The notes under the pieces were generated by a model. It worked only from the letters and a program-made list of their open reading frames with translations. It was not told where the DNA came from and made no database searches. Positions 1-40,433 of a stretch of 40,433 bases of DNA are shown here, in pieces; positions within the stretch are counted from its first letter, which is position 1, and each line of letters starts with the position of its first letter. Position numbers and translations under genes: made by a program. Source of the stretch: Calothrix sp. HK-06 (lineage in GTDB: Bacteria > Cyanobacteriota > Cyanobacteriia > Cyanobacteriales > Nostocaceae); NCBI RefSeq assembly GCF_001904745.1, contig NZ_MRCD01000083.1:1-40433 (forward strand). Direction: 5' to 3'.

Positions 1-956
1 AATTGTATTTTTTGCTACAGTTTTTCGGGTTTTTGAAAAGTTTGTGATTTACTGATATTATTTTGTCAACAAATATTCTCACTTCTTCAAAATACTACTT
101 GAAAAGTTAAATAATCTCTATATATTGGCACCGGAATCCATTACAAAGTGTATTAAGTTATTACTTACACAAAAAATTAATAAGCAGTACGGAGAATAAA
201 ATAGGAAGCAATTATATCATAAACAGTAAAGAATAAAACATAAGCATAAAAAGTTATAATTAAATAAGTTATAACATAAGTAATCACTCTATTAATTAGT
301 TAATGGAAGTATTAATTGAACTATTTTCTGTACTAAAAAACAAAAAATTTTATAGGCACTTTGTAAAAGCTCACAACTTATCAGTAAGTAAATAAATCCA
401 AGAGTGAGTAATATAAAAGACTAAAAAAGATAAAAATACTTAAAAAAGTGCAAGAATATAGAAAATTTGAAGACATTTGGAACTGAGGTATTAGTTTGGC
501 TAATAAAACTCTAATTTTTCTCTGAAAAAAGACAGTTCCATTTAGCTCCAATCTCTACTAGTCCTCACTGTCTGTGTAAAATACTCAATAGCAAGGTTTG
601 GGAGTTTAAAAATTGTGATTAGAAATAAGTTTTAGAATTTACAGTAAGTAAAATGTTATTAATCCACAATTCTAGGAATACAAGCCATACGGTACTAGAA
701 CGGCAGTCCAGTAAAATATATTGACGAAAGCGTTGATTTATGTATAGGGACAAAACGCTTGTTTTTAGATAAAATAATTTAGCCTAACTTAGCCTTCACA
801 GCAAAAAACAAGCACCTCAATGTCTGATCATAACCAGGCGCATAATCAGATTATTATGTCAACTACTTCTAGTGGACTGGCACTCTAAACTTATAAAACC
901 AAAAATTCAGATATCAAATGTAGGCATTTAACTAACTAGATAATGCATCCCATTCA
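1..956. other. AT-rich stretch without a recognisable gene
   Basis: No open reading frame of useful length or recognisable composition is visible on either strand. The first 480 bases are extremely AT-rich and low in complexity, with short direct repetitions such as gaataaaata/gaataaaaca around 193-241. A GGCACC hexamer at about 128 may be a decayed GGCGCC site, a hexamer common further right. The stretch lies downstream of the truncated recombinase and may be decayed mobile DNA. I see no clear hairpin terminator. Confidence 0.5.
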
Positions 957-1496
957 TCAACGCTTAACTTTTCCCTTACTTCGCAACGCGTGTACAGTAC
1001 CATTACGTCCAACATAATGAATATATTTAGCAGTAGTTGCAGGCGATGCATGTCCTAAAAAAGACTGTAAATCAAAATCAGAAGCTCCATATTTCTTCGC
1101 TACTGTTGCATGGGTATGCCTTAAAAAGTGGGCACTAAACTTAATTCCAGCTAAAGAAGAAATATCCTGCATCATTTTTCGCAAACCCCTATCGCTGAAA
1201 GGTTTACCTTTATCACGACGTGAAGGGCTTGGAAAAACTGGCTGATTATCACCCGCATCACCCCTATACTCCATTATCGCCTTACTTGTCTCAACATCCA
1301 AAGTAATAGTGCGGGTTTTGTTGCCTTTCCCCGTCACTGTCAACAGCAAATATTTTCCATCCTCACGGAATTGGCACCAAAACAACCCAGGTAGAATTAC
1401 CTTAGTAGCATTATCAATAGTCTGCCGACCAATCGCGGCAACATACCTTAGCACAACGTTTTTACTTAGCCCATAGGTATTAAGCTTACCCCACAC
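957..1496 (-). pseudogene. Truncated tyrosine recombinase, catalytic-domain fragment
   Basis: This 179-residue reading frame (GTG start) carries the C-terminal half of a phage-type integrase. GKGNKTR matches the beta-hairpin region with the catalytic lysine. HFLRHTHA supplies the HxxR box, LGHASPATT the second histidine, and the tyrosine follows in AKYIHY. The N-terminal SAM-like domain is absent, and the box I arginine (usually in a GLRxSE motif) is not visible. An in-frame stop lies five codons upstream of the GTG, so nothing further upstream can be in the same frame. Intact relatives are about 300-340 residues, as in the two complete recombinases at 3169 and 29143. I infer a non-functional remnant of an integrated element. 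A short expressed protein cannot be excluded. Confidence 0.65.
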
Positions 1497-1627
1497 TGGT
1501 TTCTCTTCTTACAGCCAAGCGATATAAGTATAAAGGTGAAACAACGTGCAATAGCGTAAAACAGTTTGATTGAAGACACCATAAATAAAAATGTTAACTG
1601 CCTACACTACCCTACAGGGAATTTTAG

Positions 1628-2383
1628 TCAGGCACCATCCCCACTGACCACCAAAATCTCAGACGAGTAGAACTTGCAACTATACTCCTCATAACTACTA
1701 AATTCATCTATATTTAGAAAATTAGAGCATAAACAAAACCCACCTAATAATAAACCTAACCAAACTTCGACAGGCGCCAAGTTTAAGTCTTGCATAATCA
1801 TGCTTACTGGAGTGGTGCTTTTATCAATAATATAGTTGGTAATTGTATCAACCCAAGCACCAAGGTTTTCGCTATGGGCTATATTGAGAACTAACTCCTG
1901 CTGGTGTTCTACGCTGGTTTCTTCTATTTCCTGTACCGCTTCGAGTAAAACCTGCTTATCTACAAATTCTGCTATCGAGTTATTTTCTAAAAAAGGTGTG
2001 CCGTTGTATTGATAGGATTTGCGGTATGAGTTTTGCGGTGCCTCGACAAACTGGTCAAAATCTATGCTCATGCTTTGGCGCACAAACGGGACAAAGTGAG
2101 CATCACCCATATTAGGACCATCGTCGCTAACAACTGCGTCAATTTCTTCAAAGGTATCAGCACTGCGCGCTCTAAAAATTTCAACCAAGCTTGAAAGTGC
2201 TTGGGCTGCAACAACAAGCTGTTCGTTTAAATCTAAATCTTCGAGTGCTAAGTCGAGACTATGCCACAACTGGCACCATTCAACTTCCATTGGCGCCGCA
2301 GAAGCTTCTTCAAGCAAACTCCAAATTTCAAGTTGTATTATTTTATCGTTCACCTTTACATTGTTCACGGATGATGTGGGCAT
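1628..2383 (-). CDS. Acidic hypothetical protein, second gene of a two-gene unit
   Basis: I do not recognise this protein of about 251 residues. It is acidic and leucine/glutamate-rich with no obvious membrane segment or catalytic motif, and is probably helical and cytoplasmic. The frame can be extended to a GTG at 2404 (258 aa). I prefer the ATG at 2383 because it is the first ATG and reduces overlap with the upstream gene, but no clear Shine-Dalgarno sequence decides it. It overlaps the 3' end of the Cys-containing gene at 2365-2901 in another frame, so the two are probably translationally coupled. GGCGCC occurs inside it at about 1773 and 2292. The function is unknown. Confidence 0.6.
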   Translation of the reverse strand: MPTSSVNNVKVNDKIIQLEIWSLLEEASAAPMEVEWCQLWHSLDLALEDLDLNEQLVVAAQALSSLVEIFRARSADTFEEIDAVVSDDGPNMGDAHFVPFVRQSMSIDFDQFVEAPQNSYRKSYQYNGTPFLENNSIAEFVDKQVLLEAVQEIEETSVEHQQELVLNIAHSENLGAWVDTITNYIIDKSTTPVSMIMQDLNLAPVEVWLGLLLGGFCLCSNFLNIDEFSSYEEYSCKFYSSEILVVSGDGA

Positions 2384-2901
2384 GGACGAATAGTACAACG
2401 CCACGGGTCAACACGTTCTATTGAAGCAAATTTTTTAATCCCATAACTGGCACCAAGTGCAGTTAATATCTTTTTTACGTAAGCGATTACTTGTGTCGGA
2501 GTCCAGCCAATACAATGTATTGCTTCAACTTCGGCACATTTTTTTTGACCTTTCCAAACAGAGGCACCAATTGCGTGAACTGGAGATTCGGCACCTGGTG
2601 GTCGATATACAACTAAAACTGCACTAACAATTTCTTCAAACTCCTGTACCGAAATTGCTATATACTCTACTAAACCAGCTTGACGTTTACGATTACGAGC
2701 TTGGTTTCTCCTGTCCCGATGTCGAATGTACGACCTTTTACTATGGCATACTTCCGGTTTCCAACAACCATCACCTTCTTCTCCATGCAACTCCTTCGCC
2801 TGGTCAGCCGTTAACATCGCGCACTTCTTGCACTTTTCAGGGATATGGCGACTAGCCTCTGAAGATGCCGATTTTTCTGGTTTCGACTTGCGTTTGGTCA
2901 T
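2365..2901 (-). CDS. Hypothetical protein with an N-terminal Cys cluster
   Basis: This 178-residue basic protein starts at an ATG at 2901 with a Lys/Ser-rich tail (MTKRKSKPEKS). A CKKC motif at about residues 24-27 is followed by two more cysteines (GCW, VCH), which suggests a small zinc site. The next segment is very basic (RHRDRRNQARNRKRQ) and could bind nucleic acid. The C-terminal half contains conserved-looking blocks around YRPPGAESPVHAIGA and AIHCIGWTP and ends in a Cys/Pro/His tail. It is the first gene of a two-gene unit and overlaps the next gene by about 20 bases. I suspect a cyanobacterial plasmid-associated family but cannot name it. DNA or RNA binding is inferred from composition only. 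Confidence 0.65.
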   Translation of the reverse strand: MTKRKSKPEKSASSEASRHIPEKCKKCAMLTADQAKELHGEEGDGCWKPEVCHSKRSYIRHRDRRNQARNRKRQAGLVEYIAISVQEFEEIVSAVLVVYRPPGAESPVHAIGASVWKGQKKCAEVEAIHCIGWTPTQVIAYVKKILTALGASYGIKKFASIERVDPWRCTIRPCPHHP

Positions 2902-3168
2902 TCACCGCAATCAATAATCAATAATATGCTAAGGCAACCTTCAAGGCTTATCACGCAAAATTGCCAACTATAAAATTAATAATTGAGAATTGCTCCAAGT
3001 ATTATTGACAAGATAAAGGTAGTTTTTCTCCACAACCCATATTATATAGGTTTTATAAGTGCTTGTCAGCAGCCAAATCCAGTAAAAAGATTAATTTAGA
3101 ATATATACATATGTGTTACATAGAGTAAGAATGTCGGTTTTGCCCATACTTTACCCCCAATTGATCCA

Positions 3169-4170
3169 ATGGCTGCCCATATCTACACCCTAGAGAAATC
3201 TTACGCCCTACCCATAGGGGATAGTTTCAAGCGCCTTGCAAAAGAAGTTGATGTCATCGACCAGCTTTTAAGGGATATTCGCAGCGAAGGCACCAGACGC
3301 AGCTACGACAAAGATTTGCGAGATTTTTTCAAATACTCTACGGGTAAGGAGCCAACCCGCGATGTGGTTTTAGAGTTTTTACATTTAGAGCAGCGTCAGG
3401 CGGTGGCCCTGGTTCTTCAGTTTAAGGGGTATTTAATAGGAGAGCGAAAGCTGGCCGAAAATACGGTCAATCGTAAGTTGGCAGCTATTAAGTCAATGGT
3501 AGCGATGGGTAGAAAACTGGGAGTGTGTGGCTACACCCTACAAGATGTCAAACCCGAAAAAGTACAATCTTACCGGGACACTTCGGGTATTGAAGCGAGC
3601 GAGTACGCCAAAGTTTTAGCTTTAATCAACCGTAATAATCTCAAGGGTAAGCGCGACTACGCCATACTGCGGCTTTTATGGGATAATGCTTTGCGTCGCA
3701 ACGAGATTTGCTCCCTCGATGTTGGGGACTTTAACGCCCAAGCTGGGACGCTTTTGATATTTGGTAAAGGCACAGGCACGCAGCAAACAGTTATTGAACT
3801 AACTCGCAAAACCGTAGAAGCTCTCAGCGACTGGATAACTGTAAGCGGCAAGGCTGACCAAGAATATGAACCGATGTTTGGCTCAATGGCTTACCGCAAG
3901 GGAGAAATTGAAGACAGATTAATCGGCGAATCGATCCGGCGCCTAGTGGCTAAACTGTGTAAACAAGCGGGCATCAGTAAAAAAATGTCCCCGCATCGGG
4001 TGCGGCACAGTTCTATCACCACCGCTCTCGACCATAGTAACGGGAATTATCGCAAGGTGCAGAACTTGTCCCGGCACGCCAATATCGACACCATACAAAA
4101 ATACGATGATAATCGCCAACGTCAAAAGCAGCAACGAGAAATCTCTAGTGTGTTGGCGAATTTGGTATAA
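3169..4170 (+). CDS. Tyrosine site-specific recombinase (integrase family)
   Basis: This 333-residue protein has the full architecture of a XerC/D-like recombinase. The N-terminal SAM-like core-binding domain covers about residues 30-125 (RRSYDKDLRDFFKY and NTVNRKLAAIKSMV). The catalytic domain follows, with the box I arginine in NALRRNEICSLD, the beta-hairpin lysine in FGKGTG, HRVRH as the HxxR box, RHANIDTIQ with the second histidine, and the tyrosine nucleophile in QKYDD. All residues needed for strand exchange appear present. It starts at ATG 3169 with no strong Shine-Dalgarno. It faces the convergent caspase-like gene 10 bases downstream. It may integrate or excise an element, or resolve plasmid multimers. 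No attachment site is obvious beside it. Confidence 0.92.
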   Translation: MAAHIYTLEKSYALPIGDSFKRLAKEVDVIDQLLRDIRSEGTRRSYDKDLRDFFKYSTGKEPTRDVVLEFLHLEQRQAVALVLQFKGYLIGERKLAENTVNRKLAAIKSMVAMGRKLGVCGYTLQDVKPEKVQSYRDTSGIEASEYAKVLALINRNNLKGKRDYAILRLLWDNALRRNEICSLDVGDFNAQAGTLLIFGKGTGTQQTVIELTRKTVEALSDWITVSGKADQEYEPMFGSMAYRKGEIEDRLIGESIRRLVAKLCKQAGISKKMSPHRVRHSSITTALDHSNGNYRKVQNLSRHANIDTIQKYDDNRQRQKQQREISSVLANLV

Positions 4171-4180
4171 AACGAATAAT

Positions 4181-4864
4181 TTAATATGAATAATCACCAA
4201 GAAAATTCAAATTAGCAATCCTTGAGGTAGCACTTTGAACACGGCGTGAAGCTAAATCATAGGCTTGTTGTCTAATGTGTTGGAAAAAGAAATCTTGAGC
4301 TTCTCTACTGGAAGTATGTCTAAAATTACCATCACCTGATGCGCTGTTCATAGCTGCAACACAGTCTGAGATTGCGTCTCCCTTAAATAGTCGGTGATAA
4401 AAGACTATATAGGCAGCCAAAGCATCATTAAAATACAAGCTGTTGTCATTACCGATTAAGCTATGGAAGGTAAAATCGTTATCAAAATACATAGCCATTT
4501 TACAACCGGAAAAACCATAACAAGATGACATACAAATAATCAAGTAATTGCCCATTTCTCGTACCAGTGGCGAGAGTAAATAACGTAAATCTTGCCAAGT
4601 TATAATCTCCCCGTTGCCAAGCTGCACCCCATCTTCACTACCGTGCATAATAAAGTGAAGGATAGGAAAGCCTTGCCTTGCCTCACAGCTTGCATATAGA
4701 TTTGAAGTCAGTGCTTCAATAAATCCTGATACAGAATTTACAAAACCGTAGTGATGGGGAATTTTAAAAAAATCAAGACTTTGAGTTAACACTTTTCCTA
4801 AGACTTGATTGTTTTGAATGTCTTCAACTCGCAAAGACTCTATAATATAAACAAAAGGCTGCAT
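4181..4864 (-). CDS. Caspase/CHAT-like protein with a His-Cys dyad
   Basis: This 227-residue protein shows the signature of the caspase/CHAT clan of cysteine peptidases. A hydrophobic strand runs into a His-Gly (HFIMHGSED, His at about 74). Some 40 residues on, a second hydrophobic strand ends in a Ser-Ser-Cys (YLIICMSSCYG, Cys at about 115). It consists of little more than the protease core, with no NTPase, TPR or repeat domain. The preceding gene (4922-6025) ends 57 bases upstream on the same strand, so the two probably form an operon. An AGGA lies about 9 bases before the ATG. Bacterial CHAT and caspase-like proteases commonly act as cell-suicide or effector-processing enzymes in defence. 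That role here, and the partner's role as sensor or substrate, is inference. The fold call is from motifs only. Confidence 0.7.
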   Translation of the reverse strand: MQPFVYIIESLRVEDIQNNQVLGKVLTQSLDFFKIPHHYGFVNSVSGFIEALTSNLYASCEARQGFPILHFIMHGSEDGVQLGNGEIITWQDLRYLLSPLVREMGNYLIICMSSCYGFSGCKMAMYFDNDFTFHSLIGNDNSLYFNDALAAYIVFYHRLFKGDAISDCVAAMNSASGDGNFRHTSSREAQDFFFQHIRQQAYDLASRRVQSATSRIANLNFLGDYSY

Positions 4865-4921
4865 TAATAGTGTCCTAATTAAATGTTTCGTTCAATAAAT
4901 ACTGGGAGAATATTTTCTTAA

Positions 4922-6025
4922 TTACTCGTTCAGCCGCCAAATTTCAATTAAAAAGTTGACAATCGCCCGTAACCTTGCTTGCATTGTTAAAAGTTGAGTA
5001 TGGCTAAAAGGAGGTGTCGGTGCATGGGTTGCGCGATTAAATGAACTTATAAGTTCTAAAGTTGAATCTACATCTTCTTCAAGAAAATCAGAAAAATTAT
5101 TGTGATTGATACTTCGGGATATATATAATAGTCTAGCTTTTCTTGTTGGTGAGCCGTTGTGAAAGTGATTTTTATCCTCAGTCCATTTCTTAATTTCCTT
5201 ATCTGGGGATAAGCGTTGAATAACTTGAGTTAATAGTTCCCGCAGGGAAGTTCCAAAGTGCCGAACGTAATCTGGGTTGTTAGTAGAGTTTAACACCGCA
5301 TTAGCGCCTTGCCACATACGAACCAAATCTTGCCAACCAGCAGTAATTAAGAGCTGTTCAAATTCTTCTTGCTGTCCTAAAATTTCGATTTTTAAGGACT
5401 CTTTAGTCTGCTCTAATTCCAGCTCTTTCTGGCTTACTTCTGCATCACTTTCGGCAGCAGATACACTTTCCAATACTTCTACGCTATTTAGTACTTCCAA
5501 TGCAGGTAGTTCGGAGACAACCCTCGCTGATTCAGGCTTGTGTACTATTATTTCTTCCCTAGCAGCGGTTAAATTAGAGTAAGCTGTGGATAAACCTAAA
5601 AACTTATTATAAACGCTTTTTTCTAAGTCGCTGAAATTGGGTATAGTCCCGATGTTATCTGCAATGCGTAACTGGCGCATTAATGAAGTTTGGGTAATAT
5701 CGGCTAATTTAAAACTTCTTGCTATTGAAGCAGTAATATCAGCCAGAGCTTTACGATTAATTTCTGCAAGTCCAGAGTTCTGGGCAACCAGCTCGTCAAA
5801 TCTTTGGAGATTAGCCTTGGCAGGTATAGAACCTTGCATGATCAAATCAACCGTAGATTTTGATGGTGCAAGTACTTGACTTAACTTTTTGACGTTGATT
5901 TGCTCTGCCATTTGACTTATTCTAAGTGCTTGCTGCTGGTACTGCAAATCGATTAATCGTAATTCTTTTAATATGTTTTTAGTATTTATTCCGAAAAAAT
6001 CTTGATAAAAATCATTCTTCTTCAT
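4922..6025 (-). CDS. Helical protein with a conserved C-terminal domain seen near defence genes (pP_pnuc-like?)
   Basis: This 367-residue soluble protein has two parts. Residues 1-235 are helical and low in aromatics, with a likely coiled coil at about 190-230 (rich in Glu, Gln and Leu). Residues 240-365 look like a compact conserved domain (WQGANAVLNS, RHFGTSLRELLTQVIQRL, HNGSPTRKARLLYISRSIN, ISSFNRATH, FLIEIWRL). From memory, the last part resembles the domain called predicted pPIWI-associating nuclease. I could not test this and see no classical nuclease triad. It is the first gene of a two-gene operon, 57 bases ahead of the caspase-like gene. I infer that it senses a signal, anchors the protease or is its substrate. 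An unrelated housekeeping role is not excluded. Confidence 0.6.
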   Translation of the reverse strand: MKKNDFYQDFFGINTKNILKELRLIDLQYQQQALRISQMAEQINVKKLSQVLAPSKSTVDLIMQGSIPAKANLQRFDELVAQNSGLAEINRKALADITASIARSFKLADITQTSLMRQLRIADNIGTIPNFSDLEKSVYNKFLGLSTAYSNLTAAREEIIVHKPESARVVSELPALEVLNSVEVLESVSAAESDAEVSQKELELEQTKESLKIEILGQQEEFEQLLITAGWQDLVRMWQGANAVLNSTNNPDYVRHFGTSLRELLTQVIQRLSPDKEIKKWTEDKNHFHNGSPTRKARLLYISRSINHNNFSDFLEEDVDSTLELISSFNRATHAPTPPFSHTQLLTMQARLRAIVNFLIEIWRLNE

Positions 6026-6192
6026 ATGGCGTATTCCAAATTTTATTTTTCTCGTAGCTTAGTGGGTTAATTTTAGTCCTAATGTACTGTAGTATTTAAC
6101 TACAAAACTGAAATATACGAGCAGTGTTGTTATCCGTACACTGAGGTAGGGATAACGCTAAAAGATACTAAAGGCACTGTTTAAGCTTTTTC

Positions 6193-6412
6193 ACCCTAGC
6201 AAGTTTACAGCTTCCTAGCTTCCCATATTTATAACTTGTGAACTTGCTGTATTCTTATCTTGTTGACTTCCTGACCTTATAGCTTGCCATATTGCTGACT
6301 TTTCAACTTTACAGGTTGCTTTATTCCTAACTTGCCAACATGCCGACAATTTAGATGGTTGACAATCTGACTTGTTGTATTGCCATATTGCCAACTTGCC
6401 AGTAAGCTTAGA
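6193..6412. repeat. Degenerate repeats upstream of parA, candidate partition site
   Basis: About 220 bases ahead of parA are built from imperfect units such as cttgttgacttcctgac, agcttgccatattgctgac and aacttgccaacatgccgac. On the minus strand these read as AAGTCA/GTCAGGAAGTCAACAAG-type units, the same family that fills the 5' half of the parA partner gene about 1 kb downstream, but in inverted orientation. Plasmid centromeres bound by ribbon-helix-helix partners are commonly repeat arrays upstream of parA, so this is a plausible parS/parC-like site and autoregulatory operator. That role is inferred from position and repetition. The same interval (6026-6446) also holds the promoter region of the divergent minus-strand operon. 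Confidence 0.5.
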
Positions 6413-6446
6413 AGACTACCGAAAGCTTTGTTGCAAGGGGAAACCA

Positions 6447-7210
6447 ATGATTATTGCCCTAGCTAACCAAAAAGGAGGCGTGGCTAAGCTAAAACCACTT
6501 CCACTATCTGTCTGGGAGGAATCTTAGCTCAAAAGGGTTCTGTCCTCGCTATCGATCTCGATCCACAAGGTAACTTAAGTACCGGACTTGGCGTAGAAGT
6601 CGCTGATGACCAAATTAGCTCCTACGACGTAATTACCGAAAAGGCAGAAATTCTTGATGCTATTGTTCCCACTCCATCAGGACTTAACTTACTGCCTACC
6701 GACATTAATTTAGCCAAAGGGGAAACTGAAATTCTGACTAAAGTTGGTAGTTTCAATATCCTCAAGGAAAGACTGGCGCCAGTGATGGAAAAATACCAGC
6801 ATATTTTAATTGACTGCCCGCCTTCTCTAGGGCTATTGACAATTAATGCTCTAGCGGCTGCCGATAGTGTCCTGATTCCCGTCCAGTGTCAGTTTTTCGC
6901 CCTCAAGGGATTAGCCGCACTGCTGGAAACCGTAGCCAGTGTGCAAAAGAGGCTTAATCCCCAATTAAAGATACTGGGAGTGTTGCCAACAATGGCGGAA
7001 AACACCGTCATGACAGGTGATGTGCTGGATTCTCTTAAAAAGCGGCTGCAAGACATTCATATTTTTGAACCAGTCCCTAAGTCTATTAAGTTCGCCGAGT
7101 CGAATTTAGCGGGTGAACCAATCCATTTATACACCAGTGATAAAAAGTTAGTACAGCCCTATCAGGCAATCGCCAAGTTAATTCAGCAAGCAAATAAGTC
7201 AAAAATCTAA
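6447..7210 (+). pseudogene. parA: ParA-family partition ATPase, frameshifted in the P-loop
   Basis: Translation from the ATG at 6447 gives MIIALANQKGGVA, the deviant Walker A of ParA/Soj ATPases, but runs out of frame after AAG at 6486 and stops about 20 codons on. From 6493 the expected protein resumes in another frame: TTSTICLGGIL, then AIDLDPQGN (Walker A'), LIDCPPSLG (Walker B), QFFALKGL, and a normal C-terminus ending at 7210. The cause is visible: GCTAA is duplicated in tandem at 6483-6492, and removing one copy restores KGGVAKTTST exactly. The restored protein would be about 252 residues, normal for a small ParA. The longest open piece starts only at 6782 and lacks the P-loop. It is followed 10 bases later by its partner gene. 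A sequencing error is possible; otherwise the gene is dead. Confidence 0.88.
6483..6492 (+). repeat. 5-bp tandem duplication GCTAA-GCTAA breaking parA
   Basis: Two adjacent copies of GCTAA sit at 6483-6487 and 6488-6492, inside the codons for the P-loop lysine. Deleting either copy gives GTG GCT AAA ACC ACT (V-A-K-T-T), the expected ParA motif, and joins the two reading frames. It is a typical replication-slippage product. Confidence 0.85.
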
Positions 7211-7220
7211 AGTAGAACCA

Positions 7221-7532
7221 ATGGCAAAGAAACGGGCGCGGTTAAATGATGACAATGACCCATTATCTCCGACCGATGGGGTATTGGATAGCATTGAACA
7301 AGTCGGCAAGTTAGCAAGTCAAGAAGATAAAAAGTCAGCAAGTCAGGAAGTTGAATTGCTGTCCAGTCAACCAGATAGCAAGCCCGCAAGTTATGAATTT
7401 AACGAACTATCCATACATAGTTTTAACAAGCCAGCCAGCGAGCAAGCTAACCATACAACAAGTCAAGAAGACAGCAAGTCTGTAAGTGAGCCAAATAACA
7501 AGATAGCAACACCAGAGAGGGGCAAGTTATAA
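7221..7532 (+). pseudogene. N-terminal fragment of the ParA partner, ended by an in-frame TAA
   Basis: This 103-residue fragment follows parA by 10 bases, as the centromere-binding partner normally does. It begins MAKKRARLNDDND and then becomes low-complexity, rich in Ser, Gln, Glu, Lys and Asn, with recurring ASQED/TSQED units. The TAA at 7530 is in the same frame as the next reading frame (7572-8048), and the 13 codons between them continue the same SQE repeat. One base change (for example CAA to TAA) therefore splits a protein of about 275 residues. This half is probably disordered. Its DNA also reads as a repeat array. If the stop is real, the partner protein is truncated or restarts downstream. 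Confidence 0.7.
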
Positions 7533-7805
7533 AGTCAGGAAGTCAACCAGTCAACAAGTCAAGAATATGAATTGCCAGCAAGTCAGGAAGATAACAAGAT
7601 AGCAAGTCAGCACAATGACAAGTCAACAAGCCAAGAGATGGAAGTGTCAGTAAGTAAAAAAGGTACAGCCGATTCTAGTAAATCTAACAAGTCAACAAGA
7701 CAGCAACCTAACCAGTCAACAAGTCAGGAAGATAATGCCAGTAGTCCAAAAAACAGCAACCCAACCAGCGAGCAAGTTGACAATACGACAAGTCAGCAAG
7801 TTGAA
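7300..7805 (+). repeat. AGTCA/AAGTCAACAAG repeat array inside the partition partner gene
   Basis: Units of the form aagtcaacaagtcaggaag recur throughout this coding stretch, with more than a dozen AGTCA pentamers. They keep codon phase (AGT CA. encodes Ser-Gln), so the protein repeat and the DNA repeat coincide. The reverse complement of the same unit occurs upstream of parA (6193-6412). I infer that the array could itself be a binding site for the partition protein. Simple codon-level expansion of a disordered linker is the alternative. Confidence 0.6.
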
Positions 7806-8048
7806 CCTGAAAATGAACCTAAAAAAGTAGTTTGTCGCAAATCTACTTTTCAAATCAACGCAAAGGTTTTAGACCTTTTAGATAAGCTGCATTTAACGCT
7901 CCAGTTGGAAATGGGGAAAGCCAATGCTCCCTTCAAGGAGGTGATTGTAGAGGAAGCTTTAGTACGCTTACTGGAGCAGGTTGATATTGATCGACAAGCT
8001 GTAGTATCAGTACTGGTGCAAAGACAGGAAAGCAGGGACAAGGGTTAA
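7572..8048 (+). CDS. C-terminal part of the ParA partner with a ribbon-helix-helix-like domain
   Basis: This 158-residue piece is in frame with 7221-7532 and separated from it only by the TAA at 7530 and 13 repeat codons. Its first 85 residues continue the Ser/Gln/Lys/Asn-rich disordered region. The last 70 form a compact domain starting CRKSTFQINAKVLDLLDK, with a short strand, a helix, and a second helix (FKEVIVEEALVRLLEQ). That pattern fits ribbon-helix-helix centromere-binding proteins of type Ib-like partition systems (ParG-like), though from sequence alone it is only a resemblance. The nearest in-frame start is a TTG without a clear ribosome site, so independent translation is doubtful. 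In an intact locus it would bind repeats near parA and stimulate the ATPase. Confidence 0.6.
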   Translation: MPASQEDNKIASQHNDKSTSQEMEVSVSKKGTADSSKSNKSTRQQPNQSTSQEDNASSPKNSNPTSEQVDNTTSQQVEPENEPKKVVCRKSTFQINAKVLDLLDKLHLTLQLEMGKANAPFKEVIVEEALVRLLEQVDIDRQAVVSVLVQRQESRDKG

Positions 8049-8164
8049 AGCGTAGGTAAAAATACTTTGTCTATATTACCTTGTGTTATTTCCAACCCAA
8101 ACTACAGGGAAAGAGGTGTGGCGACTGTGGTAGCTTTGGGCAATTCCAAGTAAAAAACACTGTT

Positions 8165-8374
8165 TTAGTCCGCTTTGGTTCTGTCCCCACCCCTAGTTTC
8201 TTTAAATGGTTCCATCTCAGGCGGGATAATACCAGTACGCTTAAACTCGTTAAAAAAATGTTCTTCAATATACCGACTGACGGTAATGCCTCTACCCTCG
8301 GCAATTAGCTTAATCTTATCTAATATACGACCGTCAATCGTAATACTCGTGGTTCGTCGTCTTTGTTCCTGCAT
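8165..8374 (-). CDS. Small ribbon-helix-helix DNA-binding protein
   Basis: This 69-residue protein starts at the ATG at 8374. It has the ribbon-helix-helix pattern: a basic start (MQEQRRR), a strand TTSITIDGRILDKI, a helix, a turn at EGRGITVS, and a second helix RYIEEHFFNEFKRTG. Such proteins (CopG/Arc type) act as dimers on short repeated operators, as plasmid copy-number or partition regulators or as antitoxins. It is transcribed away from three copies of a 15-bp repeat at 8441-8596, which are the natural candidate operators. No toxin gene is adjacent on the same strand. The DNA-binding call is fairly secure; the target is inferred from position. Confidence 0.75.
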   Translation of the reverse strand: MQEQRRRTTSITIDGRILDKIKLIAEGRGITVSRYIEEHFFNEFKRTGIIPPEMEPFKETRGGDRTKAD

Positions 8375-8440
8375 TTATATAGACTTATATATATTGACTT
8401 CTCCCGATTTACATAATGCTTTTTCTCTTACCAAAGGCAA

Positions 8441-8596
8441 GTATGTGAACTTTGCTAGTGCAAATGATGACAATTTATTTGCAGCATAAGTTTTTGCAAT
8501 GAGCAAGTATGTTAATTTTGCTCACCTAGAGTGTTATATTAAAGCTGTTGGCGCAAGCCAGCACAAACAAATCGGATACAAGCAAAGTTAACATAC
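8441..8596. promoter_or_regulatory. Three copies of a 15-bp repeat, operator or iteron candidates
   Basis: GTATGTGAACTTTGC lies at 8441-8455 and GTATGTTAATTTTGC at 8507-8521, both on the plus strand. An inverted copy, GCAAAGTTAACATAC, lies at 8582-8596. They differ at one or two positions, and the core GTTAAC is palindromic. Spacing is 66 and 75 bases. They lie in the upstream region of the divergent ribbon-helix-helix gene. I infer operators for that regulator or iterons of a replication origin; the sequence cannot decide between them. Confidence 0.6.
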
Positions 8597-8715
8597 CAGA
8601 GCCGGAAGTGATTAGCCTCCAGCAAAGGTTAATTGCCGCTTGGCTTCCTATGGACAATCAACTAACTTTCAAACTTTGCCGTATCGCGCTCTACACCTAC
8701 CCTTTCAACGGCTAG
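8548..8715 (+). CDS. Possible small ORF of 55 residues (TTG start), doubtful
   Basis: From TTG 8548 the frame stays open to TAG 8713 and reads like protein in places (VNIPEPEVISLQQRLIAAW, then NQLTFKLCRIALYTYPFNG). An in-frame TAG at 8527 precedes it and no ATG exists, so the start is uncertain. It overlaps the third copy of the 15-bp repeat. It may be a small gene, the tail of a decayed one, or chance. I do not recognise the sequence. Confidence 0.25.
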   Translation: MAQASTNKSDTSKVNIPEPEVISLQQRLIAAWLPMDNQLTFKLCRIALYTYPFNG

Positions 8716-8871
8716 GTGCTTTCTCTTGGTTGGAATTGCTATGCTTCTGTGTTGCCAGTTAAAGGGGTGCTTTTAATTAGTGCCCGTTCGGACTGGCAAC
8801 GCGAAGCTTAAGCGCGTTTTCTCTTAACTAGGCGCCAAGTTGATTGCTCTTGCTGCTATCCTGATTGTGCT

Positions 8872-9195
8872 GTGAGTAATAAATACCCTGAAGTTATAGT
8901 TATGATACCGCAAGAGTTACCAGAATATGATGGGCAATTGTTAGAGCAGTTACAACACGATTTGTTACAAGCCAAAATTGAGCAGCTTTACACCTGTTTG
9001 AAGTATAAGGACGATACCCGATATAAGCAAATTCTAGCCAGCATTGAAGACACACCCGAAAATTGCCGAACTGTCAGGTTTACCTTGATTAAGATGATAG
9101 CGAGGGAGCAAGGTTTAAATCCAATGGATATGGCTCAAATGTACTTAGAGATTGCTCAAAAGTCAAATAACGATGCAAATGAAACTATGGAATAA
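8872..9195 (+). CDS. Small hypothetical protein
   Basis: This 107-residue protein begins at GTG 8872 (MSNKYPEVIVMIPQELPEY). It is soluble, mostly helical and acidic (VRFTLIKMIAREQGLNPMDMAQMYLEIAQ). No known domain is evident to me. It lies alone, about 150 bases after the doubtful ORF at 8548-8715 and downstream of the repeat region, on the opposite strand to the ribbon-helix-helix gene. No convincing Shine-Dalgarno precedes the GTG, so the start may lie further inside. The length and even composition argue for a real gene. I cannot assign a function. Confidence 0.5.
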   Translation: MSNKYPEVIVMIPQELPEYDGQLLEQLQHDLLQAKIEQLYTCLKYKDDTRYKQILASIEDTPENCRTVRFTLIKMIAREQGLNPMDMAQMYLEIAQKSNNDANETME

Positions 9196-9459
9196 CTCAT
9201 TTTTGCGTCGAATCGGATTTGAATCGTCTTAATTTGAAATATGCAACTATAGTTAGTTGAGTCAAAGGAGAGCTTTACAATCACTTAAACAAATTAATAC
9301 CGATTATGAATATAATAACGCTGGTTTATACTCTGGACTTAAATTCCTAAAATACGGTTAAAATCAGATTAATTTTGGATTAAGTGTTGAGGAAGCAGAA
9401 TTGGTAATTTGTCATACTTGTACCCTCATAAACATTATTCCAGCTAAACTATTAAAGAA

Positions 9460-9480
9460 GGGGCACAACATGTGTGCCCC
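9460..9480 (-). terminator. Hairpin terminator for the minus-strand gene at 9526-9771
   Basis: GGGGCACA (9460-9467) and TGTGCCCC (9473-9480) form a perfect 8-bp stem with a 5-base loop. On the minus strand it is followed by a T-rich CTTCTTTAAT. It lies 45 bases past the stop of the 9526-9771 gene, which fits an intrinsic terminator. The plus-strand side has no T-run. Confidence 0.6.
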
Positions 9481-9525
9481 AACTACTATATCCGTTTGAA
9501 AGTTTTAGAACGGGTGATGTTAACC

Positions 9526-9771
9526 TTAAGATTGGTGAAAGGTAATAACTTCGGTTCGTTCACTTCGTATACTCAAACTGCCCGCAGGGAAAGTAATTTG
9601 GGCTTGCACTACGTGCTGAGTTTGAATGTTTTGCATTTTGGGCATGTCGATGGCTCCCATTGGCTGGATTATATCCAGAGCCTGCCTTGATGCTACAATT
9701 TGACCATTTTGCTGGTTACTTTCAGCTTGGCCATTGAAGTTTACAAGTTTTGACAAGACTTTGTTGACCAT
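9526..9771 (-). CDS. Small hypothetical protein with a strong ribosome-binding site
   Basis: This 81-residue protein starts at ATG 9771 with an excellent Shine-Dalgarno (AAGGAG, then 5 bases, then ATG) and is followed by a hairpin terminator at 9460-9480. These signals support a real gene on this strand, against an overlapping plus-strand frame. The protein is polar and Gln/Asn/Ile-rich (MVNKVLSKLVNFNGQAE, VQAQITFPAGSLSIRSERTE) with no membrane segment or metal site. It stands alone between two long non-coding stretches. I do not recognise a family; a small structural or regulatory protein is possible. Confidence 0.65.
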   Translation of the reverse strand: MVNKVLSKLVNFNGQAESNQQNGQIVASRQALDIIQPMGAIDMPKMQNIQTQHVVQAQITFPAGSLSIRSERTEVITFHQS

Positions 9772-10300
9772 AAATGCTCCTTGAGCGGATTTAAGCAGGT
9801 AGAGCCAAATTAAAAAAACTATATATAAAACGTAAAACTTTTTAAAGTGGTTTCGATTTTCTTCGTTTCACTATTGTTCTACTCTTAAGATAGTCAAGAA
9901 GGTTTGACCTACTTAAGTACCATTATTACTGATGTTTTGAAAAGTTTATCTTGCCGTAGGTAGAAATACAATAACTCTTAAGTAATAGCATTGATAACAT
10001 TAACAATTGTTGCAAAAATTCTTAAGTTAACCTAGCCTTCTTTTTGCTTTAAGGGGACAGTTAATTTACTGGCACAAGCAGTAGTTTGGCAAACCAACTA
10101 CATTTTATAATTGGCACTTTTGACATTTTCAATCACTATTTTGTATCTGTAAATACAAAAATTACTGTATTAAATACAAAATTCTGTTTCAGTTAATTGC
10201 TAAACTTAATGTCATACATTACTTTTCTAAATTAGAATTACGCTGAAAAATAATTACTTAGCTGCAACTTGAACTTTCTTAAGTTCCGCTCTAACTATAT
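9772..10300. other. Non-coding stretch with a cluster of CTTAAG palindromes
   Basis: No gene is visible in these 529 bases. The hexamer CTTAAG occurs at 9894, 9912, 9977, 10021 and 10278, with a further copy at 9525 just inside the neighbouring gene. At this base composition well under one copy would be expected. The copies sit in the upstream region of the minus-strand gene at 9526-9771, so they may be operator half-sites. No other structure was seen. Confidence 0.5.
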
Positions 10301-11041
10301 TTATGCAACTCTAAACAAGCCTAAAAATTCCTCCACTACCTCATCGGGATTGTTTAAACACTCACTGCCACTAAAACGAGTGGTTACAAGCCCTTGCCTA
10401 TCAAACATTCGGTCGCGCTTGTAATCTTTCTCCCGGTCTTGGTGATACTCCCGGCCGTCCACCTCCAGAATGCGCGTGCTTCCTTTGTAGAATACTAGAA
10501 AATCTACTTCCTTAGTTTCCGTTAAAGTATTGCGACTTGGAATACGGCACCTGGCACTGGCAAAAAATAACACAGCGCGTTTTTCCAAAGCTTGGGCTAT
10601 TTTAATTTCCGCTGGGGAGCGGTAGTACAAGTCCTTATGAGTGTAAGGGTATTGACTGTTAGTTGAACTTATAACTGTTGAGACAGTTTGATTATTGATA
10701 ATTTGCTCGTACAGCGTTTGTATCCTTTGAGTAAATACCGAGTCAATTTTAATTTCCCAGAGATGCTCTTTTCTCGACCCTCCCGGCACCCCGATATGTC
10801 TTAACCATACTCCTTGAGCAAAAGTGTAGCTGCTAGTGCTGCTGCCTCTGACCTTTGCTTGCAGCCACTGAGGAGTACAACTCCAAGTGGGAAATATGCG
10901 AGAGAGCAATTTTAGAAGATGAGTAGTTTGCATCTGGTACACCACGATTTGGGAAGGAGAAGCGAGGGCAGGGGTTGCGGTAGAAGCAACAGTTAGGGCA
11001 ACGCTTGCAGATGCAGATGAATTGTGAGTAGCTGCTGGCAT
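10301..11041 (-). CDS. DUF559/Vsr-like PD-(D/E)xK endonuclease-fold protein
   Basis: The last 110 residues of this 246-residue protein have the layout of DUF559-type restriction-like nucleases. A helix carries SPAEIKIAQAL (conserved Glu). Then come an acidic EVDFLVFYKG, the strand RILEVDGREYH (E-x-D in place of the usual E-x-K), and a basic helix DREKDYKRDRMF followed by LVTTRFSGSE. The first 45 residues are Ala/Ser/Thr-rich and may be disordered or over-extended. A second ATG at 10933 is an alternative start. It stands alone. Such proteins nick or cut DNA and are common in mobile regions. The fold call is moderately firm. The altered E-x-K position could mean a divergent or inactive nuclease. 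Confidence 0.65.
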   Translation of the reverse strand: MPAATHNSSASASVALTVASTATPALASPSQIVVYQMQTTHLLKLLSRIFPTWSCTPQWLQAKVRGSSTSSYTFAQGVWLRHIGVPGGSRKEHLWEIKIDSVFTQRIQTLYEQIINNQTVSTVISSTNSQYPYTHKDLYYRSPAEIKIAQALEKRAVLFFASARCRIPSRNTLTETKEVDFLVFYKGSTRILEVDGREYHQDREKDYKRDRMFDRQGLVTTRFSGSECLNNPDEVVEEFLGLFRVA

Positions 11042-11773
11042 GACAAAGATTTAATGAGTGTTTGTCTATACTTGGCATACTGCTATCTACTCTGGCTTCC
11101 GAGTTAGTACCGTTTGTTGTGTAAAGTTTATTCTAAACCTTTAGTTAAGCAACATCTTTATTATATTTGCCGATTAGAACATAAGTTCTGGTATTCAAAA
11201 TGTTTTAGCTAGACTTCATTTAATCAATAAATGCATGGTATCGGACTTTTTTCGGTATCAAGTATTTATTTTTGGGTGATGGTATAAGTTGCTATAAACT
11301 TTTATAGAAGTTGTCTAGTAATCTAGGGAACATAACGGGTGATGTATCACTCTTTATAGGTATCGGTTAGTTGGAACTCGATTAACTGCCTGCAAATGAC
11401 AGATACTGGCTTCTGGCTACCGCAGAAATTACAAGTAAATCCGACGAAAAGGATATGTATTTGAGTGCCGTAAAACTACTAACGGTGCAACTAAAGCATG
11501 TTCAAAAATAGGAATTATTTACTATCTAATGGTTTTTGACGCTCAAAAAATCAAAACTGTACTTAAGTGTGATTGCAGGCCGCTTAAAGGTTTTTAGAGC
11601 AAGACTTAGGGCTTTTCATTAAGGGTGTAAAACTGTTTTGGCTTAACAGCCATCAAAATAAAGTTTCTTAAATTTACGCATTTGCACTGACGACGCTGGG
11701 ATTTGCGGAAAAATAAGATACTTACAGAATATATATCACTCATTACACTCACTGTGTTTTGGTGAGAGTTAAA
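11042..11773. other. Intergenic stretch before the restriction-modification-like island
   Basis: No supported gene lies in these 730 bases. They contain a 19-bp sequence at 11590-11608 that recurs exactly at 37117-37135 and one CTTAAG at about 11562. The AT-rich segment just before 11774 probably contains the promoter of the XRE regulator. I see no other repeat or hairpin. Confidence 0.45.
11590..11608 (+). repeat. 19-bp exact repeat, copy 1
   Basis: gtttttagagcaagactta occurs here and again at 37117-37135 in the same orientation, 25.5 kb away. The flanks do not match beyond it. It may be the end of a dispersed element or one arm of a recombination event. Confidence 0.6.
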
Positions 11774-12025
11774 ATGCAACGCAATTTAATAATAAAACAG
11801 CCAGAGATAGGTCAATTCATTCGTGAAGTTAGGCTACTAACTGGTTTGACGCAGGAGCAATTTGCGGCTGCGGTCGGAGTCACCTACCCAACGGTTAATC
11901 GCTGGGAAAATGCCCGTGCCAAGCCTTCTCCAATGGCAGTCAAACTGATTGAAAAAATGCTGCTAGATTTAGGTGATAAAGGTCAAACTTTATTATTCAA
12001 ATACTCGCACAACCCATTAGATTAA
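11774..12025 (+). CDS. XRE-family helix-turn-helix regulator
   Basis: This 83-residue protein is essentially one Cro/C1-type helix-turn-helix: IGQFIREVRLLTGLTQEQF, AAAVGVTYPTVNRWENARAKP, then a short C-terminal helix. The frame can be extended to a TTG at 11759, but I chose ATG 11774 because GGTGAGAG lies at a proper distance upstream. It is the first of three same-strand genes leading into the methyltransferase and helicase genes, with a gap of about 115 bases. In restriction-modification systems such a small regulator (C protein) delays nuclease expression. That role is inferred from position. Confidence 0.82.
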   Translation: MQRNLIIKQPEIGQFIREVRLLTGLTQEQFAAAVGVTYPTVNRWENARAKPSPMAVKLIEKMLLDLGDKGQTLLFKYSHNPLD

Positions 12026-12140
12026 ACTGGTTTTTAATCAAATTTAATCAATTGATAAGTGTTTCTGCAAATGTATAAGGTTTGCAGGCGGATTTGTTAT
12101 GAGTTTTTAAAGGAAAAAATTACTGGGACAGGGTATTTTT

Positions 12141-15131
12141 ATGGTTGCCTCATTAGAACTGCGAAAGCCAATTCAATCTTTACTGCAAAATTTAAATAAT
12201 ATAAAAATACTAAAAGAATTATTTTGCAGTCAATTAAATTACGATTATAAAAACGAAGAACTACCTTCTCGAAAATTGACTGAGGCGGTAACTGATGAAA
12301 TAAAAGATAAGCCTTTACTATTGGCTTCTGGAGGAGTCAATAGAGCATTCCATATAATTTATACTCGTCTGAAATCCGAGAATCTATCCAAGCAAAGTGA
12401 AAGAGTAATTGTTAATCATCTTTTACAGGAATATCCCTACGCTTTATTTGTATTTTCCAACGTCTCCCAGTCGCATTGGCATTTTTTGAATGTCAAGTAC
12501 GATACTTCTCTTCAAAAACGCAGGTTATTTCGCCGCATTACTATTGGTGATGGTGAACAACTACGCACGGCTACAGAAAGAATTAGCCTTCTGGATTTGG
12601 AAAAAATTCCAAATGCTACCCCGTTAGATATTCAAAACCTCCACGATGAAGCTTTTGATGTAGAAAAAGTTACTCAAGAATTCTTCAGGGAATATCGCAA
12701 AACCTTTGAGAAGGTGGAGAGCTTAATCAAATGGTCAACTGATTCAGAAAGCAAGCGCTTATTCACCCAGAAGCTGTTTAACCGTTTGATGTTTATTGCT
12801 TTCATCGAAAAGAAAAGCTGGTTAAAGTTTAACCAAAGAACTGATTATCTATCAGCTTTATGGGAGTCTTACGAGAATGAAAGTGAGAAAGAAGATAAAA
12901 ACTTTTATAAAGACAAGCTCTCTCACCTCTTCTTTTCCGGGCTTAACCGTCAGGAACAAGACACTAAAACGGATATTAAGAATTTAATTGGTTCTGTTCC
13001 GTACCTGAACGGTGGTCTTTTTGAACAGGGTGAAGACGATAAAAATCAGAAAATAGTTATTCCAGATGATTGTATAGATACGATTCTACACGACTTATTT
13101 CAGCGCTTCGCTTTCACCGTTACCGAAAGTACCCCACTTGACGTTGAGGTGGCTGTCGATCCGGAAATGTTGGGCAAAGTTTTTGAGGAATTGGTTACAG
13201 GGCGCCATGAATCAGGTAGCTACTACACACCCAAAGCAATCGTTTCTTTTATGTGTCGTGAAGCGTTAAAAGGATACTTAAAAACTGAAGTTGCGAGCGA
13301 ATTACCTGAAGCAGTAGCTCAATTGGTTGACGAACATAATGCAAATAATTTAGTTAATGCAGAAGAAATATTAAAAGCTTTACAGAAAGTTCGATGTTGT
13401 GACTTGGCTGCGGGAAGCGGGGCTTATCTTTTAGGAATGCTTCACGAATTATTGGATTTACGTCAATGTTTATTTGTAAGTAATGGCTTAGATTCAAATA
13501 ATGTTTATCAACGTAAATTAGAAATTATTGAAAATAATATCTACGGAATTGATAAAGATGTTTTTGCAGTTAATATTGCACGGTTAAGATTGTGGTTGTC
13601 CCTGGCTGTTGAATATCAAGGCGAAAAGCCAAATCCATTACCAAACCTAAAATATAAGATTGAGGTAGGAGATAGTTTGACTGCTCCTAGTCCTAAAGCC
13701 ACAGGAATGATTAGACATGAGTTAATTAGCCAATACAGTCAGAAAAAAGCTGAGTATATGCGAACTCACGAAGGTCATAAGAAGCGAAAGTTAGAAGATG
13801 AAATTAAGGAGTTAAAGAAACAAATTAGACTAGTAACAAACGGAAGTACTCAAGAACCAGAAGGCTTTGATTGGGCAGTAGAATTCGCAGAAGTATTTGC
13901 GGATAAGGGGTTCGATATTTTAATATCTAATCCACCCTATGTTAGACAAGAGTTAATTAAAGATTTAAAGCCGACTTTACAAAAAGTATATCCTGCAACT
14001 TACAACGGGACATCAGATTTATACTGTTTCTTTTATACTCGCGCTTTACAACTTTTAAAACCAAATGGAATGTTAGCGTTTATATCTCCTAATAAATGGT
14101 TCCGTGCCAAATATGGGGATAAATTGAAGCAGCATATTGCAGAAACTTGCCAGGTTTATAGCATTACAGATTTTGGTGAACTGCCAGTATTCAAAAGTGC
14201 TGCTACTTTCCCAATGATTTTTATTGCTCAAAATGGAAAAATAGCGAACCACTCTACGCTCTTTACACAGGTAAAATCTTTGGAACCTCCTTATCCTAAT
14301 CTACTAGAAATTATTCAATATAACGGGCAAGTACTACTTAAAGATGCAATAAAAGGGTCGGATTGGGTATTAACTGATTCTAATTCTGCTAATCGCCTTC
14401 AAAAAATGGAAGCAGTAGGCTCTTCATTGCTAGATTATACCAATAATCAGATTTATTCTGGAATTAAAACAGGGTTTAATAAAGCTTTTCATATTGATGG
14501 AACTACAAGAGAAAAATTAATATTACAAGACATTAACAGCACAAAAATTATTAAACCATTAGCTGTAGGTGACAATGTTCGTAGATGGAGGACAGAGGAT
14601 AAAAATAAATGGATTATAGTTACTAATGTAGGAGTAGATATTGAAAAGTATCCTGCTATATTTGCTTATCTAAATCAGTGGAAAAATCAACTGATAAATC
14701 GTAGTGACCAAGGAAACCATTGGTGGGAATTAAGACCTTGTGCTTACTATTCTGCTTTTGAAAGCCCCAAAATTGTTTTTCCTGACATTGCAAAAGAATC
14801 AAGATTTACTCTTGACTACAATGGAATTTACGCTGATATGACTGCCTTCGTTATTCCGTTAAACGATTTATACCTACTTGGTGTGCTTAACTCTAAGCAT
14901 GTGTGGAGTTATCTTTGTCAAAAGGCTGCAATTTTAGGAGACGCAGAAAAAGGTGGGCGTATCCGTCTAAAACGTACATATGTAAAAAAAATTCCCATTC
15001 CCAATGCTTCTACTAGCGAACGCCAAGCAATATCTAAACTGGTTCAAAAATGCCTAGACGCAAAGGGTGCAGGCTGTGAACATTGGGAAAAAGAAATAAA
15101 TGAGCGTGTTGCTGCTCTCTATGGACTGTAA
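12141..15131 (+). CDS. Eco57I-type (type IIG-like) adenine DNA methyltransferase with target recognition domain
   Basis: This 996-residue protein has an N-terminal region of about 330 residues that might hold a nuclease-like or regulatory domain (YALFVFSN, then HFLNVKYD). A helical linker contains the conserved TGRHESGSYYTPKAIVSFM. The methyltransferase core follows: motif I DLAAGSGAYLLG at about 421 and the amino-methyltransferase motif IV NPPY at about 597. The C-terminal third looks like a TaqI/Eco57I specificity domain, including PLAVGDNVRRW and SKHVWSYLCQ. The product should be N6-methyladenine. It follows the XRE gene and precedes a PLD-helicase gene by 113 bases. I infer a multi-gene defence unit in which this protein gives specificity and self-protection. 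A stand-alone type IIG enzyme is the alternative. Confidence 0.88.
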   Translation: MVASLELRKPIQSLLQNLNNIKILKELFCSQLNYDYKNEELPSRKLTEAVTDEIKDKPLLLASGGVNRAFHIIYTRLKSENLSKQSERVIVNHLLQEYPYALFVFSNVSQSHWHFLNVKYDTSLQKRRLFRRITIGDGEQLRTATERISLLDLEKIPNATPLDIQNLHDEAFDVEKVTQEFFREYRKTFEKVESLIKWSTDSESKRLFTQKLFNRLMFIAFIEKKSWLKFNQRTDYLSALWESYENESEKEDKNFYKDKLSHLFFSGLNRQEQDTKTDIKNLIGSVPYLNGGLFEQGEDDKNQKIVIPDDCIDTILHDLFQRFAFTVTESTPLDVEVAVDPEMLGKVFEELVTGRHESGSYYTPKAIVSFMCREALKGYLKTEVASELPEAVAQLVDEHNANNLVNAEEILKALQKVRCCDLAAGSGAYLLGMLHELLDLRQCLFVSNGLDSNNVYQRKLEIIENNIYGIDKDVFAVNIARLRLWLSLAVEYQGEKPNPLPNLKYKIEVGDSLTAPSPKATGMIRHELISQYSQKKAEYMRTHEGHKKRKLEDEIKELKKQIRLVTNGSTQEPEGFDWAVEFAEVFADKGFDILISNPPYVRQELIKDLKPTLQKVYPATYNGTSDLYCFFYTRALQLLKPNGMLAFISPNKWFRAKYGDKLKQHIAETCQVYSITDFGELPVFKSAATFPMIFIAQNGKIANHSTLFTQVKSLEPPYPNLLEIIQYNGQVLLKDAIKGSDWVLTDSNSANRLQKMEAVGSSLLDYTNNQIYSGIKTGFNKAFHIDGTTREKLILQDINSTKIIKPLAVGDNVRRWRTEDKNKWIIVTNVGVDIEKYPAIFAYLNQWKNQLINRSDQGNHWWELRPCAYYSAFESPKIVFPDIAKESRFTLDYNGIYADMTAFVIPLNDLYLLGVLNSKHVWSYLCQKAAILGDAEKGGRIRLKRTYVKKIPIPNASTSERQAISKLVQKCLDAKGAGCEHWEKEINERVAALYGL

Positions 15132-15244
15132 AACAATAATAAAGAGACTCGTTATAATTCTTATTGCAGTATCGATAAATGTAGCTAAAAGAACTAAAAA
15201 GCTTTGCTCGGCAATTAGAAAATTTACAGGGAACTAAAGATATA

Positions 15245-18200
15245 ATGCCAACTCACGATATTATTGACAACCGCAACCAAAAGCTAGCCGACCAAATTAA
15301 GCGCATTCTCGACTCATCAGAAGCGGCTCATTTTGCGGTAGGTTATTTCTTCCTTTCCGGTTTTACAGCCATTGCCGAGCGTCTAGAGAGCATTAAAGAA
15401 TTGCGTCTGCTAATTGGTAACACTACCAACCGCGAGACTATCGAGCAAATTGCCCAAGGATACCGCAGGCTGGAATTAATTGAGAAAAAAATAGATGCCC
15501 AAGAGTTTCAAAAACGTGCCGACAAGAAACGTATAGCGAGCGAAACAGCAGGCAATATCCGCTCCAGCATTGAGTTAATGGATCAGACCGATGAAGGTGA
15601 GATGCTGGTAAAAAACTTGGTACAGATGATTGAAGAAAAGCGGTTAAGTGTTCGCGTCTACACTAAAGGCACTTTACACGCTAAAGCTTATATTTTTGAT
15701 TACGGCACTGTTTATAACAGTGAAGGCAAAGCTTTAGAGCGGCAAGAGAAGGGAATTGCCATTGTTGGTTCCTCCAACCTTACCCTTTCCGGCATTACCC
15801 ACAACACCGAACTCAATGTTACTATTCACGGAAATGATAATCATAGCGAATTAACTAATTGGTTTAACCAGTTGTGGGATGAGGCAGAAGATTTTAACGA
15901 AGCCTTAATGACGGAGATGAAGCAGTCTTGGGCGGGCTTGCCAGTACGTCCCTACGATATTTACATGAAAACTCTGTACACTTTAGTTAAGGATAGATTG
16001 GAGGATAGCGCTGCCAAAGATTTAATTATTGATGATGAAATTAGCAAGCAATTAGCCGATTTTCAGAAAGTAGCAGTTAACCATGCTGTGCAGAATATCA
16101 GAGATTATGGTGGGGCTTTTGTCTCAGATGTAGTGGGACTAGGTAAGAGTTTTATCGGCGCCGCTATTGTAAAAAGATTTGAGCAAACCGAACGCGCGCG
16201 TCCGTTAATTATCTGCCCTGCACCCCTAATCGAAATGTGGGAGCGTTATAACGAAGTTTACCAGCTAAACGCTCGTGTACTGTCGATGGGTATGTTAAAA
16301 GAAGATGCAGGCGATGTAAGAACTTTATTAAACGATTATAGATGTAAAGATAGAGATTTTGTACTAATAGACGAAAGTCATAATTTGCGAAATAACTCTA
16401 CCCAAAGATATAAAGTGGTCGAAGCTTTTTTAGGTGCCTCAAAACGCTGCTGCTTTTTAACTGCAACTCCTCGCAATAAGACTGCTTGGGATATTTATCA
16501 TCAGTTAAAACTGTTTCATCAAGATGATAAAACTGACCTGCCCATCGACCCGCCTAATTTAAAAGAATTTTTCCAGATGGTTGAAAAGGGTGATAAGAAA
16601 CTGCCTGAACTACTTTCTCATATCCTGATTCGTCGCACCCGCAACCACATTCTACGCTTTTACGGCTTCGACTCAGTAACTCATCAGCCAGTTGACCCAG
16701 CAAGTTTCAGAGAATATTTGGAAGGAACCCGACGCGCTTATGTAATTGTCGGTGGCAAGCACCGCTTTTTTCCCAAGCGTGAACTGGAAACAATCGAGTA
16801 CAGCATTGAGGATACCTATCAAGGACTGTACGATAATCTACGGCAAATTATAGGTAAGCCTCGCAAGCGTCAGCTAACCAAGTTGCCCGCCAATGAACTG
16901 TGTTATGCCCGTTACGGGCTGTGGAACTATGTTTTGAAACATAAACAAAAGGAAGAGCCGTATAATACTTTACAGAGAGCAGGCGCCAATTTATGTGGTT
17001 TAATGCGCGTACTGTTATTTAAGCGTTTTGAATCCAGTGTTTACGCCTTTCAAGAAACCATTAAAAAATTGTTACTGGTTCACGAACGGTTTTTAAACGC
17101 ACTTACCGAAGGTTTTGTACCCGCAGGAAAAGAAGCCCAAACTTTGCTATCCCAAGATTATAACCAAAACGAAGAACAAGATTTAATGGATGCGCTAGAA
17201 CAGATTTCGGATAGATACGATCTGGCTGATTTTGATGTGCCAAAGTTGCAACAGCATATAGAGCATGACATTAAAATATTCAAAAAGATTTTGAAATTAG
17301 TGGAGCCAATTACTCCTGACAAAGATGCTAAACTGCAAACCCTTACGAGGTGGTTATCCAAACCAGAATTGAAAGATAAAAAACGGCTCATATTTACTCA
17401 ATATGCTGATACAGCTCAATATTTATATGAGAATTTAAATTCAGATAGCACTCACGAAGATATAGACGTAATTTACAGTGCTAAAAACAAGAATAAAGCG
17501 CGGGTAGTGGGCAGATTCGCCCCTACAGCTAACCCGGAATATAAATTTGCTTCAGGCGAAACAGAATTAAATACCCTGATTGCCACCGACGTTTTAGCAG
17601 AGGGTTTAAACTTGCAGGATGGTGATTTAATAATTAATTATGATTTGCATTGGAACCCAGTTAAACTAATTCAACGTTTTGGTCGGATTGACCGCATAGG
17701 AAGTGAGAAAGATGTAATTTATGGATACAACTTTTTACCAGAATTAAAACTGGAACGCAATTTAGGTTTGAAGCAGAAATTGCAAAATCGAATTCAAGAA
17801 ATTCACGATACAATCGGTGAGGATGCCGCTATTCTCGACAAATCCGAACAATTGAACGAAGAAGCCATGTATGCCATTTATGAGCAAAAGGGCAAACAAT
17901 TGAGTCTGTTTGAAACGGATAACGAGGACGAGTTTCTGGATTTAAACGAAGCTGAAGAGATTCTAAGAAAGTTACAAAAAGAAGACCCTGGCGAATTTGA
18001 ACGCATTGCTAACTTAGCACATGGTATCCGCAGCGCTAAGTTTTCCTTAAGCAAGGGAACGTATGTTTTTTGTGAGGCTTCTGACCCAAATCGACCAGAT
18101 ATTAAAGGTTATCAACAATTGTTTTTACTGGATAATAAAGGCAAAGTCATTTCCAGAGACATACCTTTTATTCTCGGCGCCATTAAAGCGGATGATACAA

Positions 18201-18604
18201 CTCCTGTTTCAAAACTTCCCAAAGACCATAACGCTGCTGTAATGAGCATTAAGCGTCAATTTGCAGAGGAAGTAAAACACCGTCAAGGGGAAAGAGAGTA
18301 TGGGCAGCGCTTGACTCAAGGACAAAGGTATATTTTACGCGAATTAGGTGTATATTTTAAGTTAGTGGATGAGGAATTAAAAGCCCAAGTCAATGTGTTA
18401 GAAAATGCGTTTCGCTTGAATGTCAATCAGGCTGTGAATCGCGAGTTAAACAGACTGCGCCGCGATGGTTTCACAGATAAGGAGTTATTTAATCAACTGG
18501 TACTTATCTATCGTCAACATAATATGCAGGACTTGCAAAATAATAGCTTACCGCAATTTTCGGAGCCAATTCCTGTTATTGTCTGTTCTGTGGCTTTGGT
18601 GTGA
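15245..18604 (+). CDS. PLD-nuclease plus SNF2-type helicase protein
   Basis: The first 230 residues of this 1119-residue protein form a phospholipase-D-type domain, with HAKAYIFD at about 145 and GSSNLTLSG near 175, the HxK...GSxN signature of PLD nucleases. A superfamily-2 helicase of the SNF2 branch follows: a P-loop in DVVGLGKSFIG (Lys at about 301), DESHNLRN at about 376, TATPRNK, then IFTQYADTAQYL, ATDVLAEGLNLQD and motif VI QRFGRIDRIG at about 810. The C-terminal 250 residues are helical. It sits 113 bases after the methyltransferase gene on the same strand. Helicases of this type translocate on DNA and the PLD domain would cleave it. With the methyltransferase this resembles a split version of single-chain ISP or DISARM-like systems. 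That functional grouping is inference. Confidence 0.88.
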   Translation: MPTHDIIDNRNQKLADQIKRILDSSEAAHFAVGYFFLSGFTAIAERLESIKELRLLIGNTTNRETIEQIAQGYRRLELIEKKIDAQEFQKRADKKRIASETAGNIRSSIELMDQTDEGEMLVKNLVQMIEEKRLSVRVYTKGTLHAKAYIFDYGTVYNSEGKALERQEKGIAIVGSSNLTLSGITHNTELNVTIHGNDNHSELTNWFNQLWDEAEDFNEALMTEMKQSWAGLPVRPYDIYMKTLYTLVKDRLEDSAAKDLIIDDEISKQLADFQKVAVNHAVQNIRDYGGAFVSDVVGLGKSFIGAAIVKRFEQTERARPLIICPAPLIEMWERYNEVYQLNARVLSMGMLKEDAGDVRTLLNDYRCKDRDFVLIDESHNLRNNSTQRYKVVEAFLGASKRCCFLTATPRNKTAWDIYHQLKLFHQDDKTDLPIDPPNLKEFFQMVEKGDKKLPELLSHILIRRTRNHILRFYGFDSVTHQPVDPASFREYLEGTRRAYVIVGGKHRFFPKRELETIEYSIEDTYQGLYDNLRQIIGKPRKRQLTKLPANELCYARYGLWNYVLKHKQKEEPYNTLQRAGANLCGLMRVLLFKRFESSVYAFQETIKKLLLVHERFLNALTEGFVPAGKEAQTLLSQDYNQNEEQDLMDALEQISDRYDLADFDVPKLQQHIEHDIKIFKKILKLVEPITPDKDAKLQTLTRWLSKPELKDKKRLIFTQYADTAQYLYENLNSDSTHEDIDVIYSAKNKNKARVVGRFAPTANPEYKFASGETELNTLIATDVLAEGLNLQDGDLIINYDLHWNPVKLIQRFGRIDRIGSEKDVIYGYNFLPELKLERNLGLKQKLQNRIQEIHDTIGEDAAILDKSEQLNEEAMYAIYEQKGKQLSLFETDNEDEFLDLNEAEEILRKLQKEDPGEFERIANLAHGIRSAKFSLSKGTYVFCEASDPNRPDIKGYQQLFLLDNKGKVISRDIPFILGAIKADDTTPVSKLPKDHNAAVMSIKRQFAEEVKHRQGEREYGQRLTQGQRYILRELGVYFKLVDEELKAQVNVLENAFRLNVNQAVNRELNRLRRDGFTDKELFNQLVLIYRQHNMQDLQNNSLPQFSEPIPVIVCSVALV

Positions 18605-18620
18605 TATGTTAAGCAGTGAG

Positions 18621-18827
18621 TTAATTTATTGTTAAATCACCTGCTAAACGGTACAAACCCTCATTGTACCTATTTCTCTTTTCTTCCAGATTTTCATCTG
18701 GCATAACAAATACAGGTTCGTATTCTCCCACTTCTGCATTATAAACTACGAGCAAATGTTGGGCTTTAAGATTTGTTCCTTGATATAGCCACTCGTCAAT
18801 AGGAAGATTATCTAGTTCATTTTTCAT
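18621..18827 (-). CDS. Small acidic hypothetical protein
   Basis: This 68-residue protein starts at ATG 18827 (MKNELDNLPIDEWLYQGTN). Composition is acidic with a hydrophobic middle (HLLVVYNAEVGEYEPVFVMPDEN), and it looks like a compact single domain. It is convergent with the helicase gene, their stops 17 bases apart. I cannot name the family. Natural-looking codon and residue use is the main support. Confidence 0.55.
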   Translation of the reverse strand: MKNELDNLPIDEWLYQGTNLKAQHLLVVYNAEVGEYEPVFVMPDENLEEKRNRYNEGLYRLAGDLTIN

Positions 18828-19034
18828 AGTATCTATTTAATTAACTAAGTAAAATATTATAAAGGAAAAGCTTTGGAACGACCACTTTGTCAAGAGGTAT
18901 TACTTGACTTGTTTTCTGTGTTAGTAGCAAGGTTATGCTGACCAGTCTCCTGTTGGTCAGAATCCCGCCTTTATAAAATTTATTCCTAGGAAAAATATAA
19001 ACTTTTTTTTCAACTAGTTGACAAACAGGCAGAA

Positions 19035-19637
19035 ATGCCTTTCGCACAAATATTATTTAATATATTTAAGTGTGAAGTAGATAAAGTTCCTAATACTACA
19101 CCATCACATTCCCTAGCTGACTACGCAGGCGAATACGTACACCCAACCTACGGTATTCTTAAGATTGAAATGAAGGATAGTGAACTTCTATTCAAATTGG
19201 GAAAGATTCATCTGCCCTTGACTCATTTTCACTATGAGCGTTTTGATACACCCGATGACGAGCGTTACGGAAAGTGGTCGGTAAACTTCCTTACCAATCC
19301 GCAAGGCGACGCAAACAAAGTCGTAATGTCAATCGACGAAGCAGAAGTTACGTTTATACGGCAAGCGTCCGTTCCAGACTCACAACTTTTAACGTTGCTT
19401 GCAGGAACATACAAAACACCAACAGAAGCGAAGTTACAGGTCGTTCTCAAGGAGGATAATTTTCTATACCTATTATTACCCGGAACACCGAATTTAAAGT
19501 TGATTCCCTACAAAAACTTTACGTTCCAAGCTGAAAAGTTTTCTGACATTATATTTGAGTTTGTTATGGAGAACGGTCGGGTGGAAGCTCTCAAGCAGAG
19601 AGAACCGTCGGGCGTATACGTATTTATACGACAATAA
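19035..19637 (+). pseudogene. Orphan C-terminal part of a serine hydrolase (DUF3471-like domains)
   Basis: The 200 residues look like two successive beta-rich lipocalin-like domains. The first runs from LADYAGEYVHPTYGILKIEM to about VTFIRQ and matches the DUF3471 domain normally found behind class C beta-lactamase-like hydrolases. The second starts at LLTLLAGTYKTP and ends at the stop. The hydrolase domain with its SxxK and YxN motifs is missing, and nothing upstream codes for it. I therefore read this as the surviving 3' end of a larger gene, possibly cut by mobile-element activity. A diverged transposon end lies 34 bases downstream. An independent small lipocalin-like protein is possible; ATG 19035 has no strong ribosome site. 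Confidence 0.6.
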
Positions 19638-19670
19638 ATGAGCGCATTTTTGAGAAGGCAGTCTCAATGA

Positions 19671-19723
19671 AAAAAATTAGTAGCTTTTGTGCAAAAAATT
19701 AGCGGCTTTTGCGCGAACCGACA
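19671..19723. mobile_element. Orphan, diverged right end of a second Tn7-like element
   Basis: Two units of the type aaaaaattagyrgcttttgygc end in gcgaaccgaca at 19713-19723. This matches, in the same orientation and with the same layout, the right end of the intact transposon (aatttgcagcttct units ending in gcgaaccgaca at 25192). Only 6 bases (caaaat) separate it from the left terminus of the intact element at 19730. I infer the remains of a related element inserted next to this one. Confidence 0.7.
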
Positions 19724-19729
19724 CAAAAT

Positions 19730-19862
19730 TGTAGGTTCGCACAGAAGTTGCAAATTCTGGAACGTAATTACGTCGTTTCAGCCACTAATTGTCGCGCGCT
19801 CGTGCAATTTTTTTGCATAGCCGTGCAAATTTCCAGAAAAATTCGCGCTCTTACTGCAAAAA
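19730..19862 (+). repeat. Left end of the Tn7-like transposon with TnsB-type sites
   Basis: The terminal repeat covers 19730-19756. Related sites follow at about 19791-19810, 19815-19831 and 19843-19862, each with a CGCR-type start and a TGCAAATT- or TGCAATTT-like end. The sites point inwards, as TnsB sites do. Confidence 0.75.
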
Positions 19863-20118
19863 TCTGGATTTTTTTAATAAAAGCCAGAAACCTGTGCCAG
19901 AAATGGCTTTGGAAACTTTTGATGACAGAAAACTATTATACTTTTAATTTACAAAAAGGAATGCGTATTAACGACAGTCAAAAGGACTGCAATAAAATCA
20001 ATATATCTAAAGAGGTAAAAAAGTGGAATACAATTTCTAAACTAAAAAATGCGGGCAAGAACGGATAGGGCACATATCCGGGTCTAATCCTTCAAGAGAT
20101 GCTCTCTTTCACTCCTTG
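19863..20118. other. Cargo-position stretch of the transposon, no clear gene
   Basis: Between the left-end sites and the tniQ remnant lie about 255 bases. A 48-codon plus-strand frame from ATG 19922 to 20068 (MTENYYTFNLQKGMRINDS) is open but Lys/Asn-rich and unconvincing. No CRISPR-like repeat pair or guide-like direct repeat was seen, so there is no sign of RNA-guided targeting here. Confidence 0.45.
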
Positions 20119-20888
20119 CTATTGAGATAATCCGAATTCTCTAAGCATAACAGGAAATTTGCTGTACATTCTTGATACCTTACCAAATATTATTTCTTCT
20201 ACTTGACGTAGGCGATTTAGCGGTTTAGGGTCAGCTTTCAGAAAATACAACAAATGACTAGTTCGATATCTATTCTTTTTGAATTTGTCTAAAACTATAC
20301 CGAATACTGAATATATTTCAGGGTAATTAAGTTTATGATAAATATAACCGGATAACAGAAAATCAGATAAGGTGGCACGCTCAATCCAATTGTCGAAAAA
20401 AATCTACAATTTTTACATTGAGAAAGTTGTGAGAAAGACATATTTATTTTTTGATGACACTTTGGGCAAGCCTTAATAAGATAGCATTTGTGAAATGGAC
20501 AAACCCTTACATGATTTAAATCCCATATCTGACGATAATAATATTTCTCTTGTAAACAAGCCGGACAAATACTAAAATAACCGTGATTAAGTAATGCACT
20601 GCTAAAAACTTCTCCAAAGCCTTCTATTCCATTTTGATAATTATATTTTTTACAAAATGCCATTGACCAAAGAATATTTTCCGACAATCCAGTAATTTCA
20701 CATAGTTTTGAAAAATCATCTTTATAAGTATAAAATAAATTCAGTTTGAAAGCCCTAGTTTTACTTTGGAGTCCAGCTATATCAATAATCATTTTAGCAG
20801 AAGAGTAATGGTTTATTTGCGCCAGTCGCAAGAAGTACCCAGCTAAAGTCTCGTCTGGATATGGTACTACTTTGCATAAGAGTTTCAT
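20119..20888 (-). pseudogene. tniQ: TniQ target-selection protein, frameshifted at a homopolymer
   Basis: The open frame from ATG 20888 begins MKLLCKVVPYPDETLAGYFLRLAQ, the TniQ start. It carries a zinc-finger set (CPACLQEK, CPFHKCYLIKACPKC, QCKNC) and then loses sense. In another frame the protein continues as DNWIERATLSDFLLSGYIYH and ...RLRQVEEIIFGKVSRMYSKF to a TAG at 20119. The switch lies at seven consecutive A (plus strand, 20396-20402). Eight would give an uninterrupted protein of about 256 residues. TniQ/TnsD proteins link target recognition to TnsC. The break could be a real inactivating deletion, a sequencing slip, or a site of transcriptional slippage that makes two products. Confidence 0.82.
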
Positions 20889-20917
20889 AACAATAAAATA
20901 ATTTAATTTAATTTAAT

Positions 20918-22006
20918 TTAAGAAAGTAATATTTCTGATGCTCTTTGCTGTCTACTACCGTTTGCTTTTAACCTTCTGTTAGTAGCACAAAACTGTTTTT
21001 TAACTGCTTCTCTAGATAAATCAGGTACATCTAGAGTAGAAAAATTATCACTGATAAATGGATTTACCTTACCTGGCTTGTCATACTTTATATGTTTATC
21101 GAAAGAAGTTGCTAACATATCTATACTGATAGACTCTTTTTCTTGCTTCAACGCTATCTGTAAGGCTCCACGTACTAATTTAATTACATAACCTATGATG
21201 CCATCAGTAGCATAAAATACACGTGAAGCTGTTTGCTTGTTAGCCAAATCAGAAGATGACAAAAGAGGCAACTTTTCGTCCAAGACAAAGAGAAAATTGC
21301 GAAACATGTCTCCATCGGCTGATTGAGAATCTTTAATAGGTTGGTTATCAGCAACCCAGGTAAATGGTTTTAAATAAAGACTTTGAGAAAATCTTCTACT
21401 TAATTGTTCATTATTTTCTTTTGAAAGGACAAACTCACTCGTAGGAAGCCCAAAAGCAACGATAGGAATTTTAGTTTCTACTATCAAGCATTTTAACCAA
21501 TCAGATGCAGTTTTTAACAACTTTTCTGAATCGCGGTCAAAAAGATGATTAAGTTCGTCTAATAAAATTAGCTCAGTTTGGCAATCTTTAAGTAAACTAA
21601 ATAAACGAATTGTTTTACTTCCTGTTGTCCCCTTATCATAAGCAGGGTCTCCAAGACATTGAAGAAGTTTCGAGACCATATCTTTAACGGTAGCAGGGGC
21701 TGGAATAACAGCCTTGAGTACAGGTACTTTTGTGACATAATCTGTTTCAAACCTTTCATATTTTTTGGCGTAAGCATCTAAAAGCGTGGATTTTCCAGCA
21801 CCAGTTACTCCCCAAATTAAGATACAGTCAGGTTCGACATTTCCGGCTAATTGTAAAAGATGACAATCTTCTATTTCTAATAGCAATTCTTTAAATAGTG
21901 GATGTTCAATACGTAAATGATTTGCTTGATAAATTCGCTCTTGACGAGTCATCTTCTCAAGAGGTTTTTCAAGTATTAATTTATTATGAACGCTATCACT
22001 AAACAT
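20918..22006 (-). CDS. tnsC: TnsC, AAA+ ATPase transposition regulator
   Basis: This protein of about 362 residues has a AAA+ core: Walker A in IWGVTGAGKSTLL, Walker B in ELILLDELNHLFDRD, and a sensor strand IPIVAFGLPTSE. The frame extends to 22060. I chose ATG 22006 because it has a GGAG at good distance and overlaps the tnsB stop by only 8 bases, as in coupled genes. TnsC forms ATP-dependent filaments on target DNA, recruits the transposase and receives the target signal from TniQ. It lies between tnsB (overlapping) and tniQ (29 bases downstream). Catalytic motifs look intact, so this part of the element may still work. Confidence 0.9.
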   Translation of the reverse strand: MFSDSVHNKLILEKPLEKMTRQERIYQANHLRIEHPLFKELLLEIEDCHLLQLAGNVEPDCILIWGVTGAGKSTLLDAYAKKYERFETDYVTKVPVLKAVIPAPATVKDMVSKLLQCLGDPAYDKGTTGSKTIRLFSLLKDCQTELILLDELNHLFDRDSEKLLKTASDWLKCLIVETKIPIVAFGLPTSEFVLSKENNEQLSRRFSQSLYLKPFTWVADNQPIKDSQSADGDMFRNFLFVLDEKLPLLSSSDLANKQTASRVFYATDGIIGYVIKLVRGALQIALKQEKESISIDMLATSFDKHIKYDKPGKVNPFISDNFSTLDVPDLSREAVKKQFCATNRRLKANGSRQQRASEILLS

Positions 22007-24329
22007 AACTGACACTCCATCCAGATAAATCAGGTTTCCATTCATCTTTTTCAATATCAATTTTCTCTGATATATTTTTAGTTACGGTAGCTGGAGATTT
22101 ACCTTTAGATTTTCGAGATTTATTTACACGCTTAGATGTTTTTTTATTTTTTTGATTTTCGGCTGCTGATTTTGAAGAGTCAACCTGATTTTCTAGTATT
22201 TCAGTATCAGCGTTAACTATTTCTAATTTGTTATCAATTGGCTGTATCTCTGGGCTACTATTAAAATTCAAAGTAGTTGATAACGGGATTTGAACATCGT
22301 TATTATTAAATGAATTCCCATAATCAGAAATACCAGTCATTGGGTCTGAGTCACCAGTGGTATAACTAGAGTTATCATTATTTGGTATTTTATTGCAAGA
22401 TACAGCTATTTGTTCTTCATGAAAAGCTTCAACATCACTCGTATTCAAACCATCGCGTCCAATACCAAGCCAGCGAGCCATAGATACTTTAGTTCGACCT
22501 CGATTTAATGTTTGCCAATCGCGTTCTACAATGTCTTGAATTTTTTGTTTGGCAATAGCAAGTGCTACGATATCAACTTGTTTGGCTTCTTGAGATGCGA
22601 CCTTTTTAATGACTCTGTGCTGCCAAAGAGAAAGACCCTTAGTATAATTTTGACTTACAGCAGGAATTGCCACAAAATTATGATTATCTGGGTCAAAAAC
22701 ATATATTAAAGATAAATCCGTAGAGTCAAATTTAATCTTTGCTTTTTCTCTTTCTTTTGTTCCTGTAGCTCTGCGCTTATCTCGTTGCTCATAAATATAG
22801 CGTAAACGAGTTAACTCAGGACTTCTATAATATAGTCCTTCAAACTCTATACCATTTTTAGAAATAACTCTATGAGTTAACGAACCTAATAATACTCTTA
22901 ACTCTTGTATACTTAAAGGTAGCAAAGGAGGATACTTTAATATGCCTTTAAGCCAAACATTTTCTCTTGATGCTCCAAAATCAGGATGTGGCATTTGGCT
23001 GACTATATCAATAATAAACAGGTGAATAATTTCGTGCAATGATTCAAGTGATATAACCGCACTATTTTTTGGGTCATAATCATCATCATATTTCTTCATA
23101 AATTTTAAAAAAGCACCTGGTTGACCCTGAAGCATTGTTGTAGATATAGTCCGAAAAAATCTTTCAACTTTTGCCTTATACCAAGCTGTATTTGGCGGTG
23201 CAAAATCTAAATTAATATCTAGTTGATAGCAAGCATCTTCAAGTTGTTTTCCTTTAAATTCTGGAGCGTTATCAACTTTAAGTGATTCCATCAAACCATA
23301 ACAATTCCATTCATGCCTAACTGTTGGAAACTTTGATTTTACGTAACTTTTTGGCTGAATAGAATGCCATAAGCACTGCATTACAGATAAATAACTAGCT
23401 GGCTCATAACTAATATAGTACCCTATAGGGATTCCTGTATACCTGTCCACTGTAGTTGTGAGTGTAGGAATTCCTATAGGTAGATTAGTGTCAGGGTCAA
23501 TAACATATAAAGGTAATTTAGTATGGTCTATTTCAACCACTTCCATTGGTCGCATAGTTTGTGGTGGTTCATATTTTACGCTGTTAAACATTTTATCTGC
23601 AGATGCTCTGCCATAACGAGCGACCATTTCCTCGTAAGGGTCAATTTTATCTACAATACGATATATTGTTGACCGATGAGGAATTTTTAAAGGTGATAAA
23701 CCAATTTTATAACGGGTCACATTTTCTCTTGTTATCTCAAAGACAACGCGAGAAAAAACATCTGCTACGTTAGGTTTTTCTAATTGTAAATAATATGATT
23801 TTATGACTTCTTGAATAATCATCGATACTTCGGAATTTAGTTGTTGGTTTCCCCCTTTACTAATATCTTTTTCCACTAAGCATCGAACATCTCCTCCACT
23901 AGACTCGTATTTTTTAATCCAACGGTAAACAGTTATCCAATGTGGAGGACTATCATCTTTTAATTTTTCAGCAACTTCTGCAATAATCGGTTTTAAAGAC
24001 TCTTCATTGCGTTTCTGCAAACCCGATTCTAAATAGCCCTTTACGTATTTTAATTTCCTTTGCGCTGACGACTTCAATGATATTTCTATTTGACTAAAAT
24101 CTGCTTTAATATAGTCTTTTTTGCGTTGTTTGCAACTTTCACTAGAATCTTTGAATGTTAACTTGGAATCGAAAAATAACTTACATAAAGCTTCTTCACT
24201 ATATTCAGATATTGCTAATGTTGCCACATCAATAACTTGAAAATCACCATTTTTTAAACGTCTAACAATTTCATGTACTTTCCCGTTTAGCCAGAAAGTT
24301 AATCCAATTTTAAATCTAATTCCGGGCAT
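21999..24329 (-). CDS. tnsB: TnsB, DDE-family (rve) transposase
   Basis: The 776-residue protein has N-terminal winged-helix type DNA-binding segments and then an integrase-like core. The acidic triad is visible: D268 in VVEIDHTKL, D353 in LKVDNAPEF, and E389 in WYKAKVERFF. A beta-barrel domain follows (about 470-560), and a Ser/Asn-rich tail ends in a basic segment, the usual TnsC-contacting end. Start ATG 24329 has GAGG six bases upstream. TnsB binds the repeated sites at both transposon ends and joins the 3' ends to target DNA. It follows tnsA by 67 bases and overlaps tnsC. The gene appears intact. Confidence 0.94.
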   Translation of the reverse strand: MPGIRFKIGLTFWLNGKVHEIVRRLKNGDFQVIDVATLAISEYSEEALCKLFFDSKLTFKDSSESCKQRKKDYIKADFSQIEISLKSSAQRKLKYVKGYLESGLQKRNEESLKPIIAEVAEKLKDDSPPHWITVYRWIKKYESSGGDVRCLVEKDISKGGNQQLNSEVSMIIQEVIKSYYLQLEKPNVADVFSRVVFEITRENVTRYKIGLSPLKIPHRSTIYRIVDKIDPYEEMVARYGRASADKMFNSVKYEPPQTMRPMEVVEIDHTKLPLYVIDPDTNLPIGIPTLTTTVDRYTGIPIGYYISYEPASYLSVMQCLWHSIQPKSYVKSKFPTVRHEWNCYGLMESLKVDNAPEFKGKQLEDACYQLDINLDFAPPNTAWYKAKVERFFRTISTTMLQGQPGAFLKFMKKYDDDYDPKNSAVISLESLHEIIHLFIIDIVSQMPHPDFGASRENVWLKGILKYPPLLPLSIQELRVLLGSLTHRVISKNGIEFEGLYYRSPELTRLRYIYEQRDKRRATGTKEREKAKIKFDSTDLSLIYVFDPDNHNFVAIPAVSQNYTKGLSLWQHRVIKKVASQEAKQVDIVALAIAKQKIQDIVERDWQTLNRGRTKVSMARWLGIGRDGLNTSDVEAFHEEQIAVSCNKIPNNDNSSYTTGDSDPMTGISDYGNSFNNNDVQIPLSTTLNFNSSPEIQPIDNKLEIVNADTEILENQVDSSKSAAENQKNKKTSKRVNKSRKSKGKSPATVTKNISEKIDIEKDEWKPDLSGWSVSYV

Positions 24330-24396
24330 AAATACCTCACTGTAAGTTGCAGTACTTTACGAAATATTTCTGATTAAAGAATTAACGCTCTTTTTT

Positions 24397-25047
24397 TTAG
24401 TTAGATGAAAAATTTCCTAATTTTTGTGTCATTTGAATCAAGCTACTCGAACAAATAGGTTTCATTAAGTCTGTTTGTAAAAAACCTGAGTATAAGAGCC
24501 TGAAAATAACTTGCCGATTAATACCTTGAGGTTTTAGAATTTGTTCTGCTTGTAAAATAGTGATTGGCTCTGATTTCTGAAGATAATTTTTACAAGTTAT
24601 TAAATCCTGTAAAGAATATTGAACTCTTGAATATTTGTGGAGAATTTTAATATTGCTTAACCTTGGCTCCACCCGAATCATTTCATCTGTAACTACAAGA
24701 AATTCCCAACCTGCGAGCGCGCATATGGGAGTTACTTTCCGGAATAAAGTCTGGTATTTCTCTGATTGAGCCTTTTGCGCTGGTTTAACTTCTATTACCT
24801 GCTTTTTAGTTCTGCGCTCAACGAAAAAATCAGGGGTGTACTTCTTGGGCTTACCATCAAGGTAGTAATTAAGCTTCCAGGGTTGACCAACGTAGTTAAC
24901 TACATCTGGATCAATCTCTAGGAAGTATATGTAATCTCTCTCAAGGTGCGACTCATATGGAACAATGCTACCTGTCTTATGGCTGGCAAATTTCCCAATA
25001 TTTTTCTTTGTACCAGTATTGGTAATCTTTCTGGCAGGGTTAGCCAT
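24397..25047 (-). CDS. tnsA: TnsA endonuclease
   Basis: This 216-residue protein shows the TnsA restriction-like fold. Glu sits in VPYESHLERDYIYFLEID (about 32-36), Asp73 in KKYTPDFFVE, and EVK at 86-88 (QVIEVKP). These are the E...D...E-x-K residues that cut the 5' ends of the transposon, allowing cut-and-paste rather than replicative movement. The C-terminal domain (about 130-216) would contact TnsC. The start is an ATG preceded by a perfect AGGAGG-type site (ttaggagggaaag). It is the first gene of the transposition operon, just inside the right end. No residue loss is evident. Confidence 0.92.
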   Translation of the reverse strand: MANPARKITNTGTKKNIGKFASHKTGSIVPYESHLERDYIYFLEIDPDVVNYVGQPWKLNYYLDGKPKKYTPDFFVERRTKKQVIEVKPAQKAQSEKYQTLFRKVTPICALAGWEFLVVTDEMIRVEPRLSNIKILHKYSRVQYSLQDLITCKNYLQKSEPITILQAEQILKPQGINRQVIFRLLYSGFLQTDLMKPICSSSLIQMTQKLGNFSSN

Positions 25048-25098
25048 CTTTCCCTCCTAAAATAAAAAAGGGGTAATTTAAATCTAGCGCTAATTCCA

Positions 25099-25192
25099 GA
25101 AATTTGCACGACAGAGCAAAAAAAAATTGCACGACCGTGCGAAAAATTTGCAGCTTCTGCGCGACAATTTGCAGCTTCTATGCGAACCGACA
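25099..25192 (-). repeat. Right end of the Tn7-like transposon with TnsB-type sites
   Basis: Reading inwards on the minus strand, the terminal repeat (25192-25166) is followed by sites at about 25165-25145, 25140-25121 and 25117-25099. Each ends in TGCAAATT or TGCAATTT. The tnsA promoter must lie in or next to this region, so TnsB binding could repress the operon. Confidence 0.75.
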
Positions 25193-25195
25193 AAA

Positions 25196-25215
25196 TAAAC
25201 GATACGTATCGTTTA
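25196..25215. repeat. Perfect 20-bp palindrome abutting the transposon end
   Basis: TAAACGATACGTATCGTTTA is a perfect palindrome that starts 4 bases outside the transposon terminus. It could be an operator of the interrupted neighbour or part of the feature the transposon recognised as a target. Confidence 0.7.
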
Positions 25216-25381
25216 ACTATTATAGAATCATTGTGTCAGTGTTGTATTAGGCCGGATAATGATTGTTATCTGGAATATATACTTAAACAATATTTAACTA
25301 AGTGCTTTATGCCGTTGAGAGACATACCTGAGCCAAAGTTAATAACGCTGGATGGGGGGAAGATTGCCCCTCTAGGCATAT

Positions 25382-25423
25382 AGTTAGGTCGAGGGGGAGT
25401 ACTATCTCCCCCTCGACCTAACT
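25382..25423. terminator. Long perfect hairpin, possible terminator
   Basis: An 18-bp arm (25382-25399, containing gtcgagggggag) pairs perfectly with 25406-25423 across the 6-base loop tactat. It starts inside the stop codon of the small frame ending at 25383. No T-run follows on either side, so it may be a factor-dependent terminator, an mRNA-stabilising hairpin or a dispersed hairpin element. Confidence 0.6.
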
Positions 25424-25575
25424 CAATGCCACTAGCGCCCCAAGCAATACTTCAATTACAGGAGCGGCTTACTCAAAGCGCGCAACAGCGGCAATCATAC
25501 ACCCAAATCGAAAGATAGTATTTTCAATATTAGAGTGGCGCTTGAGAGACAGACCAATATAGTATAAATTTATTC

Positions 25576-28218
25576 CTATTTTGCTGGTGCTGGTGGTAAG
25601 CCAAGCTTTTTACGGAATTCAGGGTCATATTCTGCTTGTTGCCAATTTTTCGCTTGTTTTACTTGTTCTGGTGTTAAGTTTTTGGCGCCTTTGAGGTCGG
25701 TACATTTAATTATTTCGTTACCGTATTTTACACAGCCAAATTCAGCATCTCTGAGGTCGGCACCATTGAGGTTGGCATTACTGAGGTAGGCACCACTGAG
25801 GTAGGCACCACTGAGGTTGGCATGATTGAGGTTGGCAGTTTCGAGGTTGACACTTCTGAGGTCGGCATATGTGAGTTTGGTGCCTTCGAGCTTGGCATTA
25901 AAGAGGTTGGCACGACTGAGGCTGGCACTTTTGAGGTTGGCACCACTGAGGTTGGCACCACTGAGGCTGGCATAATTGAGGTTGGCAGTTTCGAGGTTGG
26001 CACTACCGAGGTTGGCAAATTCGAGGCTGGCATCTCTGAGGTAGGCACCATTGAGGTAGGCAGCTTCGAGGTCGGCTTGCACCAGATTTATATTATTTAG
26101 AGGCTCGCCAAGCTTAACGAGTTTTTCAAGTGCTATGTGTCTAGGATAATTATCTTTCTGTCCTTTAGCTTTCTCTACATCATTACGAAGCTGACCAATT
26201 TCTATTTGCCTATACCCAATAAATCCTAAAAATATTGTTAAAAATATAATTGGAATAAAACCAAATCCAATTAACCTTACTCGATTATTCCGCTTATACT
26301 TAACACTTTTTTGGATGAACTCACAAGCCAAATCTGATAGCGTAAAACTTACAGCTTGCTCTTTTTGAAATACTTGAGCATCCTTTAATGCTTTCCCCTG
26401 CCACAAATAATCTTTCGATTTATTCTTATCTCTCCACTCAGTTGCTGCTGCTTCAATTTTACGCTGTTGTACTAATTTCTCGCGACTTTGATTAACCCAC
26501 TCACGCAGGCGCCCCCATTCACGAATTAGTGCTTCATGAACAACTTCTACTGTTTCTTGTCCTTTATCATCACGTCCTGTAACTAATAACCGTGATTCAG
26601 AACCAGCTAAATAAGTGACTAATGCCCATTTATCTTTACCAACTTCTTCAAGCATTGCTACTCGTCGAGTGTCTTCTGTACCTTCTCCCAAACGCACTAA
26701 TTGTAAAAATATATATTGAGCTTGTTTTTGTTGTGTATCACTAAGCTTATTATAAATCGACTCAGCATGTTTAAGTAATGCTTGTTTAATGCCTCCAATT
26801 TCATCATATGCTTTATGAGTTAGCTCGCTATTGTACTGCCTTTCCCATATCTGAGTTAAAGCAAATTCTAATAATGGTAAATTACCAGGTTCTTGACCCA
26901 CATCATTCAATATTCTTTGCGCTAAATGTGTTTGTAATTTTACATTCAGCTTTTGAGATGGCGCCTCTATTGCCGTAAGTAATTCCTCTTGGCTCATTAA
27001 GCCTAATGGTTCATGTGGAAATTGCCGCAATGCATCACTAAAAGGACGGTAGGAGAGGACATAACCATAAAAGTCTGCTCGTAATGTAAAAACCAATGTT
27101 ATATTTTTTTGATGAACAGGCGCCAGTAATGTATCAATAAAACGCTGCTGTTCTTCCTGATTTTGACATTGCGTATAAAGTTCTTCAAACTGGTCTAGTA
27201 CCAACAATAGCCGCTTATTCGGCTTATTCTCTAAGATTTGAGACGCTATTTGATATAACTTAACCTCACCTTTTTTAAAACTTTCTGCCAATTTACCTAC
27301 CTTAATTGCTCTATCAACTTTATCGATATTTGGTTCTAATTGACGCACTAATACTAAGGCAAGTTCATCAAAAGGTTGACTTTTAGGACGCAACGATTCG
27401 ATTAACCAAGTACCCTCTTCGCGCAATTTTGGAATTAACCCAGCAAACACAACTGAAGATTTACCACTCCCACTGGCGCCTATAACTGCGACCATTGGTT
27501 GCTTGTATGTTGTTTGGTATAAATCATCAACAAATTTCTCTCTACCAAAAAAGAATTCTGCATCTTTCTCACCAAAAGCAGACAATCCTAGGTAGGGATT
27601 TGGGGGGATATCACCTGCCTCAAATTGAATATCAGCTTTATTAATAAGTGTTTTCTTCAGTACTGGTGTTTTATCTTCTCCTAACCCAACAAGTTGAGAG
27701 CAACCCAAATCATAGGCAAACTGCACGTCATCCCCGGCACCCAATGCATCATAAAAAGCTACAGCAAAGGCAATAGCAGCTTTATCTCCAATAGAACGAT
27801 TCATGCCAACAACATATTTGATGTATTGGCTAATAGCTTGAGCTTGCACTTCCGAGTAGCAAGCATTCAAAACAACACATTCAACACCCTTAACTGCAAA
27901 CAGCTTAAACAATCTAGATAATGCTTCTTCTCCAACGAGCGTTGGTTGCCCAGTTTCATCTTCTAAAATAATCCCGTCTACCCCTGCCCCATGCCCACAA
28001 AAATGTACTATTTGCGGTTTATGCTCTAGAATCGCTCGGTAAAAATCGCGTGTTCTCACTGCCCATTTTTGTACAATTTTGAATTGGTCGCGATGCTTTG
28101 ATGCTTGTAACCCGTTCTCAATTTCTCGCACCTCCTCATCCAATCGAAGTCTTGAAGTGCTGGCAGGATTTGCAGCCAAAATCAAAATTGTTTTAGGCGT
28201 GTTACTGTTCATGGGCAA
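25576..28218 (-). CDS. CHAT protease - nSTAND NTPase - transmembrane - pentapeptide-repeat protein
   Basis: This 880-residue NLR-like protein has four parts. An N-terminal CHAT protease shows HFCGHGAG (His near 75) and VLNACYSE (Cys near 120). A novel-STAND NTPase starts at NPYLGLSAFGEKDAEFFFGR, with Walker A IGASGSGKSS at about 247 and Walker B LLLVLDQFEELY. One transmembrane helix lies near 645-668 (FIPIIFLTIFLGFIGY). About 24 pentapeptide repeats of A(N/S/Y)L type follow at about 710-830. Such proteins are thought to sense invasion through the repeat region and fire the protease. Membrane anchoring is predicted here, with the N-terminal part cytoplasmic. The gene stands alone; motifs are complete and the start at 28218 (MPMNSNTPK) is natural. 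Confidence 0.92.
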   Translation of the reverse strand: MPMNSNTPKTILILAANPASTSRLRLDEEVREIENGLQASKHRDQFKIVQKWAVRTRDFYRAILEHKPQIVHFCGHGAGVDGIILEDETGQPTLVGEEALSRLFKLFAVKGVECVVLNACYSEVQAQAISQYIKYVVGMNRSIGDKAAIAFAVAFYDALGAGDDVQFAYDLGCSQLVGLGEDKTPVLKKTLINKADIQFEAGDIPPNPYLGLSAFGEKDAEFFFGREKFVDDLYQTTYKQPMVAVIGASGSGKSSVVFAGLIPKLREEGTWLIESLRPKSQPFDELALVLVRQLEPNIDKVDRAIKVGKLAESFKKGEVKLYQIASQILENKPNKRLLLVLDQFEELYTQCQNQEEQQRFIDTLLAPVHQKNITLVFTLRADFYGYVLSYRPFSDALRQFPHEPLGLMSQEELLTAIEAPSQKLNVKLQTHLAQRILNDVGQEPGNLPLLEFALTQIWERQYNSELTHKAYDEIGGIKQALLKHAESIYNKLSDTQQKQAQYIFLQLVRLGEGTEDTRRVAMLEEVGKDKWALVTYLAGSESRLLVTGRDDKGQETVEVVHEALIREWGRLREWVNQSREKLVQQRKIEAAATEWRDKNKSKDYLWQGKALKDAQVFQKEQAVSFTLSDLACEFIQKSVKYKRNNRVRLIGFGFIPIIFLTIFLGFIGYRQIEIGQLRNDVEKAKGQKDNYPRHIALEKLVKLGEPLNNINLVQADLEAAYLNGAYLRDASLEFANLGSANLETANLNYASLSGANLSGANLKSASLSRANLFNAKLEGTKLTYADLRSVNLETANLNHANLSGAYLSGAYLSNANLNGADLRDAEFGCVKYGNEIIKCTDLKGAKNLTPEQVKQAKNWQQAEYDPEFRKKLGLPPAPAK
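25728..26091 (-). repeat. 15-bp tandem repeats coding for pentapeptides
   Basis: Units close to gaggttggcaccact (plus-strand view) follow one another in phase for about 24 copies and encode the pentapeptide repeats of the CHAT-nSTAND protein. The high DNA identity between units would allow gain or loss of repeats by slippage. Long mirror reading frames on both strands here are by-products of the repeat. Confidence 0.85.
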
Positions 28219-29142
28219 TTCAGAAGCAGTGATGGCAATTATATCAACACTATATAGGTCTTTAATTCCAAATTGGTGCCCTAAATTACTTACTCAAAAT
28301 CTTTAATAACTTAAATTTTAATTCAGTTAGACGTTAAGGATACATTTCAATAAAATACATTAAACTTTAATTATTTTTTTGGCTTAGTAATTATTAATAG
28401 TTGTAAATTAGATTTTTACGGGTGTTTGCTGTTATCAGTAGACAAAGTGTGAAATGCTATTAATTAAAGCGCATACTTAATACTTGCTATGGTGCGGCTT
28501 CGCCGCGCTACCTGTTCTCGACGATCCCTGTCGGTCGGTCGCAAACAGGTTTTTAAAAAAAGCAACCCACTTAAAAATATTCAGCTATTGTAGTAGTCGT
28601 AATCTTCTCGGAATCCATCTATTACACTCCAGCAGTACGCGGAGTCTTTTTTTGTGCTTCTGTTACTTCTACTTCAAATACTTTTCTCACGACTGCTATG
28701 TGCCATTGATAAACGGAAGCGCTATAAGTTGTGTAAGTCATCCAGGAATTGAGGGGAAGACTATAATCTTTAGGCATACGAAGTTTAAAGTAATGATTGA
28801 TACCTTATTTTAGCCGTGTCATCAGTACCCAAAATTAATATATGTTAAAAGTCTTGTTTCAGTATAATAAGTCAATATTAATACTTTAAAAACACTACAC
28901 GGATAAGCTAGGCAGTTGCGGCGCCCAACATTACCTACTCCAAACACCACTCATATCAGCAAGTTTCCTTTTATGTTAAGCAACACACCTAATTTTTTCT
29001 TAATTTACCATTACAAAACTACCCAAGGCGCCCTAAGTAGAGGCAAACAAACCTACTATATTAAGGTTGCAGATATTTTTTAGCTGAAACAATTTTATAG
29101 TCATCCGTGTACAATTCCAAATATATTCACGCACAAAAAACG
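28219..29142. other. Long intergenic stretch with two hairpin elements
   Basis: No supported gene lies in these 920 bases. A perfect hairpin GCGGC-TTC-GCCGC is at 28494-28506. It is followed by the cctgtt...aacagg pair at 28511-28549 and a T-run, forming a compact GC-richer block in AT-rich DNA that looks like a cyanobacterial dispersed hairpin element. GGCGCC occurs at 28920 and 29027. The frame of about 110 codons covering the hairpins has no protein-like character. Confidence 0.5.
28511..28554 (+). terminator. Terminator-like hairpin with T-run
   Basis: CCTGTT (28511-28516) pairs with AACAGG (28544-28549) and is followed by five T. The loop is long (27 bases) but contains further self-complementary gtcggtcgg-type sequence. 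No plus-strand gene ends here, so it may belong to a dispersed hairpin element. Confidence 0.35.
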
Positions 29143-30141
29143 ATGTCGCGATTTAGAGTAGTCCCTGACCCTGTAATTATCCAAATCAACCACCTGGCGC
29201 CAGTACCCATTAATAAAGTTAAGGATTTAAGGGAGTTAAGGATTGACGAATTTCTAACAGCTCGTAACCTGGCGCCGAAGTCTGAGAAAGCGTACCGCCA
29301 AGATTTGAAATATTTCCTTGAGTGGTGTGATACTTCGTGGGTCGAGGTTGAGCCAAGGCAAATCGCAAACTTTAAATTATATTTACAGCGAGGGTCTGAG
29401 AATAAGCGCGCGTTGAAAGAAGCTAGTGTGCGACGGGTGCTTGGAACCCTAAAAAATTTTTATAACTGGATGTTCCGGTCAGGATATGTTAAAAGTGACC
29501 CAACGCTGGCTGTTGATTTACCAAAGCTGAAAGAGCCGGGAGCCAATAATCTTAACGAGAAAATTGTTGCTGATATTTTTGGTGCCGCAGAACAAACTGG
29601 TTTTCCTGAACGTAACATCGCGATAGTAGGTGTGTTACTGCACGGATTACGAGCAAGCGAGGTTTGTAATTTGAATTTCGGTGATTACGACGGCGAGTGT
29701 TTGGAAGTACGAGTGGCGAAATCAGGCTCAGTGGGAACAGTGCCACTGGAACAATGGTGCTTGGATTTAATTGAAAATTATTTGAACTGGCACCGGGGAA
29801 TGCCCGGTTATAAAAAAGAAAGCGAGAAACCTTCTTGCCCGTTGTTCACTTCTTGTTCATATCGCAACAAGGGAGAAAGGATTACTTACGATACTATAAA
29901 TAAACTTTGCCACCAACTAAAAAAAGAGACTGGGCATAATTTTCATGCTCATCAATTCCGCCATACCTTCGGCACTAATTTGATATTGGCTGGGATAAAT
30001 CCTTACCACGCTATGACGCTAATGCGGCATAAATCAGTATCTAATTTTCGTCGCTATACCAAAGCTGCGGACAGTAAAGCAGCAATTAAAGAATTTCACG
30101 GGGTATCTAAAAAGGGAAGTATACTTCGTCCGGAGTTATGA
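29143..30141 (+). CDS. Tyrosine site-specific recombinase (XerC/D-like)
   Basis: This protein of about 332 residues has a core-binding domain (DEFLTARNLAPKSEKAYRQD, RRVLGTLKNFYNWMF) and a catalytic domain. Box I Arg is in VLLHGLRASEVCNL, Lys in VRVAKSGSVGTV, HxxR in HAHQFRHTFGTNL, the second His in LMRHKSVSNF, and Tyr in RRYTKAAD. All catalytic residues are present. The frame extends to a GTG at 29107 (12 residues longer); I prefer ATG 29143, but neither start has a good ribosome site. GGCGCC occurs twice early in the gene, which suggests long residence in this genome. It stands alone; its target site is not apparent. Confidence 0.9.
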   Translation: MSRFRVVPDPVIIQINHLAPVPINKVKDLRELRIDEFLTARNLAPKSEKAYRQDLKYFLEWCDTSWVEVEPRQIANFKLYLQRGSENKRALKEASVRRVLGTLKNFYNWMFRSGYVKSDPTLAVDLPKLKEPGANNLNEKIVADIFGAAEQTGFPERNIAIVGVLLHGLRASEVCNLNFGDYDGECLEVRVAKSGSVGTVPLEQWCLDLIENYLNWHRGMPGYKKESEKPSCPLFTSCSYRNKGERITYDTINKLCHQLKKETGHNFHAHQFRHTFGTNLILAGINPYHAMTLMRHKSVSNFRRYTKAADSKAAIKEFHGVSKKGSILRPEL

Positions 30142-30504
30142 AATTACCACCAACGGCGCCAATGCACTTTTAAGAATCGAAACGAATTGTATTGCTACAC
30201 AAAATATGAGATTAAACATCTTCTAATCGATGGCAAACCTTAAACAATGGTGAGAGCGCACAGGTAGTATTTGTATTTGTATCAATTGTGTTACTGAGAA
30301 ATCAGGCACCTCATCTTATAGTTCAAATCAACAATATTCCTCGCTTGGAGAACGCGACTCAATGAAGTAATATTACTGTTGGTTTGAGTGGTGCCGTTTA
30401 TTTTTCTAAAGTCTACTACCGAGGGACTTTATACGTTGGTTTAAACTATTATGTAATTGGAAGGCGCCTATAAGCGGCAACACCATCATAAGGAAGCACG
30501 CTTA
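30142..30504. other. Intergenic stretch, GGCGCC sites only
   Basis: These 363 bases contain GGCGCC at 30155 and 30463, a few near-variants (GGCACC, GGTGCC) and no supported gene. A TTG-initiated extension of the methyltransferase gene reaches to 30457 but lacks a ribosome site. The promoter of the methyltransferase gene is expected here. Confidence 0.4.
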
Positions 30505-31281
30505 ATGATAAATAAGAAACGTAGCGATTCGTTTAATGAAGTAGCTGAAATATACGATACTGCGCGTCCAGGTTATCCACCTGAATTAATAGAAGACGTA
30601 ATAAGAATAGCTAACATAAAGGATTCAGCAACAATTTTAGATGTCGGCGCCGGAACTGGAAAAGGAACACTACCATTTGCCGAAAAAGGTTACACTATTC
30701 ACTGTGTCGAGCCAGGTGAGAAACTTGTTGCAGTGGCAAGTCATAACTTACGTTCGTATCCCAAAGTTACATTTGATATAACAACATTTGAGGAGTGGGG
30801 TTTAAAAGCAGGCGCCTATGATTTATTAATATCCGCTCAGGCTTTCCATTGGGTTAACCGGGATATTGCGTATATTAAAGCAGCACAAGCTTTGAAAGAA
30901 AGTGGTTATATTGCGTTGTTCTGGAATTTTTCTCCGATGCCGGATACACCAGTGTTCAATGCACTTAATGAAGCGTTTAAAAAATATGTACCATCAATGG
31001 TATATAATCCTCCCTCAATACCTTCACTTGTAGAGAAACGAGAAAAATGGATAGTTGATAGTAAATGTTTTAAAAATTTAATAATCAAGGAATACCCTTG
31101 GGCTATTAATTATAAAACAGAGAAATACTTAAATCTTCTAAAAACTCAAACTACTTATCAAGCATTTAGTGAAGAAGAGAAAAAAAGTTTATCTAGTATT
31201 GTAGCAGAAATATTAAATGCTAATCGTGGCTACGTAACTAAACCTTATTTATCGGTTTTGTTCCTTGCCCAGAAGATTTAA
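30505..31281 (+). CDS. SAM-dependent methyltransferase, class I
   Basis: This 258-residue protein starts at ATG 30505 (MINKKRSDSFNEVAEIYD), chosen because GGAAG lies 8 bases upstream; a TTG 48 bases earlier is less likely. The Rossmann motif I is ILDVGAGTGKGTLPFAEKG, motif II CVEPGEKLV, and a later ISAQAFHWVN is typical of small-molecule methyltransferases of the UbiE/TAM-like group. The C-terminal half is helical. The substrate cannot be deduced. It stands between non-coding DNA and a small coiled-coil gene about 80 bases downstream, possibly in one transcript. GGCGCC occurs twice inside the gene, at motif I and at 30811. Confidence 0.85.
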   Translation: MINKKRSDSFNEVAEIYDTARPGYPPELIEDVIRIANIKDSATILDVGAGTGKGTLPFAEKGYTIHCVEPGEKLVAVASHNLRSYPKVTFDITTFEEWGLKAGAYDLLISAQAFHWVNRDIAYIKAAQALKESGYIALFWNFSPMPDTPVFNALNEAFKKYVPSMVYNPPSIPSLVEKREKWIVDSKCFKNLIIKEYPWAINYKTEKYLNLLKTQTTYQAFSEEEKKSLSSIVAEILNANRGYVTKPYLSVLFLAQKI

Positions 31282-31361
31282 AGTTACTTCTTTTTTAATA
31301 CTGATATAAAACAGGCGCCATTTTCTGGTAAACTGCGCTTGCCCAAAAAACGGAATATTCG

Positions 31362-31784
31362 ATGACAAACTTCAAACAAACACCCAATTGGCAACCAATC
31401 AGTATGTTGCCTGTTATCGCTCATCTGATTGACGATGGTATAATTGATACCCAGCAACAGCTATCTACCTTAATAGAAGCTGAGGGTAAACCATATGCTT
31501 TGGATGATTACACGGTAGAAAGGGTAGTAAAAGTATATACAGAGCAGAAAGAATTCTTAAATCTTTACACAGAACAATTAAAGAAATGGAAGCTTTCATC
31601 ACCCTCGGTTAGCCAAAATCAGGAAATTGAGAGATTGGAGAAACAGCTTATTAAATTTCGTGAATTGAATACAAAGATTTTAGGTTTAGTTGACGAACTT
31701 AAAGAACAGACTATTGAAAAATTGTTCGCCAAGTCTGATGAAGAAATTGGGCTAGAAGCATTATTGGGTAAACTAAAATACTAA
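31362..31784 (+). CDS. Small coiled-coil hypothetical protein
   Basis: The first half of this 140-residue protein (MTNFKQTPNWQPISMLPVIA, HLIDDGIIDTQQQLSTLIEA) looks like a helical domain. The second half is a probable coiled coil (QNQEIERLEKQLIKFRELN, DELKEQTIEKLFAKSDEEIG). It starts at ATG 31362 and follows the methyltransferase gene by 80 bases. I see no catalytic motif or membrane segment. I do not recognise the family. A perfect palindrome 20 bases downstream may act in termination. Confidence 0.6.
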   Translation: MTNFKQTPNWQPISMLPVIAHLIDDGIIDTQQQLSTLIEAEGKPYALDDYTVERVVKVYTEQKEFLNLYTEQLKKWKLSSPSVSQNQEIERLEKQLIKFRELNTKILGLVDELKEQTIEKLFAKSDEEIGLEALLGKLKY

Positions 31785-31804
31785 CGCTAACGATTTTTAC
31801 ATTT

Positions 31805-31818
31805 ATGAGGCGCCTCAT
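31805..31818. repeat. 14-bp palindrome ATGAGGCGCCTCAT
   Basis: A perfect palindrome built around GGCGCC lies between two convergent genes. A second GGCGCC follows at 31848. It is one of the longest symmetrical extensions of the hexamer seen in the window. Confidence 0.7.
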
Positions 31819-31865
31819 TGTTGGTTCAATTCAAACGTTGAGAGACAGGCGCCGAAACACTACAA

Positions 31866-32216
31866 TTATTTCACGAGTTCGAGCAAACCGGACATATCTA
31901 ATACTTTTTCGCTCCAAGTCGCACTCATTTCGGTAACTTTCAAAAGTTCGGCTTCATTACTGGTGATGGTTAACCAATTTTGGCGCGCTTGAAGTAGTTG
32001 TCTTTGAAGTTCGCTTAATTCTGGGATGGAACTTTCTTTTTGTAGTAGAGATACATAGAGTATGCTTTCGTCGAGGACAACTGATGCTACCTCACGGTTT
32101 GCTTCGCCAGCAAGTGCCCATGATTTGAAGCGTGATAAAGACGATGCAAGCTCGCCTAGTTGTCGTTGACGACTGATACGTAAAAATGATTTTTCGATGG
32201 AAGTCCAATCCGGCAT
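31866..32216 (-). CDS. Hypothetical protein, partner of the DUF5674 gene
   Basis: This 116-residue protein starts at ATG 32216 and overlaps the stop of the DUF5674 gene by one base, so the two are translationally coupled. It is helical and acidic-polar: MPDWTSIEKSFLRISRQR, REVASVVLDESILYVSLLQ, and a C-terminus EKVLDMSGLLELVK. A decayed paralogue ending VLDMSGLLDSVA lies at 35560-35806, next to a remnant of a second DUF5674 gene, so the pair has travelled or been duplicated as a unit. Co-duplication suggests a functional pair, perhaps toxin-antitoxin-like. That is an inference from organisation only. Confidence 0.7.
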   Translation of the reverse strand: MPDWTSIEKSFLRISRQRQLGELASSLSRFKSWALAGEANREVASVVLDESILYVSLLQKESSIPELSELQRQLLQARQNWLTITSNEAELLKVTEMSATWSEKVLDMSGLLELVK

Positions 32217-32551
32217 TACATTTCTCCCAGTAACCTAGTTGTAATTTGGGTTATTCTCTCTCTTAGCTCTGGAGATTGTATTATCATTGTACGATTATTT
32301 TGACTTGGGCGTATGTTAATTATTGATTCAAAATCTATTGTTTGCGTATATGGGTTCCAATCTGCCCCCCACAAATCACGTTGCCTACTTCCCGAAGCTA
32401 GTAACACTTCTTCACATTGATAATGTTTTTCGCTACCTCCTGCTAATATTTCACGTTCTACATCAACAACAATTTTAATAAACACACCCCAAATCTTCAA
32501 CATTTCCTCTAATTCCTCACGAGTTGCACGTGTACGAATAATTAAAATCAT
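32216..32551 (-). CDS. DUF5674 family protein
   Basis: The sequence of this 111-residue protein fits DUF5674: an N-terminal MILIIRTRATREELEEML, a central VVDVEREILAGGSEKHYQCE then EVLLASGSRQRDLWGADW, and the conserved INIRPSQNNRTM close to the C-terminus (ITTRLLGEM). I know of no established biochemical role. It is the first gene of a coupled pair, its stop overlapping the partner's start. A truncated copy of its C-terminus lies at 35899-35997. No membrane segment is present, so it is cytoplasmic. Confidence 0.82.
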   Translation of the reverse strand: MILIIRTRATREELEEMLKIWGVFIKIVVDVEREILAGGSEKHYQCEEVLLASGSRQRDLWGADWNPYTQTIDFESIINIRPSQNNRTMIIQSPELRERITQITTRLLGEM

Positions 32552-32747
32552 TACTTTTCCTTCGTTGTACTGAATTAATTATATTAGTTAATGCACTCTG
32601 ATTAAAATATTTAATGTGATAAAATAATCATTAATTTTGATTTAAAAATATGTTTATTGAAGTTATGTACTAACTCTAAAGTATTTGTGTTCTTGCCTCA
32701 ATACTACGCCACCTGCTAATATATTATATATTAGCCAAACTCGTTAA

Positions 32748-33326
32748 ATGTTAGATAATGTAAATCAACCTGGTGAATACGACGTAGTTCTTGGAAACAA
32801 AGAGGTCAATACATTCGGCGCCGTACTGGGAGGAATACAAGGAGTAAAGCACCGATTAACTTCTGAAGTTGTTGAACATCGAATAGCGGCTTTGGATGAA
32901 GCGTTTAAATATGAACATGAAGGATTAAATTGTATCATAAAAGCTTTGAATGACCCAGATAAGTTAGTGAGAATTCATGCATATGAACTTTTGGAGAAAA
33001 TAGAGGCATTAGAAATTAATATAATATTAGATACATTTCGTCAAAAATATTACCTTGTTCATTTTGATGGTGTTTATCAAAGGGAGAAATATAATGGTTG
33101 CTACGGTTATATTCGATTTTATGTTGATGGAACAGTTATCACCGTAGGCTCTACAGGCAGTCCTGAACAAATATCAAATTGGTTTAACAAAGAATCTGAA
33201 AATCAATATTTAGGTAGAGGCACTTATATAGTTGACGATAATACAATTAAATTTTCATCAAATTCTGCTTGTGGAGTAATCGATTATTTGGGAGAAATTG
33301 ATGTAGATAAGAAAGCAATTTTTTAA
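32748..33326 (+). CDS. HEAT-like repeat protein with a C-terminal beta-domain
   Basis: The N-terminal 85 residues of this 192-residue protein match a frequent Nostocales pattern: PGEYDVVLGN, FGAVLGGIQGVKHRL, VVEHRIAALDEAFKYEHEGL, then IIKALNDPDKLVRIHAYELL, a PBS-lyase/HEAT-like helix pair. In other cyanobacterial proteins this module heads larger fusions. The rest (about 95-192) looks beta-rich (YGYIRFYVDGTVITVGSTG, GRGTYIVDDNTIKFSS). It ends abruptly after KKAIF at a run of six T, so loss of a C-terminal part by frameshift is possible. A +1 frame remains open for about 60 more codons. Binding function is inferred. Confidence 0.72.
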   Translation: MLDNVNQPGEYDVVLGNKEVNTFGAVLGGIQGVKHRLTSEVVEHRIAALDEAFKYEHEGLNCIIKALNDPDKLVRIHAYELLEKIEALEINIILDTFRQKYYLVHFDGVYQREKYNGCYGYIRFYVDGTVITVGSTGSPEQISNWFNKESENQYLGRGTYIVDDNTIKFSSNSACGVIDYLGEIDVDKKAIF

Positions 33327-33526
33327 GCCAGTCGCAGAAATCTATTATTACAAAACTAAAAGTAAACCAATAATTTTCTTGTGGTTGCCCACACCCTCGT
33401 CTTGTCGTAGTCAGAAGCAGTTAATGGGGAGAATAAGGTTATGGCTTGATGAAAATATTGTTACTAATACTGGTCACGTAACTGAAGGCATGGGGAAAAT
33501 GCTTAGAAACGTCAGAATGGCAAAGT

Positions 33527-33685
33527 ATGGCGCCTGAAAAAAGACCAGGTAATTATTATCACAATAAATATACACCATTCGATGCTGGTATCTATAATAA
33601 CCTTTGGCAGAAAAATAACTGGGATGCTGTTCCCTTGGAGTTGTTAGTTAATTTAGCCCTTGAAAAATGGCTTACAAGAATATAA
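33527..33685 (+). pseudogene. Small ORF, probable gene remnant (52 codons)
   Basis: From ATG 33527 the frame reads MAPEKRPGNYYHNKYTPFDA, then GIYNNLWQKNNWDAV and ends EKWLTRI. It stays open upstream to a stop at 33479 (KAWGKCLETSEWQS), so it looks like the 3' part of a gene without its beginning. The aromatic-rich, protein-like composition argues against chance. I do not recognise the family, and it may also be a real small protein. Confidence 0.4.
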
Positions 33686-33734
33686 GCCTGTTTATGGCAA
33701 CTTTGTATGCATAACGAATGATAAGCGGTAGATT

Positions 33735-33960
33735 ATTTGGTGAGTGAGCCAGCGGTGATCTGCGTTGCCACGTCTCGGTTTCCGGAGCCAGCGTCGTGGG
33801 CGGGTTTCCCGACTTGAGACGACTGGCGTTGCGTGGTGAGGCAGTTGGCGGGTGTGGTTTCCCGACCGTCAAACTGCCGAACCCGAAGGGCAAATGCCGC
33901 GTTCCCGGAGGGTGTCAGTTTCCGTCCTGTTGGACTCACGAACCTTTATGGCGCCTTCAT
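33735..33960. repeat. GC-rich non-coding island with internal repeats
   Basis: About 225 bases are strikingly GC-rich inside AT-rich DNA. Repeated elements are gagccagcg (twice), ggtttcccgac (twice), and related ttcccggag/gtttccggag motifs. I recall comparable blocks of gagccag...tttcccgacttgag as dispersed intergenic repeats in filamentous cyanobacteria. Overlapping reading frames on both strands here lack protein character. I infer a dispersed repeat element that may form an RNA structure. Confidence 0.6.
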
Positions 33961-34215
33961 ACATATAGCCACAACGTAACGGTTCATTATTTAAGCAGTT
34001 GTGGGTGCCCGATAATTACACTCATGCTGTATATGTATATAGTTTGTGTTGTTCATATTAGTATTAATTTTTACTTAATAATAGAGGCATCCGCCGTATA
34101 TACTACTAGATTTGTATGTGAGTCCGGCGTATAATAAGCGTACTTAATAAATTGCTTCTTGGTATTGTGCAACCTTGAAGGCGCCAATTTTAAATACAAT
34201 TTGGATAAAACAAGC

Positions 34216-34749
34216 ATGAAATCAACATTTTTAAACGCAGCTTTTACATGTAATATAGTCGTTGGTAGTTTTTTAATTAGCAGTTTAACGCAAGCACAAA
34301 CATCAATTATACATGAATTAAAGCTTGCTTCAACACAAAATACTTCTCAAATTGTAGAAGATAACGATATTAAATTCCAACTACAAGGATGTCAAAGGGG
34401 GTTCAAAATCGTAAACTGCTCTATACTAATTACAAATTTATCTGATAAAAATGAAATTTTACATGCTGGAAATTCTTATAGCAGAGAGAACTCTCGTGTT
34501 TTTGACTCTTCAGGGAAGGAGTATGTATCGAAGCAAATACAACTAGATAATAGAAAGGATAGGATGTTCGCCCGAATTAATATAATTAAGGACGTACCAA
34601 TCAAGGCGATATTGAGTTTTGAAATTCCCCCAAATATCCAGAGCGCTAGTACAATTGAGTTAAGTTACTGGGTAAATCGAAGACTCAAAAAGCACAAGGT
34701 AAATTTTCGTAACATTAACTTTACTAGTTCCAGTTCAAGCGGTGAGTAA
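34216..34749 (+). CDS. Secreted or periplasmic hypothetical protein
   Basis: This 177-residue protein starts at ATG 34216, chosen because it opens directly into a signal peptide (MKSTFLNAAFTCNIVVGSFL, then ISSLTQAQ with a likely cut after AQA). A 19-residue upstream extension would bury the signal. The mature part is beta-rich: VEDNDIKFQLQGCQRGFKIV, NCSILITNLSDKNEIL, VFDSSGKEYVSKQIQLDN, then AILSFEIPPNIQSASTIEL. It resembles immunoglobulin-like DUF4352-type domains of cyanobacterial envelope proteins. Two cysteines (GCQ, NCS) may form a disulphide. It ends in a serine run. The function is unknown. Confidence 0.7.
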   Translation: MKSTFLNAAFTCNIVVGSFLISSLTQAQTSIIHELKLASTQNTSQIVEDNDIKFQLQGCQRGFKIVNCSILITNLSDKNEILHAGNSYSRENSRVFDSSGKEYVSKQIQLDNRKDRMFARINIIKDVPIKAILSFEIPPNIQSASTIELSYWVNRRLKKHKVNFRNINFTSSSSSGE

Positions 34750-34959
34750 TATATAACTTGGTATTCAGGCGCCATATATGTAAATGTCTAAACACTTGAA
34801 CATCTAAATATTGATAGCAGGCACCTGTTCCTCTTGACGTTCAATACGTAGTTTTCTTTTTCAATAAAAATAGTACCCTGTTGTGTACCAAGCAAAGTAG
34901 GTAATCCTGTGTCGGCACCGTGATGCATTAGTTAGTAACATTCATACAGAAAAAATATT

Positions 34960-35463
34960 ATGACATCGTTTAACGCAGCCGCTCAACTTCAAAAACCTAT
35001 TCTCAAAGAGGGTTCAAAAGGTGAAACAGTTAAGGAATTACAAAGACTTTTACTAAAATATAAAGTTTATATTGGTACTCCAGATGCCTGCTCTCCTGTA
35101 GGCCAAGAAGTAGTTGATGGTATCTTCGGCGCCAGAACCACAGCGGCAGTCAAAACGTTTCAAGAGCGGATGTTCTTATTACAAGATGGTATCGTTGGTG
35201 ATAGAACTTGGCGTTCATTGTTCAAAGGCGCCCCCGTGGATATGCCCACCCTCAAAAAAGGTAGCAAAGGAGATTTGGTTAAGCGCATTCAAGAAAGAAT
35301 GACAGTTGCAGGCTACGAAGTTGGTAGAATTGATAGCGAGTTTGGCAACAGTCTGGAAAAAGCTGTAAGACAATTACAGAAAAACACTGGCTTGCCTGTT
35401 GATGGTGTAATTGGCGACCGCACTTGGTTCGAGTTAAGCAAGCTGAATACAAACTTCTGCTAA
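34960..35463 (+). CDS. Peptidoglycan-binding domain protein (two repeats)
   Basis: This 167-residue protein has two PG_binding_1 domains: PILKEGSKGETVKELQRLL with DGIFGARTTAAVKTFQ and DGIVGDRTWRSL, and then PTLKKGSKGDLVKRIQERM with IDSEFGNSLEKAVRQLQ and DGVIGDRTWFEL. No signal peptide, amidase or other catalytic domain is attached, so it is a stand-alone binding module or an accessory to a cell-wall enzyme. It starts at ATG 34960 and is followed by a good terminator at 35496. GGCGCC lies twice within it. Confidence 0.9.
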   Translation: MTSFNAAAQLQKPILKEGSKGETVKELQRLLLKYKVYIGTPDACSPVGQEVVDGIFGARTTAAVKTFQERMFLLQDGIVGDRTWRSLFKGAPVDMPTLKKGSKGDLVKRIQERMTVAGYEVGRIDSEFGNSLEKAVRQLQKNTGLPVDGVIGDRTWFELSKLNTNFC

Positions 35464-35495
35464 ATGATTACTTGTAATATAATGTAGTATGATTA

Positions 35496-35539
35496 TTAGG
35501 GTGCATTTGTCGTCACAGATGCACCCTAATTGATTTTTT
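35496..35539 (+). terminator. Intrinsic terminator after the peptidoglycan-binding gene
   Basis: TTAGGGTGCAT (35496-35506) pairs perfectly with ATGCACCCTAA (35519-35529). The loop can add a TGT/ACA pairing. A T6 run follows at 35534-35539. It lies 33 bases past the stop and is a textbook rho-independent terminator. Confidence 0.85.
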
Positions 35540-35559
35540 GCAGGCGCCGTTAATTGTAA

Positions 35560-35806
35560 TCACGCTACAGAATCAAGTAAACCTGACATATCTAATACTA
35601 AGAGCGAGTAAGATTCCGCAAGTTTTGCTACCTCGACTCGACGAAGTTCATCTAACAGAATATTATCTAAATTTATTCGCCAGCGCGCGAGTTGAACTTG
35701 GATGTTAACTAGTTCTTCGGCTTGTTCTGGTTCAATTTCTGCTGCTATCCACGATTGGGAACCACTCCGTCTCGTCAATTACTACTTCTACACCCTTTTT
35801 GAACGC
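35560..35806 (-). pseudogene. Decayed paralogue of the DUF5674 partner protein
   Basis: The open part (72 codons from a TTG at 35778) ends LLVLDMSGLLDSVA, close to the C-terminus of the intact partner at 31866 (KVLDMSGLLELVK). Upstream, the homologous stretch continues in another frame as KKGVEVVIDETEW, matching REVASVVLDESIL of the intact copy. A frameshift near 35750-35775 therefore splits the gene, and no proper start remains. It lies beside a DUF5674 remnant, as the intact pair does. Confidence 0.7.
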
Positions 35807-35898
35807 ACTATTACAAAACGAACGAACGCGCGCACTTGTTTGAAGCTATATGCCTTAAGCGATGGGGAATATCAACGCTAAGAAAGCTTACTTTTTTT

Positions 35899-35997
35899 TC
35901 ATCTAAAGTCGATTTGGTATCCACCGATTAACTCCTCTGTAATTCGTTTTACACGCTCTTTTATAGTAGAGTATGGAATTATCATAGAGCGATTATT
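35899..35997 (-). pseudogene. C-terminal remnant of a second DUF5674 gene
   Basis: Thirty-two codons read NNRSMIIPYSTIKERVKRIT, then EELIGGYQIDFR and a stop, aligning with NNRTMIIQSPELRERITQIT of the intact DUF5674 protein. The N-terminal two thirds are missing; the EAD1-protein gene occupies the space, its stop overlapping by a few bases. The remnant shows that the DUF5674 pair was once duplicated here. Confidence 0.7.
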
Positions 35998-36787
35998 TAT
36001 GATTGAAAAATATTATTTCTAATCTACCAGTAATGCTCCCAACTTCCTCAACTAAACCTCGTAGATAGTTAAGATAATCCTCCGCTATCATAGCAACTTC
36101 CTCATCTGTAAATCCAGATTTTTCTTCATTCAAAGCATAAGCAACGAAATGCTTATCACGTTTATACGTTTCATATTTTTCAGGGTCTTCGGCTTTATAC
36201 CTATAATAAGAGTAAAATGATTTATGAAATTTTTGTAGACTTTCAATAAGTTTGTTGATAGCATCTTGAAGTTTAGGGTTTTCTTCTGTTTCAAGAATAG
36301 CTTCTAAAATAGCTTTCCATGTACCAAAATTTCCTCGTTCTCTTTGACCATGAAAGAGAAAGTCAACTTTGCTCCAAACTTCCTCACGCTTTGATTGATT
36401 TTGAAGAAAGGGACTTATTAGCTGCTGATTTTCTATAAGAGATAAATTAACACAATCAAAAATCTCTTTCGCTGTATTCACGATGTTATGGTTTTTTGAA
36501 TTGTTTACCCGATTTTCTATTTTATTAAGTTTTTGAGCAATCGCTTGCAATTTATCGTTTTTTGGATTTGACTCACACGCACCAGAAATTAAACTTTCAA
36601 TCCATCCTTCAGCTGATGCTTTTTTAATTAACTCGAAGACAATATCTGCTAAGTTACTGTTACCAACAATTGCATCTAACTTTTTCTCTAACTCAAATAA
36701 TAACATTTCCTCTAATGATGATTTGGTGGGAAAGGCATTTAATAAGGCATCACGTAGTTGTTTGCAATCCTGTCCAGATAAATTCAT
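35993..36787 (-). CDS. EAD1-domain protein with an uncharacterised C-terminal region
   Basis: Residues 1-85 of this 264-residue protein match effector-associated domain 1: MNLSGQDCKQLRDALLNAFP, SLEEMLLFELEKKLDAI, NLADIVFELIKKASAEGW. In cyanobacteria and actinobacteria EAD1 works as a death-domain-like adaptor that pairs effectors with STAND or protease proteins carrying the same domain. The remaining 180 residues are helical and unknown (VWSKVDFLFHGQRERGNFG, KFHKSFYSYYRYKAEDPEKY). They may be the effector or sensor. No second EAD1 protein is visible in this window, so its partner lies elsewhere. The gene replaces the N-terminal part of a decayed DUF5674 copy. Confidence 0.78.
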   Translation of the reverse strand: MNLSGQDCKQLRDALLNAFPTKSSLEEMLLFELEKKLDAIVGNSNLADIVFELIKKASAEGWIESLISGACESNPKNDKLQAIAQKLNKIENRVNNSKNHNIVNTAKEIFDCVNLSLIENQQLISPFLQNQSKREEVWSKVDFLFHGQRERGNFGTWKAILEAILETEENPKLQDAINKLIESLQKFHKSFYSYYRYKAEDPEKYETYKRDKHFVAYALNEEKSGFTDEEVAMIAEDYLNYLRGLVEEVGSITGRLEIIFFNHK

Positions 36788-36982
36788 AATTACAAGTGTT
36801 TGTCAATGCGTTTTTCAAGTAGAAGATACTTCTTATTATTTTACGTATTTTTATCGTTGACATCAGGATAATAAAACAATTACGATTTACAGCCCTTCCG
36901 CGTAGCATTCCTTAGTTACACAAATGATTACTCTGTATGGTTTCAAGATACGGCGCCCGTGGTCATTTATACTTCTTCCGTC

Positions 36983-37029
36983 TTGGCGCCTTTCAATAAG
37001 AAAACCCTCAACGATTAATTCGAGGCGCC
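36983..37029 (+). repeat. 47-bp dispersed repeat, copy 1
   Basis: The unit runs from ttggcgcc through caataagaaaaccctcaacg and gattaattcga to ggcgcc. It is bounded by GGCGCC on both sides. Copy 2 is at 39161-39207 with the same length and a few changes. Confidence 0.75.
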
Positions 37030-37116
37030 TCTATAATCAAGCAGAATAAATTTTGCCAGATACGGTGATGTAGAGAACGCACTTACTATTCTCACGATTT
37101 ATTCATCTAGGTTCCA

Positions 37117-37135
37117 GTTTTTAGAGCAAGACTTA
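37117..37135 (+). repeat. 19-bp exact repeat, copy 2
   Basis: This is identical to 11590-11608 (gtttttagagcaagactta) and in the same orientation. The flanking sequences differ. Confidence 0.6.
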
Positions 37136-37170
37136 TTGGCGTTAACGGATTATTTATTTGCCTAAACTCG

Positions 37171-37347
37171 ATGAACAAAAAGTATAGAATGCATAAGAAT
37201 ACGCAGGAAACAAACCCTGGACAATCAGTGTTAACTTACAAAAATACTACTAATTCACTCATCGAGCTTTTGGAATTGCTGGAAAAAATACACTCAGGCA
37301 TTAGTAAAAAAATATCTAAACGAATGGGTATGCCGAGTTTAATATAG
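37171..37347 (+). CDS. Possible small gene, 58 residues
   Basis: From ATG 37171 to TAG 37345 the frame reads MNKKYRMHKNTQETNPGQSV, then a helix SLIELLELLEKIHSGISKKI and a basic end KRMGMPSLI. The amphipathic helix and basic charge are protein-like, but there is no strong ribosome site. It lies just upstream of a frameshifted gene. I do not recognise it. Confidence 0.4.
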   Translation: MNKKYRMHKNTQETNPGQSVLTYKNTTNSLIELLELLEKIHSGISKKISKRMGMPSLI

Positions 37348-37408
37348 TACAATAAATACGTAATTACGGCGCCGATATTCACGATATATTTAATTCAGTA
37401 AGCAATAA

Positions 37409-37772
37409 GTTTTAATTATATTATTATGGGTAAATCTAATAAAAACAATAGTTGTTGGTATCAATGTCTTAAACTGGACTTTGTGGTACGCACAATATAA
37501 AATCATTCTCGGTGCCGAAGTCAAGGTTTTGGAAGACTGGCGGTATGATGTGTGGGGTAAAGATATAAACAATGCACCCACTTATATCCAACAGTAGATT
37601 ATATTTACGCGCGCTTACAGAAAGTATTGAGGATGTTACAGCGCCACTCGTGTCAAACCTTACTACTCTCCGTAAGATAATTTCACTCCATGAATCAGCA
37701 ATAAGGGATGGGGCAAAGCTTTCCTCAACCATGTTGCCCCTGGTGACAGCCTCGCTAGTCACAGAAAACTAG
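37409..37772 (+). pseudogene. Frameshifted gene remnant
   Basis: Two protein-like frames abut. The first (to TAG 37595, no start codon) contains IVVGINVLNWTLWYAQYKII, LGAEVKVLEDWRYDVWG and DINNAPTYIQQ. The second (open from 37572) continues SRLYLRALTESIEDVTAPLV, SNLTTLRKIISLHES and LPLVTASLVTEN. Joining them near 37590 gives a smooth protein of about 120 residues. The start is missing, so I read it as a broken gene. I suspect a conserved cyanobacterial protein but cannot name it. GGCGCC at 37368 lies just upstream. Confidence 0.6.
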
Positions 37773-38000
37773 TGTAAAATAGAACAAAGCAGTAATTTCT
37801 ATACTTAGCGATTAAATAGTCCTCATCCTACACAAAAGGAATCGGCGCCTACCAGCTTCGACAAGTATTCGATGGCTACGTGAACTCAGAGCTATACGGT
37901 ACAATGCTGATAGGTGGTAAATAATTGTATGAAAAGGGCGCCAATACCCAGAAAAATGATACTATTGTTCTTAAATAAATATTAATTGGGAGGGTCTGTC

Positions 38001-38936
38001 GTGACCTTTATAAATCCTAAAACAGATTTTGCTTTTAAGAAAATCTTTGGTTCTCAGCAAAGTAAAGATATTCTAATTGGTTTTTTGAATGCAATTTTGT
38101 ATCAAGAGAAACCTGTGATTTTAGATTTAGAAATCATTGACCCTTATCAGGCGCCACGCATCAAAGGTATCAAAGATTCATACTTAGACGTAAAAGCTAC
38201 CATCACAGAAAATAAAACCGTTATCATCGAGATGCAGGTTTTAAATGTGTTGGGTTTCGAGAAGCGGGTGCTATATAATGCAGCTAAAACTTTTTCAATT
38301 CAGCTTCGAGTTGGTGAAGATTACGCACGATTGAATCCAGTGATAGCCTTGACTATTACCGATTTTGACATGTTTGAAGGCAGTAGTAGAGTAATATCTC
38401 GCTACCGATTAAAAGAAAAAGACGATTTAACCGATTATAGCGATGATATCGAACTCGTATTCGTCGAGTTACCCAAATTTGACAAACAACTAGGGGAATT
38501 ACAAACGTTATTAGATAAATGGCTGTATTTTCTCAAAGCAGCAAATACGCTCAACTCTGTTCCACCCACTATGGAAGAAGTACCAGAAATAAATCATGCG
38601 TTTGAAGTTGCAAGGGAGAGTACATTGACCCCAGAGGAGCTAGATTTGCTAGAAAAACGAGAAATGTTTATTCACGATAGCAAAAATGCAATTTTAAAAG
38701 CGCAACAGGATGCCGAAGCTAAGGGTCGAACAGAAGGTAGAGCAAAAGGTAGAGAAGAAGGTAAAGTAGAGGGTAGGGCAGAAGGTAGAGAAGAAGGTAG
38801 GGTAGAAGGTAGAGAAGAAGGAGCAAAAGAAAAAGCACTTTCTATCGCGCGTTCGCTACTTGGTGTTTTAGATGCACAAACGATTAGCCGAACTACGGGG
38901 TTAAGTGTGGAAGAGGTTGAACAATTACAAAAATAA
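38001..38936 (+). CDS. Rpn family PD-(D/E)xK nuclease (recombination-promoting nuclease/putative transposase)
   Basis: This 311-residue protein starts at GTG 38001, chosen because GGGAGG lies 7 bases upstream; a TTG at 37986 overlaps that site. The family signature is clear: FINPKTDFAFKKIFG, the strand SYLDVKATI and then KTVIIEMQVLN (the D...E-x-Q core), and a leucine-rich helix region. The C-terminus has a charged (R/K)GREEG repeat segment, followed by SIARSLLGVLDAQTISRTTG and LSVEEVEQLQK. Rpn proteins cut DNA and stimulate recombination; they were long called transposases but lack DDE chemistry. The gene is alone and apparently intact. Confidence 0.88.
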   Translation: MTFINPKTDFAFKKIFGSQQSKDILIGFLNAILYQEKPVILDLEIIDPYQAPRIKGIKDSYLDVKATITENKTVIIEMQVLNVLGFEKRVLYNAAKTFSIQLRVGEDYARLNPVIALTITDFDMFEGSSRVISRYRLKEKDDLTDYSDDIELVFVELPKFDKQLGELQTLLDKWLYFLKAANTLNSVPPTMEEVPEINHAFEVARESTLTPEELDLLEKREMFIHDSKNAILKAQQDAEAKGRTEGRAKGREEGKVEGRAEGREEGRVEGREEGAKEKALSIARSLLGVLDAQTISRTTGLSVEEVEQLQK

Positions 38937-39321
38937 ACATTGTAAAGAACAATTAAGAAACTAACAAGGAGAACTGTAACATCTCCCACGTTGGCAATGC
39001 TGACAGGCGCCAGTCCTTGATGTGATAAATTAATCATGTGGAGTAATTTACGTGCAGGCGCCAATACAAATTAAACTTCCCCAGCAGCCACCTTTTTAAA
39101 CCGAATTTACTAATCTAATTACTCAAAATTATAATAATTAACATTAGCATCAATAAAGCGTTGGCGTCACTCAATAAGAAAACCTCAAACGATTAATTCA
39201 AGGCACCGAAATATATTTAAATAAACGTAGTGTCAATGGAGTAATGCTGGAAAATTATGGCGTCGATGCAATATTTAACAATCACAACGAAAGGTGCCAA
39301 TTTAAATTGTTTTGTTATTGG
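38937..39321. other. Intergenic stretch with repeat copy 2
   Basis: These 385 bases contain GGCGCC at 39005 and 39057, degenerate forms (GGCGTC, GGCACC) and copy 2 of the 47-bp repeat. A minus-strand frame (HQGLAPVSIANVGDVTVLL) looks like translated repeat DNA rather than a gene. Nothing else is supported. Confidence 0.4.
39161..39207 (+). repeat. 47-bp dispersed repeat, copy 2
   Basis: Same length and order as 36983-37029, but the boundary hexamers are GGCGTC and GGCACC instead of GGCGCC. The inner part caataagaaaacctcaaacg with gattaattca differs at only a few positions. Confidence 0.75.
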
Positions 39322-39840
39322 TTACAGTAAGACTTCTTGCGTAAAGTTGAATTCAGAGACAATTCGCGTGCGTATCAAGCTGGCGCCTGCCGCCGCAATT
39401 TCTTCTCTATCTGAGTCAGTCAGAAGTTCTTTGAGTAAAGATTTTAGTACTTGCCTATCAGATATAAATTCTTCGGTGTATAAATCATCCTGTGATAAAA
39501 CAGCTTTGATGTGAGGAATAGCTGTATCTGTCGGCGCCAATAATCTATTTTTAATACAAGCTCTCGCAACCCGTGATATTTGCTTGGTGCCGTCACCTAA
39601 GTTCAAGACTTCAATATTTAATCGTGCTTCGCGGTTCAGGGATATACGCAAAGTGGTCAGGCGCCCAAGCAAAGGTAAGTCTGATAATAGTTTACCTATT
39701 AGTGGAGTCCAATCCAAGCCGGCGCCGATATTTCCCCCTACCTCATCTTCGGCTGCAATCGCTTGCTGCATATACTCAGGGTCGAGCATTAAATCAAGGG
39801 GATTAGAAACATCGTGGATTTGTTCTTTTAAGTTGTTCAT
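39322..39840 (-). CDS. Hypothetical protein coupled to the GNAT gene
   Basis: This 172-residue protein starts at ATG 39840 (MNNLKEQIHDVSNPLDLMLD). The frame extends to 39882, but AAGGAGG sits directly before 39840 and the upstream gene stops one base earlier, so 39840 is preferred. The sequence is soluble and mixed alpha/beta (LLGRLTTLRISLNREARLNI, QVLKSLLKELLTDSDREEI). It has no motif that I recognise. Tight coupling to an acetyltransferase suggests that they act together, possibly as a regulator or antitoxin of the enzyme; that is inferred. Several GGCGCC sites lie in it. Confidence 0.65.
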   Translation of the reverse strand: MNNLKEQIHDVSNPLDLMLDPEYMQQAIAAEDEVGGNIGAGLDWTPLIGKLLSDLPLLGRLTTLRISLNREARLNIEVLNLGDGTKQISRVARACIKNRLLAPTDTAIPHIKAVLSQDDLYTEEFISDRQVLKSLLKELLTDSDREEIAAAGASLIRTRIVSEFNFTQEVLL

Positions 39841-39841
39841 T

Positions 39842-40402
39842 TTAACCTCCTTGTAAACGTCGGCGCCAAACAGGGTACTCAAAGTATACTAGCTCATCAT
39901 AATCTTCATCGGGTTCCAAGTCGTACATTCCCCGGTTGTCATAAAACTTTTCAGAACCTGGGAGAGCATGTAACCCAACTCTCCCTTCGTAACCAAGTTC
40001 TAAGCTTCTTTCTCTGGTAAATAATAGTAAATTAGTTCCAACGCCTCGAAGTTTTGGAGGATTTTGAATATCTTTCCTGTTTAATGGCGCCGTAGCGATG
40101 TAGTAAATATAAACTAAACGCTTTCCACGTGTAATTTGTGAACCGTGCATGGTTGTTTCGATAACCAGCAAGCCTTCAGTTTGGTTTTCACACTCAACCG
40201 CATAGCCTTCGTAATTATCGTACCTAGAAACCATTCTAAGTTTTACCATTAAATCCCATAATTTGTCTTCCTGTTTGTACTGTGTAAGCAACGCAACCCA
40301 TTGATTTTCAAAATCTTCAACATGCTTAGTAGTTAAATTGACAATCGTTGCCTCTACAGTTGAGTTGTCGATACTCCTATTTAAATAAATATTTTTTCGC
40401 AT
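39842..40402 (-). CDS. GNAT-family N-acetyltransferase
   Basis: The central part of this 186-residue protein fits GNAT: a strand RLVYIYYIATAPLNR, the acetyl-CoA loop around LRGVGTNLLLFTRERSLELG, then a strand RVGLHALPGSEKFYDNRGMY, where the last block (EKFYDNRGM) is the usual C-terminal GNAT signature, and a strand LVYFEYP. It starts at ATG 40402 with AGGGG upstream. Its last codons encode the ribosome-binding site of the next gene, so translation is coupled. The substrate is unknown: protein, antibiotic or tRNA (as in GNAT toxins) are all possible. It is the last gene in the window. Confidence 0.8.
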   Translation of the reverse strand: MRKNIYLNRSIDNSTVEATIVNLTTKHVEDFENQWVALLTQYKQEDKLWDLMVKLRMVSRYDNYEGYAVECENQTEGLLVIETTMHGSQITRGKRLVYIYYIATAPLNRKDIQNPPKLRGVGTNLLLFTRERSLELGYEGRVGLHALPGSEKFYDNRGMYDLEPDEDYDELVYFEYPVWRRRLQGG

Positions 40403-40433
40403 TTACTACCCCTGATTTTCGTTATTTATATTA

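What the first reader, a model, noticed from the sequence alone, without database searches (positions are those of the whole stretch)
28900..40433. GGCGCC as a HIP1-like genome signature, absent from the transposon
I counted about 30 copies of GGCGCC from 30.1 to 40.4 kb and 8 in 25.2-30 kb, against about 0.4 per 10 kb expected at this GC content. Only about 7 occur in the first 20 kb and none in 19730-25192. I did not see the classical HIP1 octamer GCGATCGC. Sites lie in genes and between genes and often have palindromic flanks. The density appears to report time of residence and splits the window into a resident right part and a foreign left part.
Basis: partly seen in the sequence, partly recalled or inferred. 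Interest (0 to 1): 0.75.

Follow-up and report, generated by a model that had tools for sequence, protein, structure and literature searches.

The report
GGCGCC: genus-wide Calothrix genome signature
A six-letter DNA word is repeated about once every 600 to 900 bases across the genomes of one cyanobacterial genus; copies that lose a middle letter to a change typical of DNA damage seem to be put back quickly, which makes the old question of what keeps such repeats in place testable.

Summary
Confirmed: the window holds 48 GGCGCC, 39 of them right of 25.2 kb, none in 19730-25192. The whole genome has 15,449, 18-20 times a first-order expectation in samples. This is the alternate HIP that Elhai (2015) reported for Calothrix PCC 7103, so the signature is known. 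New here: 7 of 7 species of the genus carry it, 0 of 210 others of the family do; HIP1 is scarce in the same seven. All seven have a HindV-type cytosine-5 methyltransferase and no detected HindVP endonuclease. Aligned species show sites flickering to GGTGCC/GGCACC and back: fitted reversion 26 (bootstrap 17-41) against 0.5 for other CpG words; the other eight one-off neighbours show no such pull. No Vsr gene was found in the genus. Much of the right part and the first 2.9 kb match Calothrix plasmids; 2.9-25.1 kb is an island with 7 sites in 22 kb. Palindromic flanks are not in excess. Methylation itself is unmeasured, and the present abundance is not explained by fitted gain rates.

The parts
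25193..40433 (.). GGCGCC-rich stretch: 39 sites, 2.56 per kb
30448..33323 (.). plasmid backbone, 91% identical to Calothrix PCC 7716 plasmid AP025019 and 82-90% (in pieces) to Calothrix NIES-4105 plasmid AP018291; most site differences are GGTGCC/GGCACC
33324..35531 (.). plasmid backbone, 90% identical to AP018291; sites 33529, 33950, 34180, 34768, 35128 conserved; 35227 is GGTGCC there; 34914 is GGCACC here and GGCGCC there
39112..40433 (.). plasmid backbone, 95% identical to AP025019; six sites (39382-40086) conserved; 39163 and 39259 are GGCGTC here and GGCGCC there
29107..30141 (+). tyrosine integrase; 29065-30154 is 88% identical to AP025019, on the plasmid side of the island
55..2902 (.). 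left plasmid backbone, in pieces 83-89% identical to AP025019; sites 1773 and 2292 are GGCACC there; 2037 and 2563 are GGTGCC/GGCACC here and GGCGCC there
2903..25138 (.). island with no colinear counterpart in the AP025019 stretch fetched (its integrase is 72% like another integrase there): 7 sites in 22.2 kb (0.31/kb)
3169..4170 (+). tyrosine integrase at the left edge of the island
12141..15131 (+). type IIG-like (Eco57I) restriction-methylase
15245..18604 (+). PLD (HKD) + SNF2 helicase protein, defence-type
20295..25047 (-). Tn7-like transposition genes TniQ, TnsC/TniB, TnsB, TnsA; 0 GGCGCC in 19730-25192
25576..28218 (-). CHAT-nSTAND1-pentapeptide protein, GGCGCC-bearing (five sites 25684-27475)

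Best explanation
GGCGCC is the alternate highly iterated palindrome (HIP) of the genus Calothrix, present where HIP1 is scarce. Proposed working: a solitary m5C methyltransferase of the HindV (GRCGYC) type methylates the inner cytosine, GG(m5C)GCC. That cytosine deaminates to T, giving GGTGCC/GGCACC. A T:G-directed correction, not of the Vsr family, turns the T form back far faster than ordinary TG-to-CG change, and the outermost bases are also held. Sites therefore flicker between GGCGCC and GGTGCC/GGCACC while their density stays near 1.1-1.7 per kb genome-wide in all seven species, in plasmid as in chromosomal DNA; new mobile DNA is poor in them. Shown here: genus-wide abundance; methyltransferase present and HindVP endonuclease not found; a modest inner-C>T excess; transience of the T form; specificity for the T form. 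Inferred: that HIP1 was replaced in the genus ancestor, the methylated base, the enzyme's exact specificity, and that restoration is repair rather than selection.
For: Abundance: 7 of 7 genus genomes have 7,475-20,380 GGCGCC; the other 210 family genomes at most 1,053; HIP1 31-163 per genome in the genus. Enzyme: P0001 homologue in 7 of 7; in six genus loci it lies beside the same neighbour, and a fragment of it lies beside that gene, mtnW-like, at the end of contig C29 of the window's genome; HindVP endonuclease 0 of 7, against 43 of 210 outside. Family: nearest solved relatives M.HaeIII/M.HhaI; one plasmid homologue at 55% identity annotated HindV methylase. Substitutions: inner C>T, GCG-context matched, codon position 1 7/400 vs 4/1527, 2 2/203 vs 4/1506, 3 38/387 vs 75/1342 (any-change odds ratio 1.75); outermost C 4 changes vs 19.4 expected. 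T form: least shared of 1,669 hexamers, on 24 own positions; single ingroup tips vs G062 alone 50:8, against 171:255 for 135 other CpG hexamers, P = 2e-11. Model: T>S 25.9 vs 0.49, bootstrap 17-41, rank 1 of 115 words; simulations with only background reversion give at most 2.2 at the 95th percentile. Specificity: GGTGCC/GGCACC to GGCGCC 30.8, the other eight one-off classes 0-0.58. Window: of 33 positions with GGCGCC in the window or an aligned plasmid, 14 show a T form in at least one of the three records, 5 another form, 14 are intact (my count).
Against: No methylome: m5C at GGCGCC is not measured. The inner-C>T excess over matched context is modest (odds ratio 1.75; S>T rank 11 of 115). 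No Vsr homologue in 7 of 7, so no corrector is known. 13 non-genus genomes carry the methyltransferase without detected HindVP endonuclease and have only 2-277 GGCGCC, so the enzyme alone is not enough. The fitted model predicts a stationary GGCGCC frequency about 5 times below the observed one (controls about 1.7 times below). C5 shows no significant protection (7 vs 9.6). Other one-off forms at sites also lean to short branches (9:6 vs 278:513, P = 0.057; T against these within GGCGCC P = 0.03), so the T-specificity rests mainly. At wobble positions the short-to-long-branch contrast against GCG context is only moderate (38/387 on five short branches, 13/94 on the G062 branch; GCG 64/311 there). 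The S>other rate is poorly fixed (bootstrap 0-1.15).
Confidence: 0.5

Rival explanations
1. Purifying and positive selection for GGCGCC sites (a functional signal such as repair, recombination or DNA uptake), with no special repair.
For: Outermost base protected (C6 odds ratio 0.19); lowest loss to other words of 115; genus-wide retention. Position-specific selection could also hide conversion from other neighbours, because those mostly lie at positions that never were sites.
Against: Constant selection strong enough for a 50-fold T>S rate would abolish S>T, which is instead about twice the pooled control; other one-off neighbours are not drawn to GGCGCC.
Confidence: 0.2
2. Elhai's GmeC-directed mismatch-repair ratchet: any mutation that creates GG(m)CGCC is favoured until about one site per kb.
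For: The model names GGTGCC to GGmeCGCC as a route, assumes inner-C methylation and predicts about this density (PMC4390886); several methyltransferase copies in some genus members.
Against: GACGCC/GGCGTC and AGCGCC/GGCGCT, which the ratchet should also convert, show no elevated conversion (0.00 and 0.19); power is limited (40 and 69 tips).
Confidence: 0.15
3. The T forms are sequencing or assembly errors at methylated cytosines, so the flicker is an artefact.
For: T forms are tip-biased and about equal per genome (50 in five ingroup genomes, 8 in G062).
Against: Strong codon-position bias (38/387 at wobble vs 9/603 at positions 1 and 2); seen in all five ingroup genomes; simulated tip errors of 3-8% per site with only background reversion give T>S of at most 8.2 at the 95th percentile (10 runs per setting).
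Confidence: 0.08
4. Relic of a past burst: GGCGCC was made in the genus ancestor and is now only decaying; density gradients just reflect age.
For: Fitted gain rates are too low for the present density; the more distant G063 has the lowest density, 1,150/Mb.
Against: Density is alike in own and G062, which differ by about 13%, and the T form does not accumulate.
Confidence: 0.07

Closest known systems
GGCGCC alternate HIP of Calothrix PCC 7103 (Elhai 2015, PMC4390886)
   Same: Same word, HIP1 scarce, density 1000-2000 per Mb, GrCGyC-type methyltransferases present.
   Different: Shown here in 7 of 7 species of the genus (that paper calls such cases sporadic, not in clades), on plasmids, with no HindVP endonuclease and with a measured T-form turnover.
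HIP1, GCGATCGC of most cyanobacteria
   Same: GC-rich palindrome at about one per kb, tied to methyltransferases (Elhai 2015).
   Different: Different word; nearly absent in these genomes. Whether it turns over in the same way could not be tested.
Dcm/Vsr very-short-patch repair of E. coli; ScmA/VsrA of Caulobacter (PMC12907096, passages seen)
   Same: Solitary m5C methyltransferase plus restoration of the deaminated site: works like it.
   Different: No Vsr-family gene found in the genus; the Caulobacter motif is only slightly above random.
HindV/HgiDI restriction-modification (GRCGYC; specificity recalled)
   Same: Methyltransferase family.
   Different: Endonuclease not found in the genus; where both genes occur GGCGCC is scarce (median 5 per genome, n = 37).

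Membership tests
Alternate HIP (class described by Elhai 2015) | GC-rich palindrome far above expectation, about 1000-2000 per Mb | tested here: met
   15,449 in 9.99 Mb = 1,546/Mb; O/E 17.8-19.8 first order in samples
Alternate HIP (class described by Elhai 2015) | HIP1 low or absent | tested here: met
   88 GCGATCGC in the genome, 0 in the window
Alternate HIP (class described by Elhai 2015) | methyltransferase that recognises the word | tested here: inconclusive
   HindV-type homologue in 7 of 7; specificity by homology only
HIP1 | word GCGATCGC | tested here: not met
Very-short-patch (Vsr) repair | Vsr endonuclease gene | tested here: not met
   PF03852: 0 of 7 genus genomes, 1 of 210 others; rings in 5 of 14 control genomes, E. 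coli and Caulobacter among them
Very-short-patch (Vsr) repair | T form of the methylated site preferentially restored | tested here: met
   from substitution patterns only; methylation itself not measured
GRCGYC restriction-modification system | HindVP-type endonuclease with the methyltransferase | tested here: not met
   PF09519: 0 of 7 genus genomes at E 0.001
DNA uptake sequence | preferential uptake of DNA that carries the word | not testable with these tools
   needs transformation assays

The most novel reading that the evidence does not exclude
Calothrix has an unrecognised, Vsr-independent repair activity that recognises T:G (or GGTGCC) at GGCGCC and, with a solitary m5C methyltransferase, keeps 7,000-20,000 sites per genome in a steady deamination-restoration cycle; HIP1 of other cyanobacteria may be held the same way.
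Probability: 0.35. Interest if true: 0.82.

Novelty: new member of a known kind. Interest (0 to 1): 0.6.

Why it matters
What makes and keeps HIP sites is an open question (Elhai's paper treats it so). A genus of closely related species with a different palindrome gives a natural experiment: it shows that an alternate HIP can persist through a clade, points maintenance to the deaminated form of one base, and names one enzyme to delete. For annotation it gives a practical marker: stretches poor in GGCGCC in this genus are candidate recent islands.

Tried and rejected
HIP1 comparison: I wanted the same turnover test for GCGATCGC in Nostoc. A Nostoc DNA search found good relatives but its loci could not be cut. 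Two stretches fetched later, with two loci, gave 21 listed HIP1 positions (three of them without any aligned relative) and a handful of changes, too few to judge. A plasmid search for Trichormus gave one identical record and partial matches covering 26% of the query or less.

Palindromic flanks: no excess, rejected. The first substitution script used conserved columns only and stopped on an error after showing that GGCGCC is lost fast at conserved positions; pattern tables and models replaced it. A first model run timed out. The insertion list mixes true insertions with deletions in single sisters (for example 109-118 kb and 140-143 kb are aligned in other sisters); I rest the claim on 61544-77385 (three empty sites, no aligned sister). 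247232-250249 (two empty sites, 0.66/kb) was not checked further. G063, the most distant genus member, was left out of the alignments.

Vsr as corrector: rejected. The 370-aa methyltransferase (P0002) is also in 7 of 7; its specificity is unknown here, so it stays an open, less likely candidate. Only the PF00145 matches that were cut out or fetched (30 loci and 20 stretches, some twice) were clustered, not all 89.
Full report
1. The window has 48 GGCGCC and no GCGATCGC; 30 lie in 30100-40433, 39 in 25193-40433, 9 in 1-19729 and none in 19730-25192. The genome that holds the window (243 contigs, 9,990,453 bp; the window is contig C226, 40,433 bp long) has 15,449 copies, while the mirror word CCGCGG has 6. 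In 360 kb (19 stretches) of that genome GGCGCC is the top palindromic hexamer at 19.8 times a first-order expectation; CGCGCG follows at 4.9, and several palindromes are almost absent. In a 391-kb set the ratio is 17.8. The claim of frequent palindromic flanks fails: 160 of 605 sites, 168.9 expected; 11 of 48 in the window.

2. It is known in one strain and here is genus-wide. Elhai (PMC4390886; abstract, outline, sections 2.6, 3.3, 3.5, the first part of section 3.4 and passages seen) reported GGCGCC as the alternate HIP of Calothrix PCC 7103, with 19 kb of Calothrix D253 alike, and stated that exceptional HIPs occur sporadically and not in clades. Among 217 genomes of the family, 7 of 7 of the window's genus have 7,475-20,380 copies and the other 210 at most 1,053. 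HIP1 numbers 31-163 in those seven; of the other 210, four have fewer than 1,000 (G182 30, G194 535, G191 574, G184 990). Two genus members carry matches at nearly the coordinates of plasmids of Calothrix NIES-4105 and Calothrix PCC 7716, from which I infer the genus; PCC 7103 may itself be among the seven. A search for GGCGCC with Calothrix in the paper library found Elhai's paper only; the listings showed no other paper on this word in cyanobacteria.

3. The methyltransferase. PF00145 has 89 matches in the seven genomes; of those cut out or fetched, two clusters cover 7 of 7 genomes. The first (P0001, 319 aa) is nearest to M.HaeIII and M.HhaI among solved structures, and a plasmid homologue at 55% identity is annotated HindV methylase (that HindV reads GRCGYC is recalled, while Elhai's text gives GrCGyC for the PCC 7103 enzymes). 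In six genus loci the same neighbour lies beside it; the copy of that neighbour in the window's genome is mtnW-like, below the curated cut-off. In five of the six a second neighbour is shared, GHL10 where scanned. In the window's own genome this copy appears as two fragments at contig ends, with an 83% paralogue on contig C60. HindVP endonuclease was found in 0 of 7 genus genomes and in 43 of 210 others (42 of them over the curated cut-off). Near-full-length homologues of the methyltransferase (at least 58% identity) occur in 50 of the 210: 37 have the endonuclease too and a median of 5 GGCGCC, 13 do not and have 2-277 (middle value 94), and 154 with neither have a median of 37.5 (37 vs 154: P = 3e-7; 6 genomes with the endonuclease alone were left out). 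So the enzyme by itself is not sufficient.

4. How sites change. Own contig C1 and part of C2 were aligned with five of the six sister species (identity 95-87%; G063 left out); the ingroup is nearly a star with G062 as outgroup. In 66,796 columns with all six aligned, 63 sites are intact in all six and 41 are lost in exactly one ingroup species while G062 has them; 31 of those 41 are GGTGCC or GGCACC. Compared with other GCG cytosines, inner-C>T is raised at codon positions 1, 2 and 3 (7/400 vs 4/1527, 2/203 vs 4/1506, 38/387 vs 75/1342), the outermost C is protected (4 changes, 19.4 expected), the next one not significantly (7, 9.6 expected).

5. The T form is short-lived. GGCACC/GGTGCC is the least shared of 1,669 hexamers between own and four close sisters (14.6% on 24 positions; median 79%). 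Single ingroup tips against G062 alone count 50:8 for the T form at GGCGCC sites but 171:255 in 135 other CpG hexamers (P = 2e-11); other one-off forms count 9:6 against 278:513 (P = 0.057), and T against these within GGCGCC gives P = 0.03. A three-state model on 128,721 positions gives S>T 6.1, T>S 25.9, S>other 0.29, T>other 23.7, against 3.0, 0.49, 6.4 and 7.5 in pooled controls; shorter optimisations gave T>S 24-31 and S>other up to 1.0. A block bootstrap (60 replicates) gives T>S 17-41 and S>other 0-1.15. Fitted word by word, GGCGCC is first of 115 for T>S, CGCGCG second (6.75), median of the others 0.49; 21 further words had too few tips; for S>T it is eleventh. Simulations with only background reversion (0.5) and two rate classes give T>S of at most 2.2 at the 95th percentile (15 runs each), and with tip errors of 3-8% per site at most 8.2 (10 runs each). 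Only the T form is drawn back: 30.8, lnL gain 29, while the other eight one-off classes give 0-0.58 (30-95 tips each, so weak conversion cannot be excluded).

6. Reading. Under constant selection the boost of T>S and the damping of S>T are tied; a 50-fold boost with an S>T of twice the control does not fit selection alone, so I infer a mutational or repair component that acts on the deaminated site. This works like Vsr repair, but PF03852 was found in 0 of 7 genus genomes and 1 of 210 others, and in 5 of 14 control genomes. Elhai's ratchet predicts the GGTGCC route but also conversion of GACGCC/GGCGTC, which is not seen. Left open: the fitted stationary frequency is about 5 times below the observed one, against about 1.7 times in controls, so how the sites were made is not explained.

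7. The window. Much of its right part (29065-30154, 30448-35531, 39112-40433) and pieces of its first 2.9 kb match Calothrix plasmids at 82-95% identity. In plasmid AP025019 the left match ends at 338,256 and the match to window 25139-25367 starts at 340,631, so window 2.9-25.1 kb is an island in this comparison. It holds two defence-type genes, a Tn7-like TnsA-TnsB-TnsC-TniQ set and an integrase, and 7 sites in 22.2 kb; the transposition genes have a 72% relative on plasmid AP025020 and the integrase a 72% relative elsewhere on AP025019. At the 33 positions where the window or an aligned plasmid has GGCGCC, 14 show a T form in at least one of the three records, 5 another form, 14 are intact (my count; one intact position, 3938, lies in the 72% integrase match). 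Elsewhere, the 15.8-kb insertion C1:61544-77385, with empty sites in three sisters, has 6 sites (0.38/kb), against 1.83/kb in backbone aligned to at least three sisters. Low density therefore marks recent arrival in the lineage, chromosome or plasmid.

8. Verdict. The signature is of a kind already described in this genus; the clade-wide persistence, the methyltransferase without endonuclease and the T-form turnover are, as far as the searches above show, additions. Interest 0.6.

Noticed in passing
genome sample, 360 kb: CGCGCG is also over-represented (4.9 times) and has the second-highest T-form reversion (6.75); many other palindromic hexamers are nearly absent, and GATC and GGCC are at 0.13 of expectation.
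   Followed up: partly
window 20295-25047: Tn7-like TnsA, TnsB, TnsC, TniQ genes; TnsB is 68% identical to one on Calothrix PCC 7716 plasmid AP025020; cargo and ends not resolved.
   Followed up: no
window 12141-18604: Type IIG-like methylase followed by an HKD+SNF2 helicase protein, a two-gene defence-type pair.
   Followed up: no
window 4922-6025: Predicted pPIWI-associated nuclease domain (pP_pnuc_1; PADLOC Aga_Nuclease).
   Followed up: no
window 25576-28218 and 35993-36787: CHAT-nSTAND1-pentapeptide protein (83% DNA relative on own contig C4) and an EAD1-domain protein.
   Followed up: no
window 37917-38965: PDDEXK_2 transposase-type gene with about 90% copies in chromosomal stretches of own and sister genomes.
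   Followed up: no
G165 (L308): The only Vsr homologue in 217 family genomes.
   Followed up: no
G194, G182, G191, G184: Family genomes outside the genus with low HIP1 (535, 30, 574, 990) and no GGCGCC enrichment; they may carry other alternate HIPs.
   Followed up: no
aligned C1/C2 stretches, five species: Inner-C>T at wobble positions is unevenly spread among species (own 12/91, G061 11/83, G064 8/73, G065 4/56, G060 3/84).
   Followed up: no
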